A stretch of 64,000 bases of DNA, taken from Halogeometricum limi (GTDB lineage Archaea; Halobacteriota; Halobacteria; Halobacteriales; Haloferacaceae). Below the pieces are notes generated by a model. The model was not told the DNA's origin. It was given only the letters and a program-made list of their open reading frames with translations, and made no database searches. This document shows, piece after piece, positions 1-64,000 of this stretch. The DNA is taken from the NCBI RefSeq assembly GCF_900115785.1, contig NZ_FOYS01000005.1, forward strand, positions 310,001 through 374,000, in the 5' to 3' direction. Each line of letters starts with the position of its first letter. The first letter of the stretch is position 1. The translations under genes were made by a program, and so were the position numbers.

Positions 1-1000
1 CGTCGTCACCGTCGGCCGGCGAACGTCCGTCGCCGAGTCGGGGTCCGTCCCGGGCGGGTGGCGGACCGACCGCTGGAAAGTCGTCGAGACGTTCGACGCC
101 TCTGGACCCGACGAGAGACACGTCGTCCTCGACGAGTCGAACGGTGAACTCGTGTTCGGCGACGGACGGCGGGGGAGAGTCCCCGACGCGGGGAGCCACG
201 TCGTCGTCGAACGGTACCGCTTCGGCGGGGGAGAGCGAGGGAACGTCCCCGCGACGGCCGCGTGGCGGTTCGACCGGCCGCCGTTCGGTACCGCGTCGGT
301 CACCGCACACGGCCCGGCGTCCGGCGGTCGAGACGCGCAGACGACGGACGAAGCGCTCCACGCGTTGCAGACCGACCTCGCGACGAGGTACCGGGCGGTC
401 ACGGCGGCCGACTTCGCGCTGGTGGCCACGCAGACTCCCGGCCTCCGCTTCGGTCGGGCGCACGCGTGGGTCGACGAACGCGCGTCGCCCGGTGACTGCG
501 CCGGACGGCGAACGGTGACTGTCGCCGTCGTGCCCCACAGTACGCGGCCGCGCCCGGAACCGAGCGCGGGCTTCCTGAACGCGGTCGAAGACCACCTCTG
601 TACGCACCGACTACTGACGGACCGAGTGGCGGTCGAACCGCCCGTGTACGTCGGTATCGAAGTCGACGTCGAGGTTCGACTCGGTCCCGGAGAACGGGCC
701 GTAGAGCGAACGGACGCCATCGAAGCGGCACTCGACACCTTCCTCGACCCACTGCCGAACGACGAGTACGGAGGGTGGCCGTTCGGGCGGGCCGTCTACC
801 CCTCGGAACTGTACGAAGTCGTCGAGGCCGTCGACGGCGTCGACTGCGTACTCGACGTGGGCGTCGTCGTCCACGGCGGAACGTTCGAGGTGGGCGTCGA
901 CGGAACGGTGACGATTCCGAAGAACGGGTTGGTGTACCCGGTCGGTCACGACGTGACCGTCCGAACCGGAGACGAGGGGTGCGATGGAGGCGTCCGATGA
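1..1000 (+). CDS. Baseplate J-like protein of a contractile tail or injection system (5' truncated)
   Basis: The open frame runs in from the window edge (codons from base 2), so about 332 C-terminal residues are visible and the start is missing. Near the visible N-terminus is a GELVFGDGRRGRVPDAG stretch, the Gly-Asp-Gly turn typical of baseplate J-family proteins, and the C-terminal part ends in IPKNGLVYPVGHDVTV, similar to the end of long eCIS baseplate proteins. Such proteins form the wedge of the baseplate in phage tails and extracellular contractile injection systems. The stop overlaps the start of the next gene (ATGA), so the two are translationally coupled. The assignment to an injection system rather than a prophage is inferred from the two following genes. 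Confidence 0.75.
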   Translation, partial: VVTVGRRTSVAESGSVPGGWRTDRWKVVETFDASGPDERHVVLDESNGELVFGDGRRGRVPDAGSHVVVERYRFGGGERGNVPATAAWRFDRPPFGTASVTAHGPASGGRDAQTTDEALHALQTDLATRYRAVTAADFALVATQTPGLRFGRAHAWVDERASPGDCAGRRTVTVAVVPHSTRPRPEPSAGFLNAVEDHLCTHRLLTDRVAVEPPVYVGIEVDVEVRLGPGERAVERTDAIEAALDTFLDPLPNDEYGGWPFGRAVYPSELYEVVEAVDGVDCVLDVGVVVHGGTFEVGVDGTVTIPKNGLVYPVGHDVTVRTGDEGCDGGVR

Positions 1001-3144
1001 CGTTCACCGTCCTCGGGACGCACACGCGCGCCGAGTGGGACGAGTGGAGCGGAGAGAACGGCGAGCGAACCGACGAGGGCGTCGTACTGGCGCGCGGCCG
1101 GACGCCGACGTACGTCGACCCGGTCGAACTGGGAACGGCGTTCGGACGACTCGACGCCGTCGACGCCGCCGTCGACGACTGCGAGACAGTGTTCGTGCTC
1201 ACGGCGTCGGGCGGCGTCTATCGAGACGACCGAACCGACGGCGTCCTCGAAGCGTTCGTCGACCCGCGCACGAGGGAGGACGGGGAAGAGACGGGCCACG
1301 CCGCACGCGAACTCGCGGTGACCGCCGACACGGTGTTCGTCGCCTTCGAGGACGGAACGGTCACCGCCGTTTCGCGGACGACCGGCGCGAGTCGCTGGAC
1401 GCAGAACGCTCTCACCGACCCCGTCGACGCGACCGCAGACCACCGCTACGCGTACGTCTTGGACCGGCGGCCGGAAGGTGGTGTCGTGTTCGCGTTCGGT
1501 CGCGAAGACGGGTCGGCACGGACGCTGTTCGCCGACGGCGACGACCCGACGGCGGCGACCACGTTCCCGAATCCGCGAGGCATCGCCCGCGACGACGAGG
1601 GGAACCTGTACGTCCTCTACGACGAGTCGGACGGGGCGGGCGACGGCATCCCCCGATTCGTCGTCGACCGGTTCGACCGAGACGAGGACGCCCCGGACGG
1701 GTTCGCGCTCGACCCGACCACGGTGAGCATTCCTCACGCGTACGACCCCGTCTGTGTGGCAGTCGTGGGTGTCGACGAACTGCTGTTGGCCCTCGGTCCG
1801 GACGCCGCCAGCCCGCGGACGCTGGTTCGGTATCTCCCCGACGCTGGGCGGTTCGAGCCCGTGACGACGTTCGAGGGAGCGTGCGAGACGCTCGTCCTCC
1901 GTCGAGGCGAAGCGGGGCGCGGACGCGGACTGTACGTTCTGAAACGGGACGACGACTCGCCGAGCGACCCGACGATTCTGTTCTTCGAGGAGGTTCGGAC
2001 GAACCGCCGGACGAGTCCGACCGGTGGGTTCGAGGCACGCCTCGTCCGGCGGTTCGACGCCGGGGAAGCGGGAGTACAGTGGCACAGCGTCGAACTCGGT
2101 TTCACGCTCGCCGGTGCCGGAACGCAGGTCAGACTCCAGTACGGCGCGACGGACGACGACGTCGACACGAACGCCGTCCACTGGCGGTCCGCGCGACCGA
2201 ACCCCAGAGACACACTGCTCGACGACGCGACGGGGAGATACCTCTGGGTCAGTATCGATATCGTCGGGACGGAGACGGCGTCACCGACGGTGTCGTCGTG
2301 TCGCGTCTCTCTCCCGCGAGAGTCGTATCTGCGCTACCTCCCGGCGGTGTACCGGGAGAACCCCGACGGTGCCGCGTTCCTCGAACGGTTCCTCTCGGTG
2401 TTCGAGAGCGCGTTCGTGGAGATAGAAGCCGAGATTGCCGACCTCACCAGCCTCCTCGACGCGGAAGGTATCGACGCCGACTACCTGAACTGGCTCGAGA
2501 GTTGGCTCGGACTGGAGACCGACGACAGTTGGACCGAGGAGAACCGTCGCGAACTGCTCCGTCGGGCACCGTCGCTGTTCAGGTCACGCGGGACGAGGGG
2601 TGGTCTCCTCGAAGTGCTAGCGATATATCTGACGGGCATCGAACCGCCGAGCGAAGACGAAGCGGCGTGGAACCGGGCGCGGCGTCGCGAACGGGAACTG
2701 CTCGACGCACTCGTCGACGAGGGGGTGCTCGGAACAGACGGTCGGCGCAGGCGCGAGGAATCTCACGCGACGCTTCCGCCGGACGACCGTCTATCGTCGC
2801 TGTACCTCCTCGAAGACGTCGACCTCGACTGTATCGACACCGAGGCCGCGCGCGAACCGTACCGGCGACTACTGCCGTGCCCACAGTGCTTCGTCGTCCT
2901 GGTCGCACCGTACGTCGACGACGAACAGGTCCGCGGCGTCGACAGAATCGTCAGGGCCGAACGACCCGCGCACGCCGTCGGGCGAGGCATCCACCTCTCG
3001 TCGCGACTGGAACTCGGGACCCACTCGTACCTCGGCGTCAACAGTACGCTGTCGGGCGGGACGTTCGCCCTCGAACGGGCGACGTTGGGGAGAGACTCGA
3101 CGCTCGTCGACTCCGAGCGACAGGGGGTATCGAGTGGGAACTAA
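997..3144 (+). CDS. Tail protein I-like baseplate component with N-terminal propeller-like region
   Basis: 715 residues. The ATG at 997 overlaps the upstream stop (ATGA). Residues 1-440 are rich in short beta repeats of the form VALTxxGxVYVL, like a beta-propeller sensor or adhesin. From about residue 443 the sequence YLRYLPAVYRENPDG, followed by LNWLESWLGLETDDSW and FRSRGTRGGLLEVLAIYLTG, is the phage tail protein I-like domain found in contractile injection loci. This part packs against baseplate J in known systems. The C-terminus (about 640-715) is a separate small beta region. The protein is much longer than phage gpI (about 200 residues) because of the N-terminal extension, which could be a host-surface or carbohydrate-facing domain; that role is inference. 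Confidence 0.75.
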   Translation: MTFTVLGTHTRAEWDEWSGENGERTDEGVVLARGRTPTYVDPVELGTAFGRLDAVDAAVDDCETVFVLTASGGVYRDDRTDGVLEAFVDPRTREDGEETGHAARELAVTADTVFVAFEDGTVTAVSRTTGASRWTQNALTDPVDATADHRYAYVLDRRPEGGVVFAFGREDGSARTLFADGDDPTAATTFPNPRGIARDDEGNLYVLYDESDGAGDGIPRFVVDRFDRDEDAPDGFALDPTTVSIPHAYDPVCVAVVGVDELLLALGPDAASPRTLVRYLPDAGRFEPVTTFEGACETLVLRRGEAGRGRGLYVLKRDDDSPSDPTILFFEEVRTNRRTSPTGGFEARLVRRFDAGEAGVQWHSVELGFTLAGAGTQVRLQYGATDDDVDTNAVHWRSARPNPRDTLLDDATGRYLWVSIDIVGTETASPTVSSCRVSLPRESYLRYLPAVYRENPDGAAFLERFLSVFESAFVEIEAEIADLTSLLDAEGIDADYLNWLESWLGLETDDSWTEENRRELLRRAPSLFRSRGTRGGLLEVLAIYLTGIEPPSEDEAAWNRARRRERELLDALVDEGVLGTDGRRRREESHATLPPDDRLSSLYLLEDVDLDCIDTEAAREPYRRLLPCPQCFVVLVAPYVDDEQVRGVDRIVRAERPAHAVGRGIHLSSRLELGTHSYLGVNSTLSGGTFALERATLGRDSTLVDSERQGVSSGN

Positions 3145-3204
3145 CAACCGTAGGACATCTTCAAGCCGTCTGACGACGTCTGAAGTCATAAGCAAACAAA
3201 CATT

Positions 3205-5184
3205 ATGAGTGAATCATCGAACGGGACGGCTCCGAGAGACTGCGAACTCGAATACTTCGAGCGAAACCACTACTTCCACGGGAAGTTGATGACGCCTCGC
3301 GACATGGAGGCGCAGGAGGCGTATCACGACGGGCGGTTGCGGATGCTCGCCCGCGACGTTCTCGGGTCCGGCGTCGTCCGGGGGCTAGCGGTCGAGGTCG
3401 AAGCCGTCGAGGGGACGAGCGACATCACCGTCACCGTCTCGAAAGGCGTGGCACTCGACTGCTGTGGAACGCCCGTCGTCGTCGAAGGGGGCGACGGGGT
3501 GGAGGTCAGCCCCGTGCTGGCGGCGGAAGGAGACAACGACCAGTATCTCTATTTGAAGTACGACGACTGTAAACGCGAGACGGTTCCGGTTCCGGGCGGA
3601 GGAAGCGGGTGTGGCGGAGAGTGCGAGTACAACCGAATCCTCGAGAAGTTCGAGATAGTGGCGGAGCGAGTCGTCGACGTCGACGACCCACATCGCGGTC
3701 CGCACGTCGTCGAGGAGGTCGAGTTTCCGAAACGAAGCGGCGTGGTGGACGACGACGGCCAGCCGAAGTCCTCGGAGGAGGTGAACGTCGAACTGTTACG
3801 ACTCGCGAGAGCGTACCACGAGACGCATCGACAGCCGTACACCTCCTGTACGGACCCACACGTCTACCTCTGTCGAATCACACCCACCGTCGCCGGAGAG
3901 ACGACGACGTGGAGTATCGTCGACGACGGACTCGGCCAGTACGTCTACAGCAACGAACTGCTGTACGCCGCGATTGCGCGACACGCGGCCGCGTTCGACA
4001 ACCCGCACGAGACGACGCTGGCGGCGAGAGCAGGGAGTAGTGAACGAGAGGCGTTCCTCCACGTGAGAGACGGGGACGACGACGAGGACGACGTTCGCCT
4101 CACGTCGGCCGAGAACCAAGTCGAGTTCGAGGTGACCGACGCTTCGACGCTCGACCTCAGCGTCCCGGGCGTGAAAACGAACGCGGACAACATCGCAACC
4201 AACACGACGGATATCACGAACAACACGACGAACATCAGTGAGAATACGACAAAGATCGGTGAGAACACGACGAACATCACCACCAACACCGAAAACATCG
4301 AGAACCTCACGAAGCGCGTCTCGATGCTCGAACGCTACGTCCTCGACAAGACGCTGAAGTACAAGATTTCGTGTTTCGAACGCGCGGCGGAGGCGTTCAA
4401 CGGCACCTTCGCTCAGGATGTCGCGAGAAAAATCGTCGCCAGAGCGGAAGCGGGAATCAGAGGTGGCGTGTATCGGAACACGAAGGAGAACAGAGACGAC
4501 AGAGCGTTCCACGTGTTCGTGGGAAAGAACAGAGAAGAAGAGACGTTCGAGGGGTTGGAGGTCGTCGAAGACGACGACATTATCACCGTCACCGAGAACG
4601 ACCACGAGATTACCATCGACACCGACGAGTACCGAGAGCGTGGAGACCCGGGGTTCGACGTGGACTCGGAGGAGGGGGTCCTCAAGGGAGATTTCACGCT
4701 CTTCGACCTCGAACTGCTGTTCCGCGACGCGGTGAGCGAGATATCGGATAGCAGACACGACCCGCCGCTCGAGCCGTCGTACGAGGAGGCGCTTCGGGAA
4801 CTCCGGGACGTACTCAACGACGACGAAGCGGAGGAGGTAGACGTCGCCGTCGCACAGGACCTCGTCTGCGAGACGGTCGAGTGGCTCAGACCGACGGGCG
4901 AACAGCGAGGGTTCGAATTCGAGTTGGACCCGGAACAGGTTCAGACGCGAATCCACGAGACGCTGGTCGTAAGCGGGTTCTCCAGTCGACCACGCGGGAC
5001 CACAGTCAGAGTCAGAATCAGTAGGACCGGCGACAATCCACTGCTCGTGACGGGGGAGGGAGAAGTCGGCCGGGACTCCAGATGGAGAGTCGAGTTCCCC
5101 GTCGGCGACTTCGAGAGAGGGACCTACGAGGTTCGCGCGACCGACGGAGCCGAGAGCCAATCCAAACGGTTGGACGTCAGGTGA
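3205..5184 (+). CDS. HGKLM-motif contractile-injection-system protein with heptad-repeat stalk
   Basis: 659 residues. The N-terminus has ELEYFERNHYFHGKLMTPRD, a motif shared by a family of large proteins encoded at the end of extracellular injection system loci. Residues 323-372 form a run of seven-residue units of the type NTTxIxx, ending in LTKRVSMLERYVL, which looks like a trimeric coiled-coil stalk as in tail fibres. The repeat is full of N-x-T/S sequons. The region after 375 is charged and helical, and about the last 100 residues are beta-rich (VVRVRISRTGDNPLLVTGEG), like an Ig-type fold. It lies 60 bp after the tail-I gene on the same strand. The family is recognised from its motif; the fibre or plug role is inferred from architecture. 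Confidence 0.65.
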   Translation: MSESSNGTAPRDCELEYFERNHYFHGKLMTPRDMEAQEAYHDGRLRMLARDVLGSGVVRGLAVEVEAVEGTSDITVTVSKGVALDCCGTPVVVEGGDGVEVSPVLAAEGDNDQYLYLKYDDCKRETVPVPGGGSGCGGECEYNRILEKFEIVAERVVDVDDPHRGPHVVEEVEFPKRSGVVDDDGQPKSSEEVNVELLRLARAYHETHRQPYTSCTDPHVYLCRITPTVAGETTTWSIVDDGLGQYVYSNELLYAAIARHAAAFDNPHETTLAARAGSSEREAFLHVRDGDDDEDDVRLTSAENQVEFEVTDASTLDLSVPGVKTNADNIATNTTDITNNTTNISENTTKIGENTTNITTNTENIENLTKRVSMLERYVLDKTLKYKISCFERAAEAFNGTFAQDVARKIVARAEAGIRGGVYRNTKENRDDRAFHVFVGKNREEETFEGLEVVEDDDIITVTENDHEITIDTDEYRERGDPGFDVDSEEGVLKGDFTLFDLELLFRDAVSEISDSRHDPPLEPSYEEALRELRDVLNDDEAEEVDVAVAQDLVCETVEWLRPTGEQRGFEFELDPEQVQTRIHETLVVSGFSSRPRGTTVRVRISRTGDNPLLVTGEGEVGRDSRWRVEFPVGDFERGTYEVRATDGAESQSKRLDVR

Positions 5185-5340
5185 GCGGTCACAGACCGGA
5201 GGCGAGCGGTCACGGACAGCGGTGAGCGCACCCGACTCGAACGGGGACAGTCGCGGCGTCCCCCGTCGCACGAACCGACCGCGTCCGCCGCGAAGTTCAT
5301 CTCTCCTCGGCCCTCCTGTCCCGACACGAGTTGCTCATCG

Positions 5341-6261
5341 ATGCTCGGCTACCCCTGCCTCAACCGGACGCTCCGTGACCGCGACGAACCGCTTCGCTGC
5401 AACCGCGACATGCAGCGAAAGACGTGGGAGAGTCGCGGACTCCCGTACGCCTCGGAACTGACGCTACAGAACTTCACCGACCTCTACGAGATTCTGCGGT
5501 GGAACGTCGAACACGACGTCTACTTCTACCGCTGTACGTCCGACCTCGTCCCGTGGAACTCGCAGTTCGACGTCGAAGAACTGCCCGACTACGAGGAGAT
5601 AGCCGAACTCGCCGAACGGTGCGGCGAGTTCGTCGAAGAACACGGGATGCGGTTCACGTTCCACCCCGACTACTGGTGCAAACTCGCGAGTCCCTCCGAC
5701 GACACCGTCGAGAACTCGCTGAACGCCGTCGAGTACCACGCCTCGTGGCTCGACCTGTTGGGGTTGGACCGCTCGCCGTACTACAGCATCAACGTCCACA
5801 TCGGCGCGACGTACGGCGACAAAGCCGCGACTGCCGAACGGTTCCGCGAAGCGGTCGACCGTCTCTCGCCCGGCGCACGGGCGCATTTGACGGTCGAAAA
5901 CGACGACGAAGAGAGTCTGTGGAGCGTTCCCGAGTTGGTAGAAGCGGTCGGTGACCCCATCGGCGTCCCCGTGGTGTTCGACTACCACCACCACTCGTTC
6001 GCCGACCGCGGACTCACGTACCGGGAGGCGTTCGAGCGAGCGCGGACGACGTGGGGTGACGTGAAACCGATCACGCATTACTCGGAGCCCGCGAGCCTGC
6101 ACGGCGAGGACACCCGACCGCAGACGCACTCGGCGTACGTGTACGACCTCCCCGAGTGGCTTCGTGCGGCGTCCGACGTGATGCTCGAAGCCGACCAGAA
6201 GGAACTGGCGGTGTTCCGGGCGCGCGAAGCGGACCCCAGACGGTTTCTCTCGACGGAATGA
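5341..6261 (+). CDS. uvsE: UV damage endonuclease UvsE/UvdE
   Basis: 306 residues, normal for bacterial-type UvsE. The enzyme nicks DNA 5' of pyrimidine dimers and 6-4 photoproducts and starts alternative excision repair. It is a TIM barrel with a three-metal site, and the ligand positions are visible: His in TFHPDYW, His in INVHIGA, Glu in VENDDE, Asp and His in VFDYHHHSF, His in THYSEPA, and Glu plus Lys in LEADQKEL. The N-terminus MLGYPCLNRTL matches the conserved family start, which supports the ATG at 5341. It is preceded by 156 bp of non-coding DNA and is probably transcribed alone or with the membrane protein 8 bp downstream. UV repair fits a surface-brine habitat. Confidence 0.93.
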   Translation: MLGYPCLNRTLRDRDEPLRCNRDMQRKTWESRGLPYASELTLQNFTDLYEILRWNVEHDVYFYRCTSDLVPWNSQFDVEELPDYEEIAELAERCGEFVEEHGMRFTFHPDYWCKLASPSDDTVENSLNAVEYHASWLDLLGLDRSPYYSINVHIGATYGDKAATAERFREAVDRLSPGARAHLTVENDDEESLWSVPELVEAVGDPIGVPVVFDYHHHSFADRGLTYREAFERARTTWGDVKPITHYSEPASLHGEDTRPQTHSAYVYDLPEWLRAASDVMLEADQKELAVFRAREADPRRFLSTE

Positions 6262-6269
6262 ATAGGTAG

Positions 6270-6761
6270 ATGGAGTCCATCGGTCGGGACATGGTTCTGC
6301 AACCGTCGGCCTCGCTCTCGGTGGCGCTGCTGTTCGGCGGCGGTGTCGTCGCGGGGGTGGCGGCGACGCTCGCGATGGACGCCGTGACGGGGCGAATCGA
6401 AGAAGGGGAGACGCCGCCGCGAATCGCCAGCGGGGTACTCACCGGGCAACATCCGGACTTCTCGTCGCGGCGACTCGCCGCGGTCGTCCACTACGTCGCC
6501 GGAGCGCTCACGGGACCGTTGTTCGTCTGGGTGTTGCTCGTCACGACCGGTGTGTTCGGAAACGGCCTCGTCTCGCTCGCGGCCGCGGCAGTCGTCTGCT
6601 ACCCGCTGATGGTCGGGTTCTTCGCACTCGTCGTTCTTCCGCGCGCGAAAGGACTCGACCGACGGCGAATGCGGCGGATTCGACGCGCGTGGACCGTCGA
6701 AGCGGCCGTCTACCTCCTCGTGGTGACGCCGTTGGTCGGCGTCGCCGCGGCGATGGTGTAA
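6270..6761 (+). CDS. Four-helix membrane protein, function unknown
   Basis: 163 residues, start 8 bp after uvsE. Four hydrophobic segments are visible at about 15-38, 70-92, 98-125 and 142-160, with an Arg-rich loop (KGLDRRRMRRIRR) before the last, predicting that loop on the cytoplasmic side. A second in-frame ATG at 6291 would remove seven residues. No family is recognised. The short spacing suggests cotranscription with uvsE, but nothing in the sequence ties it to repair. Confidence 0.7.
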   Translation: MESIGRDMVLQPSASLSVALLFGGGVVAGVAATLAMDAVTGRIEEGETPPRIASGVLTGQHPDFSSRRLAAVVHYVAGALTGPLFVWVLLVTTGVFGNGLVSLAAAAVVCYPLMVGFFALVVLPRAKGLDRRRMRRIRRAWTVEAAVYLLVVTPLVGVAAAMV

Positions 6762-6798
6762 CGTCCGCTACCCGAACACGTTCGGGGGAGTTACCGAC

Positions 6799-8226
6799 TC
6801 ACCGGCTCACGAGTTCGTACGGGTCCGCATCCCCCGGAAGCGGTGACTCGTACTCGTGCCCGGCGGAACGTCGCTCGAACTCCGCACGCGCCTCGGCGCG
6901 CAAATCGTCGTCCGCGAGCAAATCCGCCATCGTCGCCGCGATGACGTTCGCGGCGAACTCCATGCCGGCCGTTCCCAGTTCCGCACCCGCCGCGACCGCC
7001 TGCCAGGAGTGCGCGGGCGTCCCGACGGGCCACGTCGCCGCGCGAAACCGACCGAGCGGAACGTTCCACGAGACGTCGCCGGAGTCCGTGGAGTACGACC
7101 CGACGATTTCGTCGTCCGTCGCGTCGACGGGCCGGGTGAACATGGCCGCGTCGCGCGCCGCCTCGCGGTCCGACTCCGAGAGTTCGCCCAGTGCGCCCTC
7201 CACGTCGCCGAGCGTCTCCCTGAGGTCGGCCGCGAAGGCGGCCTGTTCGTCGTCAAGCGAGAACTCGGCCTGTTCCATGTTCGCGCGAATCGCGTCGGCG
7301 AGCGAGTGGTTCGGGAGAACGCCGTACAACCCGGCCGTCTTCGTCGCGGTGCAGTCGGTTCGCGTCATCGTCGCGGCCGCGTCGGCGATGTCCCGAACCC
7401 ACTCGGAGAGACGCTCTACCTCCTCGCGTTCGGGTGCGCGCACGAGATACTCGACGCTCGCCTCGCCGGGAACGACGTTGGCCGCCGACCCGCCGTTCTG
7501 GACGGCGTAGTGGATGCGCGCCGCGTCGGGGACGTGTTCGCGCATGTACTCGACGCCGGTGTTCATGAGTTGGACCGCGTCGAGCGCCGACCGACCGGCC
7601 TCCGGCGCGGCCGCGGCGTGCGACGTTTCTCCCTCGAAGGTGAACGTGAACGCGTCGTTGGCGAGACACGAGCCCTTGTTGGGCGCGTTGTACCACCCGG
7701 GATGCCACGAGACGACGGCGTCGACGTCGTCGAACGCGCCGGCGCGGACCATGTACACCTTCCCCCCGCCCGCCTCCTCCGCCGGCGTCCCGAAGAAGAC
7801 GACTGAGCCGTCGAGGCGACCGTCTTCGATGGCGCGTTTCACCGCGAGTGCGCCGCCGAGACTTCCGACGCCGAAGAGGTTGTGCCCGCATCCGTGCCCC
7901 GGCGCGCCCGGTTCGACGGGGTCGCGTTCGGCCGTCGCGCGCTGGCTCATCCCCGGCAACGCGTCGAACTCACCCATCGTGCCGACCACGGGGTCTTCGT
8001 CGCCGTATCGGGCGACGAACGCCGTCTCGACGCCCCCGATACCGGCCTCGACGTCGAACCCTTCCTCGCGGAGGATGGACTGGAGTCGTTCGCTCGATTC
8101 GGACTCTCGAAAGGCGACTTCGGGCGACTCCCAGATGTCGCGTGCGGCCGTCTTCAACCGGTCGCGTTCGGATTCGATAGTGGCGAACAGCGACCGTTTT
8201 AGCGACTCGCGGTCTCGTGTCGTCAT
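6799..8226 (-). CDS. M20-family amidohydrolase (AbgB-like)
   Basis: 475 residues. This is a zinc-dependent M20 peptidase/amidohydrolase most like the B subunit of p-aminobenzoyl-glutamate hydrolase and related N-acyl amino acid hydrolases. Metal-site motifs are present: GEFDALPG, GHGCGHNLFG, GTPAEEAGGGK and SWHPGWYN. The dimerisation insert follows around residues 190-310. The substrate cannot be read from sequence; a role in folate-fragment recycling is possible given the folate genes elsewhere in the window, but they are 15 kb away. The gene is convergent with the membrane protein at 6270 and stands alone. Confidence 0.85.
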   Translation of the reverse strand: MTTRDRESLKRSLFATIESERDRLKTAARDIWESPEVAFRESESSERLQSILREEGFDVEAGIGGVETAFVARYGDEDPVVGTMGEFDALPGMSQRATAERDPVEPGAPGHGCGHNLFGVGSLGGALAVKRAIEDGRLDGSVVFFGTPAEEAGGGKVYMVRAGAFDDVDAVVSWHPGWYNAPNKGSCLANDAFTFTFEGETSHAAAAPEAGRSALDAVQLMNTGVEYMREHVPDAARIHYAVQNGGSAANVVPGEASVEYLVRAPEREEVERLSEWVRDIADAAATMTRTDCTATKTAGLYGVLPNHSLADAIRANMEQAEFSLDDEQAAFAADLRETLGDVEGALGELSESDREAARDAAMFTRPVDATDDEIVGSYSTDSGDVSWNVPLGRFRAATWPVGTPAHSWQAVAAGAELGTAGMEFAANVIAATMADLLADDDLRAEARAEFERRSAGHEYESPLPGDADPYELVSR

Positions 8227-8365
8227 ATGGTATCACTCCCCAGATGGCGGTGAAAAGTGTTCGCCCACCGGCAGTCGGGGTCGGAGTCGGTCGGGAGGCG
8301 ACCCGGTCGTTCGTGGACCCCGACGAGACGACGCGTGCCGTCTCTGTTCGCTTTCCGAATCGAGA

Positions 8366-10231
8366 CTACTCGTCCGGTGTCTCGGGGCGGCCGGACCCGT
8401 CGGACTCCGCTCCGTCACCCTGGAACGCCAGTTCGGGGCGACGCTCTCGGCCCGGAGAGCCGAACAACCGGTCGCGGAGCGACCGATTCGAGGGTCGTTC
8501 GGCCAACAACACCGAGCAATCCACGTCGTTGACCACGTCCAGATGCAACGAGTCCTGAACCAGGCGAGACAACATCCCCTGCTCGGTCGCGCCGAGCATG
8601 AGCAGCGTGCTGTCGTCGGCTGCGCTGACTATCGCATTCTCGATGTCGCCGGAGTCGACGGTGATCGTCGCGTCGTTCAGGCCGTGCTCGTCGGCCCAGT
8701 TCTGGAGGAACGCCTCGCCCGTACGTTCGTCCGCCTCGTCGCCGACGACGTGGAGCAACTCGACCTTCGCGTTCGCCACGTCCCGAAGTGCCCGGGCGAC
8801 CTCCGCGTTCAGATCGGAGTCGGGTCCGCCGGCGGTCGGCAGGAGGATTCGCGACGGGTCGAGACCGCGGTCGTTGGCGACGAGGAAGTCACACGGCAAC
8901 TGGTTGGTCAGCTCGGCGAGTGGTTTCTCGGCGCGGGCCGAACTCCACAGGCCCTGCTGGTCCCACCCCATGAGTACCAGGTCGGGACTCGTGCGGCGTG
9001 CCAGCGTGAATATCTCCTCGAAGGAACGCGGGGAGACCACGGTCGAAGTCTCCAAGGTGACGCTGTGTTTGGTTCCGACCTGACGGACGTCCTCCAGCAG
9101 TCGGTCGGAGTTGCGCTTGATCCGGCCCGTCTGGATTCGCTCCGCCCCCGAGGGCCAACGTCGGGGCGCTTGGACGATGTGGACGACGTGGACGGTCCCT
9201 TTTTTCTTGCTGCTGGCCAGTTGGCAGGCCAGACGCACCACCGCAGTCTCGGTCCGAGGGTTGGCAATCGGTACGAGAATCCTGTAGGTATCGGGGTCGC
9301 GGACTATCTCTTCGACGGTGTCGATCACCGGAACGTACGAGCGGCCGGCCAGCGAGCCTACCAGCCACTCCCGCAGCGTGAGCCGACGGACGTCCTGGAA
9401 GCGGGGGATCTGCAGACGCCGGTCGGAGGTCTGATAGTAGTTCACGACCGTCACCAGCACCACTCCGCCGAGCGTGTTGCCGAGCAACACCGGGAGGACG
9501 AATCCGATTAGCGCGGGGACCGGGTTCGCACCGGTGACGAGCGCCAAGTAGACGACTTCGGAGAACGAGACCACCACGTGGAACAGGTTCCCAAGCGGAA
9601 TCGCCAGAAACGCCAGATAGACGACGACCAGTTTCGATATCGTGTCCCGAGCGGCGAAGCTGATCCACACCACGCCGGCGACTATCAGCCCGGCGAAGGC
9701 CGCTTTGACGAACAGGGCGGAGGCGGGGGTGGCGATACCCTTCTCGGCGAACCCGATTGCCACCGCCGCGGTGGCGTCGTCGAACACCCCGCCGTAGGCC
9801 AGCGCGAACGCTCCGATTCCGCCGCCGAGGAAGTTCCCCGCGAGCACGATGAGCCAGTGGCGGAACAGGGTGGGAATCGAGACCAACCGCTCCAGTGTCA
9901 GAGCCACGGGCGGCAGCGTGTTCTCCGTATACAGCTGGTAGCCGCCGATGATGATGTAGATGAATCCCAGCGGATACAGCAGGACGCCGGCGATTTTGGA
10001 CTCGGTTGCGGCCGTCACCGAAGCGTACAGGAGGAACGTGATAGTAATCGCGAATCCGGCCGCAAGTGCGCTGAAAAACAGCTCTCGCACCCCCGAAGTG
10101 ACTTCGTGGTCGGCGTCCGCGACCACCCGCTGATAGACCTCGTCGGTCGACAACTGGTCGGCGAGCACGTCGTCCTCGTGGTCAGATTCGGCCTCATCAC
10201 CGACTGTGGAATCCGCGTCCGAGTTAACCAT
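8366..10231 (-). CDS. Formate/nitrite-type (FNT) channel fused to two universal stress protein domains
   Basis: 621 residues. After an acidic N-terminal tail, residues about 45-265 carry six hydrophobic segments with FNT signatures (AGNFLGGGIGAF, SFAARDTISKL and GNTLGGVV). Two UspA-like domains follow in tandem (about 310-455 and 460-595). The second ends with an ATP-binding-type Gly pattern, LMLGATEQGMLSRL, and VNDVDCSVLLAERPS. FNT proteins pass small monovalent acids such as formate, nitrite or acetate, and cytoplasmic Usp domains often bind nucleotides, so the fusion suggests a nucleotide-gated anion channel. A start six codons further upstream exists, but a TATA box near 10268 places the transcript start at about 10241, favouring the ATG at 10231. 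Confidence 0.85.
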   Translation of the reverse strand: MVNSDADSTVGDEAESDHEDDVLADQLSTDEVYQRVVADADHEVTSGVRELFFSALAAGFAITITFLLYASVTAATESKIAGVLLYPLGFIYIIIGGYQLYTENTLPPVALTLERLVSIPTLFRHWLIVLAGNFLGGGIGAFALAYGGVFDDATAAVAIGFAEKGIATPASALFVKAAFAGLIVAGVVWISFAARDTISKLVVVYLAFLAIPLGNLFHVVVSFSEVVYLALVTGANPVPALIGFVLPVLLGNTLGGVVLVTVVNYYQTSDRRLQIPRFQDVRRLTLREWLVGSLAGRSYVPVIDTVEEIVRDPDTYRILVPIANPRTETAVVRLACQLASSKKKGTVHVVHIVQAPRRWPSGAERIQTGRIKRNSDRLLEDVRQVGTKHSVTLETSTVVSPRSFEEIFTLARRTSPDLVLMGWDQQGLWSSARAEKPLAELTNQLPCDFLVANDRGLDPSRILLPTAGGPDSDLNAEVARALRDVANAKVELLHVVGDEADERTGEAFLQNWADEHGLNDATITVDSGDIENAIVSAADDSTLLMLGATEQGMLSRLVQDSLHLDVVNDVDCSVLLAERPSNRSLRDRLFGSPGRERRPELAFQGDGAESDGSGRPETPDE

Positions 10232-10263
10232 TCCGTAGGTGTGAATCACGACCGAGCGGAAAG

Positions 10264-10273
10264 TAGTTTATCA
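10264..10273 (-). promoter_or_regulatory. TATA box of the FNT-Usp gene
   Basis: TGATAAACTA on the minus strand, about 27 nt before an expected transcript start near 10241, leaving a leader of roughly 10 nt to the ATG at 10231. This argues against the alternative start at 10249. Confidence 0.45.
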
Positions 10274-10513
10274 CCTGTCCGTCACGGGATGTCGACAGAG
10301 GGGACGGGGTCGACGGCCCGGTTGCGGCCCCGTGTCCCCCGACAGAGAGCACTCCGTCGAACGGCACTTCCGGCTCGTCGTCGGCCGCGGCCGATTCGTC
10401 CAGAGATGCAGAAGCGTCGCCGGAACGGGCCACCGAGTGGAGATTCGACGGAGCTACGGTACCGTATCTCGGCCGCGCCACGGGTTTAGTCGAGTCGCTC
10501 CCGTGACCGCCGC

Positions 10514-11359
10514 CTACCGACCCAGCGCGGCCTCCACTCGTTCGACGAGTTCTCTGTTACCGAGGAACGTCGGCGTCCGAGCGTGCAGTTCGTCGGGTTC
10601 GACGTCGAGGAGCGACTGTTCGCCGTCCGTCGAGCTACCGCCACCCGCTTCGACGAGGTACGCCAGCGGTGCCGACTCGAAGTGCACGCGGAGTTTCCCC
10701 TCCGGGTACCGGGTCGTCGTCGGGTAGCCGAACAGACCGCCGTACTCCAACACCTGCGCGAGGTCGGCCACCGTGGCACCGCCGTACCGAAGCTTCAACT
10801 CCCGTTCTAACTCGGCCGCGAACTCGTTGAACGCGTCGCTGCGCTCGTTCTTCTTCCCGGCGAGTCCGACGACGGTCGGTTGCTCGGGCACCGTGAATCG
10901 TCCCCACTGCTCGCTGAACCCCTCCCGAAGGAGGAACTCGCGGACGACGTCGCTGTCTTCGCGGGCGACGGCCATCGTGGTGTACGGGCCGTACAGCACC
11001 ATCATCGCGGCGACCAGCTCTCGCCCCGAAGCGGGGAGTTCGGCGTCGTACACGCCGACGATGGTGCCCACGGAGTTGTTGGACGCGAGGTTCGACGACC
11101 CGTCGAGCGGGTCTATCGCGACGGTGTAGCCCTCGCCGCAGTCCACCACTTCTTCGCGCTCCTCGCTCGCGTACGCGCCGACGCCGTCGAGCGCGGAGAG
11201 TTTGTCGAAGAACAACTGGTCGGCCCAGACGTCGGCGTTGATCTGGTCCTCGCCGCTCGGATTCTCTCCGGCCCCGGACCCCGCGTGGTCGGCGAGGTGT
11301 GCGTTCACGTAGTGCGCCGTGTGTTGGACGGAGGTGACGATGTCACTGATTCCGTTCAT
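10514..11359 (-). CDS. fbp: Class I fructose-1,6-bisphosphatase
   Basis: 281 residues. It hydrolyses fructose 1,6-bisphosphate to fructose 6-phosphate in gluconeogenesis. The metal and substrate site [11 protein letters not shown] is intact, with the acidic EEREEVV segment before it and YGGLFGYP and [10 protein letters not shown] in the C-terminal half, as in class I enzymes. It is somewhat shorter than bacterial or eukaryotic FBPases (about 330), as is usual for haloarchaea. It has its own promoter region; TATA-like sequence lies within 11395-11430. The neighbours are functionally unrelated. Confidence 0.92.
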
Positions 11360-11548
11360 CGACCCGTCGCCCCCGAGAGAGCCTGATAGACCATAACGTA
11401 CCTCGGCCCCGAAGCGACATTATAGTATGTACTCCGCCGACGCTCCGTCGCGCGACCACCGCCGAGAACGGGGCAAGGGAGTCGCGCACGGAGTATTTCC
11501 CAGTCGGATGTCACAAAAGACTTGACCGATGGACCGAAGCGGGGGTAC

Positions 11549-12787
11549 ATGGTCCCCTCTTCGCGCCGGCGTTTTCTCGCCGGACTCGGCGTCGTCGGAA
11601 CGGCCGGACTCGCCGGCTGTCTCGACGCGATACCGCGCTTTCCGAAGCGAGTCCACGACCGCGACGCCGTCCTCACACCGAGAAGCGATGGCTGGCGGAG
11701 CAAACACGGCGGCTCCGCGCGCCGGGGCGTAACCGACGGGTCCCTCCCATCGGACGCGACGGCGTCGCCCGTCCTCGCCGTCGACGACTGGTGGGAAGTG
11801 CAACCGGTGTTCGGACCCGACGAAGTCGTCGTTCCGGTCCAACTGCCCCCCGAAAGCGACGCCCACGAACCCTCGTTCGAGGGTCTCGTCGCCCTCGACT
11901 CGAAGTCGGGCGACGAACGGTGGCGGTTCGCCTACGAGAAGCCGTTCGCGACGCCGACAGTCGTCGGCGACACGGTGTTCGTCCAGGGGAAAACGACGTA
12001 CGCACTCGACCGGACCGACGGCACTCGCTACTGGGAGTATCGAAGCGGCTACGGCTACGCCGGGACAGCGCCCGTGTTCGTCGACGGCGTCGTCGCAGTC
12101 ATCGCATCCAGAAGCCGCACTGTCGCCGGAGTAGACGCCCGAACGGGCGAGAAACTGTGGAGTACACCGCTCGTCAGCGAGTTTCCGACGGGCATCGCGA
12201 GCGACGGCGACAGCGTCTACGCCTGCACGCCGGGCGGTGGCGACGACGGCCCGGGCGAACTCGCCCGACTCGACGCGTCGACCGGCGCGTTCGAGTGGCG
12301 CACCGACCTCGACGCACGAGTCTCGACCCCGACCGTGGGAACCGACCGAGTCTACGCATGGGTCGGCCGGCGACTCGCGGCGTTCGACGGCGCGACCGGT
12401 GACGAACTGTGGTCGGTCCGACTTCGGACGTCCGACCACCGCTACCCGCCCGTCGTCGTCGACGGCGGGCAGTGTCTCACGCTCGAACAGAAGCGCGGAC
12501 GGAACCCGAACCCGACGCTCGTCGCACTCGACGCGACGAGCGGAGAAGTACAGTGGCGCGGACCGAGCGCACACGAACTCGACACCGTCCAACTGGCGGC
12601 GAACGAGACGCACGTCTACGTCGTCCTCGACTCGCACGACGTCGCCGCGGTGGACCGAACGGACGGTACGGTCACTGAGACGTGGGAACTGCCGGGGCAT
12701 CCGACGGCGGGCGTCGCCGTCGACGACGGGACGGCCGCGGTGGTGACGCGCGAGGAGTTCGAGGAGTCGGTGACGCTGCTGAACTGA
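11549..12787 (+). CDS. PQQ-type beta-propeller lipoprotein exported by the Tat pathway
   Basis: 412 residues. The N-terminus SSRRRFLAGLGVVGTAGLAG followed by Cys has the twin-arginine motif and a lipobox, so the protein is predicted to be exported folded by Tat and anchored by a lipid on the cell surface. The rest is a series of blades with W-rich PQQ/BamB-like repeats such as GDERWRFAYEKPFATPTV, GEKLWSTPLV and GAFEWRTDLDARVSTPTV. An upstream TTG at 11522 would add nine residues before the signal; the ATG at 11549 gives a normal Tat signal and is preferred. The ligand is unknown; such propellers act as scaffolds or sugar and alcohol sensors. Confidence 0.85.
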   Translation: MVPSSRRRFLAGLGVVGTAGLAGCLDAIPRFPKRVHDRDAVLTPRSDGWRSKHGGSARRGVTDGSLPSDATASPVLAVDDWWEVQPVFGPDEVVVPVQLPPESDAHEPSFEGLVALDSKSGDERWRFAYEKPFATPTVVGDTVFVQGKTTYALDRTDGTRYWEYRSGYGYAGTAPVFVDGVVAVIASRSRTVAGVDARTGEKLWSTPLVSEFPTGIASDGDSVYACTPGGGDDGPGELARLDASTGAFEWRTDLDARVSTPTVGTDRVYAWVGRRLAAFDGATGDELWSVRLRTSDHRYPPVVVDGGQCLTLEQKRGRNPNPTLVALDATSGEVQWRGPSAHELDTVQLAANETHVYVVLDSHDVAAVDRTDGTVTETWELPGHPTAGVAVDDGTAAVVTREEFEESVTLLN

Positions 12788-12788
12788 C

Positions 12789-13259
12789 TTACTCCACGGA
12801 GACGAGCCGAATCTCGAACACGAGCGTCTTCCCGGCGAGTTCGTGGTTGAAGTCGACTTCCACGCCGTCTTCGGAGACGGCGGTCACGTCGCCGTGGAGG
12901 TCGTTCTGCGCGCGGACGTGGTCGCCGATTCGGGGCGGTTCGCCGACCATCTCCTCGAACGCCTCGGGGTCGTACCGCCGGACCCGGTCCTCGTCGTACT
13001 CGCCGTACGCGTCCTCGGGCGGGACGGTCACGGTCTTCTCCTCGCCGGGTTCCATCCCCCGAACCGCCCGGTCCAGTCCGTCGATGACCTCCCCGCGGCC
13101 GACGGTGAACTGGAGCGGCGAGACGGAGACGCTCGCGCCGTCTTCCGAGACGAGTCCGTGCTCCACCGCGACGTCCGAGTCCGACGTCGTGAACACGCTC
13201 CCGCCCTCGAACCGGCCGGTGTACTCGAGGCGAACCGTGTCGCCCGTGTCGACGTTCAT
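12789..13259 (-). CDS. FKBP-type peptidyl-prolyl cis-trans isomerase (SlyD-like)
   Basis: 156 residues from the ATG at 13259; a GTG six codons upstream is also possible. The FKBP core is visible as GDTVRLEYTGRFEGGSVF, QFTVGRGEVIDGLDRAVRG and MEPGEEKTVTVPPEDAYG, followed by an inserted flap domain (residues about 85-135) and the return strand LVFEIRLVSVE. This is the archaeal short FKBP/SlyD plan, a folding helper with isomerase activity. The C-terminus abuts the convergent propeller gene with one base between stops. No His-rich metal tail is present, unlike bacterial SlyD. Confidence 0.9.
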   Translation of the reverse strand: MNVDTGDTVRLEYTGRFEGGSVFTTSDSDVAVEHGLVSEDGASVSVSPLQFTVGRGEVIDGLDRAVRGMEPGEEKTVTVPPEDAYGEYDEDRVRRYDPEAFEEMVGEPPRIGDHVRAQNDLHGDVTAVSEDGVEVDFNHELAGKTLVFEIRLVSVE

Positions 13260-13337
13260 GACGGTCGATACCGCCACGGGGCCGTACGTCCTTCGGTTCG
13301 ACGCCGTTCGTGACCCGAATCCGAGTCTCGCGAGGAC

Positions 13338-14198
13338 TCACGACTCCCGTTCGCGGAGATACTCGCGCGTGAGCGCGGCGAGTTCCGAGCGAAACGCTTG
13401 CACGTCTATCGAACGCCCACCGCCGAAGAGTCGTCCGTGCTTCTCTCGGACGACGTCCTCGAAGGCGCGTTCGTAGAGCGTGTCGAACGAGACGCTCCCG
13501 TAGGTGGCTTCGAGCACCGACGCGAGTCGGTCGAACCGGCGTCGAGTCGCGTATCTCGCCGCGAGTTCCTCGACGGTGCCGTCGGCGGGTTCCGGGCCGT
13601 CTGCGGTCGAATCGTCGGCCTCACGGAATCGGGGGTGCAGAATCTGTGCCCTGCCGCCGCGCTTGTTCCGGACGACGACGCCTTCCGCCGGGCCGTCGTA
13701 CCACGCCGAGGAGGGGACCGCGTACGACTCGGCGTCGAAGTCCCGCGTGTGCCGTTCCCGTTCCAGCGCGTTGACCGGCCGCAGACCCAACCGCTCGAAG
13801 ATGTGCGACGCGGTGTCGGGCGGGCGAAAGCCGTCGACGCGGTCCGACCAGACGTCGAATCCGAGAAACGGCGGCGTGCGATGCCAGTCGTACTCGATGA
13901 CGTGGTGGTGCATCGCCTCGCCGAAGAAGACGACGGCCTCGACGTCGTCGACGGCGCGCCGGAGGGCCTCTCGGTCGATGTTCTCACGGACGTGACGAAC
14001 GGCGTGTCGGTACGGGAGCGGAACGTCGTCCGCGTCACCGAAGACGCGGGTCCTGTCCCCGAACCGAAGCACGCCCGACTCCCGGAGTTGGAACCGCAGG
14101 TGGCCGCCGTCGACTTTCTCCAGTATCCACAGGTGGCCGGCGTCGAGGAGTCCGTCGGGCGCATCCTCGACGGGAGGAATCGGCGGGTACTGTTTCAT
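13338..14198 (-). CDS. RNA ligase-family nucleotidyltransferase
   Basis: 286 residues. The lysine of the nucleotidyltransferase motif I is in ILEKVDGGHLRF (Lys at about residue 28). Further motifs are FRFGDRTRVFG-like after it, VVFFGEAMHHH (motif III region) and AEGVVVRNKRGGRAQI (motifs IV-V). This matches the Rnl2/RNA ligase group that seals RNA nicks through an enzyme-AMP intermediate. The C-terminal 90 residues are helical. It is small for a DNA ligase and lacks OB-fold and zinc motifs. The substrate in haloarchaea is not established. It is probably monocistronic, 79 bp upstream of the FKBP gene on the same strand. Confidence 0.75.
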   Translation of the reverse strand: MKQYPPIPPVEDAPDGLLDAGHLWILEKVDGGHLRFQLRESGVLRFGDRTRVFGDADDVPLPYRHAVRHVRENIDREALRRAVDDVEAVVFFGEAMHHHVIEYDWHRTPPFLGFDVWSDRVDGFRPPDTASHIFERLGLRPVNALERERHTRDFDAESYAVPSSAWYDGPAEGVVVRNKRGGRAQILHPRFREADDSTADGPEPADGTVEELAARYATRRRFDRLASVLEATYGSVSFDTLYERAFEDVVREKHGRLFGGGRSIDVQAFRSELAALTREYLRERES

Positions 14199-14549
14199 CG
14201 GACGGTCCGGAGCGAGGGCTCCCTCCGCCGGCGTTCCGAACGTGATAGACTGGTCTCGGACGGTACACGTGTCGTCGCGAGCGACGAGTTCGATTCCATG
14301 AGTTACACGACCCTGAATGGCGTTCTCGGTGGGCGACCATCAACGTTTGTCGCGTGACGGTCGCCCACAGATACGGGAACCGTCTGTCGTCCCAGAGAGG
14401 GGACGGAGTCAACCGACTGCACCGCCGTCGGCAGCGACGGCGGCGGGAGAGTCGGACTGACGCAATCGACACGACCGACACGAAATCGTCACACCACTGG
14501 GCCGAATAGTAGTATTTGGGTAATTTGTACTTTTAGGCCCATCAAACAA

Positions 14550-14560
14550 CTATATGTTTA
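14550..14560 (+). promoter_or_regulatory. TATA box of the NifU-like gene
   Basis: CTATATGTTTA, which would place the transcript start near 14582, 36 nt before the ATG. The DtxR-type palindrome lies between this box and the start, a normal repressor position. Confidence 0.45.
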
Positions 14561-14561
14561 T

Positions 14562-14577
14562 TTTAGGCAAGCCAAAC
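14562..14577. promoter_or_regulatory. DtxR/IdeR-type metal regulator box
   Basis: TTTAGGCAAGCCAAAC is a near-perfect palindrome of the DtxR/SirR operator type (TTAGG...CCTAA). A weaker half-site version, TTTTAGGCCCATCAAA, lies 31 bp upstream at 14531-14546. It is located between TATA box and start of the NifU-like gene, with a DtxR-family gene immediately downstream. Confidence 0.6.
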
Positions 14578-14617
14578 AGCATAGATTGATTACAAATAGG
14601 ACCATTTGTAGACGTGT

Positions 14618-14944
14618 ATGAGCGCAGAAAGCCTCGAACGGCGAACGCGGAGCTACCTGAGTAACAACGTCCCGCAGATCCAGGACCACGGCGGCTACTT
14701 CGAAATCGAGGACGTCGACGAGGAGAGCGGGGAAGTAACAGTCGCCATCGGGGGCGCCTGTTCGGGCTGTGGTATCGCACCGATGACGATGCGTGCGATT
14801 CGAAAGCGACTCCCGGACGAAGTCGACGAAATCTCGAAGGTGACCATCCGCCAAGCCGGCGGTCCACGGGCGGCGGTGATGCCCAGCAAGACCAGAGAGA
14901 TGGAAGAGATGGAAGAGTACGAAGACTACTCGCCGCCGTTCTGA
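14618..14944 (+). CDS. NifU-like iron-sulfur scaffold domain protein
   Basis: 108 residues. It consists of the NifU C-terminal (Nfu) domain only: GGYFEIEDVDEESGEVTV followed by the CxxC cluster site GGACSGCGIAPMTMRAI. Such proteins carry a [4Fe-4S] cluster for delivery to apoproteins. The last 30 residues are an acidic, Met-rich tail (MEEMEEYEDY). The 3' end overlaps the convergent DtxR-family gene by 19 bp. The upstream DtxR-type box suggests control by cellular iron or manganese, which fits an Fe-S assembly role. Confidence 0.88.
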   Translation: MSAESLERRTRSYLSNNVPQIQDHGGYFEIEDVDEESGEVTVAIGGACSGCGIAPMTMRAIRKRLPDEVDEISKVTIRQAGGPRAAVMPSKTREMEEMEEYEDYSPPF

Positions 14945-15354
14945 GCGCCGTCCGAGTCGGTCCGGGTAACGACCGGACCGGCGTCGCGGCGTTCGTCCCG
15001 TTCGAACGGGAGCGTCGATGCGAGCCGTCTCGTCACGTCGGGGCTGACCACGCCCGCCATCCGCAGGGCTTCGGTCTCGTGGTCGTCAATGTCGAGGACG
15101 CTCCGGAAGAACCACGAGAGCGTGACGTAGCTCTCGTGCAACGCGTCGGCTCGTCGCCGTCCGGCGTCGGTCAGTGTCGCGCCCACGTACGGTTCGTAGT
15201 CGAGGAGACCCTCGCCCGCTAGCTGTCTGAACACCTCGATGACGGTGGCCGGCGACCGGCCGACCATCTCGGCGACGACGCCGGGCGAGACGGGCGGCGC
15301 GTCTCGATGCTCGGCGATGTACAGTCCGAGGAGGTACTGTCCGGGGCCACTCAT
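14926..15354 (-). CDS. DtxR-family metal-dependent transcriptional regulator
   Basis: 142 residues from the ATG at 15354; an upstream start at 15381 would add nine. The N-terminal winged helix reads QYLLGLYIAEH, PPVSPGVVAEMVGRSPATVI and LLDYEPYVGATLTDAGRR, followed by the metal-binding/dimerisation helix region with LSWFFRSVLDIDDHETEALR. This is the haloarchaeal SirR/Idr-like form without an SH3-like C-terminal domain. Members bind Fe(II) or Mn(II) and repress uptake and Fe-S genes at TTAGG-type palindromes, and three such boxes lie within 1.6 kb on either side. Convergent overlap with the NifU-like gene. Confidence 0.82.
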   Translation of the reverse strand: MSGPGQYLLGLYIAEHRDAPPVSPGVVAEMVGRSPATVIEVFRQLAGEGLLDYEPYVGATLTDAGRRRADALHESYVTLSWFFRSVLDIDDHETEALRMAGVVSPDVTRRLASTLPFERDERRDAGPVVTRTDSDGAQNGGE

Positions 15355-15537
15355 CTGTGTCTCGTCTCGGCGAGGGTCCATCGCCGGTCACACCGGGGTC
15401 GAGTCGAGTCCGTGCCTCGCACGGCGAAGAGGTCGACTGCAGTGCTCCGGCGGGTCGCGGTTCGCTGTGCGTTCGCTGGTCTCCGCTCTGTGTCGGCGTT
15501 CGCCCGTCTCTGCGTGAGGTTCGACTCCATCGGCGCG

Positions 15538-16452
15538 TTACGCCTCCGGCTCTATCGGAACGCTGGCGAGGTCGGTCGGGTCACTGTCCCTCGAATGGAC
15601 GAGCGTCAGTTCCCAGCCGTCGGCCACGGCGACGGCTCGAAGCGACGAGAGCGGCCACTCCGACTCGTGTCGGTAGACGCCGAGGACGAGCGGGAAGACG
15701 GGGAGACGGCCGTTCCGTGGGGACAACGCGTAGTTCGTGAGGCGTACGTCGACGGCCCTCGTTCCGTCGTCGAGGTCGACGAGCGAGGGCGAACAGGAGT
15801 ACCCGGAGAGCAGACCGCGCTCTTCGAGCGTCGCGAGCGCCGTCGAGACCGGGTCCCCGACGGACTCGGTCGGCGAGAGTCGGGTGGCCGCCTCGGTGAA
15901 GAGCGCGGCCTGCTCGACCGGCGTCAACCGCTGGTCGAGTTCGACGGCCATGCTCTCGAGGAGGCAGAGACAGAGCGTATCGGGGTCGTCGACAGTCTCA
16001 GCCAGTTCGAAGTAGACGTCCATGACGGCCGTTTCGACGTCTCTGTGCCCCGAATCGCACAGCGTCTCGAAGACGGCCGCCGCGACGCGGTGGCAGAACT
16101 CGACCAGCGGAGAGTGCTGTGACCGTTCTTCGAGTTCCGTCCCGACGCCGGGTCCCGGATGCCGGTCACGGTCGGAGTCGGACGACTCTCGTCCGTCCGA
16201 GCCGCGCGGTTCGACGTCCCGAGAGACCACGAGGTCGTAATGAGGGAGCCGAGGGTCGTACCGCCGGAGTGCGGCCCGATACTGCCCTGCCGCGGACGCG
16301 GCACGTTCGGCGAGCGTTCGACTCTCGAAGCGGTTGCCGGCGGTCGGAATCGGCCGCTCGCCCGTTCGACCGCAGTGCACCACGTACGGCCCGTCGGGGC
16401 TGGCCAGCGATTCGACGTGCTGGCGAATCTCGGCGAGTGTCGTCCCGACCAT
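15538..16452 (-). CDS. Haloarchaeal conserved protein of unknown function in a metal-box operon
   Basis: 304 residues from the ATG at 16452. The N-terminus (TLAEIRQHVESLASPDGPY, VVHCGRTGERPIPTAG) resembles a short domain seen in several haloarchaeal proteins. The central part is helical (FCHRVAAAVFETLCDSGHRD) and the C-terminus beta-rich. No enzymatic motif is seen. The open frame continues upstream to 16668, but that extension is Arg/Pro-rich and overlaps two better small ORFs, so it is rejected as coding. The gene lies 2 bp after a 21-codon ORF and shares the promoter at 16688-16740, which holds two DtxR-type palindromes, so regulation by metal is likely. Confidence 0.75.
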   Translation of the reverse strand: MVGTTLAEIRQHVESLASPDGPYVVHCGRTGERPIPTAGNRFESRTLAERAASAAGQYRAALRRYDPRLPHYDLVVSRDVEPRGSDGRESSDSDRDRHPGPGVGTELEERSQHSPLVEFCHRVAAAVFETLCDSGHRDVETAVMDVYFELAETVDDPDTLCLCLLESMAVELDQRLTPVEQAALFTEAATRLSPTESVGDPVSTALATLEERGLLSGYSCSPSLVDLDDGTRAVDVRLTNYALSPRNGRLPVFPLVLGVYRHESEWPLSSLRAVAVADGWELTLVHSRDSDPTDLASVPIEPEA

Positions 16453-16454
16453 GC

Positions 16455-16520
16455 CTATACCCTCTCGCTCCGGTGGCGTCGGACGAAAACGTCGACGGAG
16501 TGGCTCTTGCGTCGAGCCAT
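16455..16520 (-). CDS. Possible 21-residue basic leader ORF
   Basis: ATG at 16520 overlaps the stop of the preceding small ORF (TGATG), and its TAG stop is 2 bp before the ATG of the 304-residue gene. The product MARRKSHSVDVFVRRHRSER... is strongly basic. The tight chaining favours translation, perhaps as a coupling or leader peptide, but 21 codons is too short to be sure. Confidence 0.35.
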   Translation of the reverse strand: MARRKSHSVDVFVRRHRSERV

Positions 16521-16684
16521 CAGTGCCCTCCCGCGTCGGTGTCCGTCGCCGTGGCCGTCGCTGCCGACACGATGCCCGAGTCTCCGGCGCGGCCAGCGAG
16601 CAGTCCGTCACCGGCGACAGAGCGACCGTGCCCCGGAGACGCGCTCTGCACCCTCGATGTGGAATCATTCGTCCCGTCGTCCAT
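16520..16684 (-). CDS. Possible 54-residue small protein, first gene of the metal-box operon
   Basis: The ATG at 16684 lies 3 bp from a DtxR-type palindrome, as expected for a nearly leaderless gene. The product is Ala/Gly/Ser/Asp-rich (for example DGLLAGRAGDSGIVSAATAT) with no recognised family. The stop overlaps the next ATG. Position right behind the promoter is the main support; no homology is claimed. Confidence 0.4.
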   Translation of the reverse strand: MDDGTNDSTSRVQSASPGHGRSVAGDGLLAGRAGDSGIVSAATATATDTDAGGH

Positions 16685-16687
16685 GCT

Positions 16688-16705
16688 GTTTAGGTCTCCC
16701 TAAAC
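16688..16705. promoter_or_regulatory. DtxR/IdeR-type palindrome, promoter-proximal
   Basis: GTTTAGGTCTCCCTAAAC, seven-base perfect arms with a four-base centre, immediately upstream of the small ORF starting at 16684. Matches the metal regulator operator type. Confidence 0.65.
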
Positions 16706-16724
16706 ATTGAAACTTCTTTCGTTT

Positions 16725-16740
16725 TTTAGGCTTGCCAAAA
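16725..16740. promoter_or_regulatory. DtxR/IdeR-type palindrome, distal
   Basis: TTTAGGCTTGCCAAAA; its reverse complement is almost the same as the box at 14562-14577. It lies about 40-56 bp upstream of the ATG at 16684, where TATA/BRE binding would be blocked. Confidence 0.6.
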
Positions 16741-16920
16741 TCTTCGCACGGCCCGTCCGGTTCGTCGTTCCCGCCAGCCGCCGCTTCAGTGCGACACTCG
16801 GTGAAGCGGTTATGTCGCTTCGTCACGCAGAGTCGGCATGCAGTGGCGCGACCCGCCGACGAAGTCACCCGCGGACGAACACACGAGCACTCGAAACCGA
16901 GACGCGACGGAGCCGCGTCC

Positions 16921-17574
16921 GTGACCGACGCCTCCCTGCCGTCAGAGCATCTCTCACCAGTCGCGGCCCTCGTCGACGACGTACTCGCACGCGTCGGCTA
17001 CGAGATGACGGCCGCCATCGAAGCTATCGATGCGTCGGTCCCGGGGTACGGCGGCTTGTTCGACCCCGCGACGACTCGAACGGAGTTACGGCGCGCGCTC
17101 GAAGAACTGCTGGCGTCGGAACTGACGCGTCCACCCACGACCGAAGCGGCGGACGACGCGTTCATCCTCTACGTCGACGGCAGTTCGCGCGGCAACCCCG
17201 GCCCCGCGGGTGCGGGTGCCGTCATCATGGACGAAGAGGAGACTCAACTCGCCCGTCTCGGCCGTCCCGTCGGCTCACGCGCGGGGAACAACACCGCCGA
17301 GTACGTTGCGCTCCACCTCGGACTCGCCGAACTGCTGACGCGCTACGACCCGAAGCGTCTGGAGGTCCGAATCGACTCGATGACCGTCATCCGCGACGTC
17401 TGGGACGGCCACGACCCGACGGAACCCGGCGTCGAACGGTACAGCGACGCCATCGAAACGGCTCTGTCGCGGGTTCCGGAGCACCGGTACACGCATCTGG
17501 CCGACAGCGACCCGAACCCCGCGGACGCGTTGGCGACTGTCGGGGCCGATATCGCGGCGTTCGGGCCGGGGTGA
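16921..17574 (+). CDS. rnhA: Ribonuclease HI family protein
   Basis: 217 residues from the GTG at 16921. The frame is open upstream to 16732 but that part is Arg/Ser-rich and lacks family similarity. An N-terminal haloarchaeal extension (VGYEMTAAIEAIDASVPGYG, about 70 residues) precedes the RNase H fold: LYVDGSSRGNPGPAGAGAVI (first Asp), NNTAEYVALHLGLAEL (Glu), VRIDSMTVI (Asp) and the late Asp in DSDPNPADALA. The protein cleaves RNA in RNA-DNA hybrids. The full catalytic set is present. A broken copy of the same family is at 57406-57669. Confidence 0.82.
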   Translation: MTDASLPSEHLSPVAALVDDVLARVGYEMTAAIEAIDASVPGYGGLFDPATTRTELRRALEELLASELTRPPTTEAADDAFILYVDGSSRGNPGPAGAGAVIMDEEETQLARLGRPVGSRAGNNTAEYVALHLGLAELLTRYDPKRLEVRIDSMTVIRDVWDGHDPTEPGVERYSDAIETALSRVPEHRYTHLADSDPNPADALATVGADIAAFGPG

Positions 17575-17629
17575 ACGCACGCGTTCGAGCGAGAACTCGT
17601 GGCCGCGCGAACGACGAGTCACCGGCCGG

Positions 17630-17836
17630 TCAGTCGCGGGAGGACCCGGACCCCGACAGTCGCTCTCGGAGCGAGCGTTCGTGCGGCCGTTCGGTCAGTA
17701 GCACGCTCGCGTCCAGTTGGTGGAGCACGGACAGTCGCAACATCCCGCCGACGGTTCGGGACAGCAAGCCCCGTTCGGTGGCGCCGACGGGGACGAGCGT
17801 CAGACCGGCCGCCGCATCGCCGATAGCGGCATCCAT
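17630..17836 (-). pseudogene. Decayed UspA C-terminal fragment related to the FNT-Usp protein
   Basis: The frame encodes about 68 residues that align with the C-terminus of the FNT-Usp fusion at 8366-10231: VGATERGLLSRTVGGMLRLS against LGATEQGMLSRLVQDSLHLD, and DASVLLTERPHERSLRERL against DCSVLLAERPSNRSLRDRL. Nothing before the fragment matches the rest of a Usp or FNT domain; upstream sequence turns into a low-quality Arg-rich frame. It is read as the surviving tail of a second FNT-Usp or Usp gene. A short expressed peptide cannot be excluded. Confidence 0.6.
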
Positions 17837-17952
17837 CCGCCGTTCGAGAAACGCCCTACTTCGTCGGCGTCTCCGACCCGCCACCGACGCTCGGATGCGG
17901 ACGGGACCACCGATGCCCGAAGGCTCTTCGGAGAACCGACACGAGAGAGCGT

Positions 17953-18963
17953 ATGGAAGAGACGAACCGGTGTTGGTACTTCGCAGAGCGACCAGACGGC
18001 GAACCGGACGCCGACAGCTTCGAACTCAGAGCGGACGAGGTGCCGAGTCCGGCCTCGGGCGAACTCCTCGTACGCGTCGCGTATCTCTCTGTGGACCCGT
18101 ACATGCGCGGCCGAATGCGCGACAGCGAATCGTACGCGGAGCCGTGGGCGGTCGGAGACGCGCTGAAAGGCGGCGTCGTCGGCGAAGTCGTCGAGAGTCG
18201 AAGCGAACAGTTCGACGAGGGAGCGTTCGTGACCGGGAACGGAACGTGGGCCGACTACAGCGTCCTCGACGCGGACGACGTCGCCCCCGTCGACACCGAC
18301 GTGGCTCCCCTCCCGGCCTACCTCGGCGTGCTCGGCATGCCGGGGCGGACGGCGTACTTCGGACTGCTCGACGTCGGCGAACCGACGCCCGGAGACACCG
18401 TCGTCGTCTCCGGCGCGGCCGGTGCGGTCGGGTCGGTCGTCGGACAGATCGCGAAGTTGAACGGCTGTCGCGTCGTCGGATTCGCCGGCTCGGACGAGAA
18501 GACGAGTTGGCTCACGGACGAACTCGGCTTCGACGCCGCGGTGAACTACAAGGAGACCGACGACTACGGGGACGCTCTGGACGACGTCGCACCGAACGGC
18601 GTCGACGTCTACTTCGACAACGTCGGCGGACCGATCACCGACGCCGTGTTCACGAAACTCAATCTCGACGCACGCGTGGCGGTTTGCGGACAGATAGCGC
18701 ACTACAACGACGAGACGGTCCCGACGGGGCCTCGGAAGTTACCCATGCTCATCGCGCCGCGCGCGAAGGTCCAGGGACTCCTCGTGAGCGACTACGCGAC
18801 TCGATTCGGCGTGGCGGCGGAACGACTCGGACAGTGGGTCGCGAGCGGCGAGATAGCCCACCGCGAGACGGTCGTCGACGGCCTCGAGAACGCCCCCGAC
18901 GCGTTCCTCGGACTGTTCTCCGGCGACAACGTCGGGAAACAGGTCGTGCGAGTGTCCGAGTAA
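17953..18963 (+). CDS. NADP-dependent CurA/PTGR-type medium-chain reductase
   Basis: 336 residues. Zinc-free MDR superfamily member related to CurA and prostaglandin reductase, which reduce alkenals and enones with NADPH. Family marks are LSVDPYMRGRM near the N-terminus, GMPGRTAYFGLLDVG, the Rossmann motif VVSGAAGAVGSVVGQIAK and YFDNVGGPITDAV. It probably detoxifies reactive carbonyls in the cytosol. It stands alone, with a 100 bp gap before the next feature. Confidence 0.9.
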   Translation: MEETNRCWYFAERPDGEPDADSFELRADEVPSPASGELLVRVAYLSVDPYMRGRMRDSESYAEPWAVGDALKGGVVGEVVESRSEQFDEGAFVTGNGTWADYSVLDADDVAPVDTDVAPLPAYLGVLGMPGRTAYFGLLDVGEPTPGDTVVVSGAAGAVGSVVGQIAKLNGCRVVGFAGSDEKTSWLTDELGFDAAVNYKETDDYGDALDDVAPNGVDVYFDNVGGPITDAVFTKLNLDARVAVCGQIAHYNDETVPTGPRKLPMLIAPRAKVQGLLVSDYATRFGVAAERLGQWVASGEIAHRETVVDGLENAPDAFLGLFSGDNVGKQVVRVSE

Positions 18964-19081
18964 CCGCACCGTCGACGGAGAGCACGGCGACCACGGGTCG
19001 TCGATATCGAACCGTCTCGTCTGGCTCTGTTGAATCTCTATCAAAGTGACAGGACTGGCGTGCAAGATACAGAGGAGGTAT

Positions 19082-19240
19082 CTATCGTGCGTCTCTCAGA
19101 TGAGCAGCCACGTACCCGATGAGGACTCCTACCGAGATGACAATCAAATCAGAATCCACGGTCACCACGCCAAACAGGCTCAGATAGTTGGTGAGAAGGA
19201 AGAACACGAATCCGACTATCAAGCGTTTTCGTCGGTCCAC
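19082..19240 (-). CDS. Small two-helix membrane protein downstream of hicA
   Basis: 52 residues from a GTG at 19240 that lies inside the end of hicA (22 bp overlap), or 46 from a TTG at 19222 overlapping the hicA stop. The product begins with basic residues (DRRKR), then a hydrophobic helix LIVGFVFFLLTNYLSLFGVV, a short Asp loop, a second helix IVISVGVLIGYVAAHL and ends in RDAR. The charge pattern and two clean helices argue for a real protein. Function unknown; coupling to HicAB is suggested only by the overlap. Confidence 0.5.
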   Translation of the reverse strand: MDRRKRLIVGFVFFLLTNYLSLFGVVTVDSDLIVISVGVLIGYVAAHLRDAR

Positions 19241-19470
19241 TCGCAGAACGCATCGAAGTCGTGTGCGCCGGCGCTTTCGGCGATACTTCGGAGCGTTCCG
19301 GTACGGAGTTCGCTGTGTAACGGGACGGTCACTTGTCGGCGGTCCTCTTCGTTCGTCGGGTGTTCGTAGTACAGTTGAGCGTGATCACCGGTCGTGCGTC
19401 GCCACTCGAACCCGCCGGCGTTGACCAGCACCTTTACGACCTCCATTCCGGAGAACGTTCGCTTCCCCAT
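19219..19470 (-). CDS. hicA: HicA-family toxin (mRNA interferase)
   Basis: 83 residues. It has the double-stranded RNA-binding-like HicA fold: SGMEVVKVLVNAGGFEWRRT, GDHAQLYY with the catalytic His position, and TVPLHSELRTGTLRSI near the C-terminus. It lies 3 bp downstream of the antitoxin gene. HicA toxins cut mRNA during stress when the antitoxin is degraded. The gene order antitoxin-toxin is the reverse of the E. coli operon but common in archaea. Confidence 0.85.
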   Translation of the reverse strand: MGKRTFSGMEVVKVLVNAGGFEWRRTTGDHAQLYYEHPTNEEDRRQVTVPLHSELRTGTLRSIAESAGAHDFDAFCEWTDENA

Positions 19471-19473
19471 CGA

Positions 19474-19743
19474 TCAGTCGAGGACGTCCGGCGGTGCTTG
19501 GTCGCCGGTGGTGTTGTCCTCGGGGTCGATCCCCAGCGAACGGAGTTCTTCGTCCGTCGGTTCGTGGCCACGCTCCCCGGTATGGACCGCGACGGCGTCG
19601 TCCAGGTTTTCCAGTGCCTCCGTTCTAGACGCACCCTGCGTGGTCACGCCCGTATCGACGTCGTTCGCGATCCACCAGCCATCCTCTTGCCAGAGACGTA
19701 TCTCGCCATCGTTGGCGTCGCCGTTCTGAGTCGAACTGGCCAT
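19474..19743 (-). CDS. hicB: HicB-family antitoxin
   Basis: 89 residues from the ATG at 19743; a TATA box at 19768-19776 puts the transcript start at that codon. The partial RNase H-like HicB fold reads EIRLWQEDGWWIANDVDTGV, TTQGASRTEALENLDDAVAV and a C-terminal acidic tail. It has no obvious DNA-binding domain, so it probably neutralises HicA by direct binding, with any autoregulation needing another factor. Confidence 0.82.
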   Translation of the reverse strand: MASSTQNGDANDGEIRLWQEDGWWIANDVDTGVTTQGASRTEALENLDDAVAVHTGERGHEPTDEELRSLGIDPEDNTTGDQAPPDVLD

Positions 19744-19767
19744 CGTACTCCTAGTAACCCGATGAGC

Positions 19768-19776
19768 CGTATAAGC
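19768..19776 (-). promoter_or_regulatory. TATA box of the hicBA operon
   Basis: GCTTATACG on the minus strand, centre 29 bp from the hicB ATG at 19743, consistent with a leaderless transcript. Confidence 0.5.
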
Positions 19777-19898
19777 ATTCGGCAGATCACTCTCGGACAA
19801 GATGGAAATGGGGGTTCTCTGAGACGGGTTCACGCTCCGATGAACACAACGACCGATTCGCGCCCTCGAATCGAGTGAACCACGGTCGCTTCGACGCC

Positions 19899-22127
19899 CT
19901 ACTCGACCAACTCGAACCGCTCGACCGCTCTGATATCGTCCGAGGCGTGCCCGACCTGTACCTCGAACGCCCCGGGTTCGGCGGCGTACGCCTCGTCCGC
20001 GGTCCAGAACTCGAAGTCGGCGGCCGCCAACTCGAAGGTGACGGTCGCGGATTCGCCGGCGTCGAGGTCGACGTTCTCGAACCGGGCCAACTCGCGCACC
20101 GGCCGCGAGCGACTGCCGACGGCGTCTCTGAGGTACAGTTGAACGACTTCGGTTCCCGCGCGGTCACCGGTGTTCTCGACGGTCACCTCCACCGAGAGCG
20201 TCTCGTCGGTAGTTATCGTCGACGCGTCGAGAGACAGGTCGGTGTACGCGAAGTCGGTGTAGCTCTCGCCGTGTCCGAACGCGTAGAGGGGGTCGTTCGG
20301 GATGTCGAGATACCGCGAGAGATACTTCTCTCCGTGGTCGGACGGCGGTTCGGTCAGGTCCACGTCGGCGTCTTCGGCCGGTCGCCCCGTCTTCAGGCGG
20401 TTGTAGTAGACGGGTATCTGGCCTTCGGTGAGAGGGAACGTCATCGGGAGTCGGCCCGAGGGGTTGTGCTCGCCGAGGAGGACGTCCGCGATAGCGGGGC
20501 CGGCCTCGACGCCGGGGAACCACGCTTCGAGGATGGCCGGGACGTGTTCGGCCTCCCAGTCGATGGTCAACGGCCGACCGCTGAACAGCACGGCGGCGAC
20601 GGGCGTCCCCGTCTCGACGAGCGCTTCGAGCAGTGCGCGCTGGTCACCGGGCAGGTCGAGGTGCGCGCGACTCGCCGCCTCGCCGCTCTGACTGTAGCGT
20701 TCGCCGACGGCGACGACGGCCACGTCCGCGTCGGCGACGGTGTCGACTGCGTCCGCCAGTTGCGTGTCCGAGACGGTGCCGTCGCGGTCACAGCCCGCCG
20801 CGTACGTCACGTTCTCGACGCGGTCTGCGAGCGTCGTTCGGAGCGTCGTCACGTCGTCCGGGTCGCCCTCGGCGCGCCACGCGCCGAGCATGTCGGTGTC
20901 GCTGTCGGCGAGGCCGCCGACGAGAGCCACGTTCTCGTCGCCGTCGAGCGGTAACAGGTCGTCCTCGTTCTTCAGGAGGACCTGCGACTCGCGGGCGACT
21001 GCCCGGGCGGCCTCGCGGTGGTCGTCGGTGAGGGTTCTGCGGGACTGGCGGTCCGCGTCGAAGTACCGGTAGGGGTCGTCGAACAGGCCCAAGACGCCCT
21101 TGACGGTCAGGAGGCGGCGAACCGCGCTGTCGACGAGCGATTCGTCGACGACGTCGTCTTCGACCAGTCCGACGAGTTCGGTCGCGTAGGCTCCGCTGAC
21201 CATGTCCACGTCGGACCCGGCTTCGATGCACGCCCGCGCCACTTCGCGCAGGTCGGAAGCGACGCCGTGGTTTCGGAGTTCGCCGAACGAGTTCCAGTCG
21301 GAGACGACGAGGTTCTCGAAGCCGAGTTCGTCGCGCAACAGGTCGTTCACCAGTTTCTCGTTGCCGCTGGCCGGGATGCGTTCGTAGAGGTTGAACGCGT
21401 TCATCACGCTGCCGACGCCCGCCTCCAAACTGGCCTCGAACGGCGGGAGATGGACCTCGCGGAGGTTCGTCTCGGAGATATCGACGGTGTTGTACTCGCG
21501 GCCGGCCTCCGACGCCCCGTAGCCGACGTAGTGTTTCGCACACGCGAGGACCGTGTCGTCCGCCGAGAGGTCGTCGCCCTGAAATCCGCGGACGCGCGCT
21601 TTCGATATCTCACTCGACAGGTACGGGTCCTCGCCCGCCGCCTCCATGACGCGGCCCCAACGAGGGTCACGACCGACGTCGACCGAGGGGGCGAACGTCC
21701 AGTGGATGCCGCTCGCGGCCGCCTCCGTGGCGGCGACGCGGGCCGACAACTCCGCCATCTCCGGGTTCCACGACGCCGCCTCGCCGAGGGGAACCGGGAA
21801 GATGGTCCGGTGGCCGTGGATGACGTCGAACGCCAAGAGGAGCGGAACACCGTGGTCGGACTCCTCGACAGCGAGTTCTTGGAGCCGTCTGGCCTCGTCG
21901 AGGTCACCGAAGTTGAGAACCGAACCGATGTCGCCGTCGAAGACGCCCCGTTCGACGTCCATATCGCCGACGGCGGTCCCCGTCGCGAAGTCGGCGTTCA
22001 ACTGATTCAGTTGCCCCACTTTCTGTTCGAGCGTGAGTTCCGAGAGCAACGTCTCGACCCGTCGCTCGATCTCTGCTCGCCGTTCGGGCGAACACTGGTC
22101 GAGCAACGACCGGGTCTGTGTGCGCAT
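19899..22127 (-). CDS. Glycoside hydrolase family 3 beta-glucosidase
   Basis: 742 residues. Domain order: GH3 barrel (about 20-330) with VGQLNQLN, AFDVIHGHRTIFP, APSVDVGRDPRWGR, KHYVGYGASEAGREY and the nucleophile Asp in LVVSDWNSFGEL; then the alpha/beta sandwich (about 370-580) with LLKNEDDLLPLD and YSQSGEAASRAHLDLPG; then a fibronectin III-like domain at the end. It has no signal peptide, so it acts inside on imported disaccharides or xylo-/gluco-oligomers. A GTG start 15 bp upstream lies before the expected transcript start (TATA at 22152-22160), so the ATG at 22127 is preferred. No sugar transporter is near. Confidence 0.92.
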   Translation of the reverse strand: MRTQTRSLLDQCSPERRAEIERRVETLLSELTLEQKVGQLNQLNADFATGTAVGDMDVERGVFDGDIGSVLNFGDLDEARRLQELAVEESDHGVPLLLAFDVIHGHRTIFPVPLGEAASWNPEMAELSARVAATEAAASGIHWTFAPSVDVGRDPRWGRVMEAAGEDPYLSSEISKARVRGFQGDDLSADDTVLACAKHYVGYGASEAGREYNTVDISETNLREVHLPPFEASLEAGVGSVMNAFNLYERIPASGNEKLVNDLLRDELGFENLVVSDWNSFGELRNHGVASDLREVARACIEAGSDVDMVSGAYATELVGLVEDDVVDESLVDSAVRRLLTVKGVLGLFDDPYRYFDADRQSRRTLTDDHREAARAVARESQVLLKNEDDLLPLDGDENVALVGGLADSDTDMLGAWRAEGDPDDVTTLRTTLADRVENVTYAAGCDRDGTVSDTQLADAVDTVADADVAVVAVGERYSQSGEAASRAHLDLPGDQRALLEALVETGTPVAAVLFSGRPLTIDWEAEHVPAILEAWFPGVEAGPAIADVLLGEHNPSGRLPMTFPLTEGQIPVYYNRLKTGRPAEDADVDLTEPPSDHGEKYLSRYLDIPNDPLYAFGHGESYTDFAYTDLSLDASTITTDETLSVEVTVENTGDRAGTEVVQLYLRDAVGSRSRPVRELARFENVDLDAGESATVTFELAAADFEFWTADEAYAAEPGAFEVQVGHASDDIRAVERFELVE

Positions 22128-22151
22128 ATATTCGGTAGCCACTCTGTGAGC

Positions 22152-22160
22152 GTATAAATC
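22152..22160 (-). promoter_or_regulatory. TATA box of the GH3 gene
   Basis: Minus-strand ATTTATACG with centre 29 bp before the ATG at 22127, giving a leaderless mRNA. Confidence 0.5.
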
Positions 22161-22226
22161 ACTCGTGACCGTCGTCTGTCGATTCCGTCCGCGGGCGCAC
22201 GGTTTCGACGGTGGTACGTGCGAAAG

Positions 22227-22312
22227 CTATAGTAGCGTCTGCAAGTCATCGCTCACTCGACCGCACGACGGCGCGCGGTCGGATGAGTAAACAGGTGCAG
22301 ACGCTACTATAG
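22227..22312. mobile_element. MITE-like element with 17 bp perfect terminal inverted repeats
   Basis: CTATAGTAGCGTCTGCA at 22227-22243 is repeated exactly as its reverse complement at 22296-22312. The inner 52 bp continue as an imperfect hairpin (TCACTCGACCGC against GCGGTCGGATGAGT). At 86 bp it has no coding capacity. The ends look like transposon terminal repeats, making it a non-autonomous element; no transposase with these ends is in the window. No clear target-site duplication can be read. A bidirectional terminator between the flanking genes is the alternative. Confidence 0.55.
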
Positions 22313-22387
22313 AGCGCGTCTCTCTCGATGCAGCGATAGAAAACGCCGGGCGAAAAGAGAAGAGAGCGACGGAATAGTCGAAATCGA

Positions 22388-22552
22388 CTACCGGTTGTAC
22401 GTCCGCGGGATGAGGACGCGGCCGTGGAAGGTGAACAGGTCGGTGACGGCCGCTTCGACGCGGCCGAGGTCCGTCGGCAGCGAGGTGCCCGGCAGGTAGA
22501 ACTTGTCCATCGGCGATTCCGTTTCCACGTTGGTGGTGTGTGTTTTGCTCAT
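22388..22552 (-). CDS. Small conserved-looking protein, function unknown
   Basis: 54 residues, start ATG at 22552. The sequence contains MDKFYLPGTSLPTDLGRVEA, then AVTDLFTFHGRVLIPRTYNR at the very C-terminus. Composition and codon pattern are those of a real haloarchaeal gene, and an AT-rich promoter region lies upstream. No domain is recognised. It stands alone between the MITE-like element and an intergenic region. Confidence 0.6.
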   Translation of the reverse strand: MSKTHTTNVETESPMDKFYLPGTSLPTDLGRVEAAVTDLFTFHGRVLIPRTYNR

Positions 22553-22950
22553 CTCGATTATTGCTACTGGCTACGGCCCCTTATCTTCTGGCGCGTACTA
22601 GTACTGGTATTTTTGTACCGTATTTTGCGTGATTGTTAACGATATATACAGTGGAGCTGCGATAAAGTTATATTATGTCAATCCATACCACAGCGTGAAC
22701 GTCTGCTTCGCGTGGGGTACGAGACGGGCATCGACGGCGGAACCGAGCCGGTTCGTCCGCTCTCGAACGCCGTCGTCGTGTGAGAGATTCGACAGACGGC
22801 GGGCGGTAATCGCGTTCGACAGACACGATTCTCAACACTATTATACAGCAAGTGTGTAGTCCGGGTAGTCACCGACCCGGCAGACGGTCGGACCGAGGTG
22901 TCAGACCACGGTCGACGGCGGTGAAAAACGGACCCAGACGGAGAAGGACC
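22553..22950. other. Intergenic region between divergent genes
   Basis: 398 bp. The part 22590-22680 is AT-rich with TATA-like stretches on both strands. The part 22735-22830 is GC-rich and carries no supportable ORF. ATTATACAGC near 22845 may be the TATA box of the HTH-10 gene, which would leave a leader of about 80 nt. Confidence 0.4.
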
Positions 22951-23610
22951 ATGTCCATCACAGCGAAAGTCCACATCGAACACGACAGGCTCGCACTCGT
23001 CCCCACGTTGACCGCACTCGACGACATCAAGATTCGAGTCATGACGCAGACGAACACCGACCCGGGAGCGACGGTGTTTCCCTTCCTCGTGGAGTACGAC
23101 GACGGAGCGGAACTGGACGAGATGCTCGACGCCGACCCCACCGTCGAAAGTTACGACCTCATCGACCGAACGGACGGAACGAGCATCTACTACATCGAGC
23201 ACACCCCCGAGACGAAGCTCATCAGCACCGTGGTGACGGACGTGAACGGGTTCCTCGTCCACACCGAGACGACCGGTCGGGGATGGCTCGTCCGACTCCT
23301 CCTCCCCGACAAGCAGGCGCTCAACACCATCTGGGAGTACGCGAGCGAGAACGACATCACGCTCGACATCATCGAGATATACAGCAACGACGAGGCGGGG
23401 GGCGACACGTCGTACGGACTGACCGACGAACAGGAGTGCGCGCTGAAGACGGCCTACGAACGCGGGTACTTCGGCGAACCCCGAGACATCTCGCTCAGCG
23501 GCGTGGCCGAGGAGATGGGACTGTCGTCGACGGCGATGAGCGGACGCCTCCGCCGTGGGATGCGCAACCTCATCGCGGCGACTATCGCGGACCACGACGA
23601 CGAGGAGTGA
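22951..23610 (+). CDS. HTH-10 (bacterio-opsin activator-like) transcriptional regulator
   Basis: 219 residues from the ATG at 22951. The N-terminal 150 residues form the alpha/beta sensor half common to haloarchaeal HTH-10 proteins (VFPFLVEYDDGAELDEML, RGWLVRLLLPDKQALNTI). The C-terminal HTH-10 domain reads LTDEQECALKTAYERGYFGE, ISLSGVAEEMGLSSTAMSGR and LRRGMRNLIAAT. Such regulators are typically single-target activators or repressors. It is the nearest regulator upstream of the methyl-group catabolism island (560 bp before the demethylase gene), so it is a candidate for its control; that link is inference. Confidence 0.88.
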   Translation: MSITAKVHIEHDRLALVPTLTALDDIKIRVMTQTNTDPGATVFPFLVEYDDGAELDEMLDADPTVESYDLIDRTDGTSIYYIEHTPETKLISTVVTDVNGFLVHTETTGRGWLVRLLLPDKQALNTIWEYASENDITLDIIEIYSNDEAGGDTSYGLTDEQECALKTAYERGYFGEPRDISLSGVAEEMGLSSTAMSGRLRRGMRNLIAATIADHDDEE

Positions 23611-23647
23611 GACGAAGGCCGAAGACGGCGATGGTCAGATGTAACGC

Positions 23648-23911
23648 TCACTTCGGCTCTTTCGACCGATACACCGGTCGAAGAGAAGTGGTGTCTTTGT
23701 CGTAGCCCAACCAGACGCTGAGAGCGACGGCGACGAGGACGAGGTACAGCGGGAAGATGATGAGAAGCACGTACGCAAGCTGAAACACGGCGAGTTGACC
23801 GAGCCAGTACAGGAGGCCCAGCAAAGCGAGTCCGACGATTGCTCCCGCGGTGATACCGAGCCGGAAGGCGTAGGCGGCGGCGGGCCCGGGTGACATCCGA
23901 AACGCGCGCAT
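23648..23911 (-). CDS. Small two-helix membrane protein
   Basis: 87 residues. Two long hydrophobic stretches (about 18-40 and 42-67) and a basic C-terminal tail (RPVYRSKEPK). The ATG at 23911 is 27 bp downstream of a TATA box at 23934-23942, so the transcript is probably leaderless. No family recognised. Convergent with the HTH-10 gene. Confidence 0.65.
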   Translation of the reverse strand: MRAFRMSPGPAAAYAFRLGITAGAIVGLALLGLLYWLGQLAVFQLAYVLLIIFPLYLVLVAVALSVWLGYDKDTTSLRPVYRSKEPK

Positions 23912-23933
23912 TGTCCCTATTAGGGGCTAGACG

Positions 23934-23942
23934 CTCATAAGC
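23934..23942 (-). promoter_or_regulatory. TATA box of the small membrane protein gene
   Basis: GCTTATGAG on the minus strand, centred 27 bp before the ATG at 23911. Confidence 0.45.
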
Positions 23943-24132
23943 AACGCGCGAAGTTCGGTGTCGGGCCTCACTCGTCGCGTGTGGACGCCCACCGAGAGAC
24001 GAACTGTCGAAGGATAATCGTTCGTGAAAGTCGGGCGAGTACGACGGTTTTCGGCCGACTGCGGCGTGTTCTGTGCGGTCGCGTCGACCAGTGGTGTTCG
24101 GTAAGGCTGATAAAAGGGAGTCCTATTCAGCA

Positions 24133-24143
24133 TTATCTTTTAA
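24133..24143 (+). promoter_or_regulatory. TATA box of the demethylase gene
   Basis: TTATCTTTTAA, centre about 33 bp before the ATG at 24171; the mRNA would have almost no leader. The preceding 60 bp are AT-rich, unlike the surroundings. Confidence 0.4.
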
Positions 24144-24170
24144 CTGCAATTATCATCATCGTTCACAGGC

Positions 24171-25547
24171 ATGTCCGGGAACCAAGAGCATCCGAACTAT
24201 CCGAGCATCGATCAGTCAGACAGAGTCCTCCCGCGGAACCTCCGACAGTCCGGCGACCCGGGGATTCAGATGCTGGTCTCGACGCGAGTCCGCAAGTCCC
24301 CGTTCTTCGATAAGTCGTTCAACGAAGAGGGCGCGTGGCGGTGCACAGTGTACAACCGTACCTACCACCCTCGCGGCCTCGTCGAACCGGAAGACGGCGG
24401 AGCGATGGCGGAGTACGAAGCGCTGACCGAGAAAGTAACTCTCTGGGACGTGGCCGTCGAGCGCCAGATTCGCGTGAAAGGCCCCGACGCCGAGGCGCTC
24501 ACCGACTACCTCATCACTCGCGACGCGACGCAGATCGAGACGATGAAAGGGAAGTACGTCATTCTCTGCAACGAGAAGGGCGGCATCCTGAACGACCCGG
24601 TTCTCCTCCGCGTCGCGGACGACGAGTTCTGGTTCTCTATCTCCGACTCGACGCTCATGCAGTGGATTCAGGGCGTCAACGTCGGCAAGGACTTCGACGT
24701 CGAAGTCGACGAGATCGACGTCGCCCCGATGCAGATTCAGGGTCCGCTCTCCGAAGACGTGATGATCGACGTCGTCGGCGAAGAGGTCAGCGACATCGCG
24801 TACTACGGCCTCATGGAAGCCGAGATCAACGGCTGCGAAGTACTCATCAGCCAGACCGGCTTCTCGGGCGAGAAAGGCTTCGAGATCTACGTAAAGGACG
24901 CGACGAAGTACGGCGAACGCGTGTGGGACCCGGTGATGGAGACGGTGAAAGAACACGGCGGCATGCAGATCGCGCCGGGTCACCACCGCCGCATCGCCGC
25001 GGGTATCCTCTCGTGGGGCCAGGACATGGACCACGAGACGTCTCCGTTCCAGGTCAACCTCGGCTACCAAGTCCCCGACGACAAGGAGGGCGACTACATC
25101 GGCAAAGAGGTCCTCGAAGAGCAGAAAGAGCAGATCGAAAACGGCGAGTACCCGTTCAACCTCAAGCTCGTCGGTCTGAAGATGGCCGGCGAACCCATCC
25201 GTGACTACGCGCCCGACTTCTGGATCGTCTCCGACCCGGACACGGGCGAAGAGTGCGGCTACATGACCTCGCCGTGGTACAACCCGGACCTCGACACCAA
25301 CATCGGCCTCGGCTTCGTGCCTGCGGAGAAACTGCAGAACGAGACCGACGCCAACCTCAACGACGAAATCTACGAGGAAGACCTCGACATCGAGTTCCAG
25401 GTGCACCTGCCCGACGAGTACGCCGAAGAAGACGACGAACCCGTCTTCGCGACGGTCGCAGAGGTGCCGTTCAAAGAGTCCGTCAACCCGAGCGCTCGCG
25501 AACAGGCGAAACTCGGTGCTGCCCAACAAGCGCAGCAGAACGACTAG
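24171..25547 (+). CDS. DmdA-like tetrahydrofolate-dependent demethylase (GcvT superfamily); candidate betaine demethylase
   Basis: 458 residues. The core is a GcvT/aminomethyltransferase fold of the DMSP demethylase (DmdA) type rather than the glycine cleavage type: GGILNDPVLLRVADDEFW, FSISDSTLMQWIQGV, VAPMQIQGPLSEDVM, SQTGFSGEKGFEIYVKD and LSWGQDMDHETSPFQVNLGY all follow the DmdA plan. DmdA takes a methyl group from an onium compound and makes 5-methyl-THF. It is longer than DmdA (about 370), with an N-terminal extension of about 35 residues and an acidic C-terminal tail. The neighbours (betaine-type transporter, dimethylglycine/sarcosine oxidases, GlyA, MetF) point to glycine betaine as substrate; no DmdB/C/D-like genes for DMSP breakdown are in the window. 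DMSP or another methylated onium remains possible. Confidence 0.75.
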   Translation: MSGNQEHPNYPSIDQSDRVLPRNLRQSGDPGIQMLVSTRVRKSPFFDKSFNEEGAWRCTVYNRTYHPRGLVEPEDGGAMAEYEALTEKVTLWDVAVERQIRVKGPDAEALTDYLITRDATQIETMKGKYVILCNEKGGILNDPVLLRVADDEFWFSISDSTLMQWIQGVNVGKDFDVEVDEIDVAPMQIQGPLSEDVMIDVVGEEVSDIAYYGLMEAEINGCEVLISQTGFSGEKGFEIYVKDATKYGERVWDPVMETVKEHGGMQIAPGHHRRIAAGILSWGQDMDHETSPFQVNLGYQVPDDKEGDYIGKEVLEEQKEQIENGEYPFNLKLVGLKMAGEPIRDYAPDFWIVSDPDTGEECGYMTSPWYNPDLDTNIGLGFVPAEKLQNETDANLNDEIYEEDLDIEFQVHLPDEYAEEDDEPVFATVAEVPFKESVNPSAREQAKLGAAQQAQQND

Positions 25548-25586
25548 AACGACTCGGCGACTCGACGACCCTCTGGCAGACGTTCC

Positions 25587-25592
25587 TTTTTT
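25587..25592 (+). terminator. T-tract terminator after the demethylase gene
   Basis: Run of six T on the coding strand, 40 bp after the stop codon, typical of archaeal intrinsic termination. Confidence 0.5.
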
Positions 25593-25739
25593 CTACCGGA
25601 CCGAGAGCGACCGGTCGGTCGTTCGATACGAGGGGGACTCCCGGACCCCCGTCTCACCTTCCTCGCGTAGTCGCGCTTCGAGCGTCGCCGGAAACGAAAA
25701 AGTCGCGTGTCCTCGAATCGGGACGGCGCTTCCGTCGTG

Positions 25740-26987
25740 CTACTCGTACAGCGTGTACTCGTCGGTGAGTTCGGTGACGCGTTCGCCGACGGCCGCGACG
25801 ACAGCCTCGTCGTCCGGGTCGTCAATCACGTCGACGATGAGGTCGGCGACCTCTCGGCACGCGTTCTCGCCGAACCCGCGAGCGGTGAGCGCGGGCGTCC
25901 CGGCGCGGATACCGCTGGGGTTGAACGCAGAGCGTGTCTCGCCGGGCACCGTGTTCGCGTTGAGGACGATACCCGCCTCTTCGAGCGCTTCCTCGACGTC
26001 TTTGCCCGTCGTGTCGGGATGCGACGAGCGCAGGTCGACGAGGACGAGGTGGTTGTCGGTGCCGCCGGAGACCAACTCCAGTCCGTGACTGCGGAGGCGT
26101 TCACCGAGGGCTTTCGCGTTCGCGACGGTCTGTTCGGCGTACTCGGTGAACTCCGGTTGGAGGGCCTCTCCGAACCCGACGGCTTTCCCCGCGACGTTGT
26201 GCATCGCGGGGCCGCCCTGCGTCCCCGGAAAGACGGCCTTGTCGATGGCGTCGGCGTATTCGTCCGACGTCATGATGATGCCGCCGCGGCCCGCACGGAT
26301 GGTCTTGTGCGTCGACCCCGTGACGAAGTCCGCGACGCCGACGGGAGACTCGTGGACGCCCGCGGCGACGAGGCCCGTGATGTGGGCGATGTCCGCGAGG
26401 TGGTATGCGTCGACGGCGTCTGCGGCCGCCTGAATGCGCTCGAAGTCCACCTCGCGCGGGTACGCCGAGTAGCCCGAAACGACGACGTCGGGGTCGAACT
26501 CCTCGGCCGTCTCTCTGAGTCCCTCGTAGTCGAGATACCCCGTCTCGGGGTCGACTTCGTACTGTTCGACGTCGTACACCTGCCCGGCGAAGTTCGCCGG
26601 GTGGCCGTGCGAGAGATGCCCGCCGTGCGTCAGGTCGAGCGAGAGAATCTTGTCGCCGGGGTCGAGCACCGCGAGATAGACGCCCATGTTCGCCTGCGAC
26701 CCCGAGTGCGGTTGGACGTTGACGTGGTCTGCGCCCCACAGTTCCTTCGCGCGGTCGATAGCCAACTGTTCGACCTCGTCGGCGTACCGACACCCGCCGT
26801 AGTACCGACTGCCGGGGTAGCCCTCCGCGTAGTTGTTCGTCAGTTCGGAGCTCTGCGCCTCCATGACCGCCTCGCTCACGTGGTTCTCACTGGCAATCAT
26901 CGAGAGCGTGCCGTTCTGTCGTTCGCGTTCGCCTTCGAGTGCGCGAGCGACCGCCGGGTCGGTCTCTGCGACCGTATCGTACGTCAT
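25740..26987 (-). CDS. glyA: Serine hydroxymethyltransferase
   Basis: 415 residues. PLP enzyme that joins glycine and 5,10-methylene-THF into serine (reversible). Family motifs are LSMIASENHVSEAV, NYAEGYPGSRYYGGC, VNVQPHSGSQANM, THGGHLSHG, ADIAHITGLVAAGVH, the PLP lysine in VTGSTHKTIRAGRGG and GIRAGTPALTARGF. It is a little shorter than bacterial GlyA, as in other archaea. A TATA box at 27011-27020 makes the ATG at 26987 leaderless. It stands next to the demethylase and metF genes, where it would convert the glycine and C1 units released by betaine breakdown into serine. Confidence 0.95.
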   Translation of the reverse strand: MTYDTVAETDPAVARALEGERERQNGTLSMIASENHVSEAVMEAQSSELTNNYAEGYPGSRYYGGCRYADEVEQLAIDRAKELWGADHVNVQPHSGSQANMGVYLAVLDPGDKILSLDLTHGGHLSHGHPANFAGQVYDVEQYEVDPETGYLDYEGLRETAEEFDPDVVVSGYSAYPREVDFERIQAAADAVDAYHLADIAHITGLVAAGVHESPVGVADFVTGSTHKTIRAGRGGIIMTSDEYADAIDKAVFPGTQGGPAMHNVAGKAVGFGEALQPEFTEYAEQTVANAKALGERLRSHGLELVSGGTDNHLVLVDLRSSHPDTTGKDVEEALEEAGIVLNANTVPGETRSAFNPSGIRAGTPALTARGFGENACREVADLIVDVIDDPDDEAVVAAVGERVTELTDEYTLYE

Positions 26988-27010
26988 GAATCACGTACCG
27001 AACCGAACCG

Positions 27011-27020
27011 CCAATAAGGT
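27011..27020 (-). promoter_or_regulatory. TATA box of glyA
   Basis: ACCTTATTGG on the minus strand, centre 28-29 bp before the ATG. Confidence 0.5.
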
Positions 27021-27128
27021 ACGTGTCGACAGAACGTGACGGGGTCGAGACTGTCCGAGTTTCCGGCTATCACGACGTGTCGCCGGTGAGAACGGTCGAA
27101 AACTGCGAGTGCGAAGCGGGGCGAACGC

Positions 27129-27989
27129 TCAGTCTTCGAGGCGGCCGTACCGCCACGACTCGGTGTCGGGCGTCTGGTTGAACGTGTAGATGTGTATCCC
27201 GCGAATCTTGTACTCGTCGTCGCCGACGTAGGGCGCGAGGCCGTCGATGAGTTCGTCGGGTTTGTACGTCCCGCGCGACCCGACCAACTGCTTGACGAAC
27301 CCGAGGATGCCCGTCGTCTTCTTCAGGAACTTGACCGAGTCGCCGACGCCCACCTTCTTCGATATCTGGAGCAGTCGCTGGTACTTCATCACGCCGGGGA
27401 TGCCGACTTCGACCGGGAGGTCGACGCCCTGCGCGCGGATGTCCTCTATCCACTCGACCACCGTCTCGGGGTCGTAACAGAGTTGTGTAACGATGTACGT
27501 CGCGTACGGCTCTTTCCGCTGCATCGCCTCCATCAGCGTCTCGTCGTCGATGAAGTCGTGTCCCTCGGGATAGCCGGTGATGCCGACTTCCTCGAAGTAG
27601 TACTCCATGTCGTCGAGCGCCGAGAGGAGGTCGTACGCCGACTCGAACTCGCCGACGGGTTCCTCTTTGTCGCCGCCGGGGACGAAGATGTCCGTCACGC
27701 CGGCGTCTCGCAGTCGTCGTGCGATGTCACGTAGTTGGTCTCGGTCCTCGACGTACCTGGCCGCGATGTGGGGCACGACGTCGTACCCCAACTCGGCCGC
27801 CGTCTCGGTTCGCTCGACGGTGCGCTCGATACCCAGTTGCGGCGACGTGGTGATGGCGATTGTCGCCCCGTCCGGGAGGTGCGTTATCTCCTCGTCGAAA
27901 CTCTCGAACGGCATCAACTCGAACCGCGCACCCGTGAGGAGCGTCTCGACGCCGTCGGGGTGTGAAACGGTTCGCGTACCTAAGGACAT
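27129..27989 (-). CDS. metF: Methylenetetrahydrofolate reductase
   Basis: 286 residues. TIM-barrel flavoprotein that interconverts 5,10-methylene-THF and 5-methyl-THF. Visible blocks are ARFELMPFESFDEEI, AAELGYDVVPHIAARY, GVTDIFVPGGDKEEPVGEF, EVGITGYPEGH, YATYIVTQLCYDPETVVEWI, VEVGIPGVMK and the C-terminal IRGIHIYTFNQ. In this setting it may run in the oxidative direction, returning the methyl group made by the demethylase to the methylene-THF pool; direction is inference. The start codon lies inside a 15 bp palindrome and a second inverted repeat lies 38 bp upstream. Confidence 0.92.
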   Translation of the reverse strand: MSLGTRTVSHPDGVETLLTGARFELMPFESFDEEITHLPDGATIAITTSPQLGIERTVERTETAAELGYDVVPHIAARYVEDRDQLRDIARRLRDAGVTDIFVPGGDKEEPVGEFESAYDLLSALDDMEYYFEEVGITGYPEGHDFIDDETLMEAMQRKEPYATYIVTQLCYDPETVVEWIEDIRAQGVDLPVEVGIPGVMKYQRLLQISKKVGVGDSVKFLKKTTGILGFVKQLVGSRGTYKPDELIDGLAPYVGDDEYKIRGIHIYTFNQTPDTESWRYGRLED

Positions 27990-28001
27990 GACTTAGTCAT
28001 G
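27987..28001. promoter_or_regulatory. 15 bp palindrome over the metF start codon
   Basis: CATGACTTAGTCATG, symmetrical 7+1+7, covering the ATG of metF (read from 27989 on the minus strand). Position suits a repressor operator; the binding protein is unknown. Confidence 0.4.
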
Positions 28002-28026
28002 GTTTTTCGTGAAGCTACTTGCATGT

Positions 28027-28048
28027 ACGGGTGTCTGTTTACACCCGT
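28027..28048. repeat. Inverted repeat upstream of metF
   Basis: ACGGGTGT and ACACCCGT, eight-base perfect arms with a six-base gap, between the metF start and the end of the gene at 28070; an AT-rich stretch adjoins it at 28049-28054. It could be an operator for metF or a transcript-end hairpin for the upstream gene, though no T-tract follows on the minus strand. Confidence 0.4.
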
Positions 28049-28069
28049 TTAAAAGCGCTCCCGGATAAG

Positions 28070-29299
28070 TCACGCGGTCGTCGGCGTACACTGGCGAATC
28101 CGCGTCGCCACGTCCTCGTACGAGACGCGACGCTTCGGCCCGTCCGCGACGCGGTGGACGACCAAGTCGAGGAGGTTGAGTTGCCGGAGGAGTTCCTGTG
28201 TCGGTTGGCGGTCCATGTCGAGTCGCCGTTGCACCTCGAACAGCGTCGTCGACTCGACGACGGCGTCGACGACGTCCTCTATCCGACAGTCGTCCGGGAG
28301 GCCGAGGCCGTCGGTGACGAGTTGTTCGGTCGGGACCGACTCGGCGTCCTCCGCCGCGGCCGATTCGGGCGCGTCCGGTTCGTCCACGACTGCGGCGTCG
28401 TCCGACGAGGACTCGGCCGCGTCCGTCTCGGCACGCTCCGAACCCGTCTCGGGCACCGACGTCGACTGCGGGGTGGACGGTTCCGCGGACGTGGACGGCT
28501 CCGAGGACATGGACGGCTTCGAAGAAGTCGACGGTTCCGCGGACGTCGATTGCGTGTCGTACGACGTGGGGTCGTGGACGCCCGCCTCTATCATGTACCG
28601 GCGGACCGTCTCGGAGGCGACGTCCATCTCTATCTTCCGACTCATCTCGACGAACGTCTCGCAGGTGTCGTACAGGTGACGGAGGTACGGCGTGTCCTCG
28701 TACGGCGGTACCGACTCGTCGCGGACGGCGGCGAGTTCGTCCGTCTCGTCGTCTGCGGTGTCGTCATCGACGGTCGGCGCGGAACCGTCGGCGTCGTCTG
28801 CGACACCGGCGTCGTTCGCGTCGGTTCCGCTGTCACTCGTTTCGGTGACCGTCGGCGTCGCCGCGCTCTCCGTCTCGACGTCAGTCGTTCCACCCGCCCC
28901 GACGTCCGCGTGACCGTCGGTTTCGATGCGTCGCGGCGAATCGCCGTCCGGGTCGATGTGGAGGACGACGCTCACGACGAGTTCCGCCTCCGGAGAGAGC
29001 GAGACGTCTCGCGTCTCCGCGGAGACGACGGCGTCGCTCGTCGCGACGAGTTCGTCGACCGCGTCCGTGTCGAACTCGACGCAAAGACCGCCGTCGGCGG
29101 TCAGCGACGCTCCCGACGGTGTCAGGTCGGGACACGACCCCTCCGGCGCGAGGAGCGAGAGCGGCACGTCCATCGCGACGCGCAACGCGTCGCTACTCGC
29201 GTCGCCGGTGGACGCCTCGATACTTCGAAGCGTCCGCCCGTCGGACTCGAACTGTTCGACTATCTCCGAGAGTGCGTCGAATGATGTTTGGAGTGCCAT
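28070..29299 (-). CDS. Multi-segment haloarchaeal protein with helix-turn-helix-like ends, likely regulator
   Basis: 409 residues from the ATG at 29299 (MALQTSFDALSEIVEQF); an ATG 33 bp upstream is also in frame. Three ordered parts are joined by acidic Ser/Thr/Pro-rich linkers: residues 1-120 (TDAVDELVATSDAVVSAET and beta strands), a middle segment PYLRHLYDTCETFVEMSRKI with VASETVRRYMIEAGVH that looks like a wHTH, and a C-terminal segment VESTTLFEVQRRLDMDRQPT with LLRQLNLLDLVVHRVADG, also HTH-like. The linker around residue 265 repeats EPSTSS/KPSMSS/EPSTSA. No family name is claimed. Its place between metF and the hydrolase pair makes it a second candidate regulator of the island. Confidence 0.6.
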   Translation of the reverse strand: MALQTSFDALSEIVEQFESDGRTLRSIEASTGDASSDALRVAMDVPLSLLAPEGSCPDLTPSGASLTADGGLCVEFDTDAVDELVATSDAVVSAETRDVSLSPEAELVVSVVLHIDPDGDSPRRIETDGHADVGAGGTTDVETESAATPTVTETSDSGTDANDAGVADDADGSAPTVDDDTADDETDELAAVRDESVPPYEDTPYLRHLYDTCETFVEMSRKIEMDVASETVRRYMIEAGVHDPTSYDTQSTSAEPSTSSKPSMSSEPSTSAEPSTPQSTSVPETGSERAETDAAESSSDDAAVVDEPDAPESAAAEDAESVPTEQLVTDGLGLPDDCRIEDVVDAVVESTTLFEVQRRLDMDRQPTQELLRQLNLLDLVVHRVADGPKRRVSYEDVATRIRQCTPTTA

Positions 29300-29432
29300 G
29301 TCATTGCTAAACTGTGACACGTCGTGTATCATAATGGTAGGTGAGGAATACGCAACCCATTCAAACCATACCCGTTCGAGCGGCGGTGTAACAGGCTTCG
29401 GAGACAGTCAAGAATATCGACTAGTCCGGCGA

Positions 29433-30389
29433 TTAGACTCGCGTCGCGACGGCGGCGAGTCGTTCCCCGGAGACGACGACGGACTCTCTGGCGAGCGAGT
29501 AGACGACGCCCCCCTCGGCCGCGGTCACGGTCTGGAGTCGTTCGAACGACGAGGGGCAGTAGATAGCGCCGAGTTCGGTGCCTTCCGCCAGTTCGTCACC
29601 GACGGTGAGTCCGCGACGCAACTCGAACAGTCCCGACTCGTCGGCGACGGTGTACGCCGCGTCGTCTCGGAGCGTCGTCTGTTCGGGCGAGTCCGCCGGT
29701 GTCGCCGCGAGGACGTCGAGTTCGCGGAGGACGTTCTCCACGCCGTCGACGCCCGCTTGCGCCGCCTCGTGAGCCACCGTCCGACTGTTCGAGAGTTCGG
29801 CCGTGACCGCGGGGATACCCGCCCGCGCGGTGGCCGTGCGGAACGTTCCGGGGCCGTCCTCGTCGTCCGGCGTCTCGTCGCCGTCGGTCAGAAGATACGC
29901 GGTGCCGAACGCCTCGGCGAGTCGACGCGCGTCGTCGTCGCCCTCGCGGTATCTCGCGTGTTCGAGCATGTCCGGCGTCCCCGTGTGAAGGTCCACGACG
30001 GCGTCGGCGTCGGCGGCGAGTTCCCAGAGTCGCGCGGCGATTCGCTCCTGCAGGCTCCCGTTCTCGTCGCCCGGCCAGACGCGGTTGAGGTTCGGGTTCA
30101 TCACGTCGTACTCGGCCGGCGTCATGTACGAACGGTGGTCGAACGCGAGCGAGTTCACGACGGGGACGACGACGACGGTACCCGCGAGTTCGGTCGAGCG
30201 GAGTCTGTCGTGGAGACGACGCAACGCGGCCGGTCCGTTGAGTTCGATACCGTGTTGGGCCGCCTGAACGTACACCGTCGGCCCGTCGCCGCCGGCGTAC
30301 CGATGAACCGTCACCGAGACGTCCGTCCCCGAGGAGAGGCGTCCGAGCGACCGTTCGGTCGCCGTGTGTTCGGCCGGTTCGTACACCAT
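29433..30389 (-). CDS. Succinylglutamate desuccinylase/aspartoacylase-family zinc hydrolase
   Basis: 318 residues from the ATG at 30389; the frame is open 81 bp further but that part is Arg-rich and overlaps the neighbouring gene's promoter. It is an M14-type zinc hydrolase with VYVQAAQHGIELNGPAAL (zinc His and Glu), NPNLNRVWPG and AVVDLHTGTPDMLEH (second His), then GIPAVTAELSNSR with the likely catalytic Glu and a beta-rich C-terminal domain. Relatives remove acyl groups from amino acids (AstE, aspartoacylase, DoeB of ectoine breakdown). It is divergent from the creatininase-family gene with 75 bp between starts, suggesting shared control. Confidence 0.82.
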   Translation of the reverse strand: MVYEPAEHTATERSLGRLSSGTDVSVTVHRYAGGDGPTVYVQAAQHGIELNGPAALRRLHDRLRSTELAGTVVVVPVVNSLAFDHRSYMTPAEYDVMNPNLNRVWPGDENGSLQERIAARLWELAADADAVVDLHTGTPDMLEHARYREGDDDARRLAEAFGTAYLLTDGDETPDDEDGPGTFRTATARAGIPAVTAELSNSRTVAHEAAQAGVDGVENVLRELDVLAATPADSPEQTTLRDDAAYTVADESGLFELRRGLTVGDELAEGTELGAIYCPSSFERLQTVTAAEGGVVYSLARESVVVSGERLAAVATRV

Positions 30390-30464
30390 ACGGTCCCGTC
30401 GGCGGCGACGATGAAAAACGTCCGGAGTGGTGGCTTTATCCGCCTCCCGTCTGAGCCATCGACT

Positions 30465-31202
30465 ATGCACCTCGCGACCGAGACGTGGACCGACCTGGAC
30501 GCCGTCGAGACGGACGTCGCCTTACTCCCGGTTGGGAGCACCGAACAGCACGGCCCGCACGCCCCCCTCGGGACCGACACGCTGAACGCCGAAGCGGTCG
30601 CCGAGGCGGCCGCCGAGAAGTACGCCGACCCCGTCGTCGTCGCGCCGGCGATTCCCGTCGGCGTCGCCGAGGAACATCGGCGGTTCACGGGGACGTTGTG
30701 GACCGCGGAAGACACGTTCCGCGCCTACGTCCGCGACGTGGTCGCCAGTCTCGCTTCGCACGGGTGGGACCACGTCGTCGTGGTCAACGGACACGGGGGG
30801 AACATCGCCGCTCTCGGCGAGGTGACCGCCCGTATCACCCGACGCGACGAGGCGTTCGCCGTCCCGTTCACGTGGTTCGACGAAGTCGGCGAGCACAGTT
30901 CCGACATGGGGCACGGCGGTCCGTTGGAGACGTCGCTCCTCCGGCACGCCAACCCGGAGACGGTCCACGAGGACAGACTGGACGACGCCGCCGAGAACGG
31001 GAGCGACCGGTGGGGCGACTGGCAGGGCCGGGTGAACCTCGCCGTCGACTCCCACGAGTTCACCGAGAACGGCGTCGTCGGCGACCCCCGAGACGGGAGC
31101 GCCGAACGAGGGGAGGAACTGATGGAGCGAGCGACCGACGCGCTGGTCGAACTCCTCGACGTGATTCGCGAGCGAGAGACCGGCCCCCGCGACGGCTACT
31201 GA
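30465..31202 (+). CDS. Creatininase-family amidohydrolase
   Basis: 245 residues. Family motifs are LPVGSTEQHGPHAPLGTDTL (metal Glu, His and Asp), VGVAEEHRRFTGTL, VVVNGHGGNIAAL and DMGHGGPLETSLL. Creatininase opens creatinine to creatine; other members open lactams or process pyrroline-type rings, so the substrate is open. Creatine degradation feeds sarcosine, which would link it to the oxidases downstream, but no creatinase gene is visible here. The next gene starts 108 bp downstream with its own TATA box. Confidence 0.85.
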   Translation: MHLATETWTDLDAVETDVALLPVGSTEQHGPHAPLGTDTLNAEAVAEAAAEKYADPVVVAPAIPVGVAEEHRRFTGTLWTAEDTFRAYVRDVVASLASHGWDHVVVVNGHGGNIAALGEVTARITRRDEAFAVPFTWFDEVGEHSSDMGHGGPLETSLLRHANPETVHEDRLDDAAENGSDRWGDWQGRVNLAVDSHEFTENGVVGDPRDGSAERGEELMERATDALVELLDVIRERETGPRDGY

Positions 31203-31268
31203 CCGAGCGTCGAAGAACACGTCTGGTCAGTCGATGGACCGTTCGAGGTTCGATTTCTACACGGGCGA

Positions 31269-31278
31269 TAATTATATT
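31269..31278 (+). promoter_or_regulatory. TATA box of the first dimethylglycine oxidase gene
   Basis: TAATTATATT, predicted transcript start near 31300, ten bases before the ATG at 31310. Confidence 0.45.
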
Positions 31279-31309
31279 GGGCCGCTGGGGTCACCCTTCG
31301 AACAGATTC

Positions 31310-33880
31310 ATGAATACGACCGACAGCGTGCCGAGTCGTGCTGACACCGTCATCGTCGGTGCCGGCATCGTCGGCTGTAACCTCGCGTATCAACTGACGA
31401 AACTCGGCCGGGAAGACGTGGTCGTCGTCGACCAGGGTCCGATGCCGACGACGGGCGGGTCTTCGACGCACGCCCCGGGCATCATGTTCCAGACGGCCGA
31501 AGACAAGATTCTGACCAAGTTCGCGAACTACAGCCGAGAGCTCTACTCGGACCTCGAAGGCGCGGACGGACAGCAGGCGTACAACGAAGTCGGCGGCATC
31601 GAAGTCGCCCGAACCGAAGAGCGGATGGACTTCCTACAGCGACGCGTCGAGAACGCGAAGTCGTGGGGGATAGACGACCCGCAGATTCTCTCCCCCGGCG
31701 AAGTCGAGGAGAAACTCCCCCTCGTGGACTCGGACGTCATCCTCGGCGGCTACTACTCGCCGACCGACGGGCAGGTATCGGGCGTCGTGGCCTGCGACGC
31801 CCTCGCCCGGGAGGCGATGGACCGCGGCGCGACGTTCGTCCCGCACACGCGGACCGAGGACGTCGACGTCGAGGACGGCGAGGTGAAGTCGGTCGTCACC
31901 GAGAACGGCGACATCGAGTGTAACGACGTCGTCATCGCGACGAACATCTGGGCGCGCCAGTTGGGCGAGGAACTCGACGTCCACATCCCCATCACCCCGG
32001 TGGAGCACCAGTACACGATGACCGAGTCGCTCGACGAGATGGCCGACAGCGCCGTCGACGTGACGAACCATCCCCTGTTCGAGAACTACCACAACGTCTC
32101 CGGAGACAAGGCGAAGCGACTCCTCGTCGGGCCGGACCGACCCATCCTGCGCGACCAGGACCACGCGATGTACTACCGGACGCACGGGGACTCCTACGGT
32201 ATCGGGTCGTACAATCACGAGCCAATCGTGCCCGACCCGCGGGAACTCGGCGGCAACGACCCGGACGGCGAACAGGGCTCTGTCCACGAGTTCACCGAGT
32301 ACCACATGGAGAACGCGACGCACCCGGACCGGCCGGACAAAGCGCCGCGCCGCGCGAGCGACGAACTCCTCCCCGCGACCGAAGGAGAGGAGTTGGAGTT
32401 CAAGTACAACGGGATGTTCTCGGAGACGCCGAACGGCCTCCCCGCGATGGGTCCCGTCGAGAAGTACGACGGCCTCTGGACGGCCGCGGGTATCTGGGTC
32501 ACGCACGCCGGCGGCGCGGGCAAGGCACTGGCGGAGTGGATGGAGACGGGCGTCCCCCGACTGGACGACGGCCCCATCGACCTCGCACACGCGGACGTGA
32601 ACCGGTTCGACGCCCACGAGGGCAGTTGGGACTTCGCCCGCGACATCGGCGGCGAGGAGTACCGCATCGTCTACAACGTGATGCATCCGAAGTGGGTGTG
32701 GACCGACAAGCAACGAGACATCCGGCGCACGCCGATGTACCACACGCACAAGGAGTACGGCGCGGAACTCTGGGCGGAGGCCGGGTGGGAAGCGCCACAG
32801 TGGTTCGAGTCCAACGCGGACTTGCTGGCGAAGTACGGCGACCAGATACCCGACAGAGAGGGCTGGGAAGCCGTCTACTGGTCGCCCATCGAGGGCGCGG
32901 AGGCGTTGAACGTTCGCGAGAACGTCGGTCTGCACGACATGACCTCGTTCAACAAGATGGAAGTCGTCGGCGAGGACGCCGGCGAGTTCGTGCAGTACCT
33001 CTGTACGAACGACATGGACATCGACGTCGGGTCGGTCAAGTACACGCTCATGTGTAACGAGGGCGGCGGCGTCCGCGCGGACATCACCGTCACGCGCACC
33101 GACGAGGACCGGTACCTCCTGTTGACGACGGGCCGGGAAGTCGGGAACAACCACGTCGCGTGGGTCCGGAGCCAAGCGCCCGACGGCGTCGTCGTCAACG
33201 ACGTGACCTCCAGTCTCGCCGCGATGGTCTGTACGGGACCGAACGCCCGCAAGGTACTCTCGAAGGTCACCGACGTCGACCTCTCGGACGACGCTTTCCC
33301 GTTCTTCACCAGCCAGCAGTTCTACGTGAAGAACGTGCCCGTGACCGCGCTCCGCGTCTCCTACGCGGGCGAACTCGGGTGGGAGCTGTACACGCCCTCC
33401 GAGTACGGTGAACGCCTCTGGGAGCACGTCCTCGAAGCGGGCGAGGAGTACGACATCCGGCCGTACGGCAACGGCGCGCTGAACGCCCTCCGTATCGAGA
33501 AGGGCTTCCGCCTGTGGGGGACCGACCTCCACACCGAACACAACCCGTACGAGGCGGGACTCGGATGGGCCGTCGACCTCGACACGGAGTTCATCGGGAA
33601 GGAAGCCGTCGAAGCCGCCGCCGCCGGCGACAACATCGACCACAAGGTGGCCTGCCTGACGCTCGACGACGAGGAGGCGATGGTGATGGCGCACCGCCCG
33701 GTCCTCGACGGAGACGAGACGCTCGGTTACGTCCACAGCGCCGAGTACGGCTACACGGAAGGAGCCTGCGTCGTCTACACCTACCTCCCACCGGAGTACG
33801 CTGAACCCGGCACCGAACTCGAGATACTGTACGAGGGCGACCGGTACGACGCGACGGTGCGAGAGGAACCCCTCGTCTGA
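31310..33880 (+). CDS. Dimethylglycine/sarcosine oxidase-type flavoprotein with GcvT domains (copy 1)
   Basis: 856 residues. Domains: FAD-binding DAO domain (about 10-380) with VIVGAGIVGCNLAYQL and SSTHAPGIMFQ, whose His matches the covalent flavin site of dimethylglycine oxidase; an FAO-M linker (about 385-440); then the folate-binding GcvT domain with NVGLHDMTSFNKMEV, NEGGGVRADITVTR and SYAGELGWELYTPSEYGERL, and a GcvT C-terminal barrel. Such enzymes demethylate dimethylglycine or sarcosine and pass the C1 unit to THF as methylene-THF. A paralogue starts 230 bp downstream, so one may act on dimethylglycine and the other on sarcosine. A T-tract ends the unit. Confidence 0.88.
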   Translation: MNTTDSVPSRADTVIVGAGIVGCNLAYQLTKLGREDVVVVDQGPMPTTGGSSTHAPGIMFQTAEDKILTKFANYSRELYSDLEGADGQQAYNEVGGIEVARTEERMDFLQRRVENAKSWGIDDPQILSPGEVEEKLPLVDSDVILGGYYSPTDGQVSGVVACDALAREAMDRGATFVPHTRTEDVDVEDGEVKSVVTENGDIECNDVVIATNIWARQLGEELDVHIPITPVEHQYTMTESLDEMADSAVDVTNHPLFENYHNVSGDKAKRLLVGPDRPILRDQDHAMYYRTHGDSYGIGSYNHEPIVPDPRELGGNDPDGEQGSVHEFTEYHMENATHPDRPDKAPRRASDELLPATEGEELEFKYNGMFSETPNGLPAMGPVEKYDGLWTAAGIWVTHAGGAGKALAEWMETGVPRLDDGPIDLAHADVNRFDAHEGSWDFARDIGGEEYRIVYNVMHPKWVWTDKQRDIRRTPMYHTHKEYGAELWAEAGWEAPQWFESNADLLAKYGDQIPDREGWEAVYWSPIEGAEALNVRENVGLHDMTSFNKMEVVGEDAGEFVQYLCTNDMDIDVGSVKYTLMCNEGGGVRADITVTRTDEDRYLLLTTGREVGNNHVAWVRSQAPDGVVVNDVTSSLAAMVCTGPNARKVLSKVTDVDLSDDAFPFFTSQQFYVKNVPVTALRVSYAGELGWELYTPSEYGERLWEHVLEAGEEYDIRPYGNGALNALRIEKGFRLWGTDLHTEHNPYEAGLGWAVDLDTEFIGKEAVEAAAAGDNIDHKVACLTLDDEEAMVMAHRPVLDGDETLGYVHSAEYGYTEGACVVYTYLPPEYAEPGTELEILYEGDRYDATVREEPLV

Positions 33881-33923
33881 AGACGCGAGGCGACCGACCG
33901 CGCGCGGAATCCAATTCGTGTCC

Positions 33924-33930
33924 TTTTTTT
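33924..33930 (+). terminator. T-tract terminator after oxidase copy 1
   Basis: Seven T in a row on the coding strand, about 45 bp past the stop codon. Confidence 0.5.
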
Positions 33931-34014
33931 GGTGAGTTGTGGTTCGCCGTCACCGTCGCCGTGACGGGGCGAGTTCCGACGAAAACCCCGGATTCACAAT
34001 CGTCGATTTACAGC

Positions 34015-34033
34015 CCCGTAGAGCCCCCATACG
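34015..34033 (+). promoter_or_regulatory. Candidate shared regulatory motif, copy A
   Basis: CCCGTAGAG at 34015-34023 running into AGAGCCCCCATACG, about 40 bp upstream of the TATA box of oxidase copy 2. Related copies are at 39149-39162 and 45287-45310. Confidence 0.35.
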
Positions 34034-34067
34034 ACCGTTTCAGCGTGAGAGTTCGTCGGAGTCACCG

Positions 34068-34078
34068 GTGTATTTAAG
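34068..34078 (+). promoter_or_regulatory. TATA box of oxidase copy 2
   Basis: TGTATTTAAGA with expected transcript start near 34099. This lies after the ATG at 34089 and before the ATG at 34110, so the latter is the likely start codon. Confidence 0.5.
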
Positions 34079-34109
34079 ACCGTGACAGATGGACACCGGC
34101 ACGAGTGAA

Positions 34110-36662
34110 ATGAGCACACCGGACCTCCCATCAGAGTCGGATACCGTCGTCATCGGCGCGGGCGCGGTCGGATGTAGCGTGGCGTACCACCTGACCGAAC
34201 TCGGCGCAGAGGACGTGACAGTCGTCGACCAAGGCCCTCTCCCGGTAACCGGCGGGTCGTCCGTCCACGCGCCGGGCATCATGTTCCAGACGTCGCCGTC
34301 GAAGATACAGACGAAGGCGGCGTACTACACCAGTCGGTTCCTCTCCGACATCGACGCCTACGACGAAGTCGGCGGGATAGAGGTCGCTCGAAGCGAAGAG
34401 CGGATGGACTTCCTCCGCCGACGCGTCGAGTGGGCCACGTCGTACGGACTCCCGGACCCGGAACTGCTCTCTCCCGAGGAAGTAGCAGAGCAACTCCCCC
34501 TCGTCGACGAAGACGAGATTCTCGGCGGCTACTACTCTCCCACGGACGGCCGCGTCGACGGCATCGCAGCCCTGCAGTGGTACATGGAACACGCCGACGC
34601 CGACTTCTACGGCGACACCGAAGTGCTCGACTTGGAGGTGTCGAACGGCGAAATCGACGCCGTCGTCACCGACCGCGGACGAATCGAGTGCGGACGCTGC
34701 GTCGTCGCGACGAACAACTGGGGCTACCAGACGGGCCAGATGGCCGGTCTGGACCTTCCCATCACTCCCGTCGAACACCAGTACGTCGTCACCGAACCGA
34801 TGGAGGAGTTGGCCGACGCCGACTCGTCCGTCGGCGAACACACCGACGGGATGGACGTCCCGGGCAACCGCGACATCCAGGAGTTCATGAGCGAGGGACC
34901 GACGCAACCCGTCGGCCGCGACCAGGACCACTCGCTGTACTTCCGAACCCACGGCGACGCCCTCGGGATGGGGTCGTACAACCACGAACCCCTCCCAATC
35001 GACCCCGACGACATGGGGAAGAACTCCGAGGACCGACAGGCATCGGTCCGCGGGTTCACGAGAGAACACTGGGAGCGTCCGACGCACCCCAACCGAGACA
35101 AATCGGCGAAGCAGGCGTTCGGCGAACTCCTCCCCGCCTCCGCCGACCAGGAGTACGCCGTCACCGAGAACGGTATCTTCGTGTTCACGCCGGACGGGAT
35201 GCCCGCCGTCGGCGAGACGGCGCAGGTGGACGGTCTGTGGACCGCCCTCGCCATCTGGTGGACGCACTCTGCGGGGTACGGCAAGATAGTCGCCGAGTGG
35301 ATGGAGAACGGCGTTCCGCGTCTCCCGTCCGGCCCCGTCGACACCGGCGGCATCCACGTCCGACGCTTCGAACCGCACGCCGGCGAGAAGGACTACTTCG
35401 TCGACCGAGGGGCGAAGCGGTACGAACAGGTGTATTCCATCGTCGAACCGCGCTGGCAACCCGACGACCACCGCGCCCTGCGGACGAGTCCGTTCTACCA
35501 CCAACAGCAGGAGTTGGGCGCGAACTTCGTCCAGGGCGGTGGCTGGGAGTCCGCGCAGTGGTACGACTCGAACGAGGATTTGGTCGACCGCTACGAAGAA
35601 GAGATTCCCGACCAAGACGGCTGGCAGTCCATCAATCGCTCCGCCATCGAGGGAGCCGAGCATCTCCACACCCGAGAGAACGTGTCGATGTTCGACATGA
35701 CCTCGTTCAGTTCCATCTCGGTCGAAGGGCCGGACAGCGAGGCGTTCCTCCAGCGCGTCTGTAGCAACGACATGGAGATAGACGTCGGACAGGTCCGCTA
35801 CTCGCTGCTGTTGAACGAGGGCGGCGGCATCCTCGCGGACGTGACCGTCGTCAAACTCGACGAGGAGGAGTACATGGTCACTACCGGCGGCGGCAACTCG
35901 CCGGGCATCCACGGCAACTGGCTGAAAGAGCGCGCTCCCGACACCGTCTCGGTGAACATCTCCGAGGGCGGGCAGGCCACCATCGGCCTGTGGGGACCGA
36001 AATCTCGACTCCTCCTCCAGCGATGCACCGACGCCGACGTGAGCAAGAGCGGGTTCGGCTACTTCCGCGCGAAGCAGATGTACGTCGGCGAAGTGCCCGT
36101 CGTCGCCCTGCGCGTCTCCTACGTGGGCGAACTCGGCTGGGAACTGTGGGCACCCTCCGAGTACGGACACCGCCTCTGGGAGACGCTCTGGGAGGCCGGA
36201 CAGGACCTCGACGTGCGGCCGATGGGCGGCGGCGCGTTAGAGTCGATGCGACTGGAGAAAGGCTTCCGCCTGTGGGGGACCGACATCGACACCGACTCGA
36301 ACCCGTTCGAGGCCGGACTGTCGTTCGCCGTCGACATGGACACCGACTTCGTCGGCAAGGAGGCACTGGAAATCGCACAGGACGAGGGTATCGACTCCCG
36401 CATCACGCCCATCACGCTCGACGACTCGGACGACATCCTGCTGAGCGGTCGTCCCGTGCTGAAAGACGGCGAGAGAATCGGCTACGTACAGGCGGCCGAC
36501 TTCGGCTACAGCATCGGCGAGTCCATCGCGTACACGTACCTTCCGGCAGAGTACACGGAGGCCGGCACCGCCGTCGAAGTGCTGTGTGAGGGCAACCGCT
36601 ACGACGCGACGGTCCGCGACGAACCGCTGTTCGACGCCGGAAGAGACAAGATACTCCGATAG
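34110..36662 (+). CDS. Dimethylglycine/sarcosine oxidase-type flavoprotein with GcvT domains (copy 2)
   Basis: 850 residues from the ATG at 34110 (an upstream ATG at 34089 is probably not transcribed). Same plan as copy 1: VVIGAGAVGCSVAYHLTEL, SSVHAPGIMFQ with the covalent-flavin His, a middle linker, then NVSMFDMTSFSSISVEGPD, NEGGGILADVTVVKLDEEEY, SYVGELGWELWAPSEYGHRL and EKGFRLWGTDI. The two copies are clearly paralogous along the full length but differ in substrate-side segments, for example WRSA-type loops and the GGGNSPGIHG insert here. The threonine/serine dehydratase gene follows after 60 bp without a terminator, so the pair is probably one operon. Confidence 0.88.
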   Translation: MSTPDLPSESDTVVIGAGAVGCSVAYHLTELGAEDVTVVDQGPLPVTGGSSVHAPGIMFQTSPSKIQTKAAYYTSRFLSDIDAYDEVGGIEVARSEERMDFLRRRVEWATSYGLPDPELLSPEEVAEQLPLVDEDEILGGYYSPTDGRVDGIAALQWYMEHADADFYGDTEVLDLEVSNGEIDAVVTDRGRIECGRCVVATNNWGYQTGQMAGLDLPITPVEHQYVVTEPMEELADADSSVGEHTDGMDVPGNRDIQEFMSEGPTQPVGRDQDHSLYFRTHGDALGMGSYNHEPLPIDPDDMGKNSEDRQASVRGFTREHWERPTHPNRDKSAKQAFGELLPASADQEYAVTENGIFVFTPDGMPAVGETAQVDGLWTALAIWWTHSAGYGKIVAEWMENGVPRLPSGPVDTGGIHVRRFEPHAGEKDYFVDRGAKRYEQVYSIVEPRWQPDDHRALRTSPFYHQQQELGANFVQGGGWESAQWYDSNEDLVDRYEEEIPDQDGWQSINRSAIEGAEHLHTRENVSMFDMTSFSSISVEGPDSEAFLQRVCSNDMEIDVGQVRYSLLLNEGGGILADVTVVKLDEEEYMVTTGGGNSPGIHGNWLKERAPDTVSVNISEGGQATIGLWGPKSRLLLQRCTDADVSKSGFGYFRAKQMYVGEVPVVALRVSYVGELGWELWAPSEYGHRLWETLWEAGQDLDVRPMGGGALESMRLEKGFRLWGTDIDTDSNPFEAGLSFAVDMDTDFVGKEALEIAQDEGIDSRITPITLDDSDDILLSGRPVLKDGERIGYVQAADFGYSIGESIAYTYLPAEYTEAGTAVEVLCEGNRYDATVRDEPLFDAGRDKILR

Positions 36663-36722
36663 AACACCGCCAGACAGAGAACAGACACCCGACCACCGAC
36701 ACCCCGCTTCGACATCGAGACT

Positions 36723-37970
36723 ATGACCCAGACCGAATCAGACGAACTTCCAGTCCAGTACGCCGACATCGAACGCGCCCGCGAACGCCTCGACGACGAC
36801 ACCGTCGTCAAACAGACGCCCGTCGAACGGAGTTCGTCGTTGGACGCGTTCGTCGGCGGCGAGGTGTACCTGAAGATGGAGCATCTCCAGTGGACGGGGT
36901 CGTTCAAGACGCGCGGCGCGTACAACAAAATCGTCCAATCGGTCGAAGACGGCGTCGAGGAGTTCGTCGCCGCGAGTGCGGGTAACCACGCTCAGGGCGT
37001 CGCCCTCGCGGCCACCAAGTGCGGCGCGGACTCGACCATCTTCATGCCGAAGAACGCGCCGCAGGCGAAGGTGAACGCGACCCGGAGTTACGGCGCGACG
37101 GTCGAACTCGTCGGCAAGGACTTCCAAGAGACCATGTCGCACGCGAAGTCGGCCGTCGAGGAGACGGACGCCGAGTTCGTTCACGCCTACGACGACCCGG
37201 ACATCATCGCGGGGCAGGGAACGCTCGGGTCCGAGATGTACCACGACGTGCCGGACGTCGACACCGTCGTCGTCCCCATCGGCGGCGGCGGTCTCATCAG
37301 CGGTATCTCGACGGCTATCAAGCATCTCTCGCCGGAGACGCGCGTCGTCGGCGTGCAAGCGACCGGCGCCGAGACGGTCCACGAGAGCCTCGACAAAGGA
37401 ATTCCGGTCACTCTCGACGAAGTCGACACCATCGCCGACGGTATCGCCACGGGCGGCATCTCCGAACGGACGCTCCGCACCATCGAGGCGAACGTGGACG
37501 AAGTCGTCACCGTCACCGACACGCAGATAGCGGAGGCGATACTCCTGCTGTTAGAACGCGCGAAGCAGGCCGTCGAAGGCGCGGGCGCGGCGTCGGTAGC
37601 CGCCATCCTGAGCGACGACCTGGACGTGTCGGGCGAGACGGTGATGCCGCTTCTCTGCGGCGGGAACCTCGACATGACACAGCTTCAGACGGTTCTCGTC
37701 CACGCACTCACGAAACGCCAGCAACTCCTGCGTCTCCGTGTCCGCATCGACGACCAACCGGGCGTGATGGAGGACCTGTCGGGCATCATCGCCGACCACG
37801 GCGCGAACATCCACGACGTCCGTCACGACCGCTCCGTCGACGACTTAGAGATCGGTGAGGCGTACCTCGTCTTCCGCGTCGAAGCGAGCGGGAGCGAACA
37901 CGCCCAGTCGATACTCGACGCACTCAGCGACGCGGGATACTCCGTCGAGAACATCGCACAGACCATCTGA
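36723..37970 (+). CDS. ilvA: Threonine/serine ammonia-lyase with ACT domain
   Basis: 415 residues. PLP fold-type II dehydratase: the PLP lysine is in WTGSFKTRGAYNKI, then AASAGNHAQGVALAA, VVVPIGGGGLISGI and VEGAGAASVAAILS. An ACT-type regulatory domain occupies residues 335-415 (LRVRIDDQPGVMEDLSGIIA). It converts threonine to 2-oxobutanoate and often serine to pyruvate. Its position directly behind a sarcosine/dimethylglycine oxidase gene suggests a catabolic role, removing serine made from glycine, rather than isoleucine synthesis. Substrate preference cannot be read from sequence; the label ilvA follows the family. Confidence 0.88.
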   Translation: MTQTESDELPVQYADIERARERLDDDTVVKQTPVERSSSLDAFVGGEVYLKMEHLQWTGSFKTRGAYNKIVQSVEDGVEEFVAASAGNHAQGVALAATKCGADSTIFMPKNAPQAKVNATRSYGATVELVGKDFQETMSHAKSAVEETDAEFVHAYDDPDIIAGQGTLGSEMYHDVPDVDTVVVPIGGGGLISGISTAIKHLSPETRVVGVQATGAETVHESLDKGIPVTLDEVDTIADGIATGGISERTLRTIEANVDEVVTVTDTQIAEAILLLLERAKQAVEGAGAASVAAILSDDLDVSGETVMPLLCGGNLDMTQLQTVLVHALTKRQQLLRLRVRIDDQPGVMEDLSGIIADHGANIHDVRHDRSVDDLEIGEAYLVFRVEASGSEHAQSILDALSDAGYSVENIAQTI

Positions 37971-38047
37971 CGCGGTGCGAGTGGTTCTCGGACGAGTCAG
38001 TCACGGGAAACATATTTTGTCCATGAGAGAGACTGGCAACCACGGTC

Positions 38048-38491
38048 ATGTACGAACAGATACTGATACCGTACGACGGGAGCGACGAGGCTCGGCGGGG
38101 CGCAGAACACGGGATACAACTGGCAAAGCGACTCGGTTCGACAGTGCACGCACTGTACGTGATAGACCTTCCGGGGGTCCCCCGAGCGCTCTCACTGCGG
38201 GACGACGAGGAGAAACTCCGAGCGGAGTACCGCGAGTACGGCGAGCGGATACTCGGGGAGATATGCGAGGCCGCCGAATCCGAGGGGGTCGAGTGCACGA
38301 CGAACATCCGGACGGGGTCCCAGAGCGACCAGATAGTCGATTTCGCCGAAGACGAGGGGATGGACGTCATCGTGATGGGGTCGGCGTACAGAGGAACGCT
38401 CGGCAACCTCATCGGCGGAACGACGGACAGAGTCGTCCGGACGGCGACGGTGCCGGTCATCTCCCAACGGATGGATATGAACGACCTGTAA
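38048..38491 (+). CDS. Universal stress protein UspA
   Basis: 147 residues, single Usp domain. N-terminus QILIPYDGSDEARRGAEHGI and the nucleotide-binding pattern VMGSAYRGTLGNLIGGTTDR followed by VVRTATVPVI mark an ATP-binding type. A TATA-like ACATATTTT about 33 bp upstream supports the ATG at 38048. It follows the dehydratase gene by 77 bp with its own promoter. Function is general stress survival; no specific partner is visible. Confidence 0.9.
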   Translation: MYEQILIPYDGSDEARRGAEHGIQLAKRLGSTVHALYVIDLPGVPRALSLRDDEEKLRAEYREYGERILGEICEAAESEGVECTTNIRTGSQSDQIVDFAEDEGMDVIVMGSAYRGTLGNLIGGTTDRVVRTATVPVISQRMDMNDL

Positions 38492-38553
38492 GTCGCGCCT
38501 GCGACCCACCGCGTTCCGAACGCGAACGCCGCCGGACCGCGCGCCCGCGACGG

Positions 38554-38715
38554 TCAGTCGTCGACGAGCGTCGTCTCGCGAAAGTAGATGACGAGACTCG
38601 CGCCGAGAAACGAGAGTCCGGCGATCATCAGGTTACCGTTCGCCGCCAGTGCGAGGGCGACGAGCATCAGCAACGCGGCGAGTATCGCGGCGGCCGTCGC
38701 GAGTAAACGTCCCAT
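38554..38715 (-). CDS. Small two-helix membrane protein
   Basis: 53 residues, ATG at 38715. Two hydrophobic helices (residues about 3-23 and 28-44: LLATAAAILAALLMLVALAL and LMIAGLSFLGASLVIYF) and an acidic end TTLVDD. Convergent with the uspA gene. Real-looking composition, function unknown. Confidence 0.55.
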   Translation of the reverse strand: MGRLLATAAAILAALLMLVALALAANGNLMIAGLSFLGASLVIYFRETTLVDD

Positions 38716-39247
38716 ACGCGCCGCATCGGCGGCCGTGAAGGTAAGCCCTCCCCATCGGGACGTTCTCGGTCGGCGGACACGTCTCGCGCCGCGTAACGGT
38801 CAGTAGAGGGATAGTTCGAGCCTCGTAACACGGACTATCAGATTGGGAGAACGAATTGGAGACGCGGTGGTGGATAAGTCGTCCGCGAGCGACCTGAGCC
38901 GTATTGGCGGTCAGAGCGGCGTCACACACGGTCTCATCCGCCGGATAACGGTCGCTTTAGGCGCAATCATCGCATAGTTTTAAGATAAATCAATAATAGT
39001 GTAGGTGTGAGGTTGTGTGCCATGTCACTGTGGCGTGCACGAACTCGAACCGTGGCGCAGCGATGTGACGGTGAGTCGTATCGTTCGTCGTGTCTCGTGG
39101 CGCGAAGACGCCCCGTGGCGTCTGAGACGGGAGTTGGATCCGTCCGCTCCCGTAGAGATACGCCCCGAACGAAGCAAACCTGAGCGGTTATCGACGATTA
39201 TGAGAGACAGCAATCAACGGCGGCAGTGTCGGACGGAGGGGTAGCGT
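38716..39247. other. Long intergenic region upstream of the BCCT transporter gene
   Basis: 532 bp. An AT-rich block at 38968-39005 contains a TATA-like TTTTAAGATAAA; a second TATA-like CGATTATGAG lies at 39195-39204. The candidate shared motif CCCGTAGAG is at 39149-39157. A 53-codon frame at 39022 is Arg-rich and not supported. If the distal promoter is used the transporter mRNA has an unusually long leader of about 240 nt. Confidence 0.4.
39149..39162 (+). promoter_or_regulatory. Candidate shared regulatory motif, copy C
   Basis: CCCGTAGAGATACG, about 86 bp before the transporter start. It combines the CCCGTAGAG and ATACG parts of the copies near 34015 and 45302 without the C-run between them. 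Confidence 0.35.
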
Positions 39248-40999
39248 ATGTCAGATAGAGACGATACGGCCGGGCAGATGTCCAACGGACTGCAGGTCGA
39301 ACTGTTCCACCCGGACTCCGACAGGAAGCCGGGAGACACCAACATCCAGGGGTATGGGTTCGACATCCATCCGGTCGTCTTCCCGGTCGCACTGTTACTC
39401 ATCGGGATGTTCGTCGCCGCGACGCTCCTGTTGGGACAACAGGCCGCGGACGCGTACTCCGCGGTTCGGAGCTTCTTCGAGGGGAACTTCGGCTGGTTCT
39501 TCCTCCTCGCGGTCAACATGTTCATCGTGACCATCCTGTACTTCGCGTTCGGTAAGTACGGGACCATTCGTATCGGCGGCGTCCAAGCCGAGAAAGAGTT
39601 CAGCGACTTCTCGTGGATGGCGATGCTGTTCAGCGCGGGCATGGGTATCGGACTCATGTTCTTCAGCGTCTCAGAACCGCTGTACTACTTCCAGAACGTT
39701 CCCGGCTTCTTCTCGGCGGAGGCCGGAACCGGCGCGGCGGCGTCCGTCGCGATGGCACAGACGTTCTTCCACTGGGGATTCCACCCGTGGGCCATCTACG
39801 GACTGGTCGGACTCGGACTCGCGTTCTTCTCGTTCAACCGCGGCCTCCCACTGACGTTCCGGTCGATATTCTGGCCGTTGTTGGGTGACCGAATCTACGG
39901 CTGGCCGGGGCACGTCATCGACCTGGTGACCGTGTTCGCGACGCTGTTCGGTCTCTCCACCTCGCTCGGACTCGGGGTGGCGCAGGTCAACACCGGCATC
40001 TCGTACGTCGGCGGCGACATGCTCGGTCTCGTTCAGGTGCCGACGGGGACCATCCCGCAGATAATCCTCATCGGTGCCATCACGCTCATCGCGACGGCGT
40101 CCGTCGCGGCGGGTCTGGAGAACGGCGTGAAGCGTCTGAGCACCGTCAACCTCTACTTGATGTTGACGCTCCTCGGATTCCTCCTCATCGTGGGTCCCAC
40201 CGCCTACATCTTCGGCGCGTGGGTACAGGGTCTCGGGACGTACTTCGGAAACCTGCTCTCGCTGTCGTTCTTCACCGGAACGATGGGCGAGGGCGCGGCG
40301 ACCGTCTCGGGATGGACCGTGTTCTACTGGGCGTGGTGGATCGCCTGGTCGCCGTTCGTCGGGATGTTCATCGCGCGCATCTCGAAGGGTCGGACCGTCC
40401 GGGAGTTCGTCCTGGGCGTGCTGTTCCTGCCCTCGCTGTTCTCGACGGTCTGGCTGTCGGCGTTCGGTGGGAGCGCGCTGTTCAACTCGCTGCAGGGTAA
40501 CGGCGCGGCCCTCGCGACGTACAACGAACTGGGTCAGACCGTCGCGATGTTCGCGCTCTTAGAGCAGTTCCCGCTGGGTGCGATATCGGGAATCTTGGCG
40601 ACGGTCCTCGTCGTCACGTTCTTCGTCACCTCCTCGGACTCGGGGTCGCTCGTCATCGACCACCTCACCTCCGGCGGCAAGCACGACGTGCCGAAGGCCC
40701 AGCGTATCTTCTGGGCGGTCACCGAAGGCGCCGTCGCGGCGCTCCTGCTGTACGGCGGCGGCCTGGGCGCACTCCAGACGGCGGCCATCGCGACGGGCTT
40801 CCCGTTCGCAGTCATCCTCGTGTTGATGTGCTTCACGGTGTATCAAGGGCTCAAGAACGAGTACGAGATACTCTCGTCCGAACAGTTCGCAGAGCGCATC
40901 CAAGACATGACCGCGGACGGAGACCTGGACGTGGTAACGTCGGGAGACGAGATGGTGACGGACATCAAAGGAGGTGCCGACGCGGAGGGAAGCGACTGA
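39248..40999 (+). CDS. BCCT-family betaine/choline/carnitine transporter
   Basis: 583 residues, about 12 membrane helices. Family signatures are FSAGMGIGLMFFSVSEPLYY (the Gly-rich unwound segment that binds the trimethylammonium group), TFFHWGFHPWAIYGLVGL, and the YWAWWIAWSPFVGMFIARIS block before the helix carrying FVTSSDSGSLVIDHLTSG. The N-terminal tail is short and the C-terminal tail acidic, lacking the basic osmosensor of BetP, so it may serve nutrition as much as osmoprotection. As the only solute transporter in the methyl-catabolism island it is the likely entry point for glycine betaine (or DMSP or choline). Confidence 0.92.
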   Translation: MSDRDDTAGQMSNGLQVELFHPDSDRKPGDTNIQGYGFDIHPVVFPVALLLIGMFVAATLLLGQQAADAYSAVRSFFEGNFGWFFLLAVNMFIVTILYFAFGKYGTIRIGGVQAEKEFSDFSWMAMLFSAGMGIGLMFFSVSEPLYYFQNVPGFFSAEAGTGAAASVAMAQTFFHWGFHPWAIYGLVGLGLAFFSFNRGLPLTFRSIFWPLLGDRIYGWPGHVIDLVTVFATLFGLSTSLGLGVAQVNTGISYVGGDMLGLVQVPTGTIPQIILIGAITLIATASVAAGLENGVKRLSTVNLYLMLTLLGFLLIVGPTAYIFGAWVQGLGTYFGNLLSLSFFTGTMGEGAATVSGWTVFYWAWWIAWSPFVGMFIARISKGRTVREFVLGVLFLPSLFSTVWLSAFGGSALFNSLQGNGAALATYNELGQTVAMFALLEQFPLGAISGILATVLVVTFFVTSSDSGSLVIDHLTSGGKHDVPKAQRIFWAVTEGAVAALLLYGGGLGALQTAAIATGFPFAVILVLMCFTVYQGLKNEYEILSSEQFAERIQDMTADGDLDVVTSGDEMVTDIKGGADAEGSD

Positions 41000-41233
41000 C
41001 CGACGCCGCGGCCCGACGCGACTAGCACCGACTTTCGATTCGAACGACGTCATTCTCGGAGACGCCCTCGCCCCTGTCGTGGAAAATCCCTCCTCGTACG
41101 TTCCGCTTGTCCGGTATGTGTTTCGGAGCCGAAGTTCCGGCATTCGTGTCGGTGTTCGTACATAGTGACCGAAACCGAGAGTAGCTATGTATCTATGCAG
41201 AGGTCCCATCCGCGCAGGGTCTGATGTACCAGT

Positions 41234-41407
41234 ATGTACACGAAAGAGGAACTCGACGACGGCTGCGAGCCCGTAGACGCCGACGAGTGTACCGAGATGA
41301 ACCGCGCGGCCGAACTGGGGTACACGGTAGAAGCGATCTCGACGCTGTTCGAGTTCGAGAAGAAAACAGTCCAACAACACCTCCACGACGACTGCAAACA
41401 TTACTGA
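41234..41407 (+). CDS. Small HTH-like protein with Cys/His pairs
   Basis: 57 residues. AELGYTVEAISTLFEFEKKT followed by VQQHLHDDCKHY looks like a single helix-turn-helix, with Cys residues before it (DDGCEPVDADEC) and Cys-His at the end that could bind zinc. Such tiny proteins are common haloarchaeal regulators. It stands alone; the upstream region is not clearly promoter-like beyond an AT-poor TATGTATC. Confidence 0.55.
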   Translation: MYTKEELDDGCEPVDADECTEMNRAAELGYTVEAISTLFEFEKKTVQQHLHDDCKHY

Positions 41408-41785
41408 CTCGGCCCTCTATCTCGCCGTTCCGGAGGGGGAACCGAGGTTCGAGTGTACGGAAGCACCGCGGAGAGACCGCTTCTGCGGAACGTATCTTCC
41501 GTGTCGACCGACGACGCCCGACAACCTCGCGATAGCACGTTCAGCCCCGCCCTAAAGCACGGGGCTTTCTCTTCGAATCTCCGCGTAACGACTGAGTCGG
41601 CCACCGGCTTTGCGTCGCAATTGACTCTCCCTTCGCCTGTCAAGGAGGGCGAATCGACGAACGGGCTCCGTCGAAAACCTCTGAAATAGAGGGAACCCGC
41701 AAGCGAGAGACAGCGTAGCCAGCGTGCGGTACAAGCCCTCTCTGAGTGGGTGAACGAACAGTATCCGGGGAAAGCTCTCGTCGCG
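41408..41785. other. Gene-free stretch with a possible IS605/TnpB-type relic
   Basis: 378 bp. A hairpin at 41543-41566 is flanked by frames that fragment on both strands. The minus strand resembles the end of a TnpB-type element (short frame ending ESPVL just before the hairpin), but no recognisable TnpB domain survives. Otherwise nothing is seen. Confidence 0.35.
41543..41566. repeat. GC-rich hairpin, possible transposon end or terminator
   Basis: AGCCCCG and CGGGGCT, seven-base perfect arms around CCCTAAAGCA, followed by TTTCTCTTC on the plus strand. On the minus strand the GTGCTTTAG-type loop between C/G runs is like the conserved right-end structure of haloarchaeal TnpB elements. It may instead end transcription of the gene at 41234. 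Confidence 0.45.
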
Positions 41786-42106
41786 TCAGTAGAACTCCCA
41801 CTCGTCGTCGTCGCCTCCTCGCCGGACGGTGGAGTCGCCGTTCGGGCCCTCGTCACTCTCGTCGTCGTGTCCCGCGTCGCCCCGGTCTTCGTCACCCCAT
41901 GCATCCCCTCCGCTCTCCGGCCATCGGATACCGCCGCGAAGGTGCCGGTAGAGAATCGCCGCGAACGCGAGGACGAGCGAGAACAACAGGAGCGTGCCGA
42001 CGAGCGGAATCACGCCGACGAGCGCGTCGAAGAGTCCGCCGTCGACTCCCGTCTGGAGGGATGCAATCGGCGCGTGAGCGGTCGCAGCGAGGGTATCGGG
42101 AGCCAC
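41786..42106 (-). CDS. Single-helix membrane protein with acidic tail
   Basis: 106 residues. One long hydrophobic segment (about 28-52, VGVIPLVGTLLLFSLVLAFA) and a strongly acidic, Gly-rich C-terminal tail ending DDDEWEFY. It starts 6 bp after the stop of the upstream membrane protein gene, so the two are one operon. Function unknown. Confidence 0.65.
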   Translation of the reverse strand: MAPDTLAATAHAPIASLQTGVDGGLFDALVGVIPLVGTLLLFSLVLAFAAILYRHLRGGIRWPESGGDAWGDEDRGDAGHDDESDEGPNGDSTVRRGGDDDEWEFY

Positions 42107-42112
42107 GGTCGG

Positions 42113-42703
42113 TCACTCGGCGTTCGGCCGCGCTTCGCTCTCGTGGACCCACCGCCGCGTCGGACCGCCGAGACCCCACGCGGCGAGGACGACCCAACAG
42201 ACGAGTCCGACCGCGAAGGGGGCGAGAAGCCACACGGCGGCCCCGAGCGTGGCCGCCCCAACGAGTCCCGGCCACGGACTCGACAGGCCGAACGCCTCGC
42301 CCGCCCACGCGCCGACGACGGCGAAACCGTACCCGGTGAGCGAGAGGACGAACACGGCGAGAGCGGCGACCAGCACCGACGAGAAGAGCGGCGACGCCGC
42401 GCCGATTCGCGCGAGTTGACTGTACGTGTATCCGACCGCGAAGAACGCGAACCCGTACGCCAGCACGCCGTAGAGAAGCGAAAGAAGCGGACTCTCCGTC
42501 GACGCCGTCACCGCCTCGTCGAGGGTGCCCCCGAACCAGTACAGCGTCGCGCCGCCGAAGACGATGGTCGAGGCGAACGACACGCCCGCGCGAACGGTCC
42601 GCGGAGCGTCTGTCAGCGCCGCCGGGTCGACGGCCTGCATCGGTACCGACCAGCCAGAGACGGAGAGTTCGGTCACGGCGAACTCGGCGAACGGAAGCGA
42701 CAT
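42113..42703 (-). CDS. Multi-helix membrane protein, function unknown
   Basis: 196 residues from the ATG at 42703. Four to five hydrophobic segments at about 40-62, 75-97, 105-128 and 145-180; the last reads LLAPFAVGLVCWVVLAAWGL. The upstream extension of the frame is Arg-rich and rejected. First gene of a two-gene unit with the acidic single-helix protein. Confidence 0.68.
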   Translation of the reverse strand: MSLPFAEFAVTELSVSGWSVPMQAVDPAALTDAPRTVRAGVSFASTIVFGGATLYWFGGTLDEAVTASTESPLLSLLYGVLAYGFAFFAVGYTYSQLARIGAASPLFSSVLVAALAVFVLSLTGYGFAVVGAWAGEAFGLSSPWPGLVGAATLGAAVWLLAPFAVGLVCWVVLAAWGLGGPTRRWVHESEARPNAE

Positions 42704-42828
42704 GGCACTCTGTAGCACGAAGGGGGACAAAAGAGGTGGGGACGGCGTCGGACGCGAGACGCGGGTGAGACGTGGGGCCACCCGGTTCAGTTCACGAGAC
42801 GAACGGTCCAATCGCCGAGACGAGCGGT

Positions 42829-45225
42829 TCAGTCGGAACCGTTCGCCGCGTCGACGGTCCGAACGACGGCCGCGTTCTCCGCGACGTCGTGGACGCGGAC
42901 CACGTCGGCGCTTCGTTCGGCCGCCATCGCCGTCGCCGCCAGCGTCGGGACGAGTCGCGCACCCGACTCCGGCGCGACGTCCTCGAACATCGACTTGTGG
43001 GAGTGTCCGAGCATGACGGGACACGAGAGCGCGTGGAACTCGTGGAGTCTGTCGACGAGTTCGAACGACTCCGCGGCGGACTTGCCGAACCCGCACCCGG
43101 GGTCGACGAGCATCCGCTCGCGGTCGATACCCGCCCGTTCCGCGAGCAACACCCGTTCTGCGAGTTCGGTCCGCACGTCCTCGACCACGTCGTCGTACGT
43201 CGCCGTCTCACTCGGGTCGACGGGCGCGGAGAGACTGTGCATCAGCACCAGCGACGCGTCGTGGTCGGCGACGACGAACCGCATCTCGGGGTCTGAGAGT
43301 CCTGAGACGTCGTTGACGACGTCCGCTCCCGCGTCGAGAGCGGCGTCGGCGACGGTCGCCTTCCGCGTGTCTATCGAGATGGGAACGTCCAGCGACGACA
43401 GCGCTTCGATCACGGGGACGACGCGGTTCCGTTCCGTCTCCGCGGAGACGGGGTCGGCACCGGGGCGCGTGCTCTCCCCGCCGATGTCGAGAACGTCGGC
43501 ACCGGCGTCGACCATCGCTTCGGCGTGTTCGACCGCCGCGTCGAGGCGGTCGTACTCGCCGCCGTCGTGAAAGCTGTCCGGCGTGACGTTCAGGATGCCC
43601 ATCACGGCGGGGTGCGCTCCCTCGAACGGGCCGGCGGGCGGCCCGTCGAGCGCCGTCTCCAACTGTCTCGCGACGTGCGCGAGCCCCAGTCCTGACTCGC
43701 GGAGGCGGCCGACGAGAGAGCGGACGTCGGCGACCGACCCCGAGAGCACCGTCCGGACGAGTTTCTCCGGCGTCCCCTCACGAGACGTGACGCATCGCCC
43801 GCCGAGGCGTTCGAACTCGTCCGTGACGACCTCGGCTTGCTCGCCGCGAAGCAGCGTCTCGAAGACGCGCGTCTCGACCGTCTCGGGGTCGGCGTCGGCG
43901 AAGGTGCGGTCGTCGAACGCGTCCGCGGTGGCACCTCGCGGCCCGTCTTTCGGCACGACCTGTCGTATCCAGCGGTCGCGGGCCTCCGCGACGGCGTACA
44001 GCGACCCGGTGACGAGCACGAAGTCGTCGTCCGCGGCCGTGTCGACCGCGCGTTCGACCGCCTCTTGAACCGACGGCACGGCCCGCACGTCGGTCGCGTG
44101 GCCCTCGAAGGCGTCGGCGAGCGTCGCCGCGTCCTCGGCGCGGTCCAGTTTCGGGGAGGCGGTGTACGCCGTGCGGACGGCCGGGAACTCCGCTATCATC
44201 TCCTCGTACTCCTTGTCGGCCATCGCCGCGAACACGACGTGGAGGTCGTCGTACTCGTAGCGGCCGAGCAAGTCTCGGAGCGTCGCGGCGGCCCCGGGGT
44301 TGTGCGACCCGTCGAGGACGACGGTGGGGTCGCGTTCGACGATTTCGAACCGCCCGGGCCACGTCGTCTTCCTGAGACCGTCGGCGAGCGTCGTCTCGTC
44401 GACGGACGCCATCTGCCGCGCCAACGTCGCCGCGACCCCGGCGTTCGTCGCTTGGTGCTGCCCGAGCAACGAGAGCGCCGTCTCCAGCGACCAGTCCGGA
44501 CCGGTGATGGATACCTCGCTCTCGACGGGAGAGCGCATCCCGTTCTCCGCGGCGACCACGTCCGCGTCGCCGCCGGCGGGGCCGACGGTGACGACGTCCG
44601 ACACGCCGCGAATCGCCTCCAGTGCGGCCCCGTCGGTCCCCGTCACGAGCGGCGCGTTCGCGGGGGCGACCTGCGCTTTGTCGCGCGCTATCTCTTCGAC
44701 GGTGTCGCCGAGCAGCTCGGTGTGTTCGAGACTGACGCTCGTGACGGCACTCGCCACCGGGTCCACGGCGCTCGTGGCGTCGTACCGGCCGCCGATACCG
44801 ACTTCGAGTATCGCCACGTCGACGTCCTCGGTCCCGAAGTGATGAAGCGCGAGAGCGGTGATGACCTCGAAGTGCGTCGGCATGTCGTCCTCCGAGCGGA
44901 GCGTCTCCAGACAGGGAACTAGCTCCTCGAACGAGGACGCGACCGCTTCCTTCGGAATTTTCCGGCCGTTCACGCGAATCTGTTCGCGGAAGTCGTTCAG
45001 CTTCGGCGAGGTGAAAAGCCCCACGTCGAGTCCGGCGGTTCGGAGGACGCTGTCGAGCATACGGGCCGTACTTCCCTTTCCGTTCGAGCCCGCGATTTGA
45101 ACGCAGTCGGCCGACTCCTGCGGGTCGCCGAGGTGCGAGAGCATCCGTGCCGTCGTCTCCGTCCCGAGTTTCGGACGGCGCCGTTGCAGACCGTTCAGTC
45201 GGTCCGCCGCCTCGTGATAGTGCAT
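42829..45225 (-). CDS. folCP: Folylpolyglutamate synthase fused to dihydropteroate synthase
   Basis: 798 residues. Residues 1-420 are FolC (P-loop IAGSNGKGSTARMLDSV, LEVGIGGRYDATSAVDP, VVLDGSHNPGAAATLRDLL). A linker of about 100 residues follows, then FolP/DHPS from about 515 (MGILNVTPDSFHDGG, DIGGESTRPG, DVVNDVSGLSDPE, DPGCGFGKSAAES, VMLGHSHKSMF). The fusion is known from haloarchaea and couples pteroate formation with glutamate addition in folate synthesis. TATA at 45250-45258 makes the ATG at 45225 leaderless. It is divergent from fhs with 268 bp between starts, and supplies the cofactor for every C1 step in the island. Confidence 0.94.
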   Translation of the reverse strand: MHYHEAADRLNGLQRRRPKLGTETTARMLSHLGDPQESADCVQIAGSNGKGSTARMLDSVLRTAGLDVGLFTSPKLNDFREQIRVNGRKIPKEAVASSFEELVPCLETLRSEDDMPTHFEVITALALHHFGTEDVDVAILEVGIGGRYDATSAVDPVASAVTSVSLEHTELLGDTVEEIARDKAQVAPANAPLVTGTDGAALEAIRGVSDVVTVGPAGGDADVVAAENGMRSPVESEVSITGPDWSLETALSLLGQHQATNAGVAATLARQMASVDETTLADGLRKTTWPGRFEIVERDPTVVLDGSHNPGAAATLRDLLGRYEYDDLHVVFAAMADKEYEEMIAEFPAVRTAYTASPKLDRAEDAATLADAFEGHATDVRAVPSVQEAVERAVDTAADDDFVLVTGSLYAVAEARDRWIRQVVPKDGPRGATADAFDDRTFADADPETVETRVFETLLRGEQAEVVTDEFERLGGRCVTSREGTPEKLVRTVLSGSVADVRSLVGRLRESGLGLAHVARQLETALDGPPAGPFEGAHPAVMGILNVTPDSFHDGGEYDRLDAAVEHAEAMVDAGADVLDIGGESTRPGADPVSAETERNRVVPVIEALSSLDVPISIDTRKATVADAALDAGADVVNDVSGLSDPEMRFVVADHDASLVLMHSLSAPVDPSETATYDDVVEDVRTELAERVLLAERAGIDRERMLVDPGCGFGKSAAESFELVDRLHEFHALSCPVMLGHSHKSMFEDVAPESGARLVPTLAATAMAAERSADVVRVHDVAENAAVVRTVDAANGSD

Positions 45226-45249
45226 GACATATATCCTCGCTGGTCCGCC

Positions 45250-45258
45250 CATTAAGCT
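45250..45258 (-). promoter_or_regulatory. TATA box of folCP
   Basis: Minus-strand AGCTTAATG, centre 28 bp before the ATG at 45225. Confidence 0.45.
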
Positions 45259-45286
45259 GTCGGCGAAGGAGCGCCGAGCGGCCCTC

Positions 45287-45310
45287 AGAGCCCCCGATAC
45301 GCCCGTAGAG
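45287..45310. promoter_or_regulatory. Candidate shared regulatory motif, copy B, between folCP and fhs
   Basis: AGAGCCCCCGATACG at 45287-45301 followed at once by CCCGTAGAG at 45302-45310 in the folCP-fhs divergent promoter region. Both parts recur near 34015; CCCGTAGAG plus ATACG recurs at 39149. Confidence 0.35.
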
Positions 45311-45493
45311 TCCGTATCGCCGCTTCGACGTGAAGGCAGAGTGAGGAACCGAGTTCGGACGAAACTCTTCGTGTCGCTGAGTTGAATAAATGAGGGAGAG
45401 AGACGGTCGTATCGGCGCGGAGAAACACGTCGTATCCTACGGCTGGCATCTATACAAACGTTCTTACGGTATCCAGATGGACTTTCGTGTGAG

Positions 45494-47221
45494 ATGGCTT
45501 CACCCGACGACGATCAGGACTCGTTCCCGACCGACTACGAGATCGCACAGTCCACCGAGATGGAACCGATATGGGACCTTCTCGAACCGTGGGACCTCGG
45601 CAACGACGACCTGCAGTACTACGGCGAGTACAAGGCGAAGGTCGAACACCACGCGGTCGAACGCCTCCGTGAGGACGCAGAAGACAGAGAGCAGAACCTC
45701 GTTCTCGTAACCGGGATGACGCCGACGCCGTTGGGGGAAGGCAAGACCGTGACGACGGTCGGTCTCGGCCAGACGCTCAACCACATCGGCGAGGAAGCCA
45801 TGATAGCCATCCGCGAACCGTCGCTCGGACCCGTCTTCGGCGTCAAGGGCGGCGCCGCCGGCGGTGGCTACTCGCAGGTGCTCCCGATGGAGGACATCAA
45901 CCTGCACTTCACGGGTGACCTCCACGCGCTCACCTCCGCGCACAACCTCATCGCGGCGATGCTCGACGCGAAACTGTCGCAGGGCAACGAACTGAACATG
46001 GACGTAAACGAGGTATCGTGGCCCCGCGCACTCGACATGAACGACCGCGCCCTCCGAGAGACGGTCATCGGTCTCGGCGGGAAGACGGGCGGCACGCCCC
46101 GCGAGGACGGGTTCCTCCTCACCGCCGCCTCCGAGATGATGGCCGTCCTCTGTCTCGCAGAGGACCTCGGCGACCTGAAAGAACGCGTCGCGCGCGTCAT
46201 CGTCGCGTACGACGACGACGGCGAACCGGTCACCGTCGACGACATCGAAGCCACCGGCCCGGTGACGATGCTGCTTCGCGACGCCATCAAGCCGAACATC
46301 GTCCAGACCATCGAGGGGACGCCCGCGTTCGTCCACGGCGGTCCGTTCGCCAACATCGCGCACGGGACGAACTCGCTCATCGCCGACAAGGCCGCGTTCG
46401 GCATGGGAGACTACCTCGTCACCGAGGCCGGGTTCGGTTCCGACCTCGGCGCGGAGAAGTTCATGAACATCGTCTGCCGACTCGGCGACATGACGCCGAA
46501 CGCCGTCGTCCTCGTCTCCTCCGTCCGTGCGCTGAAGTACCACGGGCAGGACATGTGGCCCGCGGACTTCGACGCCATCGAGGAGTCGGGTATCGACGCC
46601 GTCGAACGCGGGTTCGAGAACCTCGACAAGCACGTCGAGAACCTCCAGAAGTTCGGCGTCCCCGTCGTCGTCGCCGTCAACCGCTTCCCGGAGGACAGCG
46701 ACGAAGAAGTACAGACCGTCCTCGACCACTGCCGCGACGACCTGGACGTTCGGGCCGCGGAGTCCACCGTCTTCGCGGAGGGGAGCGAAGGCGGCGTCGA
46801 CCTCGCAGAACGCGTCGTCGGCGCAGTCGACGAGAACGACCCCGAGGACTTCACGCATCTCTACGAGGACGAGGCCTCCATCAAAGAGAAGATAGAGACG
46901 GTCGCCACCGAGGTGTACGGCGCGGACGGCGTGAACTACACCGGGAGCGCAGAGGACGACATCGAGCGCATGGAAGAACTCGGGTTCGAGGAGTTCCCGG
47001 TCTGTCTGTCGAAGACGTTCCACTCCCTCAGCGACGACGCCAGCAAGAAGGGCGCGCCGGAGGACTGGACGCTCGAAGTGCGCGAAATCTACCCGTCCGC
47101 CGGGGCCGGGTTCCTCGTCGCCCTCACCGGCGACGTGTTGACGATGCCGGGTCTGCCCGCGGACCCCGCCGCCGCCGACATGGACATCGACGCCGACGGC
47201 AACATCTCCGGCCTGTTCTGA
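45494..47221 (+). CDS. fhs: Formate-tetrahydrofolate ligase
   Basis: 575 residues. ATP-dependent interconversion of formate plus THF and 10-formyl-THF. The P-loop is TPLGEGKTVTTVGL; other family blocks are EPSLGPVFGVKGGAAGGGY, HFTGDLHAL, GKTGGTPREDGFLLTAASE, AFVHGGPFANIAHGTNS, TEAGFGSDLGAEKF and the C-terminal PSAGAGFLVALTGDVLTMPG. In a C1-oxidising route it would run toward formate and ATP. A TATA-like TATACAAAC near 45451 precedes the ATG by about 40 bp. Fhs is not universal in haloarchaea, which makes its place here telling. Confidence 0.95.
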   Translation: MASPDDDQDSFPTDYEIAQSTEMEPIWDLLEPWDLGNDDLQYYGEYKAKVEHHAVERLREDAEDREQNLVLVTGMTPTPLGEGKTVTTVGLGQTLNHIGEEAMIAIREPSLGPVFGVKGGAAGGGYSQVLPMEDINLHFTGDLHALTSAHNLIAAMLDAKLSQGNELNMDVNEVSWPRALDMNDRALRETVIGLGGKTGGTPREDGFLLTAASEMMAVLCLAEDLGDLKERVARVIVAYDDDGEPVTVDDIEATGPVTMLLRDAIKPNIVQTIEGTPAFVHGGPFANIAHGTNSLIADKAAFGMGDYLVTEAGFGSDLGAEKFMNIVCRLGDMTPNAVVLVSSVRALKYHGQDMWPADFDAIEESGIDAVERGFENLDKHVENLQKFGVPVVVAVNRFPEDSDEEVQTVLDHCRDDLDVRAAESTVFAEGSEGGVDLAERVVGAVDENDPEDFTHLYEDEASIKEKIETVATEVYGADGVNYTGSAEDDIERMEELGFEEFPVCLSKTFHSLSDDASKKGAPEDWTLEVREIYPSAGAGFLVALTGDVLTMPGLPADPAAADMDIDADGNISGLF

Positions 47222-47345
47222 ACCGATAGAACGGACGGCCCCGTCCGACTCCGCCCTCCCGCGCGGTGCCCGTGAGGAGACGTGAGTACGGTCGTCCGGG
47301 CACGCGAACAGACCCTCTCGAAGAACCGACCACCGACCCGCCCCC

Positions 47346-48257
47346 GTGTCCCGTCTCAGAGACCTCCTCGCGTTCTGTACGCTCGCCTGTCTGTGGGGCC
47401 TGAGCGTCGCGGCCGTAGAGATAGGCTTCGCATCGTTCCCGCCGTTACTGCTGTCGGCGTTTCGCTACGACATCGCGGGAGCGTTGCTCTTGGGATACGT
47501 CGCCGCGACGAGAGACGACTGGTATCCGACCACGCGCGGCGACGCCGTCTCCATCCTCGGCGGCGGCGTCTTCTGGATCGCCGTCGGCAACGGCGTCTGG
47601 TTCGTCGGGCAAGGACTCACGTCGAGCGTGCTCTCTGGGTTGATGACGAGTCTGACGCCCATCGCGACGGCGGCCGTCTCGTGGGTCGTCCTCCTCGAAG
47701 ACCGCCTGACGGTCGTCTCGCTGTTCGGTCTGTTCGTCAGTTTCGGCGGCGCACTCCTGTTCGTGTTGCCGACCGGACCGGCGACGCTCACCGCTGCGGT
47801 CGTCGGGAAACTCCTCTTGCTCGTCGGCGTCGCGGGACTGGCGGTCGGGAGCGTCCTGATGCGCTGGGCGTCGACATCGCTCGCGAGCGTTCCGCGAACC
47901 GCTTGGGCCACGCTCGTCGGTGCGGCCTTCATCCACGTTCTCAGCGTCCTCGCGGGCGAGCAGTGGTCGGCGACGGTGACGACGACCGGTCTCGCGTCAC
48001 TGCTCTACCTCAGCGTCGGCGCGACGGTCGTCGGCTACGTCCTGTTCTTCACGCTCCTCGACCGTCACCCGGCGATAGAGGTGACGCTGGTCACCTACCT
48101 CGTCCCCGTCGTCGCCGCCGCCGCCGGATGGCTACTGTTCGGAGAAGCAATCTCTGCACGGATGGGAGCCGGGTTCGCCGTCGTCGTCGTCGGCTTCCTC
48201 CTCATGAAGCGACGAGAACTCCGCGCGGAGTTCGCGCGACTCGAGTCTCGACGCTAA
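47346..48257 (+). CDS. EamA/DMT-family transporter
   Basis: 303 residues from a GTG start. Ten hydrophobic helices in two EamA repeats: LLAFCTLACLWGLSVAAVEI and PLLLSAFRYDIAGALLLGYV in the first half, LLLVGVAGLAVGSVLMRWAS onward in the second, ending AGFAVVVVGFLLMKRREL. Drug/metabolite transporters usually export amino acids or related metabolites. The substrate is unknown; the position after fhs (125 bp gap) may be chance. Confidence 0.85.
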   Translation: MSRLRDLLAFCTLACLWGLSVAAVEIGFASFPPLLLSAFRYDIAGALLLGYVAATRDDWYPTTRGDAVSILGGGVFWIAVGNGVWFVGQGLTSSVLSGLMTSLTPIATAAVSWVVLLEDRLTVVSLFGLFVSFGGALLFVLPTGPATLTAAVVGKLLLLVGVAGLAVGSVLMRWASTSLASVPRTAWATLVGAAFIHVLSVLAGEQWSATVTTTGLASLLYLSVGATVVGYVLFFTLLDRHPAIEVTLVTYLVPVVAAAAGWLLFGEAISARMGAGFAVVVVGFLLMKRRELRAEFARLESRR

Positions 48258-48296
48258 ACCGCTACCGCAACGTGGGACAGACGGTTCGCACCGACC

Positions 48297-48677
48297 TCAC
48301 TCGGTGGACGCGATGGCCTCTATCTCGACCGCCGCGCCTTTCGGTACCGCGCCGGCCTCGACGGCGCTTCGCGCCGGCGGGTCGTTCTGGAAGAACTCGC
48401 TGTACGCCTCGTTGAACTCGTCGAAGTCGTCGATGTCGTCGAGGAAGACGGTGGTCTTCAGCACGTCGTCCAGCGAGAGATCTTCCGACTCCAGAATCGC
48501 CTCGACGTTCTTCAGACACTGTCTCGTCTGGTCTGCGACCGACTCCTCGTCGAGGAGTTCGCCGTCGGTCGTCAGCGGAAGTTGACCGGCGGTGATGAGG
48601 ACGTCGCCGTTGGTCGTCGCCTGACTGTACGCGCCGACTGCCGCGGGTGCGTCGTCGGTGCTGATGGTTCGTTTCAC
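48297..48677 (-). CDS. ridA: RidA/YjgF-family enamine deaminase
   Basis: 126 residues from a GTG at 48677. Full RidA plan: AVGAYSQATTNGDVLITAGQ, LKNVEAILESEDLSLDDVLK and PPARSAVEAGAVPKGAAVEI, with the conserved Arg that binds the carboxylate. RidA destroys 2-aminoacrylate and related enamines released by PLP dehydratases acting on serine and threonine. That matches the dehydratase at 36723 in the same island. Confidence 0.9.
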   Translation of the reverse strand: MKRTISTDDAPAAVGAYSQATTNGDVLITAGQLPLTTDGELLDEESVADQTRQCLKNVEAILESEDLSLDDVLKTTVFLDDIDDFDEFNEAYSEFFQNDPPARSAVEAGAVPKGAAVEIEAIASTE

Positions 48678-48769
48678 ACGCGGGAGTACTGCGTCGCGTT
48701 CCTTAAAATCGGGCGACGTCACCGCCGCCTCGCACGTCGTGTCGAGAGTCCGACCGGTCGTGGAGTCGG

Positions 48770-49180
48770 TCACATGTTGATGACGACGATGGCGACAACG
48801 GCGAGACCGATGCCCGCGACTTTCGTCAGCGAGAGCGGTTCGCCGAGAGCGACGATGCTGATGACCGCCGTCGTGACGAAGTACATCCCGCCGATGGTGG
48901 AGACGACCGACGCCGAACCGACGGTGACGCCGATGAACGTCGAGACGACGCCGATTGCGGCCGCGATGCCGGCTACGACCGAGAAGGCGAGGCCGCGGTT
49001 CGTGACGGTGAACGACGCGTCGGAGACGACGACGAACAGACCGGTGAGGACGGCCGCCGCGACGTACGAGACGAACGCCGCCATCTCGGGGTCGATGCTG
49101 TTCGAGGCCATGTCGCCGAAGACTATCCAGAACCCCCACGAAATCATCGTCCCGACTCCGAAGAGGATGGCCGGATTCAC
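48770..49180 (-). CDS. Half-size EamA-type membrane transporter
   Basis: 136 residues with four hydrophobic helices. ILFGVGTMISWGFWIVFGD and EPLSLTKVAGIGLAVVAIVV are EamA-like. Half-length members act as dimers. It is convergent with nothing nearby and lies upstream of ridA on the same strand with a 92 bp gap. Confidence 0.75.
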   Translation of the reverse strand: MNPAILFGVGTMISWGFWIVFGDMASNSIDPEMAAFVSYVAAAVLTGLFVVVSDASFTVTNRGLAFSVVAGIAAAIGVVSTFIGVTVGSASVVSTIGGMYFVTTAVISIVALGEPLSLTKVAGIGLAVVAIVVINM

Positions 49181-49590
49181 CGAGAGACACCTCCCGAAGA
49201 GGACTGGTACGTTCGCGCGTACGCGCCGTGCGGTCGGCCGCGAGTCGGCAGTCGATGCATCAATCGGTCGTACGGGTGGAACGGTGTTCAGTCTCTCGCA
49301 GCCTCGTCGTGTCGGCTATTTGAAACAGAGTGTTACACTGGTAGCGGTGTCAGACTTTCGTTTTGCAAAGAACTTGCCACGATAGCGCTGAATGCGGCCG
49401 TTTTCGACGACCGAGAGGGAAGGACCCGAGCCGACTTCAACGGGTGTACTATTCCGCCCGACAAGCTATGACGTGCGATACCGAGTCTGTCTGGAAGAAG
49501 GTGAGACACGGCACAGCGTCGGCCGCGGAGGCGCGTGCAGACGAGAAGTTCGACTCGGTCGACCGGTCGTGCGCCACCGTCAACCCCACC
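49181..49590. other. Intergenic region upstream of folD
   Basis: 410 bp. No supported gene. An in-frame ATG at 49468 would extend FolD by 41 residues that have no counterpart in the family. AT-richer patches occur near 49318-49335 and 49450-49466 and may hold promoters for folD and for the divergent transporter gene. Confidence 0.4.
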
Positions 49591-50484
49591 ATGACCACGA
49601 TAATCGACGGAAACGAGGTCGCAGACCAGATTCAGTCGGAGGTATCGACGTGCGTAGACACCCTGCGAGACGACGGCGTGACGCCGGGACTGGCGACGGT
49701 GTTGATGAGCGACGACGGCGCGAGCGAGACGTACGTGTCGATGAAACAGCGCACGTGCGAGGAACTCGGCATCGAGAGCTTCCACCACGAGATAGACCCC
49801 GACGAACCCGCGGAGGTCCTGTTCGACCGCATCGACGAGTTGAACGAGGACCCCGCCGTTCACGGTATCCTCGTCCAGATGCCGGTGCCCGACCACGTCG
49901 AGAAACGGGCCGTCCTCGAGCGAATCGACCCCGTGAAAGACGTCGACGGCTTCCACCCGGAGAACGTCGGGAAACTCGTCGCCGGGAACGCGCGGTACAA
50001 ACCGTGTACACCCCACGGCGTCCAGAAGATGCTCGCGGCGTACGACATCGAGACGGAGGGGAGAGACGCCGTCGTCGTCGGCCGGTCCGACATCGTCGGA
50101 AAGCCGATGGCGAACCTGTTCATCCAACGCGACGACGGCGGCAACGCGACGACGACGGTGTGTCACTCGCGGACCGACGACCTGGCGGCGAAGACGCGCG
50201 AGGCCGACATCCTCGTCGCCGCCGCGGGCGTCCCCGAGATGATAGACGGCGAGATGGTCGGCGAAGGAGCGACCGTCGTCGACGTCGGTATCAACCGCGT
50301 CGATGCGGACAACGAGAAAGGCTACGAACTCGTCGGCGACGTGGACTTCGAGAGCGCCAAAGAGAAGGCGAGTGCCATCACGCCGGTTCCCGGCGGCGTC
50401 GGTCCCCTCACCATCGCGATGCTCATGTACAACACGGTGAAGGGTGCGAGTCTGCAGTCGGGCGTCCCCGTGGACCTGCCTTAG
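49591..50484 (+). CDS. folD: Bifunctional methylene-THF dehydrogenase / methenyl-THF cyclohydrolase
   Basis: 297 residues, standard FolD length. It converts 5,10-methylene-THF to 10-formyl-THF with NADP. Motifs: YVSMKQRTCEELGI with the catalytic Lys, GILVQMPVPDHV, PVKDVDGFHPENVGKL, KPCTPHGV, VVGRSDIVGKPMANL (NADP fold) and ITPVPGGVGPLTIAML. The ATG at 49591 gives the usual N-terminus (TTIIDGNEVADQIQ). It completes the oxidative C1 branch between MetF/the oxidases and Fhs. Confidence 0.95.
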   Translation: MTTIIDGNEVADQIQSEVSTCVDTLRDDGVTPGLATVLMSDDGASETYVSMKQRTCEELGIESFHHEIDPDEPAEVLFDRIDELNEDPAVHGILVQMPVPDHVEKRAVLERIDPVKDVDGFHPENVGKLVAGNARYKPCTPHGVQKMLAAYDIETEGRDAVVVGRSDIVGKPMANLFIQRDDGGNATTTVCHSRTDDLAAKTREADILVAAAGVPEMIDGEMVGEGATVVDVGINRVDADNEKGYELVGDVDFESAKEKASAITPVPGGVGPLTIAMLMYNTVKGASLQSGVPVDLP

Positions 50485-50520
50485 GGACCGCCTCCCGGCA
50501 GTTTCGACCGCCGGGCGGCG

Positions 50521-50721
50521 TCAGTGCGTTTCGACCGCGCCGCACTCCGGGCACGTCACTTCGAGACTGCCGCCCGCATCGACCGACTCCTCGACGAGTT
50601 CGTACCCTCTCGCACACTGCTCGTGGAGGTAGACGTCGTGGTCCGCGTGTTCTGTGAGCAGGATGTCCTCTCGTTCGTCCGGGAGAACCAGTCCGTGACA
50701 GAAGTAGCACTCACCGTCCAT
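50521..50721 (-). CDS. Small zinc-ribbon protein
   Basis: 66 residues with GECYFCHGLVLP at the start and EVTCPECGAVETH at the end, giving two Cys pairs plus a central HEQC that could complete one or two zinc sites. TATA at 50744-50754 makes it leaderless. Convergent with folD. Such proteins are common in haloarchaea; partner unknown. Confidence 0.75.
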   Translation of the reverse strand: MDGECYFCHGLVLPDEREDILLTEHADHDVYLHEQCARGYELVEESVDAGGSLEVTCPECGAVETH

Positions 50722-50743
50722 GGTGCGACATTCGTGATGATTC

Positions 50744-50754
50744 GTTATATATCT
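50744..50754 (-). promoter_or_regulatory. TATA box of the small zinc-ribbon gene
   Basis: GATATATAACG-type sequence on the minus strand, centred 28 bp before the ATG at 50721. Confidence 0.5.
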
Positions 50755-50789
50755 ATCTCGTCACACGACGCGACAGCCTCGAATCGGCC

Positions 50790-50799
50790 ACTAATAAGA
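50790..50799 (+). promoter_or_regulatory. TATA box of cysE
   Basis: ACTAATAAGA, centre 27 bp upstream of the ATG at 50822; leaderless transcript expected. Confidence 0.5.
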
Positions 50800-50821
50800 C
50801 AGCCGAGGGTAAACAGCACGT

Positions 50822-51685
50822 ATGGAGTACAGGTACTCTGGCAACGCCCACGAACGGTTGAACGCCTCGTACCGAGAGGACACCGAGCCGTTTCCGGCGC
50901 AGGCGTCGATGGAGTTCCCGACACAGCGGTACCGACGCGAGGAGGTAGACATCCTGAAACGGCTGTTCTTCCCGAACTGCTGGAACGCGGCGGACCTCGT
51001 CCGCGACGAGTTGGCGGTGCTCGACCACCTCGACGACCTCGGAACGCTCTTCTACGCCGGGATGTGTCCGTACGCCGACGGCGACCCCTCAGAGACGGTC
51101 GAGGGGATACTCGACGAACTGCCTTCGATACGGAAGACGCTGAAACGCGACGTCGAGGCCGCGTACAAAGGCGACCCGGCGGCGAAGACGTACATGGAGA
51201 TAATCCGGTCGTACCCGGGTTTTCTCGCGATACTGGTCCAACGGGTTGCACACGCGCTCTACGAGGCGGGAGCGGCCGAGTACGCCCGCGAACTCACCGA
51301 GTTCGCGAAGACGCAGACGGGCATCGATATCCACCCCGGCGCGGAGATAGGCGAGTACTTCTTCGTCGACCACGGCACCGGCGTCGTCATCGGCGAGACG
51401 GCGACGGTCGGAGAGTGGGTCCGTCTCTACCAGGACGTGACGCTGGGCGCGCTTCACTTCGAGAAAGACGAGTCGGAAGAACACGCCCTGAAGAAAGATT
51501 ACAAGCGCCACCCCGACATCGGCGACCACGTCGTCATCGGTGCGGGCACGAAAGTCCTCGGCGCGGTCAGCGTCGGCGACCACGTGAGCATCGGCGCGAA
51601 CTCGTGGGTCTCAGAGGACGTCCCCGACCACACCAAGGTGTTCGTCGCCGACCACCCGACGCAAGAGCGCAAGAGTACCGACTGA
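50822..51685 (+). CDS. cysE: Serine O-acetyltransferase
   Basis: 287 residues. N-terminal helical part (LKRLFFPNCWNAADLVRDEL; DVEAAYKGDPAAKTYMEIIR) and a left-handed beta-helix with hexapeptide repeats from about 165 (GIDIHPGAEIGEYFFVDHGT, GVVIGETATVGEWVRLYQDV, DHVVIGAGTKVLGAVSVGDH). The HGTGVVIGE segment holds the catalytic His. It makes O-acetylserine for cysteine synthesis, and is of the longer EpsC/CysE type. The cysteine desulfurase-scaffold fusion begins 172 bp downstream with its own promoter, which ties cysteine supply to Fe-S formation. Confidence 0.9.
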   Translation: MEYRYSGNAHERLNASYREDTEPFPAQASMEFPTQRYRREEVDILKRLFFPNCWNAADLVRDELAVLDHLDDLGTLFYAGMCPYADGDPSETVEGILDELPSIRKTLKRDVEAAYKGDPAAKTYMEIIRSYPGFLAILVQRVAHALYEAGAAEYARELTEFAKTQTGIDIHPGAEIGEYFFVDHGTGVVIGETATVGEWVRLYQDVTLGALHFEKDESEEHALKKDYKRHPDIGDHVVIGAGTKVLGAVSVGDHVSIGANSWVSEDVPDHTKVFVADHPTQERKSTD

Positions 51686-51825
51686 GACCGACTCGGCTAC
51701 GCCTTCCCGCGACCCGAACCACGACGCCGCTCCTTCTCGCCGAACACCGCCGCGTGCCCGTCGTGCGATTCGACCAGAACCGAATATCGGCCGACGTGTC
51801 CGGACCGAGTTCGAGACTGAGCCCA

Positions 51826-51835
51826 AAATTTAAGT
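51826..51835 (+). promoter_or_regulatory. TATA box of the SufS-SufU fusion gene
   Basis: AAATTTAAGT, centre 27-28 bp before the ATG at 51858. Confidence 0.5.
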
Positions 51836-51857
51836 AGATATACTGGTTGGCGAGGGT

Positions 51858-53495
51858 ATGAACGAAGACATCGCCGCGGTACGCGAGGACTTTCCCATCC
51901 TCCAGCGGCACGTCGGTGACGAGCAGTTGGTCTATCTGGACAACGCCGCGACGACGCAGACGCCGACGCAGGTGTACGACGTGTTCGAGGAGTTCTACGG
52001 AACGTACAACGCGAACGTCCACCGCGGTATCCACACGCTGAGTCACGAGGCGTCCGTCGCGTACGAGGAGGCCCACGACAGACTCGCCGAGTTCGTCGGC
52101 GCGTCCGGCGGGCGCGAGGAACTCGTCTTCACGAAGAACACCACCGAGAGCATCAATCTCGTCGCCTACGGTGTCGGCCTGAACGAACTCGGTCCCGGCG
52201 ACAACGTCGTCACGACGGAGATGGAACACCACGCCTCGCTCGTCACGTGGCAACAGGTCGCAAAGCGAACTGGCGCGGAAGTGCGGTTCATCCGCGTGGA
52301 CGAGGACGGCCACCTCGACATGGACCACGCGGCCGAACTGATAGACGAGAACACGCAACTCCTGTCTGTCGTCCACATCTCGAACGTGCTCGGGACGGTC
52401 AACCCCGTCGCCGAACTCGCCGAGGTGGCGCACGACCGAGACGCACTGGTGTTCGTCGACGGCGCGCAGGCCGTCCCGAACCGCCGCGTCGACGTCGAGG
52501 AGATAGACGCCGACTTCTACGCCTTCTCGGGGCACAAGATGGCCGGACCGACGGGAATCGGCTGTCTGTACGGGAAGAAACACCTCCTCGAATCGATGGA
52601 ACCGTTCCTCTACGGCGGCGAGATGATTCGCCACGTCACCTACGAGGATTCGACGTGGAACCGCCCGCCGTGGAAGTTCGAGGCGGGAACGCCGCCCATC
52701 GCCGAGGGCATCGCTCTCGCCGCCGCCGCGGACTACCTCGACGAGGTGGGGATGGACACCGTCGAAGAACGCGAACACGAACTCGCGCAGTACGCCCTCG
52801 AACGCCTCGCAGAACGCGACGACGTGGAGACGTACGGCCCGTCTCTCGGCGAGGACCGTTCGGGTCTCGTCGCCTTCAACGTCGACGGCCTCCACGGTCA
52901 CGACCTGTCGGCACTGCTCGACGAACGCGGTATCGCCGTCCGCGCGGGCGACCACTGCACGCAACCGCTCCACGACAGACTCGACATCCCCGGGTCCGTC
53001 CGCGCGTCGTTCTACCTCTACAACACGACCGAGGAGATAGACCTGCTCTTGGACGCCGTCGACGACGCTCGCGACGAACTCGACGACCACCTCGAGTCGA
53101 ACTACCACGAACTCGTCTACGAGCACTACCAGAATCCCCAGAACGCGGGCGGCCTCTCGAACCCCACGTTCACGAAGCACTCCGAGGAGACGTCCTGCGG
53201 CGACGACGGCGAGTTCCACGTCGACGTGGCCGAGGACGGAACTATCGAAGAAATCGCGTTCGAGAGCGAGAGTTGCGCGGTCAGCAGTGCCGTCGCGAGC
53301 ATCCTGAGCGAACGGTTAGCGGGGATGTCGCTCGAAGACGTCGCCGAACTCGACGGCTACGTCGACGACCTGTTGGAGGGGACGTACCCCGACATCCGCC
53401 GCGACTGCGTCGTCGGTCCCGAGGAGGTCATCTGCGAGGCGGCGCGAGAGCACGTGTCGGGCGACGGGCAGACGGTGCTGTCGGCGAAGTCGTAA
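51858..53495 (+). CDS. sufS: Cysteine desulfurase (SufS) fused to SufU/IscU-type scaffold
   Basis: 545 residues. Residues 1-410 are a SufS-type PLP desulfurase: LVYLDNAATTQTPTQVYDVF, NTTESINLVAYG, DGAQAVPNRRVDV, the PLP lysine in FYAFSGHKMAGPTGIGCLYG and the persulfide Cys in VRAGDHCTQPLHDRL. Residues about 415-545 are a SufU domain (YHELVYEHYQNPQNAGGL) keeping all three zinc/cluster cysteines in EETSCGDDGEF, ESESCAVSSAVAS and IRRDCVVGPEEV. In Gram-positive bacteria SufU is a separate protein that takes sulfur from SufS, so the fusion joins donor and acceptor. SufBCD genes are not in the window. Confidence 0.9.
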   Translation: MNEDIAAVREDFPILQRHVGDEQLVYLDNAATTQTPTQVYDVFEEFYGTYNANVHRGIHTLSHEASVAYEEAHDRLAEFVGASGGREELVFTKNTTESINLVAYGVGLNELGPGDNVVTTEMEHHASLVTWQQVAKRTGAEVRFIRVDEDGHLDMDHAAELIDENTQLLSVVHISNVLGTVNPVAELAEVAHDRDALVFVDGAQAVPNRRVDVEEIDADFYAFSGHKMAGPTGIGCLYGKKHLLESMEPFLYGGEMIRHVTYEDSTWNRPPWKFEAGTPPIAEGIALAAAADYLDEVGMDTVEEREHELAQYALERLAERDDVETYGPSLGEDRSGLVAFNVDGLHGHDLSALLDERGIAVRAGDHCTQPLHDRLDIPGSVRASFYLYNTTEEIDLLLDAVDDARDELDDHLESNYHELVYEHYQNPQNAGGLSNPTFTKHSEETSCGDDGEFHVDVAEDGTIEEIAFESESCAVSSAVASILSERLAGMSLEDVAELDGYVDDLLEGTYPDIRRDCVVGPEEVICEAAREHVSGDGQTVLSAKS

Positions 53496-53545
53496 GGGTC
53501 CTGCTCTCCCACAACGCAGTAGTCACTCCGTACCCAACCTCGCGC

Positions 53546-54175
53546 GTGATTCGCGTCTGTGAGGACCACGGTTACGTCGACGGTGAGGCGTGTCCCGAAT
53601 GCGGGAACGACGGGCGACCCCTCCTCCGAGACGACAGACGGACTCGGCTATCGAAGTTTCTGAGCGGGGCGCTTCGACACTACCCGGACGACGTGGGACT
53701 CTCGGTAGACGGCGGCGGGTGGGCCGACTACGACGCCGTCGTCGAGGCGGGGACGGAGAAGTACTCGTGGGCGGACGCCGACCACATCGATGCCGTCGTC
53801 GCCACCGACCCAAAGGGCCGATTCGAGCGTCGCGGAGACCGGATTCGCGCCGCGTACGGGCACTCTATCGACGTCGAACTCGAACCGACCGACGAACCGG
53901 TGCCGGACCGTCTGTACCATGGAACTGCTCCGAGAGCGCTCGACGCGATACGCGACGAAGGACTCAGACCGATGTCTCGCCAGTCGGTCCACCTCTCGGA
54001 GACGCGCGAGGAGGCGCGTGCCGTCGGACGACGCCACGCCGACGACCCGGTACTACTCGCCGTCGACGCCCGCTCGATGGAACGGGACGGTATCTCGGTG
54101 GATAGACGTGGTGGCGGGACGTTCACGGCCGAACGCGTGCCACCGAAGTACATCGAACGAGTGAACGACAAATAA
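53546..54175 (+). CDS. kptA: RNA 2'-phosphotransferase Tpt1/KptA
   Basis: 209 residues from a GTG at 53546. It moves an internal RNA 2'-phosphate to NAD. After an N-terminal zinc-knuckle (VCEDHGYVDGEACPECG) the family core appears: RLSKFLSGALRHYPDDVGLS (Arg-His), KGRFE, DRLYHGTAPRALDAI, VHLSETREEARAVGRRH and the end YIERVNDK. It starts 50 bp after the sufS stop. In archaea its natural substrate is unclear; RNA repair together with an RNA ligase (one is at 13338) is possible. Confidence 0.88.
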   Translation: MIRVCEDHGYVDGEACPECGNDGRPLLRDDRRTRLSKFLSGALRHYPDDVGLSVDGGGWADYDAVVEAGTEKYSWADADHIDAVVATDPKGRFERRGDRIRAAYGHSIDVELEPTDEPVPDRLYHGTAPRALDAIRDEGLRPMSRQSVHLSETREEARAVGRRHADDPVLLAVDARSMERDGISVDRRGGGTFTAERVPPKYIERVNDK

Positions 54176-54440
54176 GTCACTCTATTCCAGATATATAGAG
54201 TCAAATATGAGCGGTATAGAAACGTAATTGCAATTGAGGCCATTAAAGCGCTCTGTTTCAGTGTGAATTGACGGTACAGCTTCCAAACGTTCGATTCAGG
54301 AACACAGAACCGCCATCACGCGACGATATTCGAGGAAGGGAGATGCAAATGTGTCAGTCGACTACGAGAGAAGGGGGCGAACCAATCACGCATTTCGTTA
54401 CAAGCATATCGGCGTAATGGGACGGCGTTGAACGAATCAA

Positions 54441-56621
54441 TTACTCGACCAACAGTTCGACCGGGTGTCGAGGCTGTCGTTCCAGGAGCGAGTCTATCTG
54501 TTCGAGACAGGACGTCCCGCTGGCGACGACGGGTCTGTCGCGAACGTCGTCAGCCACGAGTTGGTCGCGGAGGCGTTCACCGACGTCCATGCTGAGTTCG
54601 TAGTAGTCCGACTTGTAGCCGAAACTCCCCGCCATCCCGCAGCACTCCACGTCAGTCGTTGCCACGTCGTAGCCGAGGCGTTCGAGGACGCCGACGGTGT
54701 ACGTCTCCAGCCCCAGCGTCCGTTGCTGGCAGTGGCTGTGGTACGCTATCTCGGCTCCGTCGCCGGAGCGAACCGCGCTCTCGTCGGCACCGTTCTCCAA
54801 GAGGCCGTAGACGTACTCCAGAATCTCGTAGCTGTTCGCCGAGAGTCGGGCGAACGGTTCCTCGTCGACGAGGCGGGCGTACTCGCGCGTGAACATCGCG
54901 TGGTCGCTCGGTTCGACGACGACCACGTCGCGGCCGTCGTCGAGGTGGGGTGCGAGGGCGTCGGAGACGCGTTCGGCGTGGTCCGTCGCCGTCGCGACCA
55001 TCCCCTGCGAGTAGGGGGCGCGACCGCTGGACGGAACCGGCGGGACGACGACGTCGACGCTCAGGGCTTCGAGGACGCGCACTGCCGCCTTCCCGCGTTC
55101 GACCTGCACGTGGTTCGTGTACAGGTCCGGGTAGAGGACGACGCGGCGAGTCGGGTCGGCCACCCGCGACTCGCGGCCGGCGAACCAGTCGACGAGCGTC
55201 TCCCGTTGGAACTCGGGGAGTTCCCTGCGCGGGTCGATACCGAGTGCGAGGTCCATCGCCCACCGAGACGCGTCAGTCTTCGCCAGCCAGTTCGACACCG
55301 GCGCGGTCAGACTCCCGAGTTTCGCCACCGTCTCGAAGTTGCCGAAGAAGCGTTTCTGGAGCGGTGCGCCCTCGTCTTCCTCGTCCGGCGTCAGTCCGTC
55401 GACCAGCCACTCGGCCGCTTCGTCGTCTCGCCGGTTGATTCGGTCCCGAACGACCGTGTTTATCCACGGGATGTCGATACCCACCGGACAGGCGTTCACA
55501 CAGCGCGTACACCCGGTACAGAGGTCGTTGAACTCCGCGGCGGTGTCGTAGCCTTCGATGCCCGCTTCCCACCCCGTCGCGATGCCGCCCGAGTACGTCT
55601 CCCCGCCGAAGGCGTGCCCGCCGACGCTCTGGAAGTTCGCACACGAGTTCGAACAGGCCGAACACCGGATGCAGTACAGCGTCTCTCTGAGTTGGTCGTC
55701 CTCGCGCATCCCCATCCGGCCGTTGTCGATGAGCACGAGGTGAAACTCCCGGTCGGCGTCGAACGCCGAGAGCGGCGTCTCGTCGTCGGTGAAGTCGACG
55801 ACCGGTGTATCGACGGGCGGCGTGAGGAGCGAGACGTACGAAGTGATGTCCTGTCCCGTCCCCGACCGGCCGATGAGTTCGACGAACGGGCGGAGGTCTT
55901 CGACGGTCGGAACCACCTTCTCGACGCCCGCGACGGCGACGTGGGTGTCCGTCGCGGCGACGGTCTTTCGGGCGTTCCCCTCGCTCGTCACGAGCGCCAT
56001 CGACCCCGTGTCCGCGGTGAGGAAGTTCGCGCCCGTCAGCCCCACCTGCGCGTCGACTATCTGCTCGCCGAGTCGTTCGCGCGCGAAGTGCGTCAGGTCC
56101 TCGGCCGTCTCCAGCGGTTCGTCGGTGTCGAACCGCTCCGCGAACAGGTCGGCGATGGCCTCGCGGGACTTGTGGATGGCCGGGGCCACGATGTGCGAGG
56201 GAGCCTCGTCCGCGAGTTGTAACACCCACTCGCCGAGGTCGGTCTCGACCACGTCGACGCCGTCCGCCGCCAGTGCCTCGTTCACCTCTATCTCTTCTGA
56301 GGTCATCGACTTCGACTTCACGACCCGGTCGGCGTCTCTGTCGGCGACGACAGAACGGATGTAGTCGTTCGCGTCCGCCGCGTCCTCGGCGACGTACATC
56401 GTCCCGCCGTTCGACTCGACGCTCTCGCGCAACTGGTCGAGGAGTTCGGGGAGGCGTTCGATGGCGTCCTCCTTTATCGCCCGCGCCTCCGCTTTCAGAC
56501 CCTCGTAGTCGTCTAACTCGGCGACCGAGGCGTATCGACCCTCGTTGAATCCCTGCGCGTTCGCCGCCACCGCCGCGCCCTCGGTGCGCATCAGCCGTCG
56601 GATGTCGTCGGCTTTCGACAT
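54441..56621 (-). CDS. lutB: Lactate-utilisation iron-sulfur protein, LutB-LutA fusion
   Basis: 726 residues from the ATG at 56621. Residues 60-320 are a LUD domain (VSKS..EEIEVNEALAADGV, GLTGANFLTADTGSMAL). Residues about 345-420 are a two-cluster ferredoxin domain with LYCIRCSACSNSCANF and LCTGCTRCVNACPVGID. After a 100-residue link, the C-terminal part holds LutA-type CCG motifs in YHSHCQQRTLG and VECCGMAGSFGY. Bacterial LutA and LutB are separate subunits of L-lactate dehydrogenase LutABC, so this is a fused form. The start overlaps the lutC stop by one base (TGATG). Confidence 0.88.
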   Translation of the reverse strand: MSKADDIRRLMRTEGAAVAANAQGFNEGRYASVAELDDYEGLKAEARAIKEDAIERLPELLDQLRESVESNGGTMYVAEDAADANDYIRSVVADRDADRVVKSKSMTSEEIEVNEALAADGVDVVETDLGEWVLQLADEAPSHIVAPAIHKSREAIADLFAERFDTDEPLETAEDLTHFARERLGEQIVDAQVGLTGANFLTADTGSMALVTSEGNARKTVAATDTHVAVAGVEKVVPTVEDLRPFVELIGRSGTGQDITSYVSLLTPPVDTPVVDFTDDETPLSAFDADREFHLVLIDNGRMGMREDDQLRETLYCIRCSACSNSCANFQSVGGHAFGGETYSGGIATGWEAGIEGYDTAAEFNDLCTGCTRCVNACPVGIDIPWINTVVRDRINRRDDEAAEWLVDGLTPDEEDEGAPLQKRFFGNFETVAKLGSLTAPVSNWLAKTDASRWAMDLALGIDPRRELPEFQRETLVDWFAGRESRVADPTRRVVLYPDLYTNHVQVERGKAAVRVLEALSVDVVVPPVPSSGRAPYSQGMVATATDHAERVSDALAPHLDDGRDVVVVEPSDHAMFTREYARLVDEEPFARLSANSYEILEYVYGLLENGADESAVRSGDGAEIAYHSHCQQRTLGLETYTVGVLERLGYDVATTDVECCGMAGSFGYKSDYYELSMDVGERLRDQLVADDVRDRPVVASGTSCLEQIDSLLERQPRHPVELLVE

Positions 56622-57142
56622 CACTCGTCCTCCACGACGACGACGTGTACCTCGCGCGGGCCGTGCGCACCCTGCACGAGTTCGCCCATGTCCGCCGTCG
56701 CGCTGGGTCCGGTCGCGACGATGGCGCTCCCACCGGTCTCTCGGAACTCGACCGCGAGCGTGTCGACGGCAGTCTTCATGTCGTCGACGACGTCCGACGC
56801 GCGGACGACCACCACGTGCCGGTCGACGAACAGGCTCACCAGTTCGCTGCCGCGGGTGGTCGGCGTGAGGACGACTGACCCGTAGTCGGCGATACCGAGC
56901 GTCGCGGCCGTGACACCGGTCGTCGCCTCGCGGAGTTCGACCGGCGTCGGGTCGACGCTGACGGACGTTCCGTCGAGCGAGAGCGCGTCGTCGCCGAGCG
57001 TCTCTTCGAGTGTGACACCGACAGCGGGAGGATCGAGGAGTTCCTCGACGTGGTCGCCGAAGGCGTCTCGTTCGACGTGCGTGGCGGACGCGCCGAGTTC
57101 GTCCAACGCAGCCTCGAACTGCGTGAGTGCCGATGTGGACAT
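56621..57142 (-). CDS. lutC: LUD-domain protein LutC
   Basis: 173 residues from the ATG at 57142, with a TATA box 30 bp upstream. LUD domain of the short LutC type: ATLGIADYGSVVLTPTTRGS, LVSLFVDRHVVVVRASDVV and the C-terminal GPSATADMGELVQGAHGPRE, which is the family signature. It forms the lactate oxidation complex with the LutB-LutA protein and is translationally coupled to it. Confidence 0.88.
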   Translation of the reverse strand: MSTSALTQFEAALDELGASATHVERDAFGDHVEELLDPPAVGVTLEETLGDDALSLDGTSVSVDPTPVELREATTGVTAATLGIADYGSVVLTPTTRGSELVSLFVDRHVVVVRASDVVDDMKTAVDTLAVEFRETGGSAIVATGPSATADMGELVQGAHGPREVHVVVVEDE

Positions 57143-57166
57143 GATACAGAGACGCAAGCGCCACAG

Positions 57167-57176
57167 TACTATTTAG
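57167..57176 (-). promoter_or_regulatory. TATA box of the lut operon
   Basis: ACTAAATAGT on the minus strand, centred 29 bp before the lutC ATG. The upstream 200 bp are AT-rich, with a perfect GTAGTATACTAC palindrome near 57357-57368. Confidence 0.5.
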
Positions 57177-57405
57177 TTTGGGTTGCACACGACAGCGTCA
57201 TCAGTGAATCAGCCAGCTATTCGAAGATAGAGTATTAGATAAGAACGAAGTGAATCCTCATTAGTATATACTATCCTCTTTATCAGACGCAAATAATCTA
57301 AGCGGCATAGCATACATTTGTAGTTCGTATTTTTGTATTCATAATCTGATTTTTGATGTAGTATACTACAAATATGAGTGTGAAATTAGGGAGAGAGCAG
57401 GCCCT

Positions 57406-57669
57406 CCGAATCGTGTCGACGATCACTACGACCCGGTTAAACCCCGCGTGTTCGTAGCGATTCAGGAGTTCGGTGGGACCGAGTTGGAGGGCGACGTACG
57501 CCGCGGTGAGACTCTCACGCGCGTCCCGCAACTCGTTTGCAGAGGTGGTGTAATCGAACAGACCGCCGTAGCCGGAAATCGCGTTGTCGATGGCCTCGGT
57601 GGCGACCGACATCTCGTAGCCGACACCGTCGCGACGGCCGACAGTTACGAGACACTGGTGAGAGGAGCG
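57406..57669 (-). pseudogene. Internally deleted RNase HI-family remnant
   Basis: About 88 codons align with the N-terminal part of the RNase HI at 16921-17574: VGYEMSVATEAIDNAISGYG against VGYEMTAAIEAIDASVPGYG, then YVALQLGPTELLNRYEHAGF against YVALHLGLAELLTRYDPKRL. The block between them, including the first catalytic Asp (LYVDGSSRGNP) and the Glu, is gone, and after the last Asp region the frame runs into AT-rich non-family sequence. No active enzyme is possible. Confidence 0.72.
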
Positions 57670-57778
57670 GATAGGTCCGCGAGGGTCGTCGACCTCTCCG
57701 AGTGGGGACTCGGAGTAGCGAGAGAGAATACCGACACTGTACCGACAAATCGATAACCGGCCATTCCGTCGTCCCACC

Positions 57779-59191
57779 GTGAACGACCGTCCGGTCCGCC
57801 ACCGTCTCACCTCCGCTGCGACGCTGTTAGTCGGGATGCTCGCAGTCACCTGCGTGAATTTCGTTCCGCTCGTCGGCGTCACTGTCTGGGACTGGAATCT
57901 CACCTCGCTACTCGTCCTCTACTGGGTCGAAGCGTTCGTGACCGTCCTCGTCGCCGCGGTGAAAGCCCTCCTCGCAGAGCACGGTTCACCGGAGATTACG
58001 AGCGGCATCGAACCGCTTCACGAACTCCGCGAGAAACGGGGAGGGTGGGAGCCTCGTCCGGACTGGCCATTCATCTATCCGCGTAACGTCCCGCTCGCAG
58101 TCACCATACTCGGCTTCTGGGCCGTGTTCCTCGTTCCGATGACCCTCCTCTTCTGGTCGCCGTCTCTGGGCTCTGTTCTCTCCGTCGGACTGGTCGCGGG
58201 CGTCCTCGCGTTGGTGGTGACACAAATTGCAGAGTTCGTCACCGAGTACGTTCGAGACGAGCGCTATCGGGAGGTGTCGGCACGAGAGATACTGCGGACG
58301 CCGACGTTACTCACGTTCTCGCTCGTCTGCGTCGGCCTCCTCACGGTCGGGAGCAGCGGTTCGGACACGAGTCTGTTCCTCCTCGTCCTCGCCGTGCTCT
58401 CGAAGACGCTCGTGTCGGTCTTCGGGTTCTACGCACAGCGCGTCGAGAACCCGCTGTTCGGCCTCGGTGACCGCCTGTTCGACGAGGAGGAGTTTCGCGA
58501 ACCCCCGCCCGAAATCGAACTTCCGGACGCAGCCATCGACGGCCGTGTTCGCGTCGCTCGGACGCCGGTCGTACTCACGAGTCTGCCGTACATCGCCTTC
58601 GGCTTCGCGAGTCGGCCCGGACTCTTCGTTCTCTGTCTGTTCGCCCTCGCACTCATCTCCGGGAAGCTCTCGTGGATTGCAATCACGGCGCTTATCATCC
58701 TCTGTATCGCCGGAGTCCGTATCCTCAGCTACTACCTTCGCTACGGAACGGTCGAGTACCAGCGCCGCGGTGAGATGCTCGTCGCCTACGACACGTTGCT
58801 CGAGGCCCCGCAGTGGACGGCCGACGTCGCGCGGTCGTCGTTCTCGGTGAAGAACGCGATCGCGGACCGGTTGCTCGATACGGGGACGCTCACGATTTCC
58901 GGAGTCGAAGGGGTGGAGGGTTCGAAGGTCCAGTTCGGCCCCGTCGTCGATATCGAACGGGCCGTCGAGACGCTCGGGCTACCCGTGCGGGAGACCGAAC
59001 GCCCCGAAGGGGACCTCGGCGTCGTCGCCGCCGTCGGATTCTTGTTTCTGTTTTTTTCGATACTCCCGGCAGGAGTCGTACTGGACCCGGACGTCAGTAC
59101 CGAGTTCGCGATGGCTCTCGGTCTCGTGTTCGCCCCGTTCATCCTCTTTCACGTCGCGGTGCTCGTGTGGGTCGGACTCGCGCGGGTCTGA
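57779..59191 (+). CDS. Multi-spanning membrane protein (DUF6498-like)
   Basis: 470 residues from a GTG. About nine hydrophobic segments. The N-terminus LVGMLAVTCVNFVPLVGVTV, WDWNLTSLLVLYWVEAFVTV is the pattern of haloarchaeal DUF6498 membrane proteins. A soluble segment at about 325-400 separates the last pair of helices. No transport or enzyme motif seen. Assignment to the DUF is from memory of its N-terminal pattern. Confidence 0.7.
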   Translation: MNDRPVRHRLTSAATLLVGMLAVTCVNFVPLVGVTVWDWNLTSLLVLYWVEAFVTVLVAAVKALLAEHGSPEITSGIEPLHELREKRGGWEPRPDWPFIYPRNVPLAVTILGFWAVFLVPMTLLFWSPSLGSVLSVGLVAGVLALVVTQIAEFVTEYVRDERYREVSAREILRTPTLLTFSLVCVGLLTVGSSGSDTSLFLLVLAVLSKTLVSVFGFYAQRVENPLFGLGDRLFDEEEFREPPPEIELPDAAIDGRVRVARTPVVLTSLPYIAFGFASRPGLFVLCLFALALISGKLSWIAITALIILCIAGVRILSYYLRYGTVEYQRRGEMLVAYDTLLEAPQWTADVARSSFSVKNAIADRLLDTGTLTISGVEGVEGSKVQFGPVVDIERAVETLGLPVRETERPEGDLGVVAAVGFLFLFFSILPAGVVLDPDVSTEFAMALGLVFAPFILFHVAVLVWVGLARV

Positions 59192-59325
59192 CTCACCGGA
59201 ATCGAGAGATGGAGAGCGGGATTCCCGGCGTGAGAGGTCGTCGAGAGGAGGCGACATCTCGAACCCGACTTCGAGCGGTCGCCGTTCGTTCCCTCGTCGC
59301 GAGACAGCGCACAACACCGCACCAG

Positions 59326-59694
59326 CTATGCGTCTCGCCCGGAGGCGGCCGTGACGTAGACGCCAGTTAGCTCCGTGCTCTCTACGGTCAGCGCAATCTC
59401 GTCGCCCTCTTCGTAGGAACGGTCGGTCACGACAGTCACCGCCTCGACGGGGGTGCGGCGAACGAACGCCCAGAGAAGGTCGAGTATCGACGGATGGCCG
59501 CCTTTCCGGAGGACGACGACGTAGCGCGACTCGGCTAGCTCCTGCAGATCATCCGTCAGGTCGTGCTCGCCCAGTTCGGCAGGCGGGATGACGTGCAGGA
59601 CGTCGCCTTGGATGGTCTCGGTCACAGTCTCAGGACGAAGGCGAGCAGGATGAATGGCGTGATTTCGACCCCGTGTTCGTCTGAGGACGTTCAA
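59326..59694 (-). CDS. Hypothetical protein, second gene of a coupled pair
   Basis: 122 residues. ILDLLWAFVRRTPVEAVTVV and SYEEGDEIALTVESTELTGV suggest a mixed alpha/beta fold with a Lys-Gly-Gly loop (VLRKGGHPS). No family recognised. Its ATG overlaps the stop of the upstream gene by four bases (ATGA), so the two proteins are probably made together. Confidence 0.55.
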   Translation of the reverse strand: MNVLRRTRGRNHAIHPARLRPETVTETIQGDVLHVIPPAELGEHDLTDDLQELAESRYVVVLRKGGHPSILDLLWAFVRRTPVEAVTVVTDRSYEEGDEIALTVESTELTGVYVTAASGRDA

Positions 59695-59999
59695 AAGAGC
59701 GGGTCAGGCTCGTCACCAGCAACAGGGACGACGCCAATCGCTTCGGCTATCGTTTCGAGTTCCTGCTTCGAGAAACTGCCCGTCTCTGCCTCTGAAACGG
59801 CCTCGGCGACACCCACAGCGACGCGTATCTGCTGACGCATCTTCGTGGTCGATGCAACCGGGGAATCGGTCGCAGTGACGTCTAACTCCGAGCACAGAGC
59901 CCCGAGTTCCTCTTTCGTGAACGACGCGGTGACCTCTCGCTTGAACCGGCCGACTCCATCACGGATTCCGTTCCGAATGTCGTGTTTCGTTACTCCCAC
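59691..59999 (-). CDS. Hypothetical protein with duplicated SxxKxEL motif
   Basis: 102 residues. Two similar helical units are visible: SFTKEELGALCSELDV at about 27 and SFSKQELETIAEAIGV at about 74, each followed by a spacer and a shared VRxAVGVAEAV-type link, which suggests an internal duplication of a SAP- or HeH-like helical unit. First gene of the pair with 59326-59694. Function unknown. Confidence 0.6.
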   Translation of the reverse strand: MGVTKHDIRNGIRDGVGRFKREVTASFTKEELGALCSELDVTATDSPVASTTKMRQQIRVAVGVAEAVSEAETGSFSKQELETIAEAIGVVPVAGDEPDPLF

Positions 60000-60198
60000 A
60001 ACTCACTCTCAGCCGGTTCTCACTAAACCACTTCGCCCGCCGAACTCTCGGCGTCGCTCTGTGTCCTCGTTCTCATATCTCCGGAGACATCTCGATACGT
60101 CGGAGTAGGGGTAGAGATGTACCCGAGAGTCGGTGTGATAGTTATCGTTCGAGAGAATCAGAGCCAACACTTCATTTCCCTTCGCTCGTACTCGGAGC

Positions 60199-61062
60199 AT
60201 GGACAATCTCGCGCCGAGTCTCGACCGAGAGCGCGTTCACGTCGTCCCCCTCGGCTACGAGTTCGACCGTATCGTGGAACCACTGCGTCGGAAGGCTGAC
60301 CTCGTCTACCTCCTCGTCGACGACTCGACGCGGCGGCCCGCAGAGACCGGTCGGGTCGACTTCGACGCCGCCTGCGACTCCCACGAGACCGACGCGGCGT
60401 CGTGGCACGAGACCACGGCGTACCAACGGGAGGTTCGCGACGTGATTCACGGATTCGCGGAGGTTCGCGGCGTCCCGGTCCGACTCACCGACTTCTACGA
60501 CGTGATGGGCGTCGTCACGACGATAGCCGAGCATCACGGCGTCGGCGGGGCGGACGGCGACAGCCTGTTCGTGAACGTCGCGACGGGACCGCACGTCGCG
60601 GCCGTCGCCGCGGCCGTCGGGTGTATGGCGGTCGGTGCCCGTCCGTACAGCGTCGAACCCGAGAACCGCGCTCACGACGTGAAGTCGAGTCCGGCGAGTA
60701 CGGGCGTCGCGGAGACGACGGACATCCCGTTGCATCCCATCGACGGCCCGACGCGGGACCAAATCGCGGTTCTCGACTACCTCAGAGAGATAGCCGAGCA
60801 GAACTACACGGTCAACAAGCGGAACATCATCCGGGAGTTCGGGGGCGACGGCGCGGCGGGCGACGCGGAACTCGACTGTCTGCTCGGCACCGAGGAGAAA
60901 GCCTGGAGTGCGCGGTACAACAGGCTCGACGCCGACGTGTTGAACGACTTAGAGAGCACCGGTTACGTTCGTATCGAGAAACGCGGACGCTCGGACAAGG
61001 TGAGTATCACCGACTCCGGGCGGAACATCCTCGCGGCGTTCGGCCACCTCCTCGGCGAGTAG
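60199..61062 (+). CDS. DUF6293/HFX_2341-type regulator with CARF-like domain and winged helix
   Basis: 287 residues. The N-terminal Rossmann-like half (RVHVVPLGYEFDRIVEPL, DLVYLLVDDST, DSLFVNVATGPHVAAVAAAV) resembles CARF/Csa3-type ligand domains. The C-terminal half is a winged helix (DQIAVLDYLREIAEQNYTVN; LESTGYVRIEKRGRSDKVSI). Members are haloarchaeal transcription factors; a few CARF relatives respond to cyclic oligonucleotides. No CRISPR locus is in the window. It is transcribed away from the pair at 59326-59999, which it might control. Confidence 0.75.
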   Translation: MDNLAPSLDRERVHVVPLGYEFDRIVEPLRRKADLVYLLVDDSTRRPAETGRVDFDAACDSHETDAASWHETTAYQREVRDVIHGFAEVRGVPVRLTDFYDVMGVVTTIAEHHGVGGADGDSLFVNVATGPHVAAVAAAVGCMAVGARPYSVEPENRAHDVKSSPASTGVAETTDIPLHPIDGPTRDQIAVLDYLREIAEQNYTVNKRNIIREFGGDGAAGDAELDCLLGTEEKAWSARYNRLDADVLNDLESTGYVRIEKRGRSDKVSITDSGRNILAAFGHLLGE

Positions 61063-61150
61063 GCTCGGGCTCTGTCGGCCGAGCAGTAGATGTCCTCAAC
61101 CGCCGAGTTCGTCGTAACGGGCGTGAGATTGTAAACGGTTCCTCGGTCGT

Positions 61151-62956
61151 CTATCGTGCTGCTCGCCGACCGAGGACGAATACGAGCAACGCGAGAAGCG
61201 TTGCTCCGAGTGCCGTCTCGCTGGTGGCCAAGAGCTTCCCCCAGCCAGCGGGCTGAAAGTCACCGAACCCGAGCGTCGTGAAGGTGAGCATACTGAAGTA
61301 GATGCCGTCGGGGAGCATCGTGAGCCACTCACCGAAGGACGTCGCTCGGATCAATTCGGTGTTGTTGCCGCTCGCGGCCCGAAACCCACCGAGGGGGTAA
61401 CTCATCCCGAAGCTGAGAATGACGAACAGCGACGCACCGATGACTCGCCACGGACTCTCGCCGTAGAGGAGGGTGAGGCGAGCAGCAGTCGAGCGAATCC
61501 ACTTCCCCCACCAACTGAGCGTTGCACCGAGCGAATCCGCAGTCGATGCTTCTTCTGCCTGCCGGAGTCGGTGCATCTCCTGACGACGAATGAACCCGAT
61601 TCGCTGTAACTCCGGGAGCGAGTTGTTGCGGCCGATTTTTTCGAGTGTGTGGTAGGTGCGGGCGGCTTTGAGGAGGCGGCTCTCTTCCTCGTCGGTATCA
61701 CTGTTTGCATCGTCGCCGACGTTCTCGTCTGGCCAGTTTGGCTGGCTCGGGAGATATCGAGAGACGACCCGAGTGAGTCGGCCTGTCCCTGATGCTGAGT
61801 CGTCTGTCGCGCGTTCGAACTCGGGGTCGTACGGAACACGGAAGTCGACGTCCTCGCCAAAATCGGTTCCTTGATTTATTTGAGCGTCACCGAAGACAGC
61901 ACCGTTGAGCTTTGCACCGGAGAAGTTTGTGTTGTAGAGGTTCGACCGCGAGAAGATTGCCTGTTCGAGGTTCGCGCCGCTGAAGTCGACGTTTTGCAGT
62001 TGAACGTTGGTGAAATCCGCGAGATGGAGGTCCATATCCGCCATCGAACTGATTTCGAGTTCACACTCAGCAAACTGTGCGTCGGCGAAAGAAACGCTAT
62101 TTCCAAGAGAGCTATCTCTGAATGAAACAGTTCCGGTAAACTCGGCTCCGTCGAACCACACATCACCGTCACCTGTGAACTCGGCTCTGCTGAACAACAC
62201 AATACCGTCACCTGTGAAATCGACTTCGCTGAACGACACCTCACCGTCACATGTGAACTCGGCTCCATTAAACAACACAATAGCGTCGCCTGTGAACTCG
62301 GCTCCGCTGAACGACACATCACCGCCGCCTGTGAACTCGGCTCCGCTGAACGACACATCACCGTCACCTGTAAACTCGGCTCCGCTGAACAACACATCAC
62401 CGTCACCTGTAAACTCGGCTCCGCTGAACGACACCTCACCGTCACCTGTGAACTCGACTTCGCTGAACGACACATCACCGTCACCTGTGAACTCGGCATC
62501 TAAGAACGATACTTCCCTCTCAAATCTAGCTCGACTGAAAGAGACCTCACTGTGACGAAGGACCAATCCATCCGCTTTGACATTTTCTTCGAAAACCGTA
62601 TGATCGAGCCGAATAGGAGAGTCGCTCTCTACGTGAATCTCCGTCTTCAGTTCGAGTTCGAACGCTCCAAAAATCGCCCCCACGAACTCCGTCTTTCGCT
62701 CGGCACCGTCGTTCGCGTCCTCGATAGCCTCCACGAACGCTGCCGCTTCGTCCACATCGTCCGGCAGGTCTTCAGGGTCCGTGTGGAAGACACAGTGTTC
62801 CTCGTCTTCGACATCTTCGTGCTCGAACACCTCGTGTGGACACGACCACGACTCCTCATCGAGCATCCAGTCACTGGGGCTCTCACCGTTCCAGTTCTTT
62901 GGTTCGTCTTTCTTCGCGACGTAGGCGCAGGTTTGGGTGGATTCAGTAGTCGTCAT
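61151..62956 (-). CDS. Pentapeptide-repeat protein fused to a two-helix ion channel
   Basis: 601 residues. The N-terminus has Cys/His clusters (WSCPHEVFEHE, EEHCVFHTD) that could bind metal. Residues 154-270 are nine near-identical 13-residue repeats of the form AEFTGDGDVSFSG. A normal pentapeptide helix follows at 305-360 (FTNVQLQNVDFSGANLEQAI, FSRSNLYNTNFSGAKL). After an acidic linker and a helical segment comes a channel module: TM1 at 503-520, pore loop with FTTLGFGDFQP at 558-568 and TM2 at 578-597, ending RRAAR. The filter TLGFGD is that of potassium or related cation channels. The architecture suggests gating by a beta-solenoid sensor; the trigger is unknown. Confidence 0.85.
   Translation of the reverse strand: MTTTESTQTCAYVAKKDEPKNWNGESPSDWMLDEESWSCPHEVFEHEDVEDEEHCVFHTDPEDLPDDVDEAAAFVEAIEDANDGAERKTEFVGAIFGAFELELKTEIHVESDSPIRLDHTVFEENVKADGLVLRHSEVSFSRARFEREVSFLDAEFTGDGDVSFSEVEFTGDGEVSFSGAEFTGDGDVLFSGAEFTGDGDVSFSGAEFTGGGDVSFSGAEFTGDAIVLFNGAEFTCDGEVSFSEVDFTGDGIVLFSRAEFTGDGDVWFDGAEFTGTVSFRDSSLGNSVSFADAQFAECELEISSMADMDLHLADFTNVQLQNVDFSGANLEQAIFSRSNLYNTNFSGAKLNGAVFGDAQINQGTDFGEDVDFRVPYDPEFERATDDSASGTGRLTRVVSRYLPSQPNWPDENVGDDANSDTDEEESRLLKAARTYHTLEKIGRNNSLPELQRIGFIRRQEMHRLRQAEEASTADSLGATLSWWGKWIRSTAARLTLLYGESPWRVIGASLFVILSFGMSYPLGGFRAASGNNTELIRATSFGEWLTMLPDGIYFSMLTFTTLGFGDFQPAGWGKLLATSETALGATLLALLVFVLGRRAAR
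62147..62497 (-). repeat. 39 bp tandem repeat array coding for 13-residue solenoid units
   Basis: Nine in-frame copies of a 39 bp unit inside the pentapeptide-channel gene, with cores such as GAGTTCACAGGTGACGGTGA conserved at DNA level, including at third codon positions. This indicates recent expansion or gene conversion. Confidence 0.85.
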
Positions 62957-63058
62957 TGAATGTGGTGTGGCGAGTTGGTTCGAATCGTTCGTATCGGGTT
63001 CTAAACGTATCGCTCTCTACAACTATCATAAAATACTGCACGTTCTGGCTGTTGCCGA

Positions 63059-64000
63059 CTACAACCGCCGGAGAATCGTGCCGACGACGAGGAGTGCGAC
63101 GACGCCGATACCGACATCACGGATACCGAAACCGGGGATTTCGAGGCCCTCCGATTGCGTCGAGGAAGCCGGGGACTCACTGGACGCTTCGTCGCCCGTC
63201 GCGGTCACGGCAATCGTGTCGACGGTTTCGGTCCGGCGGTCGGCCGACGAGTCGTCGCCGAAGTAGTAGACGGCGTCACCGCCGATTTCGTAACTCCCAG
63301 CCTCGGTGAACTGGATGCGCACGCGCACCTCCTCTTTCTGGCCCGGTTCGACGGTGACGAACGTCGTCTCGCCCGGTCCGGCGGCGGAGGCACCATCGAC
63401 GCTCGTGATGGACGCCCCCGAGTCGGGCAGGTCGAGCGCGAGTTTCACGTCCATCGGGGTGTCGCGCACGAGGTTACTCGCGCTGAACGTCACGACAGCC
63501 GTCTCCCCCTCGGCGACGTCGGTTTTCACCGACGTGAGTTCGAAGGCCGCGCTCTGTTGCACGGGCACGACGTCGGTGTGCGTGGTCGCGACGCCGTCGG
63601 TGGAGACGACGCGGACGCCGACCTGTTTCTTACCGGTATCCTCGAAGGCGTGGACAGCCACCTCGCCGGTGGCGTCGTCGAACGCGCCGTCGCCATCGAA
63701 GTCCCAGGAGGCCGTCTCGACGGGTTTCGAGGCGTTCACCCCGAACGTCACGTCGAGGTCGTCTCGCGGCGTGTCGGGCGACCACGTCACGGCGACGGTC
63801 GGTGCCTCCTTCGCGACGACGGTCCGCGTGACCGTGTGGCTGTTGCCCGTCTCGTCGGTGACGGTGAGCGTCAGGTCGTGTTCGCCCGTCTCTGCGACGG
63901 CGGTGGTGACCGTCTCGCCGTGTTTCGTGGTGCCGTCCGGGAGCGTCCAGACGTACGACGTGAGGTTGCCGTCGGGGTCGACGGAGTCTACGGCCGACAG
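63059..64000 (-). CDS. PKD-domain surface protein (5' end outside the window)
   Basis: The frame is open to the right window edge; 313 residues are visible, the C-terminal part. Near the edge is a PKD-type domain (DPDGNLTSYVWTLPDGTTKH), then a second (ASWDFDGDGAFDD... VAVHAFEDTGKKQVGVRV), then a beta-sandwich domain (SNLVRDTPMDVKLALDLPDS, VEPGQKEEVRVRIQF). A Ser-rich linker and a single C-terminal helix (GIGVVALLVVGTILRRL) anchor it in the membrane. This is the layout of exported haloarchaeal cell-surface proteins. The signal peptide and any catalytic part lie beyond the window. Confidence 0.82.
   Translation of the reverse strand: MSAVDSVDPDGNLTSYVWTLPDGTTKHGETVTTAVAETGEHDLTLTVTDETGNSHTVTRTVVAKEAPTVAVTWSPDTPRDDLDVTFGVNASKPVETASWDFDGDGAFDDATGEVAVHAFEDTGKKQVGVRVVSTDGVATTHTDVVPVQQSAAFELTSVKTDVAEGETAVVTFSASNLVRDTPMDVKLALDLPDSGASITSVDGASAAGPGETTFVTVEPGQKEEVRVRIQFTEAGSYEIGGDAVYYFGDDSSADRRTETVDTIAVTATGDEASSESPASSTQSEGLEIPGFGIRDVGIGVVALLVVGTILRRL

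Follow-up and report, generated by a model that had tools for sequence, protein, structure and literature searches.

DmdAL, as we call the DmdA-like GcvT-fold protein encoded at 24171..25547 (+) of the window (the whole 64,000-nt stretch of Halogeometricum limi DNA analysed here), is quite probably a THF-dependent quaternary-amine demethylase that converts glycine betaine and THF to dimethylglycine and 5-methyl-THF, with substrate and product read from the genomic context. The original prediction had put forward such a betaine:THF demethylase, and the idea gains support from the computed fold, family placement and gene set, from co-occurrence of DmdAL with dimethylglycine oxidase and MTHFR, from its alternation with a Rieske oxygenase, and from the absence of the known betaine demethylase families (Rieske, MttB and BHMT) from the source genome. 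Since the substrate is read from the neighbours, any onium compound that yields dimethylglycine would fit. More broadly, the data make likely a cobalamin-free and oxygen-independent transfer of a betaine methyl group onto THF in about one-quarter of the sampled haloarchaeal genomes, and in Gemmatimonadota, Gammaproteobacteria and a Roseovarius, served in haloarchaea by a dedicated oxidative MTHFR.

The betaine routes given in the literature are GbcAB, BHMT and Mtg (PMC12478193). In 2011, four haloarchaeal genomes were noted to have dimethylglycine oxidases close to BCCT transporters, and betaine use was suspected and left open; one haloarchaeon grew no better with betaine, another was unable to use it for growth, and no first-step enzyme was named (PMC3102087). 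The open-licence full-text literature that we searched names no THF-dependent betaine demethylase of this kind, which is weak evidence.

RESULTS

Sequence features and family placement of DmdAL

The ORF check of the window gave a frame of 458 aa with an ATG start and a TAG stop. Both motifs that had been quoted as placing the protein with DMSP demethylases are present in it, GGILNDPVLLRVADDEFW starting at residue 137 and LSWGQDMDHETSPF at about residue 280, and the first carries the DmdA-type signature, with N-D-P and W-x-S versus D-D-L in GcvT. The second (GQDMDxxTxPF) is closer to GQDMDENTNPF of T. maritima GcvT than to GNDFDNNDNPF of SAR11 DmdA; in its quoted form, WGQDMD..TSPF, it fails to separate DmdA from GcvT and was rejected as a DmdA marker. 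The two terminal extensions reported earlier are real. Homology to SAR11 DmdA starts only at residue 36, and the family alignment shows that the N-terminal extension (QSDR..P.NLRQ.G) is kept in bacterial members too; hence it is a family signature and not a salt adaptation, and a salt-adapted tail was rejected as the cause of the extensions. At the other end, an acidic stretch, longer in the haloarchaeal members, is followed by a conserved PSARE motif.

DmdAL is a GCV_T protein (145 bits in Pfam), and its best NCBIfam model is DmdA (NF009133/PRK12486), with 248.3 bits, below the curated equivalog cut-off of 410; the control, Phaeobacter inhibens DmdA, scored 600.3 bits on the same model. Scores with the GcvT models were 161.4 bits (cut-off 300) and 139.7 bits (cut-off 235.85), both under the cut-off, and the model of TMAO demethylase, which is also of GcvT fold, gave 148 of 1100 bits. 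DmdAL is nearer DmdA than GcvT.

In a tree of 47 rows, the DmdAL family formed its own 100/100 clade on a long stem, and the four DmdA rows grouped 100/100 without it. The phylogenetic comparison proposed earlier thus puts DmdAL outside the verified DmdA clade, as represented by four rows and not by clades A–E one by one. The DmdAL clade adjoins DmdA and the relatives from DMSP clusters and is distant from GcvT and from the oxidase domains; the deeper branching order is uncertain owing to long branches.

The folate-site residues Y129, D142, E238, R274 and D285 are kept in DmdAL; the first three correspond to Y83, D96 and E195 of the T. maritima protein, and D142 and E238 are invariant across the family alignment. 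N141, P143, E97-R98-Q99, W154, S156 and D159 of the family are DmdA-type residues absent from the sampled GcvT and oxidase domains, and Q228 and Q294 are unique to the family, all others sampled having R and E, respectively. Every family member examined has F231, which aligns with W197 of SAR11 DmdA. Tryptophan at position 171 has been described as key to the interaction with DMSP, and a non-DmdA subclade carries F at this position (PMC7487153); we equate W171 with SAR11 W197, an offset of 26, because E178 and Y180 in that numbering match E204 and Y206. Roseobacter-type DmdA has Y at the W197 position, so the change to F in DmdAL is supportive and not diagnostic. Some accessions of the F-bearing subclade presumably belong to Haloquadratum.

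The AlphaFold2 model of DmdAL (mean pLDDT 73.6, pTM 0.74) has low confidence at residues 1-38 and 280-295, and its top PDB fold match is DmdA 3tfh (E 2e-30, TM-score 0.83 by target length), with GcvT next. Residues 280-295 are the modelled active-site loop. The model backs the fold and not the substrate. We place DmdAL among the GcvT-fold THF-dependent demethylases (DmdA, LigM, DesA and TMAO demethylase) as a protein other than DmdA, with an activity suggested by context.

A proposed betaine island in the window

DmdAL lies in an island that we propose, from the predicted roles of the neighbours, to hold every step of betaine catabolism other than betaine to dimethylglycine. The features are as follows.

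22951..23610 (+): BAT/HTH_10 regulator, candidate island regulator, just upstream of DmdAL (family scans)
24171..25547 (+): DmdAL, proposed glycine betaine:THF N-methyltransferase (profiles, tree, residues, model)
25740..26987 (-): GlyA serine hydroxymethyltransferase, glycine + methylene-THF to serine (NF000586, 581 bits, above cut-off)
27129..27989 (-): MTHFR-like protein, 286 aa, proposed 5-methyl-THF to 5,10-methylene-THF (PF02219, 53.5 bits, above cut-off)
28070..29332 (-): uncharacterised acidic protein, 420 aa, adjoining the MTHFR-like gene (no Pfam or NCBIfam match)
29433..30470 (-): AstE/AspA-type deacylase, DoeB-like (PF24827; in 10/48 full-length haloarchaeal loci)
30465..31202 (+): creatininase-family amidohydrolase, 245 aa (PF02633, 242 bits)
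31310..33880 (+): dimethylglycine oxidase/dehydrogenase-type protein 1, 856 aa (DAO + FAO_M + GCV_T)
34089..36662 (+): dimethylglycine/sarcosine oxidase-type protein 2, 857 aa (DAO + FAO_M + GCV_T)
36723..37970 (+): IlvA-type threonine/serine dehydratase, which would turn serine into pyruvate (TIGR01127, 441 bits, above cut-off)
38048..38491 (+): universal stress protein (PF00582; commonly beside the BCCT gene by synteny)
39248..40999 (+): BCCT transporter, proposed betaine uptake (PF02028, 593 bits; NF047988 betaine_BCCT, 517 bits, cut-off 650)
42829..45252 (-): fused folylpolyglutamate synthase/pterin-binding protein, FolC-FolP type (PF00809, PF02875, PF08245)
45494..47221 (+): formate--THF ligase, Fhs (NF010030, 820 bits, above cut-off)
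49591..50484 (+): FolD methylene-THF dehydrogenase/cyclohydrolase (NF010764, 547 bits, above cut-off)

Dimethylglycine oxidases had been said to be present, and the two found are 52% identical to each other. The closest PDB match to the MTHFR-like protein is 7xg9, a 5,10-MTHFR (E=1.4e-37). The BCCT protein carries the patterns WGFHPWAIY and WWIAW, which correspond to the aromatic box in BetP, a betaine carrier. Relatives of the acidic 420-aa protein adjoin the MTHFR-like gene at many DmdAL loci. The deacylase and creatininase genes are divergent and touching, and occur in betaine islands of several genera with no obvious role in betaine breakdown.

In the pathway that we propose, DmdAL would fill the betaine-to-dimethylglycine step, the sole step of the island lacking a known enzyme, by a redox-neutral reaction like that of DmdA: glycine betaine + THF to N,N-dimethylglycine + 5-methyl-THF. 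The MTHFR-like neighbour would oxidise 5-methyl-THF to 5,10-methylene-THF, a direction suggested by context, and the two oxidase-type proteins would take dimethylglycine through sarcosine to glycine, giving two more methylene-THF. Glycine and methylene-THF would then be joined to serine by GlyA and serine converted to pyruvate by the dehydratase, while FolD and Fhs would drain surplus C1 units to formate, so that betaine would end as pyruvate and formate.

Other GCV_T proteins, and search for known betaine demethylase families, in the source genome

The source genome (3.6 Mb in 8 contigs, 99.8% complete) has GCV_T domains at six places, two of which form the C-terminal parts of the window's dimethylglycine-oxidase-type proteins; the others are a T-protein, a protein of 364 residues (L009, contig 8), DmdAL and a DmdAL paralogue. 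The glycine-cleavage gcvT shares an operon with gcvH and two gcvP genes on another contig (L008:4279-8493), and on this ground the reading of DmdAL as the glycine-cleavage T-protein was rejected. The paralogue (L007:7030-8397, -; contig C8) has 68% identity to DmdAL and lies outside any betaine island, near a CstA-type transporter (8751-10577, -); from this location, substrates may differ within the DmdAL family. A second copy occurs in about 17/294 haloarchaeal genomes, always alongside the first.

Searches of the source genome for Ring_hydroxyl_A (PF00848), MTTB (PF06253) and S-methyl_trans, the BHMT family (PF02574), found none of the three; the PF00848 search detects the Haloferax volcanii control, and the controls of the other two were positive as well. 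Thus this genome shows no sign of a Rieske, corrinoid or BHMT route.

Co-occurrence across haloarchaeal genomes

We searched 294 haloarchaeal genomes with four proteins: DmdAL, the MTHFR-like protein, dimethylglycine oxidase and a GbcA-like Rieske protein. DmdAL was called present at 75% identity or more and the oxidase at E below 1e-100; presence and absence sets were compiled by hand from the search tables, and genomes that are related do not count as independent cases. The Rieske query was a protein of Haloarcula marismortui pNG700, whose best NCBIfam model is GbcA (132 bits, cut-off 670); by inference this protein acts on betaine. Its gene and one for a small HVO_B0008-domain protein (L091:24061-25577) lie between two dimethylglycine oxidase genes, so that both candidate betaine demethylases share one cluster.

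DmdAL was present in 68/294 genomes. The MTHFR-like protein was found in 71, comprising all 68 with DmdAL and 3 of the 226 others, and dimethylglycine oxidase in 100, again including 68/68 with DmdAL and 32/226 without. All 41 genomes with the GbcA-like protein also have the oxidase, as do 4 of 8 further genomes with weaker or partial matches. The 100 oxidase genomes split into 53 with DmdAL only, 30 with the GbcA-like protein only, 15 with both and 2 with neither (odds ratio 0.019, p=4e-12, uncorrected for shared ancestry). Given the 15 genomes with both, the two are not strict alternatives. Twelve genera have a mixed DmdAL state, and in them all positives have MTHFR and oxidase, the 60 negatives have MTHFR in only 2 cases (G057 and G265), and the 7 negatives with oxidase have the GbcA-like oxygenase in 7/7. 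This pattern within genera reduces, without removing, the concern over shared ancestry. The alternation with the GbcA-like protein and the tracking by MTHFR are most simply read to mean that DmdAL offers another entrance to the dimethylglycine route, one that would give 5-methyl-THF and so need MTHFR; that MTHFR tracks DmdAL and not the GbcA-like protein is expected if one yields 5-methyl-THF and the other formaldehyde.

In two genomes of one genus (g4), the DmdAL gene has a single in-frame stop (G017:C1:922768-924117 and G099:C12:37589-38938); these copies are possibly pseudogenes or sequencing errors.

DmdAL loci and bacterial relatives

Scanning GTDB genomes yielded 80 DmdAL loci, of which 71 are from haloarchaea and 9 from bacteria, the latter at about 62-63% identity. 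Within 10 kb of 48 full-length haloarchaeal copies, an MTHFR-like gene was found in 41 and a dimethylglycine oxidase gene in 26; a BAT-type regulator related to that of the window is present in 30/48. DmdC- and DmdD-like sequences were found at 0/80 loci and DmdB-like ones as three weak matches (29%), in agreement with the earlier statement that dmdB/C/D-type neighbours are absent.

Four of the nine bacterial loci (L084, L087, L088 and L090, all Gemmatimonadota or Gammaproteobacteria MAGs) have the DmdAL homologue (about 62% identity) tail-to-tail with a dimethylglycine-oxidase-type gene. That oxidase gene was found at 88-100% identity in 6/9 bacterial genomes and an MTHFR-family gene in 9/9, and 7/9 gave no match to the GbcA model. 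The Roseovarius locus is without informative neighbours, and that genome has many Rieske proteins.

Phaeobacter, Loktanella and Marivivens hold more distant relatives (36-39%) in clusters of dmdB/C/D type. Three Phaeobacter/Loktanella loci (L092:8052-12150, L093:7971-12049 and L101:5974-10121) contain genes for OsmC, enoyl-CoA hydratase and acyl-CoA synthetase, and the one DmdA-like protein scored gave 379 bits, just below the DmdA cut-off of 410; these proteins are likely a divergent group of DMSP demethylases. On a plasmid of Lichenihabitans psoromatis (L095:6660-11227), a DmdA-like gene (36% identity) stands with MTHFR, PurU and FolD and without dmdBCD; its product is possibly another THF demethylase.

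DISCUSSION

Alternative functions of DmdAL

The nearest characterised relative of DmdAL, by sequence as well as fold, is DmdA, the 36-39% relatives sit in dmdB/C/D-type clusters, and BCCT carriers can import DMSP (PMC13270143). DmdAL could accordingly be a true DMSP demethylase making methylmercaptopropionate and 5-methyl-THF, with betaine imported by the same BCCT carrier and degraded by other genes. We consider this very unlikely and rejected it: DmdAL reaches 248.3 bits against the cut-off of 410 and the 600 of Phaeobacter inhibens DmdA, it falls outside the DmdA clade, DmdC and DmdD occur at 0/80 loci, and nothing would explain why DmdAL is so strictly tied to dimethylglycine oxidase. F231 in place of SAR11 W197 also speaks against it, though Roseobacter DmdA has Y there. 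The same tie to the oxidases, and the fold and folate-site residues that DmdAL has in common with GcvT and the C-terminal domain of the oxidases, would suit an accessory aminomethyltransferase that converts formaldehyde or iminium from the oxidase to 5,10-methylene-THF, as that domain does. The oxidases have their own GCV_T domain, however, 30 genomes have them with the Rieske enzyme and without DmdAL, the MTHFR-like gene following DmdAL would be unexplained, and N141-D142-P143 is DmdA-like and not the D-D of GcvT; such a role is therefore highly improbable.

Some genomes have two DmdAL paralogues, the creatininase and AstE/DoeB-type genes of the island are unexplained, and TMAO demethylase likewise matches in the GcvT fold (148 bits). 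These points would agree with demethylation of another quaternary amine from the dimethylglycine route or one next to it, such as carnitine, choline, proline betaine or TMAO, betaine being a minor substrate or none. But the products would not directly feed dimethylglycine oxidase, betaine is the substrate suggested by the alternation with the GbcA-like oxygenase, and the TMAO demethylase score is just 148 of 1100 bits; we regard this reading as unlikely.

Implications

Our work points to one gene for the conversion of betaine to dimethylglycine in most oxidase-bearing haloarchaea. If DmdAL is a betaine:THF demethylase, betaine would join the donors handled by GcvT-fold THF demethylases, and dimethylglycine would be reached in another way than by GbcAB, BHMT or MtgB, with neither oxygen nor vitamin B12 needed. 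The lineage-specific haloarchaeal MTHFR would be explained as well, and surveys would have to leave DmdAL proteins out of their counts of DMSP demethylases.

Comparison with known systems

With DmdA, DmdAL has in common the GcvT fold, the folate-site Asp and Glu, the best fold match and the proposed redox-neutral methyl transfer to THF, as well as the N-D-P, E-R-Q and W-x-S-x-x-D signatures, three signatures that GcvT and dimethylglycine oxidase lack. It differs in identity (about 26-32%), in score (248 of 410 bits), in its separate 100/100 clade, in having F231 for W197, Q228 for R194 and Q294 for E259, in the conserved N-terminal 35-residue and C-terminal extensions, and in gene neighbourhood, being without dmdBCD and tied to dimethylglycine oxidase and MTHFR. 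GcvT has the fold, the folate site and part of the WGQDMD motif in common with DmdAL, but has D-D where DmdAL has N-D, and the DmdAL locus contains no GcvH or GcvP partner.

Among the betaine enzymes, MtgB/MtgBCD and BHMT have the same proposed substrate, the methyl group ending on THF (Mtg) or homocysteine (BHMT). MtgB belongs to the MttB superfamily and uses B12, BHMT has the S-methyl_trans fold, and both are absent from the source genome. GbcAB, likewise absent from it, is an unrelated iron oxygenase that yields formaldehyde (PMC12478193), and is proposed to carry out the same betaine-to-dimethylglycine step in haloarchaea without DmdAL.

In Sphingobium lignivorans SYK-6, the MTHFR homologue S6MTHFR, which accompanies LigM, oxidises 5-methyl-THF to 5,10-methylene-THF (PMC12585457). 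As proposed for DmdAL, LigM is a THF demethylase derived from GcvT with an MTHFR homologue as its partner; the best PDB match of the window's MTHFR-like protein is 7xg9. A partner MTHFR, which would recycle 5-methyl-THF, accompanies DmdAL in 68/68 genomes and, within 10 kb, at 41/48 loci. The sequence match of LigM to DmdAL is marginal (22 bits), and LigM O-demethylates aryl methyl ethers, whereas the substrate of the haloarchaeal pair would be an N-methyl onium compound.
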